Source: Candidatus Omnitrophota bacterium (GTDB lineage: Bacteria > Omnitrophota > Gorgyraeia > JAFGGP01). Taken from it: 49,206 nucleotides of DNA. Location of the stretch: the NCBI GenBank assembly GCA_016930485.1, contig JAFGGP010000040.1:1-49206 (forward strand). Direction: 5' to 3'. Of this stretch, positions 1 through 49,206 are shown in pieces. The position numbers were made by a program, and so were the translations under genes. Numbering within the stretch: the first letter of the stretch is position 1; each line of letters starts with the position of its first letter. The notes below the pieces were generated by a model that ran no database searches, was not told where the DNA came from, and saw only the letters and a program-made list of their open reading frames with translations.

Positions 1-162
1 GAGATTACTTCGGTCGCTTTGCTTCCTCCCTAATGACAGCACGAGATACTTTTTCAACGGTCTCAATTTGGCATTAGATGATTCATTTGGAATTGGAAAT
101 TTATTATTGGTGACCTGGTGACTTAGAAAGGCCAAAGGTCGGGCCTGTTCAAAGGAAGATAT

Positions 163-1464
163 ATGTCAAAGAAATTAGGCGCGGCTCTCTGCGCCGTATG
201 CCTCACGATAATCTCATGTGTATTGCCGGTTTCTGCAGAGGAAAAGGCGGCCCCTTCGGTTGATGTGGATTATGAGGAACTTGCCGGCGAACTGGAGATG
301 CTTGCGAGGGAGGAGCCCCTTATTGTGACCAATATCTACCGCATGATCGCCGAGGCGTATCAGCGCAGGGAGAAACCCGAGCTGGCGATGGCGGCGTATG
401 AAAAGGCCCTGCGGTTTTCTCCCGCTGATGAGGGTCTGTTGAACGTGCTCAGCGACCTTGCCCGAGAGATTGGCGATGCTGAACGGAGCCTTCGATATGC
501 GGGGCGATTGGTAGAACTCCATCCCGGGAATATCTATTATTATCAGCGCCTTGCCGCTATCTACGAATCTCTTGATCAGACCGATAAGGTAGAAGCGTTA
601 TGGGAAAAGGCCCTGGAGGCCAATCCCGATAACCCTGATTTCAGGAGGCAACTGGCCGAGAACCTTGCCGAGAAAGATGACTTTGAGAATGCCGTCAAAG
701 AGATGGAGGCGGCCCTGGCGCTTGAGCCGGCAAACAGCTGGTTTCTCAGGCTCCTGGCCCGGTATCAGATAGAGCTCGGTGACCCGCGCTCAGGACTGGC
801 AAGCCTGCGCGAGGCCAACGCGAAGAGCCAAGATGCCTGGGAGAAACGGGATATCGCCTGCGAGGCCGCGAATAGTATCGCCCGGTCCGGGACACCCGAG
901 GAGATGCTTGCAGATTTCATGCAGCCGATCGAACAGAATACCGGGGATGCCTTTTATTACTGGGTCGTCGGCCAGGTGTACGTCAATGAAGGGGAGCGCG
1001 GGAAGGCGATAGGGGTCTTTGAGAAGGCGGTCCGACTTATTCCCGCGGAGAGAGAATTTGTGCGGCAACTGGTAGACCTCTATCAGGATACCCGGGATTT
1101 TGACCGGGCGATAGCGCTCATCCAGGGTCTGATCGATGCAGAGGGGGAGAGCTCTGACCTCTATAGCCGGCTTGCCGATGCGTATCTCGCAGCCGGGGAG
1201 TATGACAGGGCGCTTGAGGTGTATGAAAAGGCGCGCGCGTTAGATCCGGAAAATCTCTATTTCTTTGAACGTATCGCCGATGTATATCTCAGGCAGAACC
1301 GGCCCGGTGAGGCGATCAGGCAATACGAGGAGATTATAAATCGGACCGCTGATACCTGGCGGAAGGAGGATATGGAAAAGCGGATACAGAGTATACGCGA
1401 ACGGCTTGCGGATGAGGCGGCCCGGGAGGCGGCGGCCAGGGAAGAAGGAGAGGCAGGGCAGTAG
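163..1464 (+). CDS. TPR-repeat protein with N-terminal signal peptide
   Basis: 433-aa ORF; hydrophobic N-terminus MSKKLGAALCAVCLTIISCVLPVSAEE; many TPR-like repeats (e.g. AYLAAGEYDRALEVYEKARALDPENLYFFERIADVYLRQNRPGEAIRQYEE); RBS-like aaaggaag upstream. Confidence 0.85.
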   Translation: MSKKLGAALCAVCLTIISCVLPVSAEEKAAPSVDVDYEELAGELEMLAREEPLIVTNIYRMIAEAYQRREKPELAMAAYEKALRFSPADEGLLNVLSDLAREIGDAERSLRYAGRLVELHPGNIYYYQRLAAIYESLDQTDKVEALWEKALEANPDNPDFRRQLAENLAEKDDFENAVKEMEAALALEPANSWFLRLLARYQIELGDPRSGLASLREANAKSQDAWEKRDIACEAANSIARSGTPEEMLADFMQPIEQNTGDAFYYWVVGQVYVNEGERGKAIGVFEKAVRLIPAEREFVRQLVDLYQDTRDFDRAIALIQGLIDAEGESSDLYSRLADAYLAAGEYDRALEVYEKARALDPENLYFFERIADVYLRQNRPGEAIRQYEEIINRTADTWRKEDMEKRIQSIRERLADEAAREAAAREEGEAGQ

Positions 1465-1507
1465 GGTGCTTAACAATGTTCGTTCGTGAACGCAGTTGAT
1501 ATAACTC

Positions 1508-1535
1508 TTGACAAAGCTGAAAGGTGGGTTAGAAT
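1508..1535 (+). promoter_or_regulatory. sigma70-type promoter: TTGACA - 16 nt - TAGAAT
   Basis: Consensus -35 and near-consensus -10 upstream of the 1676 CDS. Confidence 0.55.
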
Positions 1536-1675
1536 AAATGAGGACATGAGTTATGAAATTACGAAGACATAACTCATTGTTCGAATGTATCCCGCATCTG
1601 ACGCGGAATGATAAAAAAATAGCCCACATTTCAATGCGGGAAAATTTTTTTACTCAGCAAGGAGGAGGTGCATAT

Positions 1676-2110
1676 ATGTTTCAATCTAAGTTTTTGTTGG
1701 GTGTTGTCGTTGGATTTCTGATGTTGGGGGTGATTGTGGGCGGTTTTTACGGTTGCGGCCTTGCACAGGAAAAACAGCCTGCGGCCCCGGCAGAAGAGCC
1801 GGCAGAAGTCCCACAACCGGTCGCACCACCTCAGGTGACCCCCGGTGATATAGTATACCAGTTTGCCGATGCCACCGAGATGCAGGAATTTGAGCGGCTC
1901 TATGCGGCAAAGATGGCGGTCAATTCCCGTATAGCAGTCCTGGCGAACTATATCGCTATGGAACGCAATAATCTGGATCAGATCGACGCCCAGATTTATC
2001 TGAAGTATAAATTCAATCTCGATCCCAACAAGATGTACAATCTGGACCGTCAGTCGATGGTGATCGCCGAGGTAGCCCCGCCTCCCGCACAAGAGGAGCC
2101 GCAGCAGTAA
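1676..2110 (+). CDS. small exported/membrane-anchored hypothetical protein with Pro/Ala-rich linker
   Basis: ORF track starts at 1553, but AAGGAGGAG sits just before ATG 1676; protein MFQSKFLLGVVVGFLMLGVIVGGFYGCGLAQEKQPAAPAEEPAEVPQP... Confidence 0.7.
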   Translation: MFQSKFLLGVVVGFLMLGVIVGGFYGCGLAQEKQPAAPAEEPAEVPQPVAPPQVTPGDIVYQFADATEMQEFERLYAAKMAVNSRIAVLANYIAMERNNLDQIDAQIYLKYKFNLDPNKMYNLDRQSMVIAEVAPPPAQEEPQQ

Positions 2111-2162
2111 ACTATATACGCGGAACGCACAGACGTTAAGGAACTGGCTTGATACGCAGAAT

Positions 2163-2217
2163 ATACGCGGAAGGAAATGAGAATTTATCTCTGATGCTTC
2201 CGCGTATTTTTATTTTT
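2163..2217 (+). terminator. Rho-independent terminator
   Basis: Perfect inverted repeat TACGCGGAAG (2164-2173) / CTTCCGCGTA (2197-2206) followed by TTTTTATTTTT. Confidence 0.75.
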
Positions 2218-2329
2218 ATATCCTGTAAGACAATGTGTTACAATAGGACAATTATACAATGAAGATTCTGCGTTGTTCCGCGTCAGTTTCTGCGCGATTC
2301 AGCGCACACTAAGAGCGAAGCGAGTTAAC

Positions 2330-3430
2330 TTGAACAAAAGTTTCCTCCAGGCAGAGATTAAAGTCCCCGAATTCCTGAAAAGGAAAAGGGCCAATTTCAA
2401 GGAATTGGTGCAATTTACCCGCCAGGCGGCTACCCTGGTGCGGGCAGGCCTTCCTCTGGTCAGGTCCCTCGATACACTGCATGAACAACTGGATAAGGGC
2501 TATTTAAAGGAGTGCGTCGGCACGATTGCCGAAGAGGTAAAGAGCGGCACCGCATTTTCAGAGGCGTTGTCTCACTACCGGACTGTCTTCCCGCCGTTAT
2601 ACGTAAATATGGTGCGGGCAGGAGAACAGGGCGGTATGCTTGAGGAGATTCTTAAGCGTCTTGCCGATTTTCTGGAGAAACAGGAGCGGCTCCGCACCCG
2701 CATTAAGAGCGCCCTGATGTACCCTATTTTTGTGCTTGGCGTAGCAATTCTCATCCTGGTGGTGCTGATGATTTTTGTTGTCCCTACGTTTACCAAGATG
2801 TTCGAGGATCTGGGAGGGGCGCTGCCGCTGCCGACGATGATTTTGATCGGGATCAGCGATCTCTTTCGTTACCGGTGGTACTGGGTTGTGGCCGCGATTG
2901 CGGCGGTGATTGGTCTGGTGAAGCTGACGGCGAGGCTTCTCGGCAAAAGCAGATGGGATTATTGTGTGGATAACATCAGACTGCATCTTCCTGTCTTCGG
3001 CGAGCTGATCCGGAAGGCCGCTATCGCGATTTTTGCCCGCACCCTCGGCACGCTCCTGACGAGCGGTGTCTCGATTTTGAACGCACTGGATACCGTGAAG
3101 GAGATTGCGGGTAACGAGATTGTGAAACGGGGTATCGGCGAGGTGCGGGAGAGCATCAAGGAGGGCGAGAGTGTCTCAGGGCCCCTTTCGCGGTGCAAGG
3201 CCTTTGATCCTATGGTGGTCAAGATGGTTGCTATTGGCGAGGAGACAGGACAGCTCAACAAGATGCTGGTTGAGATTGCCGCAAGCTATGAAGAGGAGGT
3301 CGATGTTATGGTCAGCGGCCTTACCGCGCTCCTTGAGCCGCTTCTTATTGTTTTTCTGGGCCTGGTTGTCGGTTTTATCGTCATAGCGATGTTTCTGCCT
3401 CTCTTTTCCATGGCACGGCTTATTGCATAG
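2330..3430 (+). CDS. gspF: Type II secretion / type IV pilus inner-membrane platform protein (GspF/PilC family)
   Basis: FKELVQFTRQAATLVRAGLPLVRSLDTLHEQL...; T2SSF repeats with TM segments and C-terminal ...EEEVDVMVSGLTALLEPLLIVFLGLVVGFIVIAMFLPLF. Start uncertain (ORF opens at TTG 2273; TTG 2330 preferred). Confidence 0.9.
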   Translation: MNKSFLQAEIKVPEFLKRKRANFKELVQFTRQAATLVRAGLPLVRSLDTLHEQLDKGYLKECVGTIAEEVKSGTAFSEALSHYRTVFPPLYVNMVRAGEQGGMLEEILKRLADFLEKQERLRTRIKSALMYPIFVLGVAILILVVLMIFVVPTFTKMFEDLGGALPLPTMILIGISDLFRYRWYWVVAAIAAVIGLVKLTARLLGKSRWDYCVDNIRLHLPVFGELIRKAAIAIFARTLGTLLTSGVSILNALDTVKEIAGNEIVKRGIGEVRESIKEGESVSGPLSRCKAFDPMVVKMVAIGEETGQLNKMLVEIAASYEEEVDVMVSGLTALLEPLLIVFLGLVVGFIVIAMFLPLFSMARLIA

Positions 3431-3546
3431 TCCATGTCACATGACACAGGACACATGACACAGGTGACAAAAACTCTAAACACAAAACCCGAAACTCTAA
3501 ATAAACTCAAATGCCCCACATTCAAAACCCAAAACAACTGCTGTAT

Positions 3547-3706
3547 GTCATTGCGCACCCCGATGCGAGATCCAGAAAAAAATGGATCCCCGGGTCAAGC
3601 CCGCCACTTCTGGTGAGACCTCGTTCACCTATAGGCGAGACCTCGCGAAAGCGGGAATCCAGGGAAAAATAAAGAGATAGATTCCGGATCAAGTCCGGAA
3701 TGACAG
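3547..3706. repeat. dispersed palindromic repeat, copy 1 (GTCATT...ATCCAGAAAAAAATGGATCCCCGG...AATGACAG)
   Basis: Shares atccagaaaaa(t/a)a(g)atggatccccgg and inverted GTCATT/AATGAC ends with 4884-4976. Confidence 0.65.
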
Positions 3707-3788
3707 AAATGGCAAGATAGAAGGAAAAATTTTTGTACTTTGATTTAAAAACTGGTGACTGGTGTCATGGTGACCTGGTAACTTGACA

Positions 3789-4163
3789 ATGAAAAAAGAA
3801 AAAGGTTTCACCCTCATAGAAATTGTTATCGCCCTGGGCATCCTGGTCATCGGCGTCGTTGGCCTGATGCAGGTATTTCCTGTCGGCCTCCAGGCGAGTA
3901 ATATGTCGGGGATAAAAAGTGATGCGGCCCTCCTTGCCCAGAAGCTGCTCGACGAGGCAAAACTCATGGGTGTCGATCACATTCCTCAATCAGTCCAGGA
4001 GGGCAGGTTTACCTGCGCATTTTCTAAGGAGGAGGTAACGCTTGAGGGTTCTACGCTGAACGAGCCCCATCTGCACACACCGTATAAGATAAGCCTGACG
4101 ATGCACTGGACAGAGCGCAGGCGCCTGCGCAGCGAGACATTTGTGACGTACATGCTTGAATAA
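3789..4163 (+). CDS. Type II pseudopilin, GspI/PilV-like
   Basis: Prepilin motif MKKEKG|FTLIEIVIALGILVIGVVGLMQV; ATG 3789 preferred over TTG 3783. Confidence 0.85.
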   Translation: MKKEKGFTLIEIVIALGILVIGVVGLMQVFPVGLQASNMSGIKSDAALLAQKLLDEAKLMGVDHIPQSVQEGRFTCAFSKEEVTLEGSTLNEPHLHTPYKISLTMHWTERRRLRSETFVTYMLE

Positions 4164-4167
4164 TATC

Positions 4168-4815
4168 ATGATAAACACTATAGAGTCACCAAGACACAAT
4201 GTCACAAAGTCACCAGAAAAAACTGGTGTCCTGGTGACCTGGTGTCCTGGCGACCTTACAAGGAAGAAGAATGGTTTTACCGTCCTAGAAGCATTGATCG
4301 CCCTGTCGATTATCGCGGTCATCATCACCTCAACCTTTATGATTTTTAAGGGCGCGACAAATTCGTGGAGACACGGAGAGGCCCGGGCGCACGTCTATCA
4401 GACGGTCCGTTCCGTATGTGATATCGTCATCCGCGATGTGTCTCAGGCGGCGACCGCCAAGGGACTGGGGCCGGTGGCCGATGCCCCGTTATTCTCCGGG
4501 ACGACCGATTCTATGTTGTTTGTTACCCCGATGGGGGACAGCAGAGAGCTTATTGAGGTGTCCTACCGGCTGGAGGAGGGTCGCTTTAACCGGAGGGCCG
4601 CTGAGACGATAGACGGGGATCCCGAGACGTGCGACTATAACGAGGATTTAAGCGATGAGATAGATGAGGTTCAATTTGCCTATCTGGCCGACGGCCAATG
4701 GCAGGTGAGCTGGAACAGCGCTGTCACGAAACGATTGCCGCAGGCGGTGAAGATGGACATTGTGTTACAGAAAGAACGTTTTGAGATTATTATCAAGATA
4801 GAAGCGGTAAACTAA
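4168..4815 (+). CDS. Type II pseudopilin, GspJ-like
   Basis: TRKKNG|FTVLEALIALSIIAVIITSTFMIFKGATNSW; long leader encoded in a palindromic repeat; exact start uncertain. Confidence 0.8.
   Translation: MINTIESPRHNVTKSPEKTGVLVTWCPGDLTRKKNGFTVLEALIALSIIAVIITSTFMIFKGATNSWRHGEARAHVYQTVRSVCDIVIRDVSQAATAKGLGPVADAPLFSGTTDSMLFVTPMGDSRELIEVSYRLEEGRFNRRAAETIDGDPETCDYNEDLSDEIDEVQFAYLADGQWQVSWNSAVTKRLPQAVKMDIVLQKERFEIIIKIEAVN
4185..4254. repeat. palindrome of GTCACC/GGTGAC-type short repeats around an A6 loop
   Basis: gtcaccaagacacaatgtcacaaagtcaccag-aaaaaa-ctggtgtcctggtgacctggtgtcctggcgac; related motifs at ~111-122 and ~3753-3783. Confidence 0.75.
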
Positions 4816-4883
4816 CCGCGTAATAACAAATGACGAATTCCAAATTTCAAATGAATCACCTAATTCCAAATGACAAAAAGAAT

Positions 4884-4976
4884 CTGTCATTCCCACGGGG
4901 CCTGTCCCGTACCCCGATACGGGACGGAAATCCAGAAAAATAGATGGATCCCCGGATCTTCGCCTAAGGATGACAG
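4884..4976. repeat. dispersed palindromic repeat, copy 2
   Basis: CTGTCATTC ... GGATGACAG ends; internal atccagaaaaatagatggatccccgg matches copy 1; flanked by inverted CAAATG/CATTTGG arms. Confidence 0.65.
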
Positions 4977-5052
4977 AATTTTTTTAGAGTATTTGATGAT
5001 TTGGATTTCATTTGGATTTTGACATTTGGATTTTGGGATTCTATGAATTTTT

Positions 5053-8000
5053 ATGAATTCAAAAAAAGGTATTGCCCTTATTATCGTCCTGAGCGTTCTT
5101 GCGGTGGCAAGCATTATCGCCATAAGTTTTTTATTTACTATGCGGCTTGAGGAGCACGCCGCCTCAAATTTTCTCAATACCATAAAAGCACGGTATATTG
5201 CCGAGATGGGCGTGGTGCATGCGCGCCGGCTGCTTGAAGAAGACAGTTTTCTGGACCGCGACCGGTGGGTAAGCGCCTCGGAAACGATCGGGCTGGGTTA
5301 CGACGGATATAACGAGAGCTGGCACGAGCTCTTTACAGGAAGCGATGTCGACGTAGACGGAGACGGCACCCCGGAAAGCAGATGGATTCCGGTGGAAGGA
5401 GGCACCTTTTCCGGCAGGTATGCCGTGCTGGTGAGCGATGAGGCGGGTAAGCTTAATTTGAATATGCCGCGCTCCGATATTGTCAGGGACGGCATTGCCA
5501 GTATCTTTACCGCATGCTCAAGCGGGGGTGCTCAGATGTCGCAGGCGACCGACGCGCTTTTTGCATACCGGTACGGCCCCGATAAAAAACCCGGCGTCGC
5601 CAGGCGGGACGACGACTTTGATAATGTCCTGTTGACCAATGACGGTATCGATAATGATGGCGACGGCCATATAGACGAGGCAGGCGAGGGCATTGATGAA
5701 GACAATGAATTTCTTCCGGCTCATCCGCGCGGCGATGACGCGGCCTTTAGCGTGCTGGAGAGATATAAAACCGCTGCACGAATAAGCGATGACCTCTGGG
5801 CTAGGGTGCGCCCTTTCTTAACCGTTTATTCACAGAGCGACAACCTTGATATGTGGGGTCTCCCGAGGATTAATATCAACAATGTCTCGGCAGAGGAGCT
5901 CGTTGAAATTTTAAAATCAACGGGGTTTGACAATCCGTGGCAGATCGCCGTCAACATTGCCGATTTTATTGATGATGATTTTGTAAAGAGCTCTGTGGTA
6001 AAGGCGACGAGGGGCTGTTCGGTCAAGGCCTGTTTTACCTACGATCTTGGCAGCTGGGAATTTGTGGGAGGGCATTACCGCTGCCTTAGACCGGGCGGAT
6101 TGCCGGGTGTCTGGCAATGGCAGGGGGTCCCCCCCGGTGATTATTACGTCAAGGTCTACGGGTATGGAGAAAACTCTAAGGTAGGCGATGTGACTATTAA
6201 CGGGGTCGTGCATCCGGATATGGAACATGATGATCTCTTCGGGCTTTTTGCCAGGGAGAAGGTAACGGTTGCCGAGGATACAATCTTACAGGTTGAGGTC
6301 CAGAACAATTTCGGGGCAGAGACGACCACTTATTTTTCCGGGGTCGAACTTATTCCGGTACGAGGGGGCGGCACTATTAGACCGCGTCTGGTGTACGGGA
6401 TCGAGGGGGTGCGTATTAATGAGATTATGGTGAAGCCGGTTTTGAATAAGTCAACCGAACATATGCAGCCGGGCGGGTACTGGACTGCCTCGGGAGGCGG
6501 TTTTGTCAATAATACAGCCGGAAGCGGGGCAAAGGGCGAGGGCACATGGGAATGGACCGGTATTCCCGACGGCAAATACTATCTCTATGTGTACGGCCAG
6601 AGCGGTCAGGCGGTAGGTGATGTGAGGGTAGAGGGGGTAACACAGGGGCACATGACAGACGGGGGCAGGTTTTCGGCGAAGAGCGCCGTCTCGGTATACG
6701 GCGGGCGGCTTCGCATATCGATCCAGAATAACGAACCCGAGGGGGTAAGCTGTTACTTTTCGCGCATCGAACTTTCCCAGCAGCCTGACGGCGAGTATAT
6801 CGAGCTGGTCAATCTTACCGAACGTGAGGTGGATATCGGTGGCTGGATTGTCGAAGGAACCGGATACAGCGGATGGCCGGCGCGTATCCCGCTGGGCACC
6901 GCCATCGAACCGAACGGTTTCATCGTCCTTGCGATGGATGCGGACGACAAGACGACGGGCCTTTCCGGCAACGGCATTTCCTTTGATACCATATGGGGGG
7001 CGCGGGACAAGAACGTGGTGGGGCTTGATTTTACCCGGGCCGTAACCCCGGACGATGATCTGTTGCGCGATGTCCCGCTGTCTGGCTATAATATGATTAC
7101 TCTGCGGGACAGCAGTGAAAATTTGGTGGACGCGGCCGAGTATTCAAATACGACCCCGTATATCGCCTCTGAGAAGGGCGACCCCTCCTATAACGGCGAT
7201 ACCGACGGTGACGGGGCCGACGAGATATGGTATAACAGCCTCTCCTTGAGCAAGGGGACTCCCGGAGAAGAGAATAATAATACCGGCATGAAGGAGAGGT
7301 TGTGGAAGGATGACCAGTGGATGACTATTATTCACTCATCCGATGAAATTCTCTTTCGCAATTATCCTCTGTTTGATCTGGGCACCTTACTGTCTGTACG
7401 CCGGTCTGATGAATTTTGGAGGGCTCTTGCACTCGAAGAGGTGATGAAATGTATTGATGCATTCACCACAGAAGGAATCCGCCTCGAGAGCGAATGCGCA
7501 AAGCCATCCGATAATGAAGGACGCGGCAACGGATGGGTTGCCGTTGATCGTCCGGAACCAGCCACTGCCTGGTTTGAGAGCGGCGCTCTCGATGACGTGG
7601 GGTACTGGAGGTGGACCGGTGAGGACGGTGTGACGAACGGCGTCTATTCATTAAGCATTTTTGGCAGACAGGGCGAGTCGGTCAGCATCTCGGTGAGGCG
7701 CACCGGCGGAGGCTGGAGTCCCTGGACGCCGGCGTTGACCTATGGTGTCGGCAATAAGATATATTTCGGAAGGGTAGAGATAGGAACGGGCAGTGAAGGC
7801 GCCTCGCCTGATTCGACGCTTGAGGTGCGACTTAAAAATACATCCCCTAAGGGCGTGGCCCATTTTGATTACCTGAGACTCGACCCTTCTTCGGAGAAGT
7901 CCGGGGCGATCAATATTAATACCGCCTCTCAGGCGGTCCTTGAGGCATTGCCCGGTATTGACTCCGGGTATGCGGCGAGAATAATGCAAAACAGGCCGTA

Positions 8001-8238
8001 CGGCAACAAAGAAAATAAGCGAAGGGGGATCGGCGATCTTCTGGTCGGGGATGTCCTGCGGCCGCTAGAGTATGAGGATGAAGCGGATAAAGAACGTCAG
8101 ATGTTGGGATTATTCGGGGCATTTTCCAATTATGTCACCGTGCGTTCGGACACCTATGGTATTACGGTTATCGGCCAGATTGTCAAAAGGGATAAGATTC
8201 AGGCAGAGAAACGGATCGAAACCATTATCGAAAGGTAA
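5053..8238 (+). CDS. Very large GspK-like minor pseudopilin with internal lamin-tail-like domain and repeated beta-rich modules
   Basis: N-terminal MNSKKGIALIIVLSVLAVASIIAISFLFTMRLEEH; HhH-like ININNVSAEELVEILKSTGFDNP and AININTASQAVLEALPGIDSGYAARI; LTD-like EYIELVNLTEREVDIGGWIVEG...IPLGTAIEPNGFIVLA. Confidence 0.8.
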   Translation: MNSKKGIALIIVLSVLAVASIIAISFLFTMRLEEHAASNFLNTIKARYIAEMGVVHARRLLEEDSFLDRDRWVSASETIGLGYDGYNESWHELFTGSDVDVDGDGTPESRWIPVEGGTFSGRYAVLVSDEAGKLNLNMPRSDIVRDGIASIFTACSSGGAQMSQATDALFAYRYGPDKKPGVARRDDDFDNVLLTNDGIDNDGDGHIDEAGEGIDEDNEFLPAHPRGDDAAFSVLERYKTAARISDDLWARVRPFLTVYSQSDNLDMWGLPRININNVSAEELVEILKSTGFDNPWQIAVNIADFIDDDFVKSSVVKATRGCSVKACFTYDLGSWEFVGGHYRCLRPGGLPGVWQWQGVPPGDYYVKVYGYGENSKVGDVTINGVVHPDMEHDDLFGLFAREKVTVAEDTILQVEVQNNFGAETTTYFSGVELIPVRGGGTIRPRLVYGIEGVRINEIMVKPVLNKSTEHMQPGGYWTASGGGFVNNTAGSGAKGEGTWEWTGIPDGKYYLYVYGQSGQAVGDVRVEGVTQGHMTDGGRFSAKSAVSVYGGRLRISIQNNEPEGVSCYFSRIELSQQPDGEYIELVNLTEREVDIGGWIVEGTGYSGWPARIPLGTAIEPNGFIVLAMDADDKTTGLSGNGISFDTIWGARDKNVVGLDFTRAVTPDDDLLRDVPLSGYNMITLRDSSENLVDAAEYSNTTPYIASEKGDPSYNGDTDGDGADEIWYNSLSLSKGTPGEENNNTGMKERLWKDDQWMTIIHSSDEILFRNYPLFDLGTLLSVRRSDEFWRALALEEVMKCIDAFTTEGIRLESECAKPSDNEGRGNGWVAVDRPEPATAWFESGALDDVGYWRWTGEDGVTNGVYSLSIFGRQGESVSISVRRTGGGWSPWTPALTYGVGNKIYFGRVEIGTGSEGASPDSTLEVRLKNTSPKGVAHFDYLRLDPSSEKSGAININTASQAVLEALPGIDSGYAARIMQNRPYGNKENKRRGIGDLLVGDVLRPLEYEDEADKERQMLGLFGAFSNYVTVRSDTYGITVIGQIVKRDKIQAEKRIETIIER

Positions 8239-8310
8239 TCCGCATACAGAACAGCCAAAGGTTAACAGCTGAATAATTGTAATTTGTTGCAATAAAATAA
8301 GATACGAAAA

Positions 8311-10086
8311 ATGAAAAAATCGCCCTTTTTTATGAAAAGCGGTATCGCACTGGCCTTGTGGATAGGCTGCACACTCTTTTCTCTTTCCGTTCCTTGCCGG
8401 GCAGATGACGTGAAACAAACGCATTTTGCCTCAGCCTCTGATGAGAGTGAATCAGATGAATACGCAGGTGCCGGTGCGGTAGGGAGTCCGGTTATCGGAT
8501 CCGCAGCGAGTCAGGGCTATAAACTGAATATCGGACCGATGGCAACCAGGAATATCAGTCCCACCACAACTATTATCAGCCCCAATCAGGGGCTTCCGAT
8601 TCAGGATGAGACCCCGACCTTGCGATGGTCTTATTTTGATGCGGAGAGCGACCCGCAGCGGATGTTTCAGATCCAGATTTCCAAAGACAATTTTCAGACC
8701 ATTGCCTATGACAGCGGATTTATATCGTCAGGCGGATTTTCCTATACGACGCCTATTTTGTCAAAGAATGAACCGGCTACCGTATACAGGTGGCGCGTCA
8801 GGACGCACGATGGATACGACCTATCGGGGTGGGTTGCCGCCAATAACGGATTCCGGGTCAGCGGCGAGGTTTTTGATATTGCCGTCCTCGATGCCAGACA
8901 GTGGGCTACCGGCCCTTCGATTATGCCGGAGAGGTGGCAAACCGACAATGACCCGTATTTTTGGTGGGAACCTCCTTCAGAGGGGAAGGGGGTTGCCGGA
9001 TACAGCTACGCTATTGACGAGCTCCCCGATGACATCGTGGATATAACGGCCACCTCCATACAACTGGATGAAGATGCCCTGCTGGATGGCAGACATACCT
9101 TTTACGTAGCCGCAAGCAATACGGCCGGCAACTGGGGTAGTCCCGCCGCATTTTCTCTCTGGGTCGATACGGTACCGCCGTCGGTAGTCGCCTTTGGTCC
9201 GGCAGAGGGCAGAATCATCGATAACGACAAACCGAGAATTTTTGTGAGGGTGTATGATGTGAACAGCGGCGAAGACGGAGAAACCGCGACATTGAAGATT
9301 AATGGTTCCAGCGTTGAGTTTGAGTATAATCAGGATGCCCACGAATTTTCCTTTGTGCCGACAACGCCGCTTCGCGAGGGAGAAAATGCCGTTTCGTTCA
9401 GCATCCGGGATTATGTCGGTAACGAGATTATTCCCTTTATATGGGGATTTATTGTGGACACCGAAGGCCCTGCCGGCTCGGTAGTTATTAATGATGGCGA
9501 CGAAATGACCACCTCGGTATATGTCAGACTTACGATTCGGGCGGATGACTTTACCTCCGCAGTCACCGCGATGAGCATTTCCAACGACGGTATCTTTGAT
9601 ACCGAGAGGTGGGAGGCGTTGGCGCCCTACAAGGATGATTGGATGCTCGAGCCGACAAGCGGCGTCAAGAAGGTATGGATCAAATTTCGGGATAGCGCCG
9701 GCAACGAATCCGAATCTGTTTTCGATGCGATTCTGTTAGTTATTAAGGCACCGGATACCTATATTACCTCAGGTCCGTCCGGCTCTGTCAGTACCGGTAC
9801 GGCACACTTTACCTTTGCGGCATCGAAGGAAGGGTGCCTGTTTTCCTGGTCATTCGACGATGAGGCCTGGTCTGACTGGCAGGGCGTCCAGGATGCAACG
9901 AAAGATAGCCTTGAAGAGGGGAATCATTATTTTCGTGTCCGGGCCGCCGTTGACGTTAACGGCAACACGATTATCGATCCGGATGAGATTGACCCGGTGC
10001 CGGCCTCACGAACCTGGGTAGTTGGGACTCAGGCGCCAGAAGTTGCCCCTCAGGAAGGGGAGATTAAGATCTGGAAGATAGAGTAA
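8311..10086 (+). CDS. Secreted/surface protein with Fn3/Ig-like repeats and an EF-hand-like loop
   Basis: Signal peptide; TPTLRWSYFDAESDPQRMFQIQISKD..., DTVPPSVVAFGPAEGRIIDNDKPRIFVRVYD...; C-terminal DVNGNTIIDPDE. Confidence 0.7.
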   Translation: MKKSPFFMKSGIALALWIGCTLFSLSVPCRADDVKQTHFASASDESESDEYAGAGAVGSPVIGSAASQGYKLNIGPMATRNISPTTTIISPNQGLPIQDETPTLRWSYFDAESDPQRMFQIQISKDNFQTIAYDSGFISSGGFSYTTPILSKNEPATVYRWRVRTHDGYDLSGWVAANNGFRVSGEVFDIAVLDARQWATGPSIMPERWQTDNDPYFWWEPPSEGKGVAGYSYAIDELPDDIVDITATSIQLDEDALLDGRHTFYVAASNTAGNWGSPAAFSLWVDTVPPSVVAFGPAEGRIIDNDKPRIFVRVYDVNSGEDGETATLKINGSSVEFEYNQDAHEFSFVPTTPLREGENAVSFSIRDYVGNEIIPFIWGFIVDTEGPAGSVVINDGDEMTTSVYVRLTIRADDFTSAVTAMSISNDGIFDTERWEALAPYKDDWMLEPTSGVKKVWIKFRDSAGNESESVFDAILLVIKAPDTYITSGPSGSVSTGTAHFTFAASKEGCLFSWSFDDEAWSDWQGVQDATKDSLEEGNHYFRVRAAVDVNGNTIIDPDEIDPVPASRTWVVGTQAPEVAPQEGEIKIWKIE

Positions 10087-10220
10087 TAGAGAGCTCTTAG
10101 CCTTCAGCTTTCAGCCATCAGCTTTAAAAAACATACCCCGGGACCTACAAACAATAACCATCCTTTGTACACTTCACGCTTTTCTGTTTTTTGCCAAACA
10201 GCCTCTTTTTCTCCCATTTT

Positions 10221-10328
10221 ACCCCGTTAGACTTAAAAAACCCCGCTTTCAGAGCGAGGGGATACATACAATGTTGCATTGCAGCAAAAAAGAAAGCCCC
10301 GGTTTTTAAGGCCCGATCTAACGGGGTT
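10221..10328. repeat. ~108-bp imperfect palindromic element (MITE-like or bidirectional terminator)
   Basis: accccgttaga-cttaaaaaaccccgctttc ... gaaagccccggtttttaag-gcccga-tctaacggggt. Confidence 0.7.
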
Positions 10329-10401
10329 TAATTGATTTTTATAACATGCTGATAATGTGATAGTTATAATTCTTGTACGTTTGCGCTTAAACAAAAAATT
10401 A

Positions 10402-10430
10402 TTGACAAAATATAACAAATAGTATATAGG
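10402..10430 (+). promoter_or_regulatory. putative promoter (TTGACA - 17 nt - TATAGG) with overlapping ATAGTAT/ATACTAT operator-like repeats to ~10457
   Basis: attgacaaaatataacaaatagtatataggtatatcaaatactatcaagtagtatcata upstream of the MerR-type gene. Confidence 0.45.
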
Positions 10431-10530
10431 TATATCAAATACTATCAAGTAGTATCATAGGTACGAGGGGCATAAGTTACGGCGCGCTGCGACGTAACTT
10501 TTGTCGTCATTAAGGAGGAGGAGAGGCGAG

Positions 10531-10728
10531 TTGGTAGGGCAGAAAATTAAGTATTACAGTGCTCAGGAAGCCGCATCGGTATTGGGGATTTCCAAGCAGA
10601 CCCTGATTCGTTATGAAAAACGGGGGGTGTTCCCGCGTCCCAAGAGAAACTCGATAAACGGATGGCGGGAGTATACTCAGAGGCAGGTGGCGGAGTTACG
10701 CAGGATTCTCGGTAGGACGACTGCGTAA
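10531..10728 (+). CDS. MerR/HTH-17-type small DNA-binding protein
   Basis: VGQKIKYYSAQEAASVLGISKQTLIRYEKRGVFPRPKRNSINGWREYTQRQVAELRRILG; TTG start preceded by AAGGAGG. Confidence 0.8.
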   Translation: MVGQKIKYYSAQEAASVLGISKQTLIRYEKRGVFPRPKRNSINGWREYTQRQVAELRRILGRTTA

Positions 10729-10821
10729 CAGGACCGGAGGCCTTCCGTCGACTGAGTAAGGGCATGCTTGGAAAGACTCGAACGGAATTTATAACAGGAA
10801 GACAGGACTCAGGTTGCATAC

Positions 10822-12393
10822 ATGATAAAAAGCATAGGACTGGATATTGCGGGTGACAGCATACGGATAGTTGAGTGCACCCAGGACAAAAAAGATATCA
10901 CTATATCGCGGGTGGGCGCATTGAAACTTGTCCAGAAGGTAGGGGTGAGCGGCGATGATATCTTGCATAGCGGCATCAATACCCTCCTCAAGGAGCTCTC
11001 GATTAAGAATAGGAGGGTCAATTTCGCCATGCCGGGTTCTTCGGCATTTGTGCGAACCAGCAAGATCCTCGTGAGTGAGAGGAGGCGCCTCGAAGAGATG
11101 GTGAGGCATGAGGCGATCCAGACCATCCCGTTTAATCTGGAGGAGGTGGCGTGGGACTATTTTTTAACCAAGGATTTTAACGATGCGGTAAAGGGGTCGC
11201 GAATTCCCCAGGAGGTCGAACTTGTCCTTGTCGCCGTTAAAAAAGACCTGATCGAACAGAAAAGGCGTCTGATAGAGACTGCCGGGGTTTCGGTAAGCCG
11301 GGTAAGCACACGTCCGCTAGCGGCGTATACCTGTCTGCAATTTTCCGGAAAACGGGCGGCCGATACACATAGACTGTTTGTCGAAGTGGGCCTGAATTAT
11401 ACCGATATTGTGCTGGGGAGAGGGAAGGACGTGTGGGTGCGCAGTCTACCGTTCGGCCTACCGGAAGACCTATCTTCGGTCCAGGATGCGAAGTTACGCA
11501 GCTGGATTGGTGAGGTGAAAAGGGCCTGTGAATTTTATTTTATGGAACGCTTTCCGGAACAATCATCGGGTATTGCGCAGGTGCTGAAGGAGCATATTCA
11601 ATACGTTGATCTGGCAGGGCCCGCCGGCGCAAGTCCGGAGATCTCGGCGTTATTCAAAGAGGTTTTCGGAAAGGAGGCCGCACTCTTTAACCCCTTTGCG
11701 GTAGCGCCCCTTTCTAAAGAAGCCGAAAGCGTTGTAGCACGCAAGGCCCTTCCCGAGCTTTCGACATTCGCCGCCTGCCTGGGGCTGGCGCTGTCTCGAC
11801 TGGGCCCGGACGAAAGTGCCATTAATCTCTATAAGGATTCGCTGAGCAGCCGGAGACAGAGCTTTGAAAAAAGGCTTTATACTACCCTTGCATACTGTTG
11901 TGGTTTTGCTATTGTGGCAAGTGCGGCCTTTCCGCTGGGAGGGGATATACAGGTAAAAAGGGAACTCCTCGCCGATTTAGAGGGGATGCTTTCCGAAGCG
12001 CGCTCCTATCGCCCGAAGATTATCCGTCTTACCGAGCAACGCAATCTGACAAAGGAGAAGGTAAATACCCTCTACTCTATCGCCATCAATCGCGGTATAT
12101 GGCTCGATATCCTGAACGGACTTAAGGAATCGCTCCCAGGCGATGTCTGGATTACCGAACTGGACGGCACCAAAGAGGCCTCCGGGCAGCTGGTTGCCGA
12201 GCTCACCATCAAGGGAAACGGCCCTTCATACGAACAGATCAATAAATTAGTCAGCGCCCTAAAGCTATCGAGGTATTTTGAGGATGTAAAACCTGTTTCT
12301 TCGTCGGTTGTGCGGGTAGACGATGCCGAGGTAGTCGAGTTTACTATTACCATGGGGGTCAAGGGAAAACAGTTCTGGGATAAGCAGGGGTAA
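10822..12393 (+). CDS. Type IV pilus assembly PilM-PilN fusion protein (GspL-like)
   Basis: PilM-like IGLDIAGDSIRIVECTQ... and VRHEAIQTIPFNLEEVAWDYF; then TM LAYCCGFAIVASAAFPLGG and PilN-like WLDILNGLKESLPGDVWITELDG...VSALKLSRYFEDVKP. Confidence 0.8.
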   Translation: MIKSIGLDIAGDSIRIVECTQDKKDITISRVGALKLVQKVGVSGDDILHSGINTLLKELSIKNRRVNFAMPGSSAFVRTSKILVSERRRLEEMVRHEAIQTIPFNLEEVAWDYFLTKDFNDAVKGSRIPQEVELVLVAVKKDLIEQKRRLIETAGVSVSRVSTRPLAAYTCLQFSGKRAADTHRLFVEVGLNYTDIVLGRGKDVWVRSLPFGLPEDLSSVQDAKLRSWIGEVKRACEFYFMERFPEQSSGIAQVLKEHIQYVDLAGPAGASPEISALFKEVFGKEAALFNPFAVAPLSKEAESVVARKALPELSTFAACLGLALSRLGPDESAINLYKDSLSSRRQSFEKRLYTTLAYCCGFAIVASAAFPLGGDIQVKRELLADLEGMLSEARSYRPKIIRLTEQRNLTKEKVNTLYSIAINRGIWLDILNGLKESLPGDVWITELDGTKEASGQLVAELTIKGNGPSYEQINKLVSALKLSRYFEDVKPVSSSVVRVDDAEVVEFTITMGVKGKQFWDKQG

Positions 12394-12399
12394 TGCCAT

Positions 12400-13122
12400 A
12401 TGGCAAAGGTCATAAGCAGCATCGTATTATTTTGCGCCGGGTGCTATTTTGTCATAGCGCAGCCGGTGCTGTCGCATGTGCAGGGGCAGAGGATGACCGA
12501 TACGATCGAGACCGATAAAAAAATGGTAAAGCGGTTTCTGCTCGAGGGTGATATAGTGCCGTCCCGCCAGCTGTATCAGCAGATAGAGGCAGAACAGGAG
12601 GCCTTTGAGGGGTACGGGGCCCAGCTGAGGAAGTTTCTCGATCCCGGCTTCAAAAGTCTTCCCCGCGGCTCCGAAAGCGGACTGTATTTCCGGGAGGCGC
12701 TTTTTGCCCTTGAAAAGAAACTGGATAGAGAGGCAAAGGGGGCCGGGATCGAAATTCCGAAGTCTCTGGGGTTCGGGACAGAGTTGCCCCCGGTTAGTGA
12801 GGTGCCCCGCCTGTTAAAGCAGCTGACTTTAGTGGAACAGGTGGTCACGTCTTTTATTTCCGAGGGGGCAACAGAGATAAGCGAAATACAATTGCTGGAG
12901 CTTCCGGCGGTTGATGGGCAGAATTTTGAAGAGGTTCCGGTTGAGGTGCGGGCGGTGGTTTCTCACGGAGGGCTGTTGCGCGTTCTCTACGCCCTGAACA
13001 CGGCTCAGCCTGCGGTTGATATCAGGACCCTGCGGGTAAAACGGCTGGATACATTACTGGAGGTAGACCTGACGGCGTCGGTATTTTTATTTAACGAGGC
13101 AGCCAGCGAGACAAAACTATAA
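12400..13122 (+). CDS. PilO/GspM-like (Amuc_1100-like) pilus assembly protein
   Basis: N-terminal TM and helical region; C-terminal EVRAVVSHGGLLRVLYALNTAQPAVDIRTLRVKR; position after PilMN. Confidence 0.55.
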   Translation: MAKVISSIVLFCAGCYFVIAQPVLSHVQGQRMTDTIETDKKMVKRFLLEGDIVPSRQLYQQIEAEQEAFEGYGAQLRKFLDPGFKSLPRGSESGLYFREALFALEKKLDREAKGAGIEIPKSLGFGTELPPVSEVPRLLKQLTLVEQVVTSFISEGATEISEIQLLELPAVDGQNFEEVPVEVRAVVSHGGLLRVLYALNTAQPAVDIRTLRVKRLDTLLEVDLTASVFLFNEAASETKL

Positions 13123-13131
13123 GAGCGGACG

Positions 13132-13635
13132 ATGAAAGAGAAACTGATATTCTGGGTTCTGGTACCTTTGTTGATAGGGGTGATTATGTATAAAATCTAC
13201 GAGTTTAAAGATGCCGGAGATATTTCGCCCCAGCTTATGAAAGAGCAGGAGACGATAAAACAGATGAAACGCACACAGCTTCCCAAGGCCCCCGAGCTTG
13301 ATCTGGCTGCTGCCCAGGGCGTGCGGCCGTTTACCGACTACGCGCACCTTATTCAGGAGGGCCCCTTTTTTCCGGTCGTCGTCGAAGGCGAGAAGCCCGC
13401 AATGAAAGAGATAATAAAGGTGGAACTGCTTCCGCGGAAGACCGTTTTTATCTATCGCGGCATCTCCGTGGTGAAGGGGCGTGAGGTGGTGGCACTTGAA
13501 TCGGCCGATGAGGGGGAGGTATTTTTTGTCGGTGTAGGAGACGAGATTAATCAATACACCGTTACCGATATTACCGATATGGAGGTTATCATTACGGATG
13601 GCGAGGAAGATATATCTATTAAGCGAATTGAATGA
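13132..13635 (+). CDS. PilP/GspC-like periplasmic protein
   Basis: N-terminal TM, then small beta-rich domain; located between PilO-like protein and secretin. Confidence 0.45.
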   Translation: MKEKLIFWVLVPLLIGVIMYKIYEFKDAGDISPQLMKEQETIKQMKRTQLPKAPELDLAAAQGVRPFTDYAHLIQEGPFFPVVVEGEKPAMKEIIKVELLPRKTVFIYRGISVVKGREVVALESADEGEVFFVGVGDEINQYTVTDITDMEVIITDGEEDISIKRIE

Positions 13636-13636
13636 T

Positions 13637-16600
13637 ATGGGCCGCGTGATGAGGGGTTGCTGCGTTATGTCCATGCTCATTTGGTGCATCGTGGGCAGTG
13701 CGGGTATATCCCTATTGTGCACCTCTACCGCCTTTGCCGGAAGCAGCTATGAGGAAGAGGCCTTTGAAGAAGCAAAGGCAGAGGCAGAGGCATTATTTCA
13801 GGAAGCAAAGATTCTTCTTGAACAGCAGCGGTTTAATGAGGCGCAGGACCGTTTGATCGAGGCCTTGGGATTATATCCCGGCCACCGGCTTGCCAGAATT
13901 TACCTTGAGCAGCTCGATCGCATTATCGAACAGGGTGTAACTATTCCCACCAGCGATGTAAAGCATAAGATCAGCCAGGAAGAGAAAAGACAGGCGGTGT
14001 TTGAGCCGAGTACCCTTGATGCGCGACAGATACGTTCTCTGTATAACAGGGGCCGATATCTGTATAAGGAAGGTGATTATCCTTCGGCTATTGCCATGTT
14101 TCAAAAGATCCTCGAGGTAGAGCCGGATCACAGAGGGGCATCGCGATATCTAAAGAAGGCGCTTGAGGAGACCGGGGCGGATGTGGCGGCTTTACCGGAA
14201 AGGCGGCCGACCCAGGAGAGAGAAGGCGGCTTTTCTTTAGATGTCGGATACAACCAACCGGCAGCAATACAGACGTCCGTAGCGACAGAGACACCAGAGG
14301 ATGAGGCTGAAAGGATCAAGAGGGCGGCGGAGGAAAAGGCCCTCAGGGCACAGATGGATCTTTACGCCGAACTGTTACAGAAAGGACAGGATGCCTTTGA
14401 CGGGGGTCAGTACGGTGAGGCGATAGGTCACTTTGAGGCTGCCTTGGAAGTTGTTCCTGATTCGGCGGCAGCACGCGAATATATACGGATTGCCCGGGCA
14501 AAACAACTTGCCGCCGAGCACCACCGGGAAGAGACGAAGCCGCTCGATGAAACAGAGACCTCGCAGGTCGGCATCAGCGCGCGGCCGGTGTATACGACGG
14601 CGGCAGCGCCGAAGCAGGAGGCGGAGTATCTTGCCAGGGAGAAAGCGGAGATACGGAAGGCCTTGTTAGACAAGGAGATTCAGCTACACTATGAAAAGGG
14701 ACATGCTTTTCTAAATGAGGGGAACTATGGCGGGGCAATAGAGGAGTTTAAAAAGGTCATCCAGATTGATCCAACGGAGACCGAGGCGCAGAGTCTTCTT
14801 GAGAAGGCGAAAAAGACGCTTGAGAGGGATATGCAGAAGCAGTTGATCACCAAAAGGCGCGCAGAGAAAAAGGCCCTGGAGGTGTTAAGAGATCAGGATA
14901 AAGAGCGGATTGCCGAGGTACAGCGTATAGCGAAGGAAAAAGAAGAGGCCGAGATACAAAAACGGAAAGAAATCGAACAGAGAAAACGGGAAAGGATTAA
15001 GCAGCGGGAAGAAGAGATTAAAGAGACATCACGTATGAGAGAAGACCGTCTCAAGCAGTTACTTGCCAATGCGAAGTTTCTGTACGACGAGGGAGAATAC
15101 GACAAGTCGCAGGCCTTTATCGACGCCCTCCTTGAGGAGGACCCGAACAATCAGAAGGCCGTCGATTTTGCCCACATGCTCAGGCTTGCAAAGGTAGACC
15201 GGGAACAGGAGGAGTATGAAAAGGAGATCGAAGTAACCGATCAGAAGATGCTGCTTGAGGTAACAAAGAAAAACCTGATTCCCGATGAGTATATCGGCGA
15301 CGGCGACGAAGGGGAGGCGCCCGAGAAGGGTGCGGATAAGACGGTAGATTACCACCGATTGCCTTCACAGAGGGGCGCTACTCATCAGCCGTCAAAGATA
15401 CGCAAACAGCTTGATCAACTGGTGACGCTCGATTTTAAGGATGTCGATTTAATCAGTGTGCTCAACTATCTCTCTGATGTGACCGGCATTAATGTGGTTC
15501 CTTCAAGCGCCATCGCGCTTGAGGAGTATAAGGCGACTATCCGGGTAAAGAATATGCCGTTTAAGGACGCGCTCAGGTATCTCCTGAAGAGTTTGGGGCT
15601 CACCTACCGGATCGATGAGGATGCCATATGGGTTGCGACGCCCGACGATATAAAAAACGAAAAGATAGAAACAAGGGTGTATTCGCTCAATAAAGGCATT
15701 CACGCGACGGCAAAGTTGTCCCAGTCCGCGGGTGCCGCAGTTGTCGGCCTTGGGGATTCGCAATCATTGCCCGAGGTCACGACGATAAAGGATCTTCTGC
15801 AGGAGGCGGTGGATTTTCCCAAGGGTTCAAATCTGGTGCTGGACGAGAGGACGGGCTCGTTGATTGCAACCAATACCCCGTCCAATCTTCAGATCGTCGA
15901 AGATATCCTCACCAATCTTGACACGACACCTATCCAGATTCTCATCGAGACCCGCTTCATCGAGGTCAATATGTCCGACCTTGAGCACTTTGGGTTTGAC
16001 GCGAAACTCAATAGCGATTGGGGGCTAACCAGGAGGAATGTGCCCGATGGCAACAAGGTGCAGGTGGACCAGGATAGCGGGGTCAACTTTTCATCGTTTT
16101 CTGCCAGGGGGGACGAGGGGTTCAACCTGACCTTTCGCGGCGTGTTGACCCATCCGCAGTTCGAGCTCGTACTCCATATGCTTGAGGAAGAGACAAAGGC
16201 ACACACGCTTTCCGCCCCCAAGGTTACGACGTTAAACAATCAAACGGCCACTATTCAGGTCGTCGATGATTTTATCTACCCGACGCGGTACGAAATTTCG
16301 TTTGTGCCGCAGGACGACGATGGGGACGGTCAGATAGAGCAGGGTGAAGGAGAATTTCTGAACCTGCCCCAGGATTTTGTCACCCGCAAGGAAGGGATTA
16401 TTCTCAAGGTAACGCCGACCGTCGGCATGGACCAGGAGACCATCACCCTGTCGCTGGTGCCGGAGGTGAGCGATTTCTCCCAGTACGATAACTTCGGCGG
16501 CGGGGTAACGCTTCCCCGCTTTACCTCACGCAGCCTTACGACGAGCGCCATTATTAAAAACAATGAAACGGTGGTATTGGGCGGCCTGATCAAGGAGACA

Positions 16601-16783
16601 AATACCAATGCGGTAACGAAGGTGCCGATTCTAAGCAAACTTCCTCTCATCGGAAAGGCATTTCAGAAAAAGATAGACAACGTGGAGCGGCGCAATCTCC
16701 TTATTTTTGTTACGGCGCGCATTATCAATAATCAGCAGAATAGGCAACCGCAACCGGCTCGCGATAAAGGATCGGTGCTGTAA
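13637..16783 (+). CDS. Secretin with N-terminal TPR/coiled-coil extension (GspD/PilQ family), copy 1
   Basis: Signal peptide, TPR repeats, N-domain LDFKDVDLISVLNYLSDVTGINVVPSS, secretin core TLSAPKVTTLNNQTATIQV...NNETVVLGGLIKETNT...VPILSKLPLIGKAFQKK. Confidence 0.9.
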   Translation: MGRVMRGCCVMSMLIWCIVGSAGISLLCTSTAFAGSSYEEEAFEEAKAEAEALFQEAKILLEQQRFNEAQDRLIEALGLYPGHRLARIYLEQLDRIIEQGVTIPTSDVKHKISQEEKRQAVFEPSTLDARQIRSLYNRGRYLYKEGDYPSAIAMFQKILEVEPDHRGASRYLKKALEETGADVAALPERRPTQEREGGFSLDVGYNQPAAIQTSVATETPEDEAERIKRAAEEKALRAQMDLYAELLQKGQDAFDGGQYGEAIGHFEAALEVVPDSAAAREYIRIARAKQLAAEHHREETKPLDETETSQVGISARPVYTTAAAPKQEAEYLAREKAEIRKALLDKEIQLHYEKGHAFLNEGNYGGAIEEFKKVIQIDPTETEAQSLLEKAKKTLERDMQKQLITKRRAEKKALEVLRDQDKERIAEVQRIAKEKEEAEIQKRKEIEQRKRERIKQREEEIKETSRMREDRLKQLLANAKFLYDEGEYDKSQAFIDALLEEDPNNQKAVDFAHMLRLAKVDREQEEYEKEIEVTDQKMLLEVTKKNLIPDEYIGDGDEGEAPEKGADKTVDYHRLPSQRGATHQPSKIRKQLDQLVTLDFKDVDLISVLNYLSDVTGINVVPSSAIALEEYKATIRVKNMPFKDALRYLLKSLGLTYRIDEDAIWVATPDDIKNEKIETRVYSLNKGIHATAKLSQSAGAAVVGLGDSQSLPEVTTIKDLLQEAVDFPKGSNLVLDERTGSLIATNTPSNLQIVEDILTNLDTTPIQILIETRFIEVNMSDLEHFGFDAKLNSDWGLTRRNVPDGNKVQVDQDSGVNFSSFSARGDEGFNLTFRGVLTHPQFELVLHMLEEETKAHTLSAPKVTTLNNQTATIQVVDDFIYPTRYEISFVPQDDDGDGQIEQGEGEFLNLPQDFVTRKEGIILKVTPTVGMDQETITLSLVPEVSDFSQYDNFGGGVTLPRFTSRSLTTSAIIKNNETVVLGGLIKETNTNAVTKVPILSKLPLIGKAFQKKIDNVERRNLLIFVTARIINNQQNRQPQPARDKGSVL

Positions 16784-18312
16784 TGAATCACGGGAATGCA
16801 GGTATTCTGTCCGGAATATTCAGAAGGATTGCAGGGGAGTGCGCCCTTATCTGTTTTTTTATTGCTACCTGCCTGATTCTTCCGTATCCCTGCCGCTCCG
16901 AAGAGGAGATTGCGGTGCCGAAGACCCCCCTGGTGCAGATCCCGGAAATACGCAAAAGGCTGCAGCAACCGGTTGCGGTGGATTTCCGGGACGTCGATCT
17001 CGTCAGCATCCTCAATTATCTCTCGGACGTAACCGGTGTTAACATCATCCCCTCTGCCAGCGTCATGAAGGAGAAGTACAAGGCCACGATCAAGGTCAAG
17101 GATATGCCGCTTGAGAATGTGCTGAAGTACCTGCTCTATGGTCAGGAACTGGATTACCGCGTTGAAGAGAATGCGGTATGGGTAGCCACCCCCGCGGAGA
17201 TCGAAAAGGAGGCCGTTGAGACGCGCATCTATTTTCTTAATATGGGTGTCGGCATGTTTACCGAATTTTCCGGGGGGGCGAGCGCCGAGGGATCGGCAGA
17301 GCTCGGCACCGGCGGCGGGGGCATCTCGAAGATATTGACCATAAAAGATATTCTTGAAGAGGCGGTCCCCTTTTCCGGAGAGAGCAAGATTGCACTTGAT
17401 GAACGCACCGGTGCGCTGATTATATCGAATACCCCCAAAAATCTGAAGATCATCGAGGATATTATGTATAACCTCGATATTACTCCGATACAGGTCCTGA
17501 TCGAGGCCCGTTTTGTGGAGGTGAAGATGACCCCGACGGAAGAAAAGGGCCTTGAGCTTAAGCTGAGCGATGACGGAGAAGGATGGGGGATTACTCAGCG
17601 CGAAACGCTTGGAAACATAACGCAGATTGACCCGGGAAGCGGTGTCAATTACAGCACCTTTAATAATGCATCGGAGGGATTTAATCTGACGTTGCGGGGG
17701 GTATTAACGCACCCGCAGTTCGAATTTTACCTCCATTCGCTAGAGACGGTAACCACCACTAAGACGCTTTCAGCGCCCAAGGTTTCGACCCTCAACAATC
17801 AGACAGCCACCATTCAGGTGGTCGACGAGTTTATCTATCCGACCAGATACGAGGTGACGCTGGTGCAGTTTGATAAAAACGGGGACGGAGATTTTGACGA
17901 TGCCGGCGAAACCGAGTTTGCGAACGTGCCAAAGGATTTTGTGACTAAGAACGTCGGCATCGTACTGCGGGTAATCCCCAATGTAGGAAACGACAGGGAG
18001 ACGATTACCCTGACCCTATCTCCTGAGGTGAGCGATTTTTCGGCGCTGAAGTCCTTTTCCGGGGATATCAGTCTTCCCGAATTTTCCACAAAGAGCATAT
18101 CGACAACGGTGGTCATGAATAGCGGAGAAACGGTGGTCTTGGGCGGTCTGATGGACGAGACAAATACCCAGACGGTCACCAAGGTGCCCCTTCTGGGCAA
18201 TATCCCGCTTTTAGGAAATCTTTTCAGGAAGGAAACAGAGTCGTCCCAGCGCCGCAATCTCTTGATATTTGTCACAGCGACGGTTATGGATGCAACAGGC
18301 ATCTCTTCATAA
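16783..18312 (+). CDS. Secretin (GspD/PilQ family), copy 2, without TPR extension
   Basis: Paralogous to the preceding ORF: VDFRDVDLVSILNYLSDVTGVNIIPSA...TLSAPKVSTLNNQTATIQVVDEFIYPTRYEV...GETVVLGGLMDETNT...VPLLGNIPLLGNLFRKE; TAATG overlap with upstream gene. Confidence 0.92.
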   Translation: MNHGNAGILSGIFRRIAGECALICFFIATCLILPYPCRSEEEIAVPKTPLVQIPEIRKRLQQPVAVDFRDVDLVSILNYLSDVTGVNIIPSASVMKEKYKATIKVKDMPLENVLKYLLYGQELDYRVEENAVWVATPAEIEKEAVETRIYFLNMGVGMFTEFSGGASAEGSAELGTGGGGISKILTIKDILEEAVPFSGESKIALDERTGALIISNTPKNLKIIEDIMYNLDITPIQVLIEARFVEVKMTPTEEKGLELKLSDDGEGWGITQRETLGNITQIDPGSGVNYSTFNNASEGFNLTLRGVLTHPQFEFYLHSLETVTTTKTLSAPKVSTLNNQTATIQVVDEFIYPTRYEVTLVQFDKNGDGDFDDAGETEFANVPKDFVTKNVGIVLRVIPNVGNDRETITLTLSPEVSDFSALKSFSGDISLPEFSTKSISTTVVMNSGETVVLGGLMDETNTQTVTKVPLLGNIPLLGNLFRKETESSQRRNLLIFVTATVMDATGISS

Positions 18313-18355
18313 TGAGGATGGTCGATAGGGTGCAGTTTCACGGGACATACCACAC

Positions 18356-18634
18356 ATGAGCAATGCCATACGGACCAGATGGGTGCTATCCGGCTTGATC
18401 GGTATAGCAGTTTTCCTCGCCGCAACCATTGCCTGTGCCGCTGAGGAGAAGCAGCTCCAGAGGCCCGGAGAAATCCCCAGGGGTAACGTGCAGTTTTCAG
18501 CAAGCGGCGGCCTGCTTTATTTTTTTGATGAGGCAACAGGCATACTCTATCTGTACAACAGTTCAACGGGCCGTGCCTTAAGGAGATATAAGGTAACGGA
18601 GTTGGGGGTAGACCTTGAGAGGATGCGTGACTGA
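18356..18634 (+). CDS. small exported hypothetical protein
   Basis: 92 aa, signal-peptide-like N-terminus, FFDEATGILYLYNSSTGRALRRYKVTELG. Confidence 0.5.
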   Translation: MSNAIRTRWVLSGLIGIAVFLAATIACAAEEKQLQRPGEIPRGNVQFSASGGLLYFFDEATGILYLYNSSTGRALRRYKVTELGVDLERMRD

Positions 18635-18787
18635 TTTTTCTTGAGCGCAGGCAGAAAGAGCGGTGCCGAAAAGATTGACATAACTATCAAAGAATGATAA
18701 GGTAATAGACAATTATCTCCCGATCTCCTTGGCGTCTGTGGCGTCAAGGATTTCCTTTTATGTCGTTCGTGTAAAAGGGGTGCGCCG

Positions 18788-19198
18788 TTGGTCCAGATGG
18801 AGTTAAATAAAATCAGAATTGATGAGCGCCGGGGCGAGCAGGTGATTGTTCTGAAGGAAAAGGACGGGTCGCGGCTTTTGCCCATCGTCATCGGCATCAT
18901 GGAGGTTACGGCGATTAAGATGAAGCTCAGCGGCCTTGAACCACCGCGGCCAATGACCCATGATCTTCTCTGTGCTACGATTCAGCATCTCGGGGCAACC
19001 GTAGAAAAGGTTGTTATTACCAAACTCGAAAATAACACGTTCTTTGCGACATTAGTGTTACGTAATGGGGATAACGGGACGGTCGAGGTGGATGCGCGCC
19101 CAAGTGATTCCATTGCCTTGGCGCTGAGGGCATCCGCGCCTATCTTTGTCGAAGAAGAGGTTTTGGAACAGGTGATTTCCAGTTTCGGCGATTTTTAA
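18788..19198 (+). CDS. Bifunctional nuclease (BFN/DUF151) family protein
   Basis: RLLPIVIGIMEVTAIKMKLSGLEPPRPMTHDLLCATIQHLGATVEKVVITKLENNTFFATLVL...VDARPSDSIALALRASAPIFVEEEVLE. Confidence 0.85.
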   Translation: MVQMELNKIRIDERRGEQVIVLKEKDGSRLLPIVIGIMEVTAIKMKLSGLEPPRPMTHDLLCATIQHLGATVEKVVITKLENNTFFATLVLRNGDNGTVEVDARPSDSIALALRASAPIFVEEEVLEQVISSFGDF

Positions 19199-19218
19199 CG
19201 CGCACTAACCGAAAGATT

Positions 19219-19704
19219 ATGCAAGTGTTTATTAAGAAGACCCCGTTAAAAAAAAAGAGAAATGTTACCTTACACGAAAGTGATACTGTAGACGTCGCGA
19301 CATGTATGCACATCAGAATGCGGAGACGGTCTCAAACGGGGTTTACCATACTGGAATTTACGATCTGTTTTTTTATAGCGTTAATCTTCTTCTGTTTCAT
19401 TCTCATGCACCTCGAATCGACCCTCAAAACAACGCGCGAATCTGCCCTGAAACAAGAGCTGGGTACCCTGCGTAAATGCGTAAAGGTGTGGTATGTCTTT
19501 AATGACGGCTATCCACGCGATCTGCGCGAGCTGTTTGCCGGGCGCATGTTCGGTTCCTCAGAGCCCTCATTCAATCCGGAACTTTTGACGTCGATTGCTC
19601 AGGACGAATACGGTTATCCGGTCGACCCCTTCAGAAATCGGTATATGTACGACCCGATGACAGGCAAGGTCTCATCGACTACGCCGGGACAGGAATTTCT
19701 ATAG
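19219..19704 (+). CDS. Prepilin-like protein with GFTILEF motif
   Basis: RRRSQTG|FTILEFTICFFIALIFFCFILMHLESTL; C-terminal GspG-like YGYPVDPFRNRYMYDPMTGKV; start may be internal (19306/19318). Confidence 0.7.
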   Translation: MQVFIKKTPLKKKRNVTLHESDTVDVATCMHIRMRRRSQTGFTILEFTICFFIALIFFCFILMHLESTLKTTRESALKQELGTLRKCVKVWYVFNDGYPRDLRELFAGRMFGSSEPSFNPELLTSIAQDEYGYPVDPFRNRYMYDPMTGKVSSTTPGQEFL

Positions 19705-19715
19705 GCGATTTTCCG

Positions 19716-21131
19716 ATGCATTTCTTGAAGAAGGTACATCTTTACTTTTCCGGTGTCTCTAAGGAAGGGAAACGTTTTTACGCCTTTGCTCAGAGACTGT
19801 ATGCCAATCCTGTTCTGGTCATTACGGTGAGTTTCTTGACCGCGATCGGCATCGGGACAATATTGCTCCTTTTACCCTGTGCGACGCAGGCGGAGGAGGG
19901 CATCTCTTTTGTCGACGCGCTCTTTACCGCAACCTCGGCTACCTGCGTTACCGGTTTAATTGTCAAGGACACAGGCAGCGATTTCACCCTTTTTGGTCAG
20001 CTGGTTATCCTTTTTCTCATTCAGATCGGCGGCCTGGGTATTATGACACTGTCCTCGTTTTTTTTGATCAGCTTCGGGAGACGGTTGAGTATCGCACAGC
20101 AGATTGTGGTAAAGGATTCACTGGATCTCGAATCGTTGCGTATTACCCGTCAGGCGGTCAGATTTGTTGTGCTGACAACGGTGATTATCGAGTGTATCGG
20201 GGCTATTATGCTTTTTATAAGCTGGCCTCTGACGGTCGGCGGATCCCTGCACAGATGGTATATCTCTTTCTTTCATTCTATCTCTGCATTTTGTAATGCG
20301 GGTTTTTCTCTTTTTTCAACGAGTCTCGTTGCCTATCAGAGAAACTATGCCGTTACCTTAACCGTTGCGGGATTGATTATCGTCGGGGGTATCGGCTACT
20401 TTGTGCTTGTCGACGCCGGCAGACGTTTGGATGACTGTTTCAAAAAAACCGAGAGAAAAAAACGGTTTTCTCTCCACAGCAAATTAGTGGCGATGTTTAC
20501 GGTTATACTCATCGTAGGGGGGATGCTGGGATATCTTTTGTTCGAAAGGCAGGCGTCACTCGCTCCTTATCCGCCCTCCGAACGGATTCTTATCGCCTTT
20601 TTTCAATCGGTAACACCCCGTACGGCAGGTTTTGCAACGGTCGATATAAGCACATTACAGAAAAGCACCCTGCAGCTACTGATATTTCTGATGGTTATCG
20701 GAGGCGCGCCGGGGTCGACTGCCGGAGGTATTAAAGTGACGGTATTCGCCCTTCTTGCTCTTGCGCTATGGGCAAGGCTGCGCGGGAGGCGGGAGATTGT
20801 TATTGCAGAGAGAACCATCCCCGGCGACCTTATTGACCGGGCCGTGGTTATTACGATGATAGTCCTGTCGGTTATGTTTCTTTCCAGTCTGCTGGTAAAC
20901 TGGATAGAGGACTTTGCCTTTGAAGAGGTTCTTTTTGAGGTGGTCTCTGCCCTGGGCACGGTAGGACTCAGTTGCGGGATTACCATGAAACTGTCCGCAC
21001 TGTCACGGCTTATCATTACAGGGACCATGTTTTTCGGAAGAATCGGGCCTCTGGTCCTCAGTATTATTATTGCCAAGAATGTCAGGGAGGCGAAGATCCG
21101 TTATCCCGAAGAACGGGTGATGCTGGGATAA
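19716..21131 (+). CDS. trkH: Trk/Ktr potassium uptake membrane subunit
   Basis: Repeated TM and pore motifs: SFVDALFTATSATCVTGL, FHSISAFCNAGFSLFSTSL, QSVTPRTAGFATVD, VVSALGTVGLSCGIT. Confidence 0.92.
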   Translation: MHFLKKVHLYFSGVSKEGKRFYAFAQRLYANPVLVITVSFLTAIGIGTILLLLPCATQAEEGISFVDALFTATSATCVTGLIVKDTGSDFTLFGQLVILFLIQIGGLGIMTLSSFFLISFGRRLSIAQQIVVKDSLDLESLRITRQAVRFVVLTTVIIECIGAIMLFISWPLTVGGSLHRWYISFFHSISAFCNAGFSLFSTSLVAYQRNYAVTLTVAGLIIVGGIGYFVLVDAGRRLDDCFKKTERKKRFSLHSKLVAMFTVILIVGGMLGYLLFERQASLAPYPPSERILIAFFQSVTPRTAGFATVDISTLQKSTLQLLIFLMVIGGAPGSTAGGIKVTVFALLALALWARLRGRREIVIAERTIPGDLIDRAVVITMIVLSVMFLSSLLVNWIEDFAFEEVLFEVVSALGTVGLSCGITMKLSALSRLIITGTMFFGRIGPLVLSIIIAKNVREAKIRYPEERVMLG

Positions 21132-21136
21132 CATAT

Positions 21137-21227
21137 GAGACTATAGACCGAAGACCATAGACCAAAGACCTTTTTCATCCGCCAGAGGCGGATGGTCTAT
21201 AGTCTCTGGTCAATTGTCTATGGTCTG
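21137..21227. repeat. composite palindrome with ATAGACC short-period arms and inner hairpin
   Basis: gagactatagaccgaagaccatagaccaaagacc ... ggtctatagtctctggtcaattgtctatggtct; inner catccgcc-aga-ggcggatg (21176-21194). Confidence 0.75.
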
Positions 21228-21255
21228 AAAAAAGAAGTTACGATCGGAGGTTATT

Positions 21256-21942
21256 ATGCGACAATTTGCTGTTATCGGATTGGGACGATTTGGCTTTAAG
21301 GTGGCAGAGACGCTCTCGGAATTAGGCGCAGAGGTCCTGGCGATTGATATGGATGCGAATCTTGTGCAGAAGGCAAAGGAGGGTGTTACGCACGCAGTGC
21401 AGCTCGACTCTACCGATGAAGAGGCGCTCAAGGCGTGCGGGATAGAATCGATTGATGCCGCTATCGTCGCAATCGGAGAAGATATACAATCGAATATTCT
21501 TACTTCTGCACTTCTGAAGAAGCTGGGGGTAAAGGAAATAGTGGCGCGTGCTAATACCGAACTGCACAAAGAAATTTTGAAGACGGTCGGAGTGACAAAA
21601 ATTGTCATACCGGAAGAGGATATGGGTGTCCGGGTTGCCAAAAGCATCTTTTCTCCCCAGATTCTCGAACATATCGAGCTTTCCGAAGGGCATGCCCTTG
21701 TTGAGATCGAGGCACACGAGGACTTTCTGGGGAAAACACTGGGAGACCTTGACCTGCGCAAAAAGTACAAGGTGAACGTCATCGCCATAAAGAAGCCAAA
21801 ACCAGGCAGGGGCGGGGAGAACGAGACCACAGAGTATGAGATTCACGATATCCCGTCTTCCTGGAGCCGAATTCAGCAGGGTGACGTGCTGGTTGTCGTG
21901 GGGACTGAGGAGGACATTGAAAAATTACGGAAGGAACAGTAA
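21256..21942 (+). CDS. trkA: Trk/Ktr system NAD-binding regulatory subunit
   Basis: RCK_N MRQFAVIGLGRFGFKVAETLSELGAEVLAIDMD... and RCK_C LVEIEAHEDFLGKTLGDLDLRKKYKVNVIAIKKP. Confidence 0.92.
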   Translation: MRQFAVIGLGRFGFKVAETLSELGAEVLAIDMDANLVQKAKEGVTHAVQLDSTDEEALKACGIESIDAAIVAIGEDIQSNILTSALLKKLGVKEIVARANTELHKEILKTVGVTKIVIPEEDMGVRVAKSIFSPQILEHIELSEGHALVEIEAHEDFLGKTLGDLDLRKKYKVNVIAIKKPKPGRGGENETTEYEIHDIPSSWSRIQQGDVLVVVGTEEDIEKLRKEQ

Positions 21943-22599
21943 ATGCGCCGCTGGTCTTCCGGACATAACGCGGCCGTCTTTATCGGATTAGCCTGCCTGG
22001 CTGGTCTCGGTTTGTACGAGCTGAGTTTTACAAACTATGTGCATTTTGTGACGCCGGTTGCCTTTGATCGGACGGTGTCTTCCGGCGCTCTGCCGATACG
22101 GTTTGATGAGATGGGTGATGGGTACTTTGGCGCCCCCCGTGTCGGCGGAAGGAAGCATCGCGGGATCGACCTTGCTGCCGCGGTAGGGACACCGGTGCGG
22201 GCGGTATGGAGCGGCCGGGTGATTAAGGCTATGGACGAAGGAAAGTACGGAGAGCACGTACGCATCCAGCATGCTAACGGATTAGTCAGTATCTATGCGC
22301 ATTTGTCCCGGATGCATGTTGCGACAGGCAGGCGGGTCCGTCAGGGGGCCGTTATCGGCGAGGTCGGGAAGACCGGCAACGCGGCATACGATACCATGGT
22401 ATCCCATCTCCACTTTGAGCTGGTTCGCGGAGACCGTCGTCTCAACCCTACCTCGTATGTCGAAGAGGGTATTTCTGAAGAGGGAACCGCGTTTCTCAGG
22501 ACGGTAGTCCGCCGGTATGTCGCCGATGCCGGGACGGCCCTTCTCGCATTTGCTGTTCGAGGAAGACCATGCACCGCGGAGGTGCAGTGTGAAGAGTAG
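21943..22599 (+). CDS. M23-family metallopeptidase (LytM-like)
   Basis: HRGIDLAAAVGTPVRAVWSGRVIKA...GEHVRIQHANGLVSIYAHLSRMHVATGRRVRQGAVIGEVGKTGNA...SHLHFELVRG. Confidence 0.9.
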   Translation: MRRWSSGHNAAVFIGLACLAGLGLYELSFTNYVHFVTPVAFDRTVSSGALPIRFDEMGDGYFGAPRVGGRKHRGIDLAAAVGTPVRAVWSGRVIKAMDEGKYGEHVRIQHANGLVSIYAHLSRMHVATGRRVRQGAVIGEVGKTGNAAYDTMVSHLHFELVRGDRRLNPTSYVEEGISEEGTAFLRTVVRRYVADAGTALLAFAVRGRPCTAEVQCEE

Positions 22600-23719
22600 G
22601 AATTTCGACGAGACGCAGACGTTATTACAAAACGCGCTACAGCGGGAACTAAAGGGGTTTTCGCTCGCCGGTTATATTCAGAAGGTTGCAGACGGGGACG
22701 ACCTGTCGGTTGATGACGCGGTATCCGCCATGAAGATTCTTATGTCGGGAGAGGCCCGGGAGAGCGAGATGCGGGATCTGCTCGTGTCGCTCCACAAAAA
22801 AGGGGAGACGGTTGAAGAAATTACGAGTTTTGCCTTTACCATGCGTGCGTATGCCGATTCGATCGCTGAAATTAAAAAGACCGGGATGAGCGATTTTGCA
22901 GATACCTGCGGGACCGGTGGCAAGGCACAAGAGGGGCTGACTATCGAGACATTTAACGTTTCGACGGCATCGGCCTTTATCCTTGCCGGGGCAGGGGTCA
23001 GGGTGGCAAAACACGGAAACCGGTCAATCACCTCTGGCTGTGGGAGCGCGGATGTGCTGGAGTGTTTTGGTGTGAGGATCGATATGCCGCTTCCCAAGGT
23101 CTTCCGGTGCATCCAGGAGGTCGGGATCGGTTTTATTTTTGCACCGCTCGTTCACCGCGCTACCCGTTTTGTTCAACCCATCAGAAAGACCATACCGCAC
23201 CCCACGATTTTTAACATCCTGGGGCCGTTAAGCAACCCCTTTTATCCCTCGTATCAACTGATGGGGATTTATCATCCCGGACTGACCGAGATTATTGCCG
23301 GGGCACTGCGATTGTTGGGGGCCAGGCGGGCCCTTGTGGTCCACGGGTTTAATGCCGATCTGAGCGGCGGTATGGATGAGGTATCGCTCTGCGGACCGAC
23401 CAGGATATCGCAGTTGACCGAAGGGGCGGGTATCACGACATACGAAGTAACACCCGGCTCACTTGGTTTGTCCGCCGCAGATCCTGCTGATTTGAAGGGA
23501 GCGGGAAAAGAAGAGAACGCCCGCATTATACGGGATATCCTGTCAGGCCGTGAAACAGGACCGAGACGACATCTCCTTATTCTTAATGCAGCGGCAGCAT
23601 TGGTTGCCTGCGGAAAGGCTGCCGATCTCGCTGGCGGGATGCAACTTGCCGAACACAGCGTCGACTCAGGAAGTGCGCAGGCAAGACTTGAGGCACTTAT
23701 CACTTTTTCCAGTAGATAA
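22589..23719 (+). CDS. trpD: Anthranilate phosphoribosyltransferase
   Basis: FADTCGTGGKAQEGLTIETFNVSTASAFILAGAGVRVAKHGNRSITSGCGSADVLECFGV...RKTIPHPTIFNILGPLSNP; GTG start with CGGAGG upstream. Confidence 0.9.
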   Translation: MKSRNFDETQTLLQNALQRELKGFSLAGYIQKVADGDDLSVDDAVSAMKILMSGEARESEMRDLLVSLHKKGETVEEITSFAFTMRAYADSIAEIKKTGMSDFADTCGTGGKAQEGLTIETFNVSTASAFILAGAGVRVAKHGNRSITSGCGSADVLECFGVRIDMPLPKVFRCIQEVGIGFIFAPLVHRATRFVQPIRKTIPHPTIFNILGPLSNPFYPSYQLMGIYHPGLTEIIAGALRLLGARRALVVHGFNADLSGGMDEVSLCGPTRISQLTEGAGITTYEVTPGSLGLSAADPADLKGAGKEENARIIRDILSGRETGPRRHLLILNAAAALVACGKAADLAGGMQLAEHSVDSGSAQARLEALITFSSR

Positions 23720-23753
23720 GGGGCGAAGGGTCGAGGGCGATACGTGAATGATA

Positions 23754-23868
23754 AGCTATCAGCCTTCAGCCGCTGTCTGCCACACCCGCCACGTAGCTTG
23801 GTGAGGTTTCGCTGCGTGGCAAGATTTCGCCTTTGGCGGAAAAGCCGATCGCCGCTAGCTGATAGCTC
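23754..23868. repeat. composite palindromic repeat with AGCT(A/G)TCAGC arms
   Basis: agctatcagccttcagc ... gctagctgatagct; reverse complement of the inner part matches 35397-35428 (atcggcttttccnnnaaaggcg). Confidence 0.65.
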
Positions 23869-23870
23869 TC

Positions 23871-24416
23871 ATGGTGATACAGAAAAGAAAAAAGAAGACG
23901 TCATTCAAAAAGGCTACGCCATGGATCCTTACCGGCGTAGCCTTTGTATGTATTGTTATCCGCCTGGCTCATCAGGGGCCTGTGCCTGCCGGAAGGTCTT
24001 TGGAGCCATTTCCGGACGAGGCGGTAGTCGTGCGGGTGATCGATGGGGATACGGTTATTCTCGGGACTAACCAGCACGTGCGGTATCTGGGGATCGATAC
24101 GCCCGAGATCAGAAAAAAGATCAGGGGTGTCTGGGAATATGCGCCCGAGCCCTATGGAGAAGCGGCAAAGGCCGCGAATGTTGCGCTGGTAGAAGGCAGG
24201 CGGGTGCAACTTGAATACGACAGGGAGCGGCTCGATAAATATGGAAGGATACTCGCGTATGTGCGGCTTGAGGACGGCACTCTGGTAAACGGGGAACTTG
24301 TCAGGGCCGGTCTTGCCCGGGTACTCATTATTCCGCCGAATGACCGTTACAGCGGTCTTTTCTATCAATTTGAGCGCGAGGCAAGGGAAGAAAAAAAGGG
24401 GATTTGGGCAAAATAG
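23871..24416 (+). CDS. Membrane-anchored/secreted thermonuclease (SNase-like) domain protein
   Basis: VVRVIDGDTVILGTNQHVRYLGIDTPEIRKK...GEAAKAANVALVEGRRVQLEYDRERLDKYGRILAYVRLEDGTLVNGELVRAGLARV. Confidence 0.88.
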   Translation: MVIQKRKKKTSFKKATPWILTGVAFVCIVIRLAHQGPVPAGRSLEPFPDEAVVVRVIDGDTVILGTNQHVRYLGIDTPEIRKKIRGVWEYAPEPYGEAAKAANVALVEGRRVQLEYDRERLDKYGRILAYVRLEDGTLVNGELVRAGLARVLIIPPNDRYSGLFYQFEREAREEKKGIWAK

Positions 24417-24546
24417 AAAAAGCAATTATTTAATCATAAATTAGTAAATTATATCAAAATTAATCAAATTATATCAAAAATATACATTCAGATTTCTTGT
24501 TTTTTAGTAAAAAAGTGTAAAAGTGCCATTTTATCATGGGTGCAAT

Positions 24547-24575
24547 TTGCATTAGTGTAGACTGTGTGCTAAACT
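24547..24575 (+). promoter_or_regulatory. putative promoter (TTGCAT - 17 nt - TAAACT) upstream of riboswitch
   Basis: ttgcattagtgtagactgtgtgctaaact ~30 nt before the riboswitch. Confidence 0.4.
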
Positions 24576-24602
24576 TTTAAATAAGAAGAAGATAAACAGA
24601 AT

Positions 24603-24700
24603 TACCGATAAAGGCAAACCATCTCGTAAGAGTGGGGCGCAAAGCCACAGTTCCGCTTGAGGTACAGGGAAAGAGGCGGAAGGCTGGGCTGCCGAAGTAA
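24603..24700 (+). ncRNA. cyclic-di-GMP-I (GEMM-I) riboswitch aptamer
   Basis: AAAGGCAAACCATCTCGTAAGAGTGGGGCGCAAAGCCAC...TTCCGC...GCGGAAGGCTGGGCTGCCGAA: conserved GGCAAACC, GNRA tetraloop (CTC-GTAA-GAG), GGGnCGCAAAGCC, second hairpin ttccgc/gcggaa, closing GGGCTGCCGA. Confidence 0.9.
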
Positions 24701-24707
24701 AACAGAC

Positions 24708-24740
24708 GCCGACCATCTATGTGATGGCCGGCTTTTTTAT
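24708..24740 (+). terminator. Rho-independent terminator downstream of riboswitch
   Basis: GCCGaCCAT-ctatgtg-ATGGcCGGC followed by TTTTTTATT, before the first ORF. Confidence 0.8.
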
Positions 24741-24770
24741 TCTGGGGCCCCGGCACAGAGGGATAAACGG

Positions 24771-25046
24771 ATGGAACAGGATCTAGACCGCAAGAGAAGT
24801 AATGACGGGAAAAATGGGACGCATCGGGTTGTGGCGCTTCTCAACAGGGCGCAGGTCGATTTTCTCGACCGCATAGGAAAAGACGCCCTGTTTTCTACCG
24901 GTTCAAAACTTGCCAGAACAGAAATTATTGCCGCCATGATTAATGTGCTGCGCAGGCTCGAGATCAGAGGGGATGATGTGTCCTCAACCGAGGAGCTGGA
25001 ACGGCGCATAGTGGAGGCAATTAAAAAAATGAAGGAGAACACATGA
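24771..25046 (+). CDS. small helical hypothetical protein (possibly RHH-like)
   Basis: MEQDLDRKRSNDGKNGTHRVVALLNRAQVDFLDRIGKDALFSTGSKLARTEIIAAMINVLRRLEI...; overlaps next ORF by ATGA. Confidence 0.6.
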   Translation: MEQDLDRKRSNDGKNGTHRVVALLNRAQVDFLDRIGKDALFSTGSKLARTEIIAAMINVLRRLEIRGDDVSSTEELERRIVEAIKKMKENT

Positions 25047-25753
25047 TTTCGAGATCGCGCTTTTACAGGATGTCACGGGCTTTTATTGTTGCCATCGGGC
25101 TTGTCGGTGTCGGCTCGGGATGCGGTTCAGGAACAGGTGATATTGCCAATGTCGATTCACAGGGCGAGAGCATTATCTGTTTCGGAGACAGCATTACCGA
25201 GGGTGTGGGTGCGCCGGCAAACAGAGGTTACCCGGCCGTCTTGGCCTCGCTGCTCGGCAGCCCCATTATCAATGCCGGCAGGAGGGGGGACACGACCTAT
25301 AACGCGATTACACGGCTTGAGAAAGAGGTCCTGGCTAAAAATCCGTTTTTGGTTATTGTTGAATTTGGCGGAAACGATATGTTGAAACGCATACCCAGTG
25401 AAGAGACATTTAGGAATCTGGCCCAGGTCATTGAGCGGATTCAGGAACACGGTGCGATGGTGCTCTTGGTGGGGGTTGAGTCCGATTTCCCTTTTTCCAG
25501 TTCCGGCTATCGGCGTTCCTATGCCGAGTTATCCCGGCGGTATCACACCGCGCTGATCCCAAATATACTGGAGGGCATTTTGAGCAACCCTGACTATAAG
25601 AGCGATTCGATACATCCGAACGAGGCGGGTTACCGGCTGATTGCCGGAAGGATCTATGATGCGGTAAGGCCGCTCCTCGAAAGAAATGTCGCACTCACGC
25701 AAAGGGGCCGCACCCGGAGGATGAGCCGCGCAGCGGGCAGGGCAATGAGATGA
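25043..25753 (+). CDS. SGNH/GDSL-family hydrolase (TesA-like), probable lipoprotein
   Basis: GVGSGCGSG lipobox-like; IICFGDSITEGVGA, GRRGDTTYNAI, VEFGGNDML, DSIHPNEAGYRLIA. Confidence 0.9.
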   Translation: MISRSRFYRMSRAFIVAIGLVGVGSGCGSGTGDIANVDSQGESIICFGDSITEGVGAPANRGYPAVLASLLGSPIINAGRRGDTTYNAITRLEKEVLAKNPFLVIVEFGGNDMLKRIPSEETFRNLAQVIERIQEHGAMVLLVGVESDFPFSSSGYRRSYAELSRRYHTALIPNILEGILSNPDYKSDSIHPNEAGYRLIAGRIYDAVRPLLERNVALTQRGRTRRMSRAAGRAMR

Positions 25754-26193
25754 ACACCATTTTGTGCGTCGATGATGAAGAGCATGTTTTAAAGGCCCTT
25801 GAACGTGCACTGGTTACGCGCGGGTATAGGGTACTAACAACGACCAGCGCCCAGGAGGCGATGGCCTTATTAAATCAGTGTGAGGTATCAGTTATTATTG
25901 CGGATCAGAAGATGCCGGGTCTTTCGGGAATTGATCTACTGAGATGGTGCAGAAAAAATTTTCCGCAGGTGCACAGAATTATTCTGACGGGGTTTGTTGA
26001 CTGGCCCGAACTGATCACGGCGGTCAACGAATGCGGCATTTTTAAATATCTTCCCAAGCCGTGGGATAACGCCGAGCTTCTTGCCTTTATCGAAGAGGCG
26101 CTGGTGATCGAGGAGGAGCGACACAAGGAACAGTTTTTTTTGGAGATGCTCAAGAAGGAAAATCAAAACCTACGTAAAGAACGCGGGAAATAA
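25750..26193 (+). CDS. Response regulator receiver protein
   Basis: ILCVDDEEHVLKALERAL...VIIADQKMPGLSGIDLL...ILTGFVD...FKYLPKPWDNAEL. Confidence 0.9.
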   Translation: MNTILCVDDEEHVLKALERALVTRGYRVLTTTSAQEAMALLNQCEVSVIIADQKMPGLSGIDLLRWCRKNFPQVHRIILTGFVDWPELITAVNECGIFKYLPKPWDNAELLAFIEEALVIEEERHKEQFFLEMLKKENQNLRKERGK

Positions 26194-26206
26194 GGAGGTT
26201 TGAGTT

Positions 26207-26797
26207 ATGAGAAAACACAAGATACTGCTTGTCGATGACGAGGCGCACGTCCTTTCGGCCCTTGAGCGGGTGCTGCATACCGAGACACTGACGGTAATCG
26301 GTGCGACGAGCGGCGAGGAGGCACTCCAGAAGCTCAAGGAGCACGGGGCGGACCTGATCATCAGCGATTACCGCATGCCCGAGATGACCGGTGTCGAGTT
26401 TCTGAAAGAGGCAAAGCAGATTGCCCCGGACGCGATCAGAATCATGCTGACAGGCTATGCCGACCTGGAGAGCACCATCAAGGCCATCAATGAGGGTGAG
26501 GTGTACCGTTTTGTGACCAAGCCATGGAATAACGACGACCTGAGGGTGATCGTCAAAAATGCGCTTGCCCATTTTGATATTATTATGGATAACAGGCTGC
26601 TGCTTGAGATGGTAAAACGGCAGTCGGCCACGATCCTGGATATCGAAAAAGAGTATCCGGGCATCACCAAGAAACCGAATATAAAAAAAGGTGTATACAT
26701 GCTCGATGAGAGTGACGTTCCCAAGGATATATCGCTCGAGGATTTTATGAATAAGTATTTTCCGGAAACAAAAAAAGATACGTCAGAGGCATCATGA
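26207..26797 (+). CDS. Response regulator receiver protein with short C-terminal extension
   Basis: ILLVDDEAHVLSALERVL...LIISDYRMPEMTGVEFL...MLTGYAD...YRFVTKPWNNDDL; AAGGAGG upstream. Confidence 0.9.
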   Translation: MRKHKILLVDDEAHVLSALERVLHTETLTVIGATSGEEALQKLKEHGADLIISDYRMPEMTGVEFLKEAKQIAPDAIRIMLTGYADLESTIKAINEGEVYRFVTKPWNNDDLRVIVKNALAHFDIIMDNRLLLEMVKRQSATILDIEKEYPGITKKPNIKKGVYMLDESDVPKDISLEDFMNKYFPETKKDTSEAS

Positions 26798-27261
26798 TGA
26801 TTGCACCAAAAGATATTGTAAAACGCTACCCGGTTTTGATATTCAGCATCCACGGCACTGTACTGGCCGTACAGACCGATTATGTGCACGCGGTTATGGA
26901 GGAACGTTACACGGTTTCCCTGCCCGGAGAACATCAGGGGGTTACCGGTCTTTTATACGCTAACGGCGAGATCATACCGGTTATGGACGTGGAGAAGAAC
27001 GGAGGCATGCCGCGCATGATTCTCCTGACGGAGTATAAAAAGGTACGTTGCGGCATTGTCATCGATAAGACATTAGGCCTTCGCGAGGTCGCTTTTCTAA
27101 AGAAGAGAGGGCGGACAAAAATAGGTGACTATACCATTGAATATACCTATGAATCGGTTGAGAGGGGCGAGAAGGTATATCTCCTGCAGATGAGAAAATT
27201 TATCGAAACGCTGCTATCGACGGAAAGGACACCCGATGAAAACGAACATCATACGCAATAG
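26794..27261 (+). CDS. CheW-like adaptor protein
   Basis: PVLIFSIHGTVLAVQTDYVHAVMEE...GVTGLLYANGEIIPVMDVEK...CGIVIDKTLGLREVAF. Confidence 0.75.
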   Translation: MMIAPKDIVKRYPVLIFSIHGTVLAVQTDYVHAVMEERYTVSLPGEHQGVTGLLYANGEIIPVMDVEKNGGMPRMILLTEYKKVRCGIVIDKTLGLREVAFLKKRGRTKIGDYTIEYTYESVERGEKVYLLQMRKFIETLLSTERTPDENEHHTQ

Positions 27262-28870
27262 CATTCAGAGGAAAATTTTTATCCTGGTGCTCCTGCTTTA
27301 TCCCGCTTTTGCGGTAGCGGGTTTTACCGCAATGAAGGGTATCGAGCGGGTTGGCGTTGCTTCCCGGGAGACGCTGTTTTATTTTAAAACCCTTACCATG
27401 ATTCAACAGGAGCGGTTGCTGCTTGATGAGTTGACGGACTGCGTAACCGATCCAAACGGACAGGATACCGGCATGACGGCCTATGAACTCAAGCGGGCTG
27501 CAAACAGGGTGCAGGAGCACTCAAATGCCATTCTGTTGTTCCTGGATGAAAATCAGCCGCTTTTTCAGAGCCTCTCGGAGGATGTCCACGCCTTTATTGA
27601 TGTACTGGTTATACAAAAGAGACTGGACCGCCTGCTGAAGGAGATAGGCAGGCGAGCCGGGCTGGGACAGACGGTCGCCTCCGTCTATGCCGATATCTCA
27701 CAGGAGATTGTCGAACTCGACAGCCTTCTGGATAAGCTGCTTATTCGCAGTCAGGTATCGTGGCTTATTCCGTACCGGACCGAGGTGACCTCTCTTATTG
27801 TCATAGGACTTTCGACAATGGCCATTATGCTTATTGTCGGCATCGGCGGCGGAATTTTTATCAGCAGGCACATCAACGGGCCTCTCAGGACGCTTACCGA
27901 TTTTACCAGGCGTCTTGCTGAGCTTAAAGGGGATCTGCAGTACCGGTTTCAGGTCAAGGGAAACGACGAAATCAGTGAGCTTGCCAGTTCGTTTAACGAT
28001 ATGACAGGCAACTTCTGCAAGCTGATGAGGGGGATACGCGATATCGGATTTGCCGTTTCCTCCTTTGGGGAGGAGTTTAAGCACAAGGCGCGTTCTCAGT
28101 CGCTTGCGGCAAAAAGTCAATCTGCCAAGGTGATTGAGGTGTCAATGACGCTGAGAGATTTTGTGAATGCGGCACATACGATAGCCAGGAGTGCGCGCGG
28201 TGTCGAAAAGATGGCGCAGGATGCGCTTCTGAGGACCCAGAAGTCATTTTCGGTTATTGAACGGAACATTCGGGCGTTTCAGGGCATCAAGCACCAGGTT
28301 AACGAAATCGGCCAGACCGTACTGCTTCTTAAGGAAAAGTCAAGGTCGATCAATCAGATTACGGCGATGATCAAAGAGCTTTCCGTAAAAACGGATATGC
28401 TGGCGATTAACGCCTCTATTCAGGCCTCGAGGGACAGTGAGACGCGGCAGGGGGATATTGGGGTCATATCCGAACAGGTCAAGGGCCTCTCTGAAAAGAC
28501 AAAGGAGGCGGCCGGCGAAATCGAGAGTATTCTTACCGATATTATGCAGGAGATAGAGCGATCCGTTGCCGTTACGTACGAGGAGAATAAGAAGATAGAA
28601 GAGGAGATGAGGCTGACCGACGATACGAAGTCATCGGTTGAAGAGATTGCGAAGATGGTTAACGAGACAGTTTCCGCAGCGGGCGATATAACACGTCTTA
28701 CCGATGAACAGATTAACTCGACCGAGGGATTACGCCGCGGCGTTTCCGATATTGACGCTATGGCCAAGGGACTGGCAGGGGAGTCGGACAGGCTTTCGCA
28801 GCAGGCACTGGAGCTGGAGAGTCTTGCCGCCGACCTCCGCAGATTTATTGAGGAGTTTAAACTGGACTAA
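27236..28870 (+). CDS. Methyl-accepting chemotaxis-like transducer with divergent signalling tip
   Basis: Two TM segments; HAMP (SRHINGPLRTLTDFTRRLAELKGDLQYRFQVKGNDEISELASSFNDM); tip SVKTDMLAINASIQASRDSETRQGDIGVISEQVKGLSEKTKEAAGEI. Confidence 0.85.
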   Translation: MKTNIIRNSIQRKIFILVLLLYPAFAVAGFTAMKGIERVGVASRETLFYFKTLTMIQQERLLLDELTDCVTDPNGQDTGMTAYELKRAANRVQEHSNAILLFLDENQPLFQSLSEDVHAFIDVLVIQKRLDRLLKEIGRRAGLGQTVASVYADISQEIVELDSLLDKLLIRSQVSWLIPYRTEVTSLIVIGLSTMAIMLIVGIGGGIFISRHINGPLRTLTDFTRRLAELKGDLQYRFQVKGNDEISELASSFNDMTGNFCKLMRGIRDIGFAVSSFGEEFKHKARSQSLAAKSQSAKVIEVSMTLRDFVNAAHTIARSARGVEKMAQDALLRTQKSFSVIERNIRAFQGIKHQVNEIGQTVLLLKEKSRSINQITAMIKELSVKTDMLAINASIQASRDSETRQGDIGVISEQVKGLSEKTKEAAGEIESILTDIMQEIERSVAVTYEENKKIEEEMRLTDDTKSSVEEIAKMVNETVSAAGDITRLTDEQINSTEGLRRGVSDIDAMAKGLAGESDRLSQQALELESLAADLRRFIEEFKLD

Positions 28871-28884
28871 AGGATATCTTCATC

Positions 28885-30723
28885 ATGGATAACGATACGA
28901 ACAGACAGGTTATGATATTCAGGGAAGAGGCCATCGGGTGTCTGGAACGGGTCAATACGGCGTTGGTCAGGCTCGAGGAGTCGCCCGGCGAAAAGGAACC
29001 TCTCATGCAGATATCACGGGAACTGCATACGCTGAAGGGTACCGCAGCCCTGGTCGGGATGGACCCCATCGGACACATTGCCCATATACTGGAAGACGCG
29101 ATTCTTCTGACAAGTAAGCAGGGCGTGCTTTTTGAGGGAGAGGTGCTGGATAGTATCTTTTTTGGTCTTGATGCCATCCGGTCGCTGCTTGAGCATGCGG
29201 ACTCCCAGGAGGAGGCGATCGACGTAAAAGGGACCATTAATACGATCGAGACACTGATAACGCGCGTGCTGGAAGGGGGCGGCGGAAAGGGAGAGACGCA
29301 ACCGGCATCCAGCGAAGGCAAAGGGGATACGCCGCTGCTGCAACACAAGGCGGCGGCACCGTTCTTCTACGAAAAGGCAGACGAGGTTATCCTTCTTGCC
29401 TCAGAGCTTGCATTGGAGTGCAGCACCGGAAGGCAGCGCATAGATGAACTCGTCAAATGTTATGACGGATTGTGCCGGCTGGAGAAGGAACTGGGCGAGC
29501 TTCCCCAAATAGATGCACAGGGCCCCGATTCAGGGGGCGAGCAGATGTGGAACGCTACTATGAGACAGGCAAAGGTGCATACTGCACGGGTCAAAATCGC
29601 GGAGTTGAGAAGCGAACTCTTCCAGACACTGCAGAGATTTTCGGAGCATGACTATGTACTGACCCCACTTGCAGAGGGGCTCTCATTGAAGGCGCGGGAG
29701 TTGCGACTCGTTCCTACTATGACCGTATTGACCGGTTTCCCCAGGCTGGTACGGGATCTATGCAGGAGAGAGGGGAAACGGGCGCAGTTGATTATCGAAG
29801 GGGCACGGCCGTGCGTTGACAGAGAGAGTCTTGGATTAATCAGAGAGATCCTGGTGCATATGGTGAAGAATGCGATTGCCCACGGGATCGAAGAGAAAAA
29901 CGAACGGATAAAAGACGGGAAATCACCGGAGGGTATTATTGCCATAGCGCTTGAGCAGGCCGGATATGAGGTTAATATCTCTGTGAAGGATGACGGGAAA
30001 GGGATCGATATAGACCAGATAAGAAAAAAAATCGTGCGGCAACTCGGCAGGACGCCCGAAGAGGTCGCCCGGTTATCTGACCAGGAAATCGCTGAGTATA
30101 TATTCCAGCCGGCCTTCAGCCTGAAGGAGAAAAGCGATGAGGTGGCCGGCAGGGGCATCGGCCTTGATGTGGTAAAGAAAAACGTCGAACTGTTGGGTGG
30201 GCGCATTGCGGTGCATACGCAACAGGGCCAGGGCACGAAGATCACGGTGGCGTTGCCGTTAAAGACTTCCTCACGCAAGGTATTGCTTATCGGGGATGGC
30301 GGTATGGTGTTCGGATTGCCGCTTTCACAGGTAAAGGGCACAACCCTTCTTCCTAAAGCCGGCATAGCACAGGAGGGCAATTTTTCTTTTATCACGGCGA
30401 ATGAAAGACGTCTCTATGTACAAAGGCTCAGCAGCATACTGGGAGGGATCCTTTCCGCTGCCAAGGCTATGTACCGCGGTATTGAGTATGTTATTGAGGT
30501 GTCGGGCGATAGCCGTGACTTTGGCCTGATTGCCGGGGAGATATTCGGCGTGGAAGAAGTCATCATCAAACAACAGGCCGATATTGTGAACAATATACCC
30601 TATGTCGAGTCGGTTGCGATTGATTCCCAAGGTGATATCGTGTTTCTTCTGGATGTAAGTGCATTATCAGAATGCATTGTAAATAAAAAGATGAGGAAAA
30701 AAGAAACAAAGGAGGGGTTATGA
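28885..30723 (+). CDS. cheA: CheA-like histidine kinase
   Basis: Hpt SRELHTLKGTAALVGMDPIGHIAHILEDA; HATPase MVKNAIAHGIE...VKDDGKGID...GRGIGLDVVKKNVELLGGRIAV; C-terminal CheW-like domain. Confidence 0.9.
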   Translation: MDNDTNRQVMIFREEAIGCLERVNTALVRLEESPGEKEPLMQISRELHTLKGTAALVGMDPIGHIAHILEDAILLTSKQGVLFEGEVLDSIFFGLDAIRSLLEHADSQEEAIDVKGTINTIETLITRVLEGGGGKGETQPASSEGKGDTPLLQHKAAAPFFYEKADEVILLASELALECSTGRQRIDELVKCYDGLCRLEKELGELPQIDAQGPDSGGEQMWNATMRQAKVHTARVKIAELRSELFQTLQRFSEHDYVLTPLAEGLSLKARELRLVPTMTVLTGFPRLVRDLCRREGKRAQLIIEGARPCVDRESLGLIREILVHMVKNAIAHGIEEKNERIKDGKSPEGIIAIALEQAGYEVNISVKDDGKGIDIDQIRKKIVRQLGRTPEEVARLSDQEIAEYIFQPAFSLKEKSDEVAGRGIGLDVVKKNVELLGGRIAVHTQQGQGTKITVALPLKTSSRKVLLIGDGGMVFGLPLSQVKGTTLLPKAGIAQEGNFSFITANERRLYVQRLSSILGGILSAAKAMYRGIEYVIEVSGDSRDFGLIAGEIFGVEEVIIKQQADIVNNIPYVESVAIDSQGDIVFLLDVSALSECIVNKKMRKKETKEGL

Positions 30724-31085
30724 GCGCCCGCATTTTAATCATCGATGATAGCCCTACGGTACGCGAGAAGATATCTTCGCTACTCGCCGAGGAGGGCTAT
30801 GAGGTCTTTGCCGAAGGGAATGCCGCCAAGGCTATCGAGTCCATCAAGGAGATCAGGCCGGATCTGGTTATTCTGGATATCATGATGCCGGAGATGGATG
30901 GGTATACGCTCTTGAGACACATCCGCAAGGAGAAGGCGTTTGCCGCGTTGCCGGTTTTGATGCTGTCGGCAAAAGAGGAGGAGGGGATGAAGGATCTTTT
31001 TTCGCTGGAGGGTATATCGGGCTATATGCAGAAACCGTTTCAGGACGAGGACCTGATAGACCTTATCGATAAAACACTGGAATAA
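30720..31085 (+). CDS. CheY-like response regulator
   Basis: ILIIDDSPTVREKISSLLAEEGYEV...LVILDIMMPEMDGYTLLRHIR...MLSAKEE...GYMQKPF. Confidence 0.92.
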   Translation: MSARILIIDDSPTVREKISSLLAEEGYEVFAEGNAAKAIESIKEIRPDLVILDIMMPEMDGYTLLRHIRKEKAFAALPVLMLSAKEEEGMKDLFSLEGISGYMQKPFQDEDLIDLIDKTLE

Positions 31086-31106
31086 CCTCAAGGAGAGGTG
31101 AATACC

Positions 31107-33983
31107 ATGTCGGACGATTTTTTACTGCCAGACTCTGAGGACGAGGTCTCAAAAAAGAAGGCGGGTCATCCCGGATCAGGAGAGGGCGCCGGAGACGGCG
31201 AGGACGACGTTTTTTTGCTCGATGACGGCGATTCGGGTGAAGAAGAGAAAGCCCCCCAAGAGGCGGGGGATGGGACGGAGGAAGAGCCTGCCCAGCAAAA
31301 GGAGGCAGAGACCAGGCATGCGCATCTGGACGACGATGACTATGAACAGGCCCCGGATATCGAGTTCACCAAGGTCAAGATACCCGAAGAGCTTACGAAC
31401 GAGTGGTGTTTAGAGCTTATCAAAGCTATCAATATATCCATACTGCAGGCGCTCATGTACCCCCCCGACCACCCGATGATTTTTAAGGTGCTCCAGAACT
31501 CATTTACCCTGATCAGGTCGCTTGCCGATGAGTACGAGGAGTTTACCATCGGTACGACCGAGGGTAAACTGTTTGTTGAAAACGCCCTGATGGATGAAAA
31601 GGATATGGCGGTAAGAAAATTTATCAGTATTTTAAAAAAGATGGGCATGGATAGCGTGTCTTTTTCAAGCGGCATCGAGGTGCGTGAGTTGGCCAAACTT
31701 TTCAGGATTTTGGGTATGAAGCCTGAGGCGGTCGAAGATCAGGGAGGTGTGCGCGCGCTCCTGACACAGTCCGAGGCCCCGCACATTAAACTGGAGAAGG
31801 CACGATATGAGAGGATTGTTGAGGGAGAGGCGGTAGTAAAGATCAATGAGGGGGAGAAGCTTATCAGTGTGCCTGAGGGTGAAAAGGTGACGGTAGGCGA
31901 TGCAAGCGCCGGGAAGGACGGCAAGAAGAAAGAGCAGGAGGTCCCTGTCTTTCAGCTGGCGGCAGAGTATTTCAAGGGCGAAATACAGGATATCAGTCCT
32001 GAGGACGAACAGCGTATGGTAAAAGAAGTAAAAAAGGACCCCCGGCGCTTTGCCCTTCTGATGATCCAGATCGGAAAGGAGATACAGAACCTTCAGCTTG
32101 TCGTCGAGCGACTGGGAAAACTCTTCGTAGAACATGTCGGCAAATCAGGGGGAAAGGAGAAGGCGGACTTATCGAAGCTGATGATGTCGATCGGCAAGGA
32201 GATCCAGAAAGAGATGCTCCATACGGGCTCGGCCAAGGATATCGGCGATTCGATTCAGTCATTGGGTGACGCCGTCAGCCGGTGTACCGATGCCATAAAG
32301 ATTAACGCGATTATAGCAAAATATACCTCGGGTAAAAAACGCAGTGCGGCAAAGATGGAAACTTATCTCCAGAAGATTATCGAGAGCGACAAGGAAAAGA
32401 ACCGTCTTTTACCGCAGATAACAGACCGGTTGCTTGCGATGGGGATGGATGAGGGAAAGGTAAAGAAATTTTCCAAGGATATTGAAAAGGTGCAGGTAGG
32501 GCCGAAGAAGAAGATTTCCGTGGAGGAGGCGGAGCTCGTTTCACTTCTCGAGTACAAAGAACAGGCCGAGCAGGAACTCGAAAAACTGCGCTCGCTGGAG
32601 AAGCGGCTCCAGCAGGCAGACCACTATCTTAAAAATCTTACGGCGGCGCCTCAGGGGGCAGGTCAGGGCGAGGACGCCTCCGCGGGTAGTTTTTCTGAGG
32701 AGCGAATCGACGATATAGCGCGGATTGCCGCCCATGTTGATACCGGCGCGCTTAAGGCGGGACGGCCGATAGATGCCTCGGAGCTCGAGGACGGGCGTAT
32801 GGCGGTCTCAAAAGAGGACTTTGAAGATCTCATGAAGCGTTCGGAGCATTTTGATCAGCTCTTAAATGAGCGGCTGCGTCTTGCCACCTCCCGCCTGATG
32901 CAGGAGAAGGCGCAGATTGAACACGAACGTGAAACACTGAATGCCCTGATTGCAAAACTGGCCCAGGGCGTTATTGTCGTTGATGAAGAAGACCGGGTGG
33001 TGCTCATGAATCGATACGCAGAGGAGCTTCTGGGGGTCTCCCGGGAGGAGATGATCGGCCGGCATATCCTGGACGGCATCAAAGATGAACACCTCGTTGC
33101 GCTTGCACGCAAATCCCACCGTGACAGGGAAGATCTTGATATGGGGGATCATATTGAACTGTCCGCCCCGGAGGACTCCACCCGCAAGACCATTCAGTCG
33201 AGCACGGCGATGGTGCAGGACCAGCACGGGAGAACCGTGGGCATGTTGTTTGTATTGACGGATGTGGAGAAACAACGGGAGCTGGAGGCACTCAAGATGA
33301 ACTTTATCGATAAAATCTCCGATGGATTGGAGCGTCCCCTGCAGCTTATACAGGACACGGTATCCCTCGTGGCCAATCAGACGGCGGGAGAATTAAATGA
33401 GGAGCAGCAGCGCCTCGTTGATATAACGGCCCAGAACATAAAGAGACTACACCAGCAGATTGCGCAGCTTGTGGATATGTCCCGCCTGAAGACGGGAGAT
33501 ATTGTACTCGAGAAGGCCTCTCACAACATTGCCCATGTGATAAAAGAGGCGGTTGAACCGTTTGGGCAGTGGGCATCGGAGAAGAAGATCGACATTAAGC
33601 TCCATCTTCCCAAAGAACCGCTTATAGGTCTTTTCGACAGCCAGCGCATCGGACAGGTACTGACCAATCTGGTTTCGAACGCCATTAACTTTTCGGCACA
33701 GAATACCTCTGTTTCTATTAAGGCCGAGCGCATCGAAAAGGGGAGTGACCAGTTTATCAGTGTCGCGGTTTCCGATGCGGGAGAAGGCATCCCCCCGTCC
33801 GATCTCCAGAATATCTTCAAGGAATTTACACAGGTAAGAACCGCTACTGCCTCCCGAAGCGCGGGCATGGGTCTGGGGCTTGCACTCTGCAGGGAGTTGA
33901 TCGAACTGCACGGCGGCCATATTTGGGCCGAGAGCGAGTGGGGGAGAGGAAGCATTTTTACGTTTCTTATCCCTTTAAAATAG
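31107..33983 (+). CDS. PAS-containing histidine-kinase-like protein with acidic N-terminus; phosphoacceptor His apparently absent
   Basis: N-terminal LMYPPDHPMIFKVLQNSF domain; PAS LIAKLAQGVIVVDEEDRVVLMNRYAEELLGVSREEMIGR; HisKA-like FIDKISDGLERPLQLI; HATPase LVSNAINFS...VSDAGEGIP...GMGLGLALCRELIELHGGHIWAESEWGRGSIFTF. Confidence 0.85.
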   Translation: MSDDFLLPDSEDEVSKKKAGHPGSGEGAGDGEDDVFLLDDGDSGEEEKAPQEAGDGTEEEPAQQKEAETRHAHLDDDDYEQAPDIEFTKVKIPEELTNEWCLELIKAINISILQALMYPPDHPMIFKVLQNSFTLIRSLADEYEEFTIGTTEGKLFVENALMDEKDMAVRKFISILKKMGMDSVSFSSGIEVRELAKLFRILGMKPEAVEDQGGVRALLTQSEAPHIKLEKARYERIVEGEAVVKINEGEKLISVPEGEKVTVGDASAGKDGKKKEQEVPVFQLAAEYFKGEIQDISPEDEQRMVKEVKKDPRRFALLMIQIGKEIQNLQLVVERLGKLFVEHVGKSGGKEKADLSKLMMSIGKEIQKEMLHTGSAKDIGDSIQSLGDAVSRCTDAIKINAIIAKYTSGKKRSAAKMETYLQKIIESDKEKNRLLPQITDRLLAMGMDEGKVKKFSKDIEKVQVGPKKKISVEEAELVSLLEYKEQAEQELEKLRSLEKRLQQADHYLKNLTAAPQGAGQGEDASAGSFSEERIDDIARIAAHVDTGALKAGRPIDASELEDGRMAVSKEDFEDLMKRSEHFDQLLNERLRLATSRLMQEKAQIEHERETLNALIAKLAQGVIVVDEEDRVVLMNRYAEELLGVSREEMIGRHILDGIKDEHLVALARKSHRDREDLDMGDHIELSAPEDSTRKTIQSSTAMVQDQHGRTVGMLFVLTDVEKQRELEALKMNFIDKISDGLERPLQLIQDTVSLVANQTAGELNEEQQRLVDITAQNIKRLHQQIAQLVDMSRLKTGDIVLEKASHNIAHVIKEAVEPFGQWASEKKIDIKLHLPKEPLIGLFDSQRIGQVLTNLVSNAINFSAQNTSVSIKAERIEKGSDQFISVAVSDAGEGIPPSDLQNIFKEFTQVRTATASRSAGMGLGLALCRELIELHGGHIWAESEWGRGSIFTFLIPLK

Positions 33984-34113
33984 CCTTTCCTTCCGTATCC
34001 ACGTGTATATTTTACTATAGAAGAAAATCTGTTTACATTACGGATTCAATAGCTTATAATTTTACTTAAACTCACCTGATAATACACTGGTTTTCGTATC
34101 TCGAATATTTTCT

Positions 34114-34142
34114 TTGACACCCATAGGGTGCTTTGTTACAAT
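34114..34142 (+). promoter_or_regulatory. sigma70-type promoter: TTGACA - 17 nt - TACAAT
   Basis: Near-consensus promoter ~96 nt upstream of mreB. Confidence 0.7.
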
Positions 34143-34237
34143 GCCTTACACTAAAGCAGGTTGTGTTTTTTCTTCGCGCACTTCCTCAAGAAACAGACAC
34201 ACGGGCTCTATATCTTTTTTCATATTAAGGAGGAATA

Positions 34238-35305
34238 ATGAAAAGGGCATGGGAACTACTGGTCCAGGGGTTTAACTATATTGTAGGCCTGTTTTCCAAC
34301 GATATGGGGATAGACCTTGGCACTGCCACGACGCTGGTCTATGTAAAGGGAGAGGGCATTGTCCTGTGCGAACCTTCGGTGGTTGCTATCGAGAAGGGAA
34401 CGTCTAATGTGCTTGCGGTCGGGGAAGAAGCAAAACGCATGCTGGGGCGTACACCGGGGAGTATTGTGGCGATCAGGCCGATGAAGGACGGTGTCATAGC
34501 CGATTTTGAGATTACCGAGGCTATGCTGCGGTATTTCATCAAGAAGGTGCACAACAGACGTGTCTTTGTCCGGCCGCGGATGGTTATTGCCGTCCCTTCG
34601 GGGATTACCGAGGTTGAAAAGCGCGCGGTAAAGGACTCCGCGTTGCATGCCGGTGCCCGGGAGGTATTCCTTGTCGAGGAACCTATCGCCGCTGCGATCG
34701 GTGTAGGGCTGCCGATTCATGAGCCGGCAGGCAATATGATTATCGATATCGGCGGAGGAACCACGGAGATCGCCGTTATTTCACTGGCAGGGATTGTATT
34801 TGCGAAGAGCATCCGCGTCGGCGGCGACGAGATGGACGAGGCGATTATTCAGCATTTGAAAAAGACGTATAACCTGATGATCGGAGAGCGCACCGCCGAA
34901 GAGATAAAGATCAAAATCGGCAGCGCGTATCCTTTGGAAGAGGAACTGACGATGGAGGTCAGGGGGAGAGACCTTGTAGCCGGTCTTCCCAAGATGATTA
35001 CCATCTCCTCAGAGGAGATACGGGAGGCCCTGACCGAACCGATCGCGGCGATCCTGGAGACGGTTCGCCTGACGCTCGAGAGGACGCCCCCCGAGTTATC
35101 GGCCGATTTAATCGAACGGGGCATCATTCTCGCAGGCGGAGGCAGTCTTCTGAAGGGGGTTGACCGGCTTGTTTCAGAAGAGACCGGTCTGCCGGTTCAT
35201 ATTGCGGACGACCCCCTGACGGCCGTGGCATTAGGGACGGGAAAAGTCTTATCCGAACTGCGGTATCTGAAAAAAGTAACCATCCAAACCAAACTTGAGA
35301 CCTGA
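34238..35305 (+). CDS. mreB: Rod shape-determining actin-like protein MreB
   Basis: [31 protein letters not shown]...[23 protein letters not shown]...[27 protein letters not shown]. Confidence 0.97.
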
Positions 35306-35460
35306 GCTATCAGCTGTCAGCCGTCAGCTCTCAGCTGCAGATCACGTTTAAACGCGAGCTACAAATAAAAACAATTAACCAAGACAGCTTTTAGTAATCG
35401 GCTTTTCCACTAAAGGCGGATTTCTGCCTGTCGCAAACAACAGCTGAAGGCTGAAAGCTT
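35304..35460. repeat. composite palindromic repeat with AGCT(A/G)TCAGC arms, inverted copy of the 23754 element
   Basis: gagctatcagctgtcagccgtcagctctcagctg ... cagctgaaggctgaaagctt; inner aatcggcttttccactaaaggcggatttctgcc. Confidence 0.65.
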
Positions 35461-35469
35461 TATAATGCT

Positions 35470-36261
35470 GTGAGTAAACTACGATGGTTTTTTGCATATC
35501 TTTTCCTCGTTATCGCCTGCTTTTTTTTCTTACGTTTTGCCGCCCAGAACCCCTTTTTTAAGACTGTCAGGCTGCAGCTGGCCTCGCTGCTCGAGAGACC
35601 TTTTACCATAAGCAGCGATCTTTGCCTGCGCATCAAACATTTTTTTACCCTCCCTGATATTATCCGGGAAAACAAGGACTTGCATCGACAGAACGACTTT
35701 CTGGAACAGAGGGTGGTCGAGCTCGAAGAATGCGCGGCCGAGAACGAGCGGCTCAGGACACTCCTCGAGTTTCGCGATACACATACATCCGGGACAGTAG
35801 TAGCAAGGGTTATCGGGCGCTCGAGCGGCGATTTTTTCGATCTTGTTATCTTGGACAAGGGGAGTTCGGACGGTGTATACGAAAACACGCTGATTTTAGC
35901 CAACGGGGCATTGGCCGGCAGGGTAGTGGAGGCGAGCGCATCGCTGGCAAAGGCCCTGCTTATTACAAATCCGAATATCAAGGTGAGCGCTGTCATCCAG
36001 CGGACACGGGAGCTGGGATTAGTTCAGGGGACGGGAGGCAGACGGTGTCTTATGAATTACCTTGCGCAGGAGGCTACCATCGAGGAGGGCGATCTGGTGC
36101 TGACAAGCGGAATGAGCGAGATGTATCCCAAGGGACTTATTATCGGACACGTGATAGCAATACAGGAGTCTGAAGGAGGGCTGTTTAAGTATGCGGTGAT
36201 TGAACCGAAGGCGAAACTGAATACGCTGGAGGAGGTTATTTGTCTCGTTTCTACCCTGTGA
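35470..36261 (+). CDS. mreC: Rod shape-determining protein MreC
   Basis: TM, coiled coil, then VVARVIGRSSGDFFDLVILDKGSSDGVYENTLILANGALAGRVVEAS...SGMSEMYPKGLIIGHV; GTG start. Confidence 0.92.
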   Translation: MSKLRWFFAYLFLVIACFFFLRFAAQNPFFKTVRLQLASLLERPFTISSDLCLRIKHFFTLPDIIRENKDLHRQNDFLEQRVVELEECAAENERLRTLLEFRDTHTSGTVVARVIGRSSGDFFDLVILDKGSSDGVYENTLILANGALAGRVVEASASLAKALLITNPNIKVSAVIQRTRELGLVQGTGGRRCLMNYLAQEATIEEGDLVLTSGMSEMYPKGLIIGHVIAIQESEGGLFKYAVIEPKAKLNTLEEVICLVSTL

Positions 36262-36755
36262 GACTGGTGCTGATAGTTTTTTCCCTGGTTGTTGTTCAAT
36301 TTTCTTTTTTTTCTTCGTCGGCAAGCCCTTTTTTACATCCCGACCTGTTGCTTCTTTTTCTCTGTTACTGTTCTAGTTATACGGGGGTTCGCGCGGCGAC
36401 ACTCCTCGGCGTTATCCTCGGTTTTATTCAGGGAAGTTTTTCATTTTTACCCTCGTTGGGTTACAGTCTTGCATATGGATTAATCGGTTTTATACTGGGT
36501 TCTGTCAGTAAAGGTGTGCTGCGTGAGGCGGGTGCGACCCAGTTTCTGTTTGCATTTCTTGGATTGGGTATAAAGTGGTTTCACGTGTCCTGTCTTGCTT
36601 TTTTTCTGTACCAGATGAGATGGTCTTCCGCGGCGACGGTATTACAGGAGAGGGCATTGCCGGAGCTGATGGCGACCCTTATTACGGCCCCCTTTCTTTT
36701 TGCCCTTTTTAATCTTATTCTGATACGAAAGAGACGATACCATTTTGTCGGCTAA
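36240..36755 (+). CDS. mreD: Rod shape-determining protein MreD
   Basis: Small multi-TM protein between mreC and PBP2 gene: HPDLLLLFLCYCSSYTGVRAATLLGVILGFIQGSFS; TTG start overlapping mreC. Confidence 0.8.
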   Translation: MSRFYPVRLVLIVFSLVVVQFSFFSSSASPFLHPDLLLLFLCYCSSYTGVRAATLLGVILGFIQGSFSFLPSLGYSLAYGLIGFILGSVSKGVLREAGATQFLFAFLGLGIKWFHVSCLAFFLYQMRWSSAATVLQERALPELMATLITAPFLFALFNLILIRKRRYHFVG

Positions 36756-36764
36756 GAGGAAGCC

Positions 36765-38489
36765 ATGGAAGAGCGATTAAGACATTTTGCCGTACTCTCG
36801 CAGTGCTGTCTTTTAGTGCTGCTGCTAACGGCCTTTTATCTTCAGGTTGTGCGCAGCGCATATTATAAAGACCTCAGTTCGGCAAATCGGATTCGCATTA
36901 TTCCTCTACCGGCCCCCCGCGGCACCATTCTCGACAGAAACGGGGTCGTCCTTGCCGGCAACAGGGTTGCCTTTAGCGTCGTCGCACTGCCTCAGGAGCT
37001 GCCTGACGCAGATGCGGTATTTGCGAGGTTGTCCCCGTATGTTGACATAGAGCCCGATGAATTAAAGCGGCGCTACACCAAGAATTATTACGTCCCTTTT
37101 GCTCCCGCCGTGCTCATGGATGACATCAAAAAAGAAAAGGCGCTGTATCTTGAGGAGGTGCTTTCTGAAATGCCGGGAATTGCCATCAGGCCTTCTTTTG
37201 TACGCGAATATCCGCTGGGAACGGTTGGTGCTCACATGGTGGGTTATGTCGGCGAGATAACCGCTGCAGAGCTTGACCGGCTGAAGGAGTACGGCTATCG
37301 GATGAAAGATGTGGTAGGGAGGCAGGGGATAGAGGAACAGTATGACAGTTATATGCGGGGCGTTGCCGGAGGCAAGCAGATAGAGGCCGATAACCGGGGC
37401 CGGCAGGTGCGGGTTCTGGGGAGCAGGCTTCCCCGCGCCGGAAAGGATGTGAGGTTAACCGTTGACAGTGCCTTGCAGGCATATATCCGCGGCCTCCTCC
37501 AGGGATATACAGGAGCGGTTGTTGTGCTTGACGCGCAAACGGGCGCGGTGCTTGCCATGGAGAGTACACCCGGTTTTGACCCTAATGTATTCGTCAGACG
37601 GGACGAAGGGGCGATACGTACGTTACAACGGTCGTCTGTGGCGCCGTTTTTAAACAGGGCGCTCAGCGGCAGATATCCGCCCGGTTCGATATTTAAATTA
37701 GTGGTTGCCTGTGCTGCACTTGAAAAGGGGGGCGTTCAGAAAAATCAGCTTTATGAATGTCAGGGATATGTATATGTGGGGGATGCGCGGATTCGCTGCT
37801 GGAGGCGTGAGGGGCACGGATTTGTGAACGTAACCGAGGCCCTTATCGGGTCATGCAACGTATATTTTATTCAGGCTGGCCTCAAGGTGGGGCCGGTACT
37901 GCTCGAGAAGTATGCCCGCCTTTTTGGGTTCGGCTCTGCGACAGGCATTGAGTTGGGACATGAATATGACGGTCTTGTCCCCAACAAGCTCTGGAAGCGG
38001 CAACACATGCATGCCGGCTGGTACGATGGCGATACCGCCAATATGGCGATTGGCCAGGGGTACATTATAGTTACCCCTTTACAGGTAGCCCGGATGACTG
38101 CGGCTATCGCGAACGGAGGTAGGCTGCTCAGGCCGTATCTGGTCGAACAGATAGGGGGCCTTGGGGTAGCGCGTGTTGCAGCAACCGATACCGATGTTTC
38201 TCAGGGGACGCTAAGGATTATCCGGGATGCGATGACCGGGGTTATTCGGGAGGCGCGCGGGACAGGACACACGGCATCTACGAAAGAGGTGGCGATAGCG
38301 GCAAAAACAGGTACTGCGCAGACCGCTATGCCGGCCAAGACACATGCCTGGTTTACCGGATTTGCCCCTGCCGAGAAGCCACGCATCGCCTTTGTCATAT
38401 TGATCGAATACGGAGGCAGCGGCGGCGATACGCCGGCCCTTATTGCCAGGCAGTTAGTGTTATATGCCAAGGAACAGGGCCTGCTCTGA
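36765..38489 (+). CDS. mrdA: Penicillin-binding protein 2
   Basis: APRGTILDRNGVVLAGNRVAFSV; YPPGSIFKLVVACAALE (SxxK); AAKTGTAQ (KTG); CWRREGHGFVNVTEALIGSCNVYF. Confidence 0.95.
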   Translation: MEERLRHFAVLSQCCLLVLLLTAFYLQVVRSAYYKDLSSANRIRIIPLPAPRGTILDRNGVVLAGNRVAFSVVALPQELPDADAVFARLSPYVDIEPDELKRRYTKNYYVPFAPAVLMDDIKKEKALYLEEVLSEMPGIAIRPSFVREYPLGTVGAHMVGYVGEITAAELDRLKEYGYRMKDVVGRQGIEEQYDSYMRGVAGGKQIEADNRGRQVRVLGSRLPRAGKDVRLTVDSALQAYIRGLLQGYTGAVVVLDAQTGAVLAMESTPGFDPNVFVRRDEGAIRTLQRSSVAPFLNRALSGRYPPGSIFKLVVACAALEKGGVQKNQLYECQGYVYVGDARIRCWRREGHGFVNVTEALIGSCNVYFIQAGLKVGPVLLEKYARLFGFGSATGIELGHEYDGLVPNKLWKRQHMHAGWYDGDTANMAIGQGYIIVTPLQVARMTAAIANGGRLLRPYLVEQIGGLGVARVAATDTDVSQGTLRIIRDAMTGVIREARGTGHTASTKEVAIAAKTGTAQTAMPAKTHAWFTGFAPAEKPRIAFVILIEYGGSGGDTPALIARQLVLYAKEQGLL

Positions 38490-39583
38490 TGCCACACATG
38501 AAATCCGTTCTACGTTTACAGGATATCAAGGAGATTGACTGGCCTTTACTGGTACTGATGCTTTGCATTGTGGGCATCGGGTTAGCCGCTCTCTACAGTG
38601 CATCGTTTGGCAGATTGCCCGAGTTGCCGCTCAGGCAGTGTATCTGGGTGCTGACAGGCATTTTTCTTTTTATGCTGTCCCATAAGATAGGCTACCGAAG
38701 GTACATCAACGCAGCCTATTTTTTGTATGCCTTGGGTATTCTGCTGCTGCTTATTGTGCTCGTGACAGGATCACGGAAATTTGGCGCCCAGCGGTGGCTC
38801 TATGTCGGTCCGCTCAGTTTTCAGCCCTCAGAGCTTATGAAGCTCTGTTATCTGCTGGCCCTGGCGCGGGTGTTCTCTCATTTTGAGCCGAGGGAATTAA
38901 CGGCGCTGGATATCGGTTTTGTGGTATGTCTTACCCTGCTTCCCATGGCGCTGATTCTTGTTGAACCTGATTTGGGCACCTCACTTATCTTTCTCCCGCT
39001 TTTTTTGGGCATTTTCTACGTATGGGGGGTTAATCTCAGATTTCTCAGCGGGTGTGCCCTGCTGGGGCTTGCCGCTGCACCAGTTATGTGGTTCAATCTC
39101 AAGGAGTATCAGCGCTCGCGCCTCCTTGCTTTTTTTGACCCCAATGCCGACCCGCTGGGGGCCGGGTACACGATGATTCAATCCAAGATTGCCATTGGTT
39201 CGGGCGGCCTTTTCGGGAAGGGCTGGTTAAGCGGAACGCAGAATATACTTAATTTTCTCCCGGAGCGGCACAGCGATTTTATCTTTTCGGTGATCGGCGA
39301 AGAGTTCGGTTTTTTAGGAAGTCTTGTGACTATGACACTCTTTTTTCTATTAACGAGCCGCATTCTGGTAACTACCCTTGCAAAGAGAGACAGGGAGGCC
39401 CGCATGGTGGGCGCCGGTGTCTTTTTGCTTTTTTTGGTTCAGAGCTTCATTAATCTCGGGATGAGCATGGGTATTATGCCTGTTGTCGGATTGCCGCTTC
39501 CTCTGATGAGCTATGGAGGGTCGCATTTACTCGTTAATATGGTTTGTCTGGGGCTGGTATCGAGCTTCCGGAAAACAGTATAA
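38489..39583 (+). CDS. rodA: RodA/FtsW-family peptidoglycan glycosyltransferase
   Basis: LVEPDLGTSLIFLPLF; GAGYTMIQSKIAIGSGGLFGKGWLSGTQNILNFLPERHSDFIFSVIGEEFGFLGS; GLPLPLMSYGGSHLL. Confidence 0.95.
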   Translation: MPHMKSVLRLQDIKEIDWPLLVLMLCIVGIGLAALYSASFGRLPELPLRQCIWVLTGIFLFMLSHKIGYRRYINAAYFLYALGILLLLIVLVTGSRKFGAQRWLYVGPLSFQPSELMKLCYLLALARVFSHFEPRELTALDIGFVVCLTLLPMALILVEPDLGTSLIFLPLFLGIFYVWGVNLRFLSGCALLGLAAAPVMWFNLKEYQRSRLLAFFDPNADPLGAGYTMIQSKIAIGSGGLFGKGWLSGTQNILNFLPERHSDFIFSVIGEEFGFLGSLVTMTLFFLLTSRILVTTLAKRDREARMVGAGVFLLFLVQSFINLGMSMGIMPVVGLPLPLMSYGGSHLLVNMVCLGLVSSFRKTV

Positions 39584-39628
39584 CGGATGGAAGATAAAAG
39601 GGCGGTGAGGGGATGTGACGGGGACGAT

Positions 39629-39657
39629 TTGACAAGGAGAAGGTGTTACGTTATAAT
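39629..39657 (+). promoter_or_regulatory. perfect-consensus sigma70 promoter: TTGACA - 17 nt - TATAAT
   Basis: ttgacaaggagaaggtgttacgttataat upstream of the ATPase cluster. Confidence 0.75.
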
Positions 39658-39795
39658 TATTCCGTAAGTTTTTTTATTTAATATAGTAATGACATTGCGT
39701 ATGGATGTATCCTAGCGAAACAAGCCAGACATTGTCCGCTCCATTATATATGGCGAGACGTTGCCGTGAGCGGGCTCGATCTAAGGAGAGACGCC

Positions 39796-40242
39796 ATGAA
39801 AAAGTATGACCGGATGTTGAGCAAACCTTTAGGCGAGCTTTTGATCGCGAAGGAGATTATTACGCCCGATCAGCTCGAAGAGGCCCTCGTGGTGCAAAAA
39901 CGGGAGGGGGGGCTCATCGGAGAGATTTTGATACGGCTTGGCTTTGCCAATGAGGAGGCCATTGCACAGGCGCTTACCATGCAGTACGGGCTTCCCTACC
40001 TCCCCCTTACTAATTACGAAATAGATCCTGCAGTGCTCTCGGTTGTCCCCAGAGAGACGGCACAGAAATATTGCTTTATCCCGATCGATAAGATAGGAAA
40101 TAACCTTACCATAGCCATCTCCAACCCCCTTGATTACAAAACGTTGGAGAGCATAGAAAAGCTGACCGGTTGTGTCGTACATATTTTTGTAAGCACATCG
40201 TCTCATATTAACGAAGCAATCAACAAGTACTATCAGACATAA
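39796..40242 (+). CDS. Standalone MshEN/GspE N-terminal-domain-like protein
   Basis: KPLGELLIAKEIITPDQLEEALVVQKREGGLIGEILIRLGFANEEAIAQALTMQYGLPYLPL...; aaggagag RBS before ATG 39796. Confidence 0.8.
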   Translation: MKKYDRMLSKPLGELLIAKEIITPDQLEEALVVQKREGGLIGEILIRLGFANEEAIAQALTMQYGLPYLPLTNYEIDPAVLSVVPRETAQKYCFIPIDKIGNNLTIAISNPLDYKTLESIEKLTGCVVHIFVSTSSHINEAINKYYQT

Positions 40243-40256
40243 CTCTCCCGTGACTT

Positions 40257-41975
40257 ATGCCCTCGTTTAACGAACGCCTACAGGAGATACTGCTCGAAAG
40301 AGGGATCGTTACCCCCGAGCAGATGGAAGAGGTGCTGCAGCATCAGAGGCGCTTTAACTGCAGCTTCAAAGAGGCATTTTGCCGGTCGACGATTCTTACC
40401 GAAAAAGAACTTATGGCCGTGATCGCTGAGGAACTCAATACCCCTCTTATTGATCTTTCGAAGCTAAAGATAGACCCTGCCATTGCGAATATTCTCCCCG
40501 AAGAAATTGTCAGAAAATATCAGGTGGTTCCGATCGCAAAGATGGGCGGGTCATTAACCGTTGCAATGAGTGACCCGTTGAATATCTTTGCCCTTGATGA
40601 TATTGCGGCGATGACAAAGATGCGTCCCACCCCGGTCATTGCCACGCAGGCAGACATCAATACTGCAATCGATCAGCTCTATACGCTTCCGGCCAACGAG
40701 GCCATCGAAAAGATTGTCGAGAATATCCGGGAATCCGAACTCGAGCTTATTGCCATGGCCGAGGCACCGGACACCGAAATCCTGTTTAAGGACATTACCC
40801 AGGAGCCGATTGTCAAACTGGCTGCAAAAATTTTGGAGAACGCTATTCTCCAGCGGGCCTCGGATGTGCTGATAGAGCCTCTCGACCGCGAGACGAGAAT
40901 CCGCTACCGGATCGACGGTATTCTGTACGAACACAGAACCCTTGCGCGGACTATTCACGACGCGCTTGTCTCGCGTTTTAAGGTAATGAGCGAGTTGGAT
41001 ATTGCCGAACGGAGGCTGCCGCAGGAGGGACGTTTCAAGGCCCGTTTTTTGGAGAGAGAGGTTGACTGCAGGGTTTCGGTCTTGCCGTCGATCAAAGGCG
41101 AAAATATGGCTATCCGCCTTCTTGACAAAACCGTCGCAACCCTTGACATTGAGAAGTTGGGGTTCGGCGAACATAACATTGCTGTTCTAAAAGACTGCGT
41201 CGATCGGCCTCACGGCATGATACTGGTCTGCGGTCCTACCGGAAGCGGAAAGACGACAACCCTCTACTCGCTCCTTAAAATTGTCAATTCACCGGAGATT
41301 AATGTAGTTACCGTTGAGGAACCCGTTGAGTATCAGCTGGAGGGCGTCAATCAATCGTCGATCAATACGGATATCGGATATACCTATGCGCGGGCGTTAC
41401 GGTCTATTTTGCGTCAGGATCCCGAGATTATTATGGTGGGTGAGATCAGGGATTTCGAGACCGTGGATATCGCAATCAAGGCGGCATTGACCGGACACCT
41501 CGTTTTAAGCACACTTCACACGACTACGGCGCCAGGGTCTATTACCCGCCTGATTAATATGGGGGTTGACACCTTTCTGATCAACGCAACCGTGACGGCT
41601 ATTGTCGCACAGCGGCTTCTGCGGGAGCTATGCCCGCACTGCAAAACGCCTTATACGCCGCGGGGCGCTATTCTTGAGAAGTTTAAGGTTGCTACCGGTG
41701 AACGCACGGAGGAGCTGAACTTTTTTCATCCGAAGGGATGTTCGCGCTGTTTTCATAGCGGTTACTTTGGGCGTATCGGCATCGCCGAGATTCTGGTTTT
41801 GACACCCTCTATCCGCGAGGTCATTAGCAGGAAGCCCCAGGAGCTCGAGATTAAGAGGATAGCGCGAAAAGAGGGCATGATGACGTTGCGGGAGGCGGCC
41901 ATCAGACATGTGATAAACGGTGTTACCTCGCTCGAGGAGGCACTGCGTCTGACAGCGCCTGATGAGCAGCAATAG
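40257..41975 (+). CDS. Type II secretion/type IV pilus assembly ATPase (GspE/PilB family), copy 1
   Basis: Walker A CGPTGSGKTTTLYSLL; RSILRQDPEIIMVGEIRDFETVDIAIKAALTGHLVLSTLHTTTA; CPHC...CSRC. Confidence 0.95.
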   Translation: MPSFNERLQEILLERGIVTPEQMEEVLQHQRRFNCSFKEAFCRSTILTEKELMAVIAEELNTPLIDLSKLKIDPAIANILPEEIVRKYQVVPIAKMGGSLTVAMSDPLNIFALDDIAAMTKMRPTPVIATQADINTAIDQLYTLPANEAIEKIVENIRESELELIAMAEAPDTEILFKDITQEPIVKLAAKILENAILQRASDVLIEPLDRETRIRYRIDGILYEHRTLARTIHDALVSRFKVMSELDIAERRLPQEGRFKARFLEREVDCRVSVLPSIKGENMAIRLLDKTVATLDIEKLGFGEHNIAVLKDCVDRPHGMILVCGPTGSGKTTTLYSLLKIVNSPEINVVTVEEPVEYQLEGVNQSSINTDIGYTYARALRSILRQDPEIIMVGEIRDFETVDIAIKAALTGHLVLSTLHTTTAPGSITRLINMGVDTFLINATVTAIVAQRLLRELCPHCKTPYTPRGAILEKFKVATGERTEELNFFHPKGCSRCFHSGYFGRIGIAEILVLTPSIREVISRKPQELEIKRIARKEGMMTLREAAIRHVINGVTSLEEALRLTAPDEQQ

Positions 41976-41988
41976 TAGAGAGAGATAT

Positions 41989-43728
41989 ATGAAGCCATTG
42001 CGAGAACGCATTATTGACAAGCTTATCGAGCACGGTTTTGTTGCCAGGGCAGAACTCGATAGTATGCTTGCGAAATACACGAAGAAAAACATAGGACTCG
42101 GCAAGATTCTTGTGCGGGAAGGGATTGTTTCGGAAAGGGATTTTATGATTTTCCTGAGCCAGGAACTGCATATCCCGCCTTTGGATCTGTCGCGCTACAG
42201 GGTTGATCCCCAGCTGAGCGGACTTCTCAGCGAGGCATTTTGTAAGCAGTGGCTGGTGGTGCCTCTTTCCCACATCGGACAGACGGTAACCGTTGCTATG
42301 GCAGACCCGTGCGATATCATTGCTATCGATAATCTGCAGAGTATGTTGCACAGTATAGACATTGTTATCGCGACGGAAAAAAATATCCTGATGTCCATCG
42401 AACGACTCTACCACCCCGATAGCGATCTTACAGAGAAGGAACAGGGCCCGCAAGATGATGAGATACTGCTTTTGGATGAAAACGCGGAACTCGAGGTGGC
42501 GCATGCCGGCGTCTTTGATGAAGAGAATATAGAAGAGGCGATCAGGGAGAGTCAGACGCCACCCATCGTCAAAATCGTCAATCTTATTTTGATCGAGGCC
42601 TTAAGCCGCCGGGCAAGCGATATCCATATCGAACCCTGTGAAAATAAACTCAAGGTGAGATATCGGATTGACGGACGGCTGAAAGAGGCCATGACGTTGC
42701 CGAAGGAGAATCAGAGTGCCATACTGGCCCGCGTCAAAATCATGGCGGGTGTCGATATTACTGAAAGCAGATTCCCGCAGGACGGACGGTTCGGTGTTAA
42801 ATTCAGGGACGGAGAGGTTGATTTCAGGGTGTCGGTATTCCCCATCACCTTTGGCGGCAAGATTGTTTTGCGGGCGCTCGATGTTACTAATCTAAAAATT
42901 GGCCTTGACCAGCTCGGTTTTCTTGATGAGCCATGCGTGCAGTTCAAGGAGGCTATAAAAAAGCCGTTCGGCATGCTTCTGGTGACCGGGCCGACGGGGA
43001 GCGGTAAATCGACCACGTTGTATTCTATCTTAAACCAGCTCAACACCCCGGACCGGAATATTATCACCGTGGAGGACCCTGTTGAGTACGAACTTGAGGG
43101 CATTTCCCAGATTCAGGTACATCCTGATATCGGCCTTACCTTTGCGGCGGGGCTGAAGTCCATTCTCAGACAGAGCCCTGATATTATACTGGTGGGCGAA
43201 ATCAGGGATTATGAAACGGCCGACATCGCGGTCAAGGCGGCTCTGACCGGACATCTTTTGTTGAGCACACTCCATACCAACGATGCGCCGAGCGCCATTA
43301 CGCGATTGAGGGACATGGGAATCGAGTCTTACCTTATCGCATCTTCACTGGTACTGGTTGCGGCACAGCGTCTGATGAGACGGATTTGCCCCAATTGCAG
43401 GGTTGCGGCAGATATTGATGAGGAGATTTTGTTGGAGGAAGGCCTTTCGAAAGAGGAGATTGCGCGCGGGACATTTTTTAAAGGGATGGGGTGCACGCAG
43501 TGCAACTATACCGGCTATCGGGGGAGAATGGGTACGCTGGAGGTACTCGTTCCTGACGATACTATGCGGGATATGATTCTCAGCAACGCCTCCTCGGATG
43601 AAATAAAGGAATACGCGCGCTCAGGCGGTTTTAGGACGCTCAGAGAAAACGCAATCCAGAAATTTCTGAGCGGCATGACCACTTTTGAAGAGGTGCTTCG
43701 GGTTACCGCAGAAGAAGAGGAGGGCTGA
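41989..43728 (+). CDS. Type II secretion/type IV pilus assembly ATPase (GspE/PilB family), copy 2
   Basis: Walker A TGPTGSGKSTTLYSIL; KSILRQSPDIILVGEIRDYETADIAVKAALTGHLLLSTLHTNDAP; CPNC...CTQC. Confidence 0.95.
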   Translation: MKPLRERIIDKLIEHGFVARAELDSMLAKYTKKNIGLGKILVREGIVSERDFMIFLSQELHIPPLDLSRYRVDPQLSGLLSEAFCKQWLVVPLSHIGQTVTVAMADPCDIIAIDNLQSMLHSIDIVIATEKNILMSIERLYHPDSDLTEKEQGPQDDEILLLDENAELEVAHAGVFDEENIEEAIRESQTPPIVKIVNLILIEALSRRASDIHIEPCENKLKVRYRIDGRLKEAMTLPKENQSAILARVKIMAGVDITESRFPQDGRFGVKFRDGEVDFRVSVFPITFGGKIVLRALDVTNLKIGLDQLGFLDEPCVQFKEAIKKPFGMLLVTGPTGSGKSTTLYSILNQLNTPDRNIITVEDPVEYELEGISQIQVHPDIGLTFAAGLKSILRQSPDIILVGEIRDYETADIAVKAALTGHLLLSTLHTNDAPSAITRLRDMGIESYLIASSLVLVAAQRLMRRICPNCRVAADIDEEILLEEGLSKEEIARGTFFKGMGCTQCNYTGYRGRMGTLEVLVPDDTMRDMILSNASSDEIKEYARSGGFRTLRENAIQKFLSGMTTFEEVLRVTAEEEEG

Positions 43729-43836
43729 GTGAGACGAGCGAGGGAAGGGTTTGCGTATCTCTCTCAATGGTCCTATCAGTAAAAAAGTGGCTTTATTTTT
43801 TTACTTTTGTTATAATAACTTAAAACAATTAGAGAT

Positions 43837-44526
43837 ATGAATCCAGAGACATTTGCTCATTTTTCACTACTCAGTTATGTGAGTGTTTTTCTTGCCGGGG
43901 TAGCCATGAGCTTTACCCCGTGTGTCTATCCGATTCTACCGGTTACGGTTGCTTTTATCGGGGGCAAGAGCCAGGGGTCGCGCCTTAAAGGCTTCTCACT
44001 TTCGGTCATGTATGTTTTTGGTATGTCCCTTACCTATGCGTCGTTGGGTGCCTTTGCAGCGCTGACCGGCTCTCTGTTTGGCCAGATAAGTACCCATCCC
44101 CTTACCTTTTTTATTGTCGGCAACATGCTTCTTTTATTCGGATTATCAATGCTCGATGTTTTTGTGCTGCCGCTTCCTCATAGGGTATTTCGGTTTGATG
44201 GTAGTGGGAAGAAGGGAGACATGCTCACCACCTTTCTTATGGGTGTGGCATCGGGGTTTATTATAGGACCGTGCACGGCTCCTGTGCTCGGGGCACTGTT
44301 GATATTTGTCGGTACGCATCAGAATGTACTCTATGGGATGACGCTTCTGTTTACCTTTGCTTACGGTATGGGAATCATGCTTATCATTGTGGGCACCTTT
44401 ATCGGGGTTCTGACGAATCTTCCCCGCTCGGGACAGTGGATGGGGCGCATCAAGAAGGGGTTTGGGTGGGCGATGATTGCTATCGCCGAGTATTTTTTCA
44501 TTCAATCCGGGAGGTTACTGATATGA
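43837..44526 (+). CDS. Cytochrome c biogenesis / DsbD-type transmembrane protein (CcdA family)
   Basis: FLAGVAMSFTPCVYPILPVTVAFIGG...GVASGFIIGPCTAPVLGALLIFV; multiple TM; extended -10 TGTTATAAT at 43808-43816. Confidence 0.88.
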   Translation: MNPETFAHFSLLSYVSVFLAGVAMSFTPCVYPILPVTVAFIGGKSQGSRLKGFSLSVMYVFGMSLTYASLGAFAALTGSLFGQISTHPLTFFIVGNMLLLFGLSMLDVFVLPLPHRVFRFDGSGKKGDMLTTFLMGVASGFIIGPCTAPVLGALLIFVGTHQNVLYGMTLLFTFAYGMGIMLIIVGTFIGVLTNLPRSGQWMGRIKKGFGWAMIAIAEYFFIQSGRLLI

Positions 44527-45044
44527 AGCGATTTTTAATTGTTACCTTTTTTGCCGTGGCAATCGTTATGGTAGGCATCCTGTTCTTTAAAGGGGCCGAT
44601 GCCCAAAACCTGCAGGCGGACAGGGGAACTGAGGCGGCTGATTTCACCCTGAGGACGTCAGGGGGGGAGGAAGTTACCTTATCTGATTTACGCGGCAAGG
44701 TGGTGATTTTGGATTTTTGGGCAACCTGGTGCCCGTACTGCGTAAAGGGCATTCCCTCTCTTCAGAGGATGTACGCGGCATATCAGGAAAAGGGTCTTGT
44801 TGTCTTGGGAATTAATATCCGGGAATCGATCCCCAAGGTCACCTCATTTGTCAATGCACACGCAATAACCTATCCCATGCTTTTAGACAGCGACGGGGCC
44901 GTTGCCGAGGCGTACAATGTGCGCGGCATCCCCAACTATCTTATTCTTGATGGCGACGGGGTCATTCAATACAGAGGATTTGCGCTGCCGGACAATACCG
45001 AGGAAATTATCAGCACCCTTTTAGAGGGAGCGGCGGCGTCCTGA
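44523..45044 (+). CDS. TlpA/ResA-like thioredoxin-family protein
   Basis: Signal anchor MKRFLIVTFFAVAIVMVGILFF; ADFTLRTSGGEEVTLSDLRGKVVILDFWATWCPYCVKGIPSL. Confidence 0.92.
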   Translation: MKRFLIVTFFAVAIVMVGILFFKGADAQNLQADRGTEAADFTLRTSGGEEVTLSDLRGKVVILDFWATWCPYCVKGIPSLQRMYAAYQEKGLVVLGINIRESIPKVTSFVNAHAITYPMLLDSDGAVAEAYNVRGIPNYLILDGDGVIQYRGFALPDNTEEIISTLLEGAAAS

Positions 45045-45078
45045 TCCCGCTCTTTTATCCCAGTAAAGAGGGAATATA

Positions 45079-45107
45079 TTGACTTACGTCCAGAGACACG
45101 GTATTAT
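45079..45107 (+). promoter_or_regulatory. sigma70-type promoter: TTGACT - 17 nt - TATTAT
   Basis: ttgacttacgtccagagacacggtattat upstream of the coiled-coil gene. Confidence 0.6.
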
Positions 45108-45205
45108 ACAAGGGAGCCAAAAATAGTTTTGGCCGGCATATATTCTCCCCATTGTTATATGAAGCAGGCGAGGCATCGTAGATATTCCGTTACCTTAATT
45201 ACTGT

Positions 45206-48200
45206 ATGAAATTACCAAAACCTCTGATGTTTACACAAACGATGCGAAAGATAACCCTCCTTATTCCTATTATAGGAGGGTTTTTTATATTCTCTCCACC
45301 CGGCATGTGCCAGCGGGTCTATGACGGCGAGGTCCTGGTGGTCAATACCCAGTATAATTTTATATTTACCGACCTTGGTCAGGGCGAGACAAAGCAGGGC
45401 GATGTTATCGAGATCTACCGTAAAGACAAAAAGGTGGGGGAGTGCGAGATAACAAAGGTCATGGAAAAGGTATCCGAGGCCCATCCGGTCCCCGGAACCG
45501 ATGTCGGCGATATTAAACCCTATGATAAGGTTGCCAGGGTATCTGCCTCGGGTCTCAGGATGAGTTCTCAGACCGGCCGTCCGTCCACCTATTCCGGTTC
45601 CCCGATGTCGCAATCGTACGACCAGGATCTTTCTTCGCTGAGGAGAGAGGCGAACAGTCTGGCACAGGATGCAGAGGAGTATCAGAGGCAGAATGCACGT
45701 CTGTCACAGGCAATACAGGAGAAAGAGCGCCTGCTTGTCAGTACCCAGCAGGAGCTTGACCGGATTTCGTCCGAGCTCTATCAGGTAAAGCTTGCTTTGG
45801 CAGAGAAAGATAAGACGATCGATGAACTTCGATATAGTAAAAGCGCCATGGAAAGAGACCTGGCCGGGTCCGAAGGGGACAAGAGGGCGCTTTCTCAAAA
45901 GATAGCCCAATTGAGCGACCAGCTTGCCCAGACAGAACAGAAGGCACAGGCCCAGAGACAGAATGCCTCTATTTATCAGTCGCAGATTGATGAATTGAAC
46001 AGGGCGGTTGACCGGCTCTCAAGTGACTCCTCCGGGAAGGAGCGGTCGCTTGTGGAGTTTCAACAGGCCCACGCCGAGCTCCTGGCACAGTTACAGAGTG
46101 AAAAAGAGGCGAATCAAGGGCTGCGTCGGGAATTAGACGCTGCATTGCGTGACTATAACCAGCTTCTTGGGAAAATTCAGACAGAGGGCTCAGAGCAACA
46201 GCGCCTATCCAATCAGCTGGAAATTCTCCAGACACGCCTGAGTCTTGCAGACCAGGAAAAGGCAAGACTGACTTCTCAACTCCAGGAGGCCAATCGCTAT
46301 CTTGCCCAGTTAAAGGAAACTGCCGAGGATTTGAGGTACCGGTGTCAAGAGGAACAGGATAAGGCCGAGCGGTCCCGGCGCGACTATGAACGTGCGCAGC
46401 AGGAGCTCATGGGGTATTCTTCTCAGCAGAAGGTGCGCGAACGCGATTATTATTCACTGAACGATGAAATCGGAAGGCTGCGGGCGGAAAACGAGAGCCT
46501 GAGAAGCACGGTGCGGCAGCTTGAGTCGTACCAGCAGACGCTCAAAAACCAGGTCAATGAGCTTTCCGGCTACCGGGAACAGTATGCGCAGGCGTATAAG
46601 ATGCTCCAGGAACGGCAGGATACATTTCTCACAGGCCGGTCTTCTTCGGGTATGGGCGACTCGTCTCGGGAGGCACAGGAGCTGAGGCAGGAGCTTTCCA
46701 AGGCCGTTGATTCCCAGAGGCGCGTCGAGTATGACTTAAACCAGGCAAATCAGCGTCTGCGAAAAGAGACCTCGCGTGCCGAATCACTGAACCAGGAAAA
46801 GAACGCCCTCGCCGAACGCGTGCAGCAGCTGACCAGGGTCTATGAGGACCAGAAGACGCGTCTCAGACAGATGGAGACGCAGTTAGCCCAGTACAGCCAG
46901 GAAAACGCTGTCCTCAAGACCAGGCGCCCCTCTGATGAGACACAGCTTCGCTCTGCCATGGCAGAGCTTGAGCAGGCCCGGGCCGCTATTCAGGCACGCG
47001 ACCAACATCTGCAGGAATTTGCCAAGACGCAGGAGGCATGGCAGCAGGCACTGAGAGAGAGGGATGCCCGCATTCAGCAGCTGGCCGGCCAGATCACGGA
47101 GCTTGGCAGGGCAAACGAGACATATCGAAACGAACTAACCCGCCTCAAAGAGACGTCATCCCAGTATCAGACCGGTTACCGCGATTTCGACAAGCGCGTT
47201 CAGGAGTTTACCGCACGCGAGGCTACCTTACGCGCGCATCTTGAGGAACGCGAAAGACAGCTTGCGGCCCTTGCCGGCGAACGCGCTCAACTGCAGGCAG
47301 CGCTTGCCCAGTTACAGGCGGCCTATGGGCAGTCACAGGGTGTTACCTCTGAATTTCAGGGGCAACAAGGGGAATTGCAGCGGGTGATCGCCGAGCAGGA
47401 CGGACATATAAAGCAACTTGAAAAGCGGATTACCGAGATGAATTCTCATCTTGCCGAGTACCAGAATGCCAATGAAGAGATGGATTCCTACGCAAAGGAT
47501 CTTGCCCAGAAGAAAACCACACTGGAAAAAGAACTTGCCGCCAGGGATGCCCAGATTGCGGAGTTCAATCAGAAGCTCACGGACGCCGTAGAGGCGAAAA
47601 AGCAGGCGGAACAGCGGTTGGAGGATGCCGGGTCGGAGACGCAGCGGTATACGGAACGGATAGCCGAATTGGAACAGCGGAATAATACTCTTGCCGCTGA
47701 GTTTGGCGAACTTTCCGAGAAAAACAAAGAATACCTTGGGCGTGTCGAGAGTATTAAGGAGATTAATCAGGAATTAATTAAAGAGGCCCAGGAGGCCAAG
47801 GCGGCCCTTAAAAAGAAAAAAGACGACAGGGAATCGGAGATCAAGGGGTATCAGGAAAAAACCGCCACGCTGGAGAAGAAGAACAAAGAGCTTGCTACCG
47901 GGTTGGCGGAGCTCTCTGAAAAGAACAAACAGTACCTTAAAGAGGGGGACGACAGGGAATCGGAGATCAAGGGGTATCAGGAAAAGATTACTACGCTGGA
48001 GAAGAAGAACAAGGATATTGCGGGTGAGTTTGCCAAGCTTGCCGCGAAGAATAAGGAATATCTCGAGCGCGTCGATAAAGTCAAGGAGGTGAATAAAGAA
48101 CTTATCGCTCAGATGAGCTCATTCAAAAAGAAACAGAATGCCGCTGACAAGGCCCTTCAGGAAAATACTGCGTTGCTGGAAGAGAAAAAAGAGGAGCTTC

Positions 48201-49206
48201 AGGCGCTCAAAAAGCAGGTGAGTGCGCTCAAGTCGGAAAACACCGATTTACAGAAAAAACTTACCAGTACCGATGACATGATGAAGGAGTACAGCGAAAA
48301 GGTGAAGGACGCGGAGATACGGATTGAAGAGAAAGAGGAACGCATCGGCCGGCTCACCGACAAACTCAAAGAGGTGGGCATGCAGCTGGCCGGCTACACC
48401 AAGGAAAAACAGGGACTTGAGGATGCCCTTGAGGAGGCGCATTCGCAGACGGCCTCATGGAAGGAGGACCGGGAAAGGCTCGAAGCCGATCTTACCTCTG
48501 CCAGAGACCAGCTGCGCGATGCACAGGATAAAGTGAAACTCTTGGAGCAGGACATCGCTCGCCTTACGCAGTCGCAGGGCGATTTCCAGAAACAGGAAGA
48601 CCGGCTGAATAAGGAGCTCGCCCAGGCCCACTCGAACGAGGCCCGCTTACATGAAGAGATTGCTGCAGGCAGCAAAGAGATCGACCGGCTTACCGACCGA
48701 TTGAAGGATATTGCCAAACAGTTTGCCACTTCTGAAGAGGCGAAGAAAGTGCTTCATACAGAGGTTGAACAAGGCCGGCAGCAGATAGAGGCACTGACGC
48801 AGGAACGCGCCGCCTTACAGGATGATATAGCACAGATCAATCAGCGGTTGAGCATAGTACAGTCGGAAAACGCAGACCTCAGAAAAATGCTCGGCGATAA
48901 AGAGGGTCTTACAAAAGAATATAACAGGCAGATTGAGGATGTCCAGAAGGCCCTGCAGGAGAAGGATGAGCGCATTGGCCGGCTTACCGAAAAACTGAAA
49001 GAGGTGGGCGGGCAGCTCGCCGATCATAAAAAGGAGTACAGGGACTTAGAGAAACAGGCAGGCGAGGCCCGGTCTGAGTTAGCCGCATTGACTAAGGAAC
49101 GTGAGGTGCTCAGGGCTGATTTAGCCTCTGCCAGGGATCAGCTGCGCGACACCCAGGAAAAGACAAAACTCCTGGAACAGGACATTGCCCGTCTCACACA
49201 GGCACA
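45206..49206 (+). CDS. Very large coiled-coil protein with signal peptide, truncated by the window end
   Basis: Read directly (absent from the ORF track because no stop is reached): MKLPKPLMFTQTMRKITLLIPIIGGFFIFSPPGMCQRVYDGEVLVVNTQYNFIFTDLGQGETKQGDVIEIYRKDKKVGECEITKVMEK..., then Q/E/K-rich heptads to the last base; start could be ATG 45206, 45227 or 45242. Confidence 0.8.
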   Translation, partial: MKLPKPLMFTQTMRKITLLIPIIGGFFIFSPPGMCQRVYDGEVLVVNTQYNFIFTDLGQGETKQGDVIEIYRKDKKVGECEITKVMEKVSEAHPVPGTDVGDIKPYDKVARVSASGLRMSSQTGRPSTYSGSPMSQSYDQDLSSLRREANSLAQDAEEYQRQNARLSQAIQEKERLLVSTQQELDRISSELYQVKLALAEKDKTIDELRYSKSAMERDLAGSEGDKRALSQKIAQLSDQLAQTEQKAQAQRQNASIYQSQIDELNRAVDRLSSDSSGKERSLVEFQQAHAELLAQLQSEKEANQGLRRELDAALRDYNQLLGKIQTEGSEQQRLSNQLEILQTRLSLADQEKARLTSQLQEANRYLAQLKETAEDLRYRCQEEQDKAERSRRDYERAQQELMGYSSQQKVRERDYYSLNDEIGRLRAENESLRSTVRQLESYQQTLKNQVNELSGYREQYAQAYKMLQERQDTFLTGRSSSGMGDSSREAQELRQELSKAVDSQRRVEYDLNQANQRLRKETSRAESLNQEKNALAERVQQLTRVYEDQKTRLRQMETQLAQYSQENAVLKTRRPSDETQLRSAMAELEQARAAIQARDQHLQEFAKTQEAWQQALRERDARIQQLAGQITELGRANETYRNELTRLKETSSQYQTGYRDFDKRVQEFTAREATLRAHLEERERQLAALAGERAQLQAALAQLQAAYGQSQGVTSEFQGQQGELQRVIAEQDGHIKQLEKRITEMNSHLAEYQNANEEMDSYAKDLAQKKTTLEKELAARDAQIAEFNQKLTDAVEAKKQAEQRLEDAGSETQRYTERIAELEQRNNTLAAEFGELSEKNKEYLGRVESIKEINQELIKEAQEAKAALKKKKDDRESEIKGYQEKTATLEKKNKELATGLAELSEKNKQYLKEGDDRESEIKGYQEKITTLEKKNKDIAGEFAKLAAKNKEYLERVDKVKEVNKELIAQMSSFKKKQNAADKALQENTALLEEKKEELQALKKQVSALKSENTDLQKKLTSTDDMMKEYSEKVKDAEIRIEEKEERIGRLTDKLKEVGMQLAGYTKEKQGLEDALEEAHSQTASWKEDRERLEADLTSARDQLRDAQDKVKLLEQDIARLTQSQGDFQKQEDRLNKELAQAHSNEARLHEEIAAGSKEIDRLTDRLKDIAKQFATSEEAKKVLHTEVEQGRQQIEALTQERAALQDDIAQINQRLSIVQSENADLRKMLGDKEGLTKEYNRQIEDVQKALQEKDERIGRLTEKLKEVGGQLADHKKEYRDLEKQAGEARSELAALTKEREVLRADLASARDQLRDTQEKTKLLEQDIARLTQA

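What the first reader, a model, noticed from the sequence alone, without database searches (positions are those of the whole stretch)
5053..8238. Oversized GspK-like pseudopilin with a lamin-tail-like domain and a thrice-repeated module
GspK proteins are usually ~300-350 aa; this ORF is 1061 aa. Between the N-terminal pseudopilin helix and the C-terminal HhH-like tail are an LTD-like segment (EYIELVNLTEREVDIGGWIVEGTGYSGWPARIPLGTAIEPNGFIVLAMD) and three related beta-rich modules (VWQWQGVPPGDYYVKVYGYGENSKVGDVTINGV; TWEWTGIPDGKYYLYVYGQSGQAVGDVRVEGV; YWRWTGEDGVTNGVYSLSIFGRQGESVSISVR). The pseudopilus tip may carry an adhesin or substrate-recognition head.
Basis: partly seen in the sequence, partly recalled or inferred. 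Interest (0 to 1): 0.66.

Follow-up and report, generated by a model that had tools for sequence, protein, structure and literature searches.

The report
Giant secretion-tip protein with sugar-binding-like head
In uncultured Omnitrophota bacteria, the protein that should cap the tip of a secretion piston has grown to three times its usual size by taking in three copies of a sugar-binding-like domain and a lamin-tail domain, so the tip probably grips a specific partner molecule; this is a well-conserved new variant of a known design.

Summary
Observation confirmed. ORF 5053-8238 (+, 1061 aa) is one intact GspK-type minor pseudopilin in a T2SS/type IV filament cluster of an Omnitrophota genome. 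It is neither an assembly artefact nor a frameshift fusion: full-length single-ORF homologs (about 910-1130 aa) occur across many families, and all 41 loci found among 84,980 species genomes are Omnitrophota.

The three modules are homologous (profile-profile E 1e-32, 1e-13, 1e-14). They fold as CBM6/35/36-like beta-sandwiches (AF2 pLDDT 96 for module 2; Foldseek top match CBM36) but match no CBM family by sequence. The lamin-tail domain is real and split: module 2 sits between its first and second strands, and excising it lifts the LTD score from 31.6 to 44.2 bits (cut-off 34.3). The head lies between GspK's helix/SAM-like core and its C-terminal HhH/T2SSK unit.

Most likely this is a tip subunit presenting a binding platform for that companion and/or a polysaccharide. 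Tip position and ligand are inferred. New variant of a known kind (modular pilins, ComZ).

The parts
5053..8238 (+). Giant GspK-type minor pseudopilin, 1061 aa
   Evidence: NF037980 GspK E 2.3e-15 (57 bits, cut-off 130); full-length homologs
5053..5250 (+). Class III leader (MNSKKG) and pilin helix alpha-1, residues 1-66; hydrophobic residue at mature position +5 instead of Glu
   Evidence: AF2 helix 3-66; position +5 is L/I/V/T in all 31 rows with sequence there
5344..5376 (+). Conserved acidic loop DVDVDGDGTPE (residues 98-108), calcium-binding type
   Evidence: D100/D104 in every member with sequence there; calcium role inferred from known GspK structures (PMC6211770)
5386..5991 (+). GspK pseudopilin strands plus SAM-like core, residues 112-313, with an acidic insert at 186-219 (5608-5709) that the most distant homologs lack
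   Evidence: NF037980 stretch covers residues 5-137; AF2; absence in L066/L067/L069; weak hmmsearch match to XcpX 5vtm_X E 0.16
6016..6372 (+). Module 1, CBM6/35/36-like beta-sandwich, residues 322-440
   Evidence: hhalign to module 2 E 1e-32; AF2 strands; naturally absent in L062
6409..6438 (+). Lamin-tail domain, first strand (VRINEIMVKP, residues 453-462)
   Evidence: joining it to the rest raises the LTD score 31.6 to 44.2 bits
6439..6783 (+). Module 2, CBM6/35/36-like beta-sandwich inserted in the LTD, residues 463-577
   Evidence: AF2 alone pLDDT 96.4, pTM 0.89; Foldseek best CBM36 1ux7, prob 1.00, TM 0.60/0.59, E 0.007
6784..7272 (+). Lamin-tail domain, remainder, residues 578-740
   Evidence: PF00932 hit 578-697; matched at E<0.01 by 34 of 34 members
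7273..7473 (+). Linking segment with short helices, residues 741-807
7474..7890 (+). Module 3, the most diverged CBM-like beta-sandwich, residues 808-946
   Evidence: hhalign to M2 E 1e-14 and to M1 1e-13
7891..8235 (+). C-terminal HhH/T2SSK unit and the last two long strands, residues 947-1061
   Evidence: HHH_3 and T2SSK over cut-off; AF2 strands 1034-1045 and 1048-1060
8311..10086 (+). Companion: secreted Ig-like protein, 591 aa
   Evidence: Big_13 E 2e-10, Ig_Rha78A_N 3e-5; conserved after GspK in many loci; co-occurrence; secretion inferred from a signal-like N-terminus
10066..10083 (+). Conserved C-terminal tail of the companion (KIWKIE)
   Evidence: tail conserved in relatives; in this genome the pattern with its stop codon occurs only here
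2273..3430 (+). GspF/PilC-type platform protein
   Evidence: T2SSF E 2e-65
3783..4163 (+). GspI/PilV-like minor pseudopilin (Glu5 present)
   Evidence: N_methyl; PilV and GspI models, below their cut-offs
4156..4815 (+). GspJ minor pseudopilin (Glu5 present)
   Evidence: T2SSJ E 2e-13
10822..13635 (+). PilM+PilN-like (10822-12393), GspM-like (12400-13122), unassigned small protein in the PilP/GspC position (13132-13635)
   Evidence: PilP/GspC role inferred from position only
13598..18312 (+). Two tandem secretins, the first with a long TPR N-terminus
   Evidence: Secretin E 4e-38 and 1e-40; Amuc_1098-like
40257..43728 (+). Two GspE/PilB-type assembly ATPases

Best explanation
The protein is the capping (tip) minor pseudopilin of a T2SS-like type IV filament, a modular GspK. 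Its N-terminal helix and the strands at both ends of the chain form the pseudopilin body. Between the SAM-like GspK core and the C-terminal HhH/T2SSK unit it carries a head of three CBM6/35/36-like beta-sandwiches and one lamin-tail domain, with the second sandwich nested inside the lamin-tail domain. It is laid down first when the filament assembles, with I and J below it, and the head binds a specific partner as the filament pushes outward. The best candidate partner is the co-inherited secreted Ig-like companion (8311-10086), possibly through its conserved C-terminal tail, and/or an exported or surface polysaccharide. Shown here: the architecture, module homology, nesting, conservation, gene order and companion co-occurrence. 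Inferred: tip location, calcium binding, that the companion is secreted, and that the head binds the companion or a glycan.
For: Architecture: Pfam/NCBIfam, AF2 of the whole chain with 34 homologs pLDDT 85.8, pTM 0.82, module alone pLDDT 96.4, Foldseek to CBM6/CBM36 prob 1.00, hhalign. Nesting: LTD 31.6 to 44.2 bits in the window protein and 38.2 to 49.8 in L031 after excision. [quoted passage not shown] Companion: 9 of 10 giant-GspK genomes have it at E<1e-80 and 0 of 49 others do (Fisher p 8e-10, not corrected for kinship). It is on a different contig from GspK in G004 and G038 and is present outside the GspK locus in L047, L066, L068, L069, L070, L055 and L063. Precedent: ComZ, a GspK-like tip pilin with an inserted head that binds DNA (PMC6561018); S. 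[quoted passage not shown] CofB carrying the secreted CofJ (PMC8179133).
Against: No binding, localisation or expression data exist. The modules match no CBM family by sequence, and similar folds also serve protein-protein contacts. The companion was not found in the L067 and L057 genomes, nor in G056 (60% complete). The companion tail differs in L056/L058. A head this large may not pass a secretin. NF037980 is well below its equivalog cut-off (57 vs 130 bits), although most GspK hits in this class are too.
Confidence: 0.6

Rival explanations
1. Surface adhesin: the head passes through the secretin and binds polysaccharide on other cells or particles, as in lectin-bearing modular pilins.
For: CBM6/36-like fold. 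Other GspK-like pseudopilins in the class carry PA14 or F5/8C domains, often glycan-binding. PilT-family ATPases over the cut-off occur elsewhere in the genome. Omnitrophota are proposed to attach to hosts or prey by pili (PMC10066038).
Against: The LTD is about as conserved as the GspK core (mean pairwise identity 0.38 vs 0.36) and module 2 nearly so (0.33), which fits a fixed partner better than variable host surfaces; modules 1 and 3 are more variable (0.30, 0.27). Whether a T2SS pseudopilus emerges is unknown.
Confidence: 0.3
2. Structural plug: the enlarged head only adds bulk, blocking passage through the unusually long TPR secretin or setting filament length, with no specific ligand.
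For: GspK is thought to limit pseudopilus length or passage (PMC5207764). The secretin is also enlarged (1061 aa with TPRs).
Against: Long-range conservation of the module fold, and co-inheritance with a specific secreted protein. In L062 module 1 is missing, so bulk is not fixed.
Confidence: 0.15
3. Artefact: an assembly join or frameshift fusing unrelated genes.
For: None beyond the unusual length and a few apparently frameshifted MAG copies.
Against: Independent full-length single-ORF homologs in many genomes from different samples.
Confidence: 0.01

Closest known systems
GspK/XcpX, T2SS tip minor pseudopilin (PDB 3CI0, 5VTM)
   Same: N-terminal helix without Glu5, SAM/HhH-like domain inserted in the pilin fold, acidic calcium-type loops, gene after I and J, largest of the minor pseudopilins (PMC5207764, PMC6211770)
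   Different: Over three times as long, with an extra head of about 620 residues holding one LTD and three CBM-like modules
ComZ of Thermus thermophilus
   Same: GspK-like pilin with a large beta-rich domain inserted in the chain rather than added at the end; proposed tip receptor (PMC6561018)
   Different: ComZ's head is a beta-solenoid that binds DNA; here it is CBM-like sandwiches plus LTD
Modular pilins PilB/PilC of Streptococcus sanguinis
   Same: Known domains grafted onto a pilin to bind ligands at the tip (PMC8179133, PMC9934059)
   Different: Grafts there are C-terminal additions (vWA, ConA-like lectin) on T4P pilins, not nested insertions in a GspK
CBM6/CBM36 carbohydrate-binding modules
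   Same: Beta-sandwich fold, Foldseek prob 1.00
   Different: No sequence match; ligand site not established
CofB-CofJ (tip pilin with secreted partner)
   Same: Minor pilin co-inherited with a secreted protein that it presents (PMC8179133, PMC10191384)
   Different: No sequence relation tested; pairing here is inferred from co-occurrence only

Membership tests
GspK family | Class III leader ending in Gly, hydrophobic residue instead of Glu at mature position 5 | tested here: met
   MNSKKG/IALII; +5 is L/I/V/T in all 31 aligned members with sequence there; I and J in the window have Glu5
GspK family | T2SSK/SAM-like (HhH) domain | tested here: met
   T2SSK 25.8 bits (cut-off 24.2) and HHH_3 28.4 (27) at 950-982
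GspK family | NCBIfam equivalog NF037980 over its cut-off (130 bits) | tested here: not met
   57 bits, E 2.3e-15; only 1 of 59 Omnitrophota genomes passes, so the cut-off is too strict for this phylum; called GspK-type, not the NCBI equivalog
[quoted passage not shown]
   window order F-I-J-K, conserved in relatives such as L046, L051, L060
GspK family | Located at the filament tip above I and J | not testable with these tools
   needs localisation or a complex structure
Lamin tail domain (PF00932) | Score over the gathering cut-off 34.3 bits | tested here: met
   31.4 intact, 44.2 with module 2 excised; several homologs pass unaltered, e.g. G053 41.1 bits
CBM6/35/36 superfamily | Beta-sandwich fold | tested here: met
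   Foldseek CBM36 1ux7 prob 1.00, TM 0.60/0.59, E 0.007; CBM6 2cdp E 1e-4 with the full model
CBM6/35/36 superfamily | Sequence membership in a CBM family | tested here: not met
   no Pfam CBM hit; PDB profile search best E 0.15 to an antibody
CBM6/35/36 superfamily | Carbohydrate binding | not testable with these tools
   no coordinates or binding data available
Modular pilins | Pilin moiety plus a domain not specific to type IV filaments | tested here: met
   LTD and CBM-like modules
Type II secretion system (cluster) | Secretin, platform protein, assembly ATPase and minor pseudopilins in one region | tested here: met
   but PilM/PilN and PilB-like parts make T2SS versus type IV pilus ambiguous, and no major pseudopilin was assigned with confidence

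The most novel reading that the evidence does not exclude
A dedicated tip-and-cargo pair: the giant GspK head is a docking platform for one co-inherited secreted Ig-like protein, whose conserved C-terminal tail is the docking tag, so that a T2SS-like filament in Omnitrophota carries a fixed effector or adhesin on its tip.
Probability: 0.3. Interest if true: 0.7.

Novelty: new variant of a known kind. Interest (0 to 1): 0.5.

Why it matters
[quoted passage not shown] A GspK that has kept an extra 620-residue binding-type head across many families of one phylum, with a co-inherited secreted partner and a candidate docking tail, gives a specific and testable protein pair. The nested insertion of a CBM-like module inside a lamin-tail domain is also unusual domain architecture. 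Omnitrophota are uncultured and thought to attach to hosts or prey, so surface and secretion machinery is of direct interest.

Tried and rejected
Artefact or fusion: rejected by full-length homologs. Sequence search of the module profile against PDB: no relevant hit. Excision test on the GspK model: only a small gain (57 to 61.5 bits; L031 65 to 68.6), consistent with the insertion but not decisive. Profile of the N-terminal core against PDB: XcpX only at E 0.16. Companion tail as a general secretion signal: not supported; in this genome the pattern occurs only on the companion. Modules as mobile domains in other proteins: not supported; in 237 Omnitrophota genomes every module hit lies in a long frame, nearly all 793-1096 aa, with two shorter ones on G224 contigs. 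One neighbour search failed on wrong coordinates and was repeated. Literature searches for a lamin-tail pseudopilin and for T2SS in Omnitrophota found nothing specific in the open-access set.

Full report
Observation. The ORF at 5053-8238 (+) encodes 1061 aa as described. Codon-position composition is even along it. Pfam finds LTD at 578-697 (31.4 bits, just under the 34.3 cut-off) and HHH_3/T2SSK at 950-982 (over cut-off); NCBIfam finds GspK at the N-terminus, E 2.3e-15 but under the equivalog cut-off.

Not an artefact. A search of 59 Omnitrophota-class genomes gave ten with full-length or near full-length copies in single open frames (987-1130 aa) from different families; aligned, they are 33-43% identical to the window protein. 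A scan of 84,980 species genomes with two conserved peptide patterns gave 41 loci, all titled Omnitrophota; pattern-based scanning misses distant relatives, so phylum restriction is provisional. In 237 genomes of the phylum, 25 carry the module, two of them outside the window's class. Three MAG copies look frameshifted.

Anatomy. AF2 on 34 homologs gives pLDDT 85.8 and pTM 0.82. In order: pilin helix 3-66; pseudopilin strands and SAM-like core to about 313 with acidic calcium-type loops; module 1 (322-440); LTD first strand (453-462); module 2 (463-577); LTD remainder (578-740); a linking segment; module 3 (808-946); HhH/T2SSK unit and two final long strands (947-1061).

Repeats and nesting. 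The modules are homologous: hhalign E 1e-32 (M1-M2), 1e-13 (M1-M3), 1e-14 (M2-M3), while modules against unrelated parts of the same protein gave 0.07-0.5. Single-sequence shuffles support M1-M2 and M2-M3 (0 of 2000) but not M1-M3 (43 of 2000), so module 3 rests on profiles. Module 2 alone folds at pLDDT 96.4; Foldseek gives CBM36 first (prob 1.00, TM 0.60/0.59, E 0.007), with CBM35 and CBM6 below, and the whole model gives CBM6 at E 1e-4. Excising module 2 raises LTD from 31.6 to 44.2 bits here and from 38.2 to 49.8 in L031, which is the evidence for a split domain. L062 lacks module 1 altogether, and L066, L067 and L069 lack the acidic insert.

Setting. The cluster is F-I-J-K-companion-PilM/PilN-GspM-like-small protein-secretin-secretin, with two GspE/PilB-type ATPases further on. 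Parts resemble the Amuc_1098-1101 set. The order recurs in relatives. The window protein is the only GspK hit in its own genome (89% complete), while other hits in the class are mostly about 260-420 aa. T2SS versus type IV pilus stays open: PilT-family ATPases over the cut-off occur on other contigs.

Companion. The gene 8311-10086 encodes an Ig-like protein (Big_13, Rha78A_N) with a signal-like start. Among 59 genomes it is present at E<1e-80 in 9 of 10 with the giant GspK and 0 of 49 without (Fisher p 8e-10, uncorrected for kinship). The tenth (G056) is 60% complete. In G004 and G038 the two genes are on different contigs. In the genomes of L047, L066, L068, L069, L070, L055 and L063 it is present although not seen next to GspK; it was not found for L067 and L057. 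Most companions end in a conserved tail of the form [KR]-x-W-[KRE]-x-[ED] (KFWKEE, KIWKIE, KLWRLE); L056 and L058 end differently and L033 and L051 run off their contigs. In this genome the DNA pattern for that tail plus stop occurs only here.

Conservation. Mean pairwise identity is 0.36-0.38 for the GspK core and helix, 0.38-0.44 for the LTD, 0.33 for module 2, 0.30 for module 1 and 0.27 for module 3. The LTD is thus about as constrained as the machine itself, while modules 1 and 3 are looser.

Mechanism. Established knowledge: GspK caps the K-I-J complex, lacks Glu5 and is encoded last among the minor pseudopilins (PMC5207764); T4 filaments assemble tip first (PMC10191384); pilins can carry inserted or grafted binding domains (ComZ, PMC6561018; PilB/PilC, PMC8179133 and PMC9934059). 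The window protein meets the sequence signatures. The inference is that its head is displayed at the tip and binds a conserved partner, the companion and/or a polysaccharide. A surface adhesin is the main rival, a purely structural plug a lesser one.

Novelty. Modular pilins are known (264 architectures reported in PMC8179133) and ComZ shows an inserted head in a GspK-like pilin, so this is a new variant, not a new kind. New here, as far as the held literature shows: LTD and CBM-like modules in a GspK, one nested in the other, fixed across a phylum with a co-inherited secreted partner.

Noticed in passing
L072-L082: A second family of oversized GspK-like pseudopilins (about 675-1032 aa) in other Omnitrophota genomes, with a different shared C-terminal block (SLKLGFWDDFD...); three of them (L072, L073, L074) have a PA14 domain where the others have the second T2SSK-type unit.
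   Followed up: partly
L030:1486-2298: Short pilin-like protein with PilX_N and an F5/8 type C (discoidin) domain.
   Followed up: no
window 8311-10086: Companion Ig-like protein with a conserved Trp-containing C-terminal tail, co-inherited with the giant GspK.
   Followed up: partly
window 13598-18312: Two tandem secretin genes, the first 1061 aa with a long TPR N-terminus, both related to the Akkermansia Amuc_1098 type.
   Followed up: no
window 3430-3783 and 4815-5052: Intergenic gaps with short degenerate direct repeats (e.g. CATTTGGATTTTGA x2, CATGACA x4); similar repeat-like sequence precedes GspK in L010.
   Followed up: no
window 45206-49206: Very long coiled-coil ORF running off the window end, with a 126-base tandem repeat at 47822-48051.
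   Followed up: no
L049, L068, L070: GspK copies split by apparent single frameshifts; two are in Lac Pavin MAGs.
   Followed up: no
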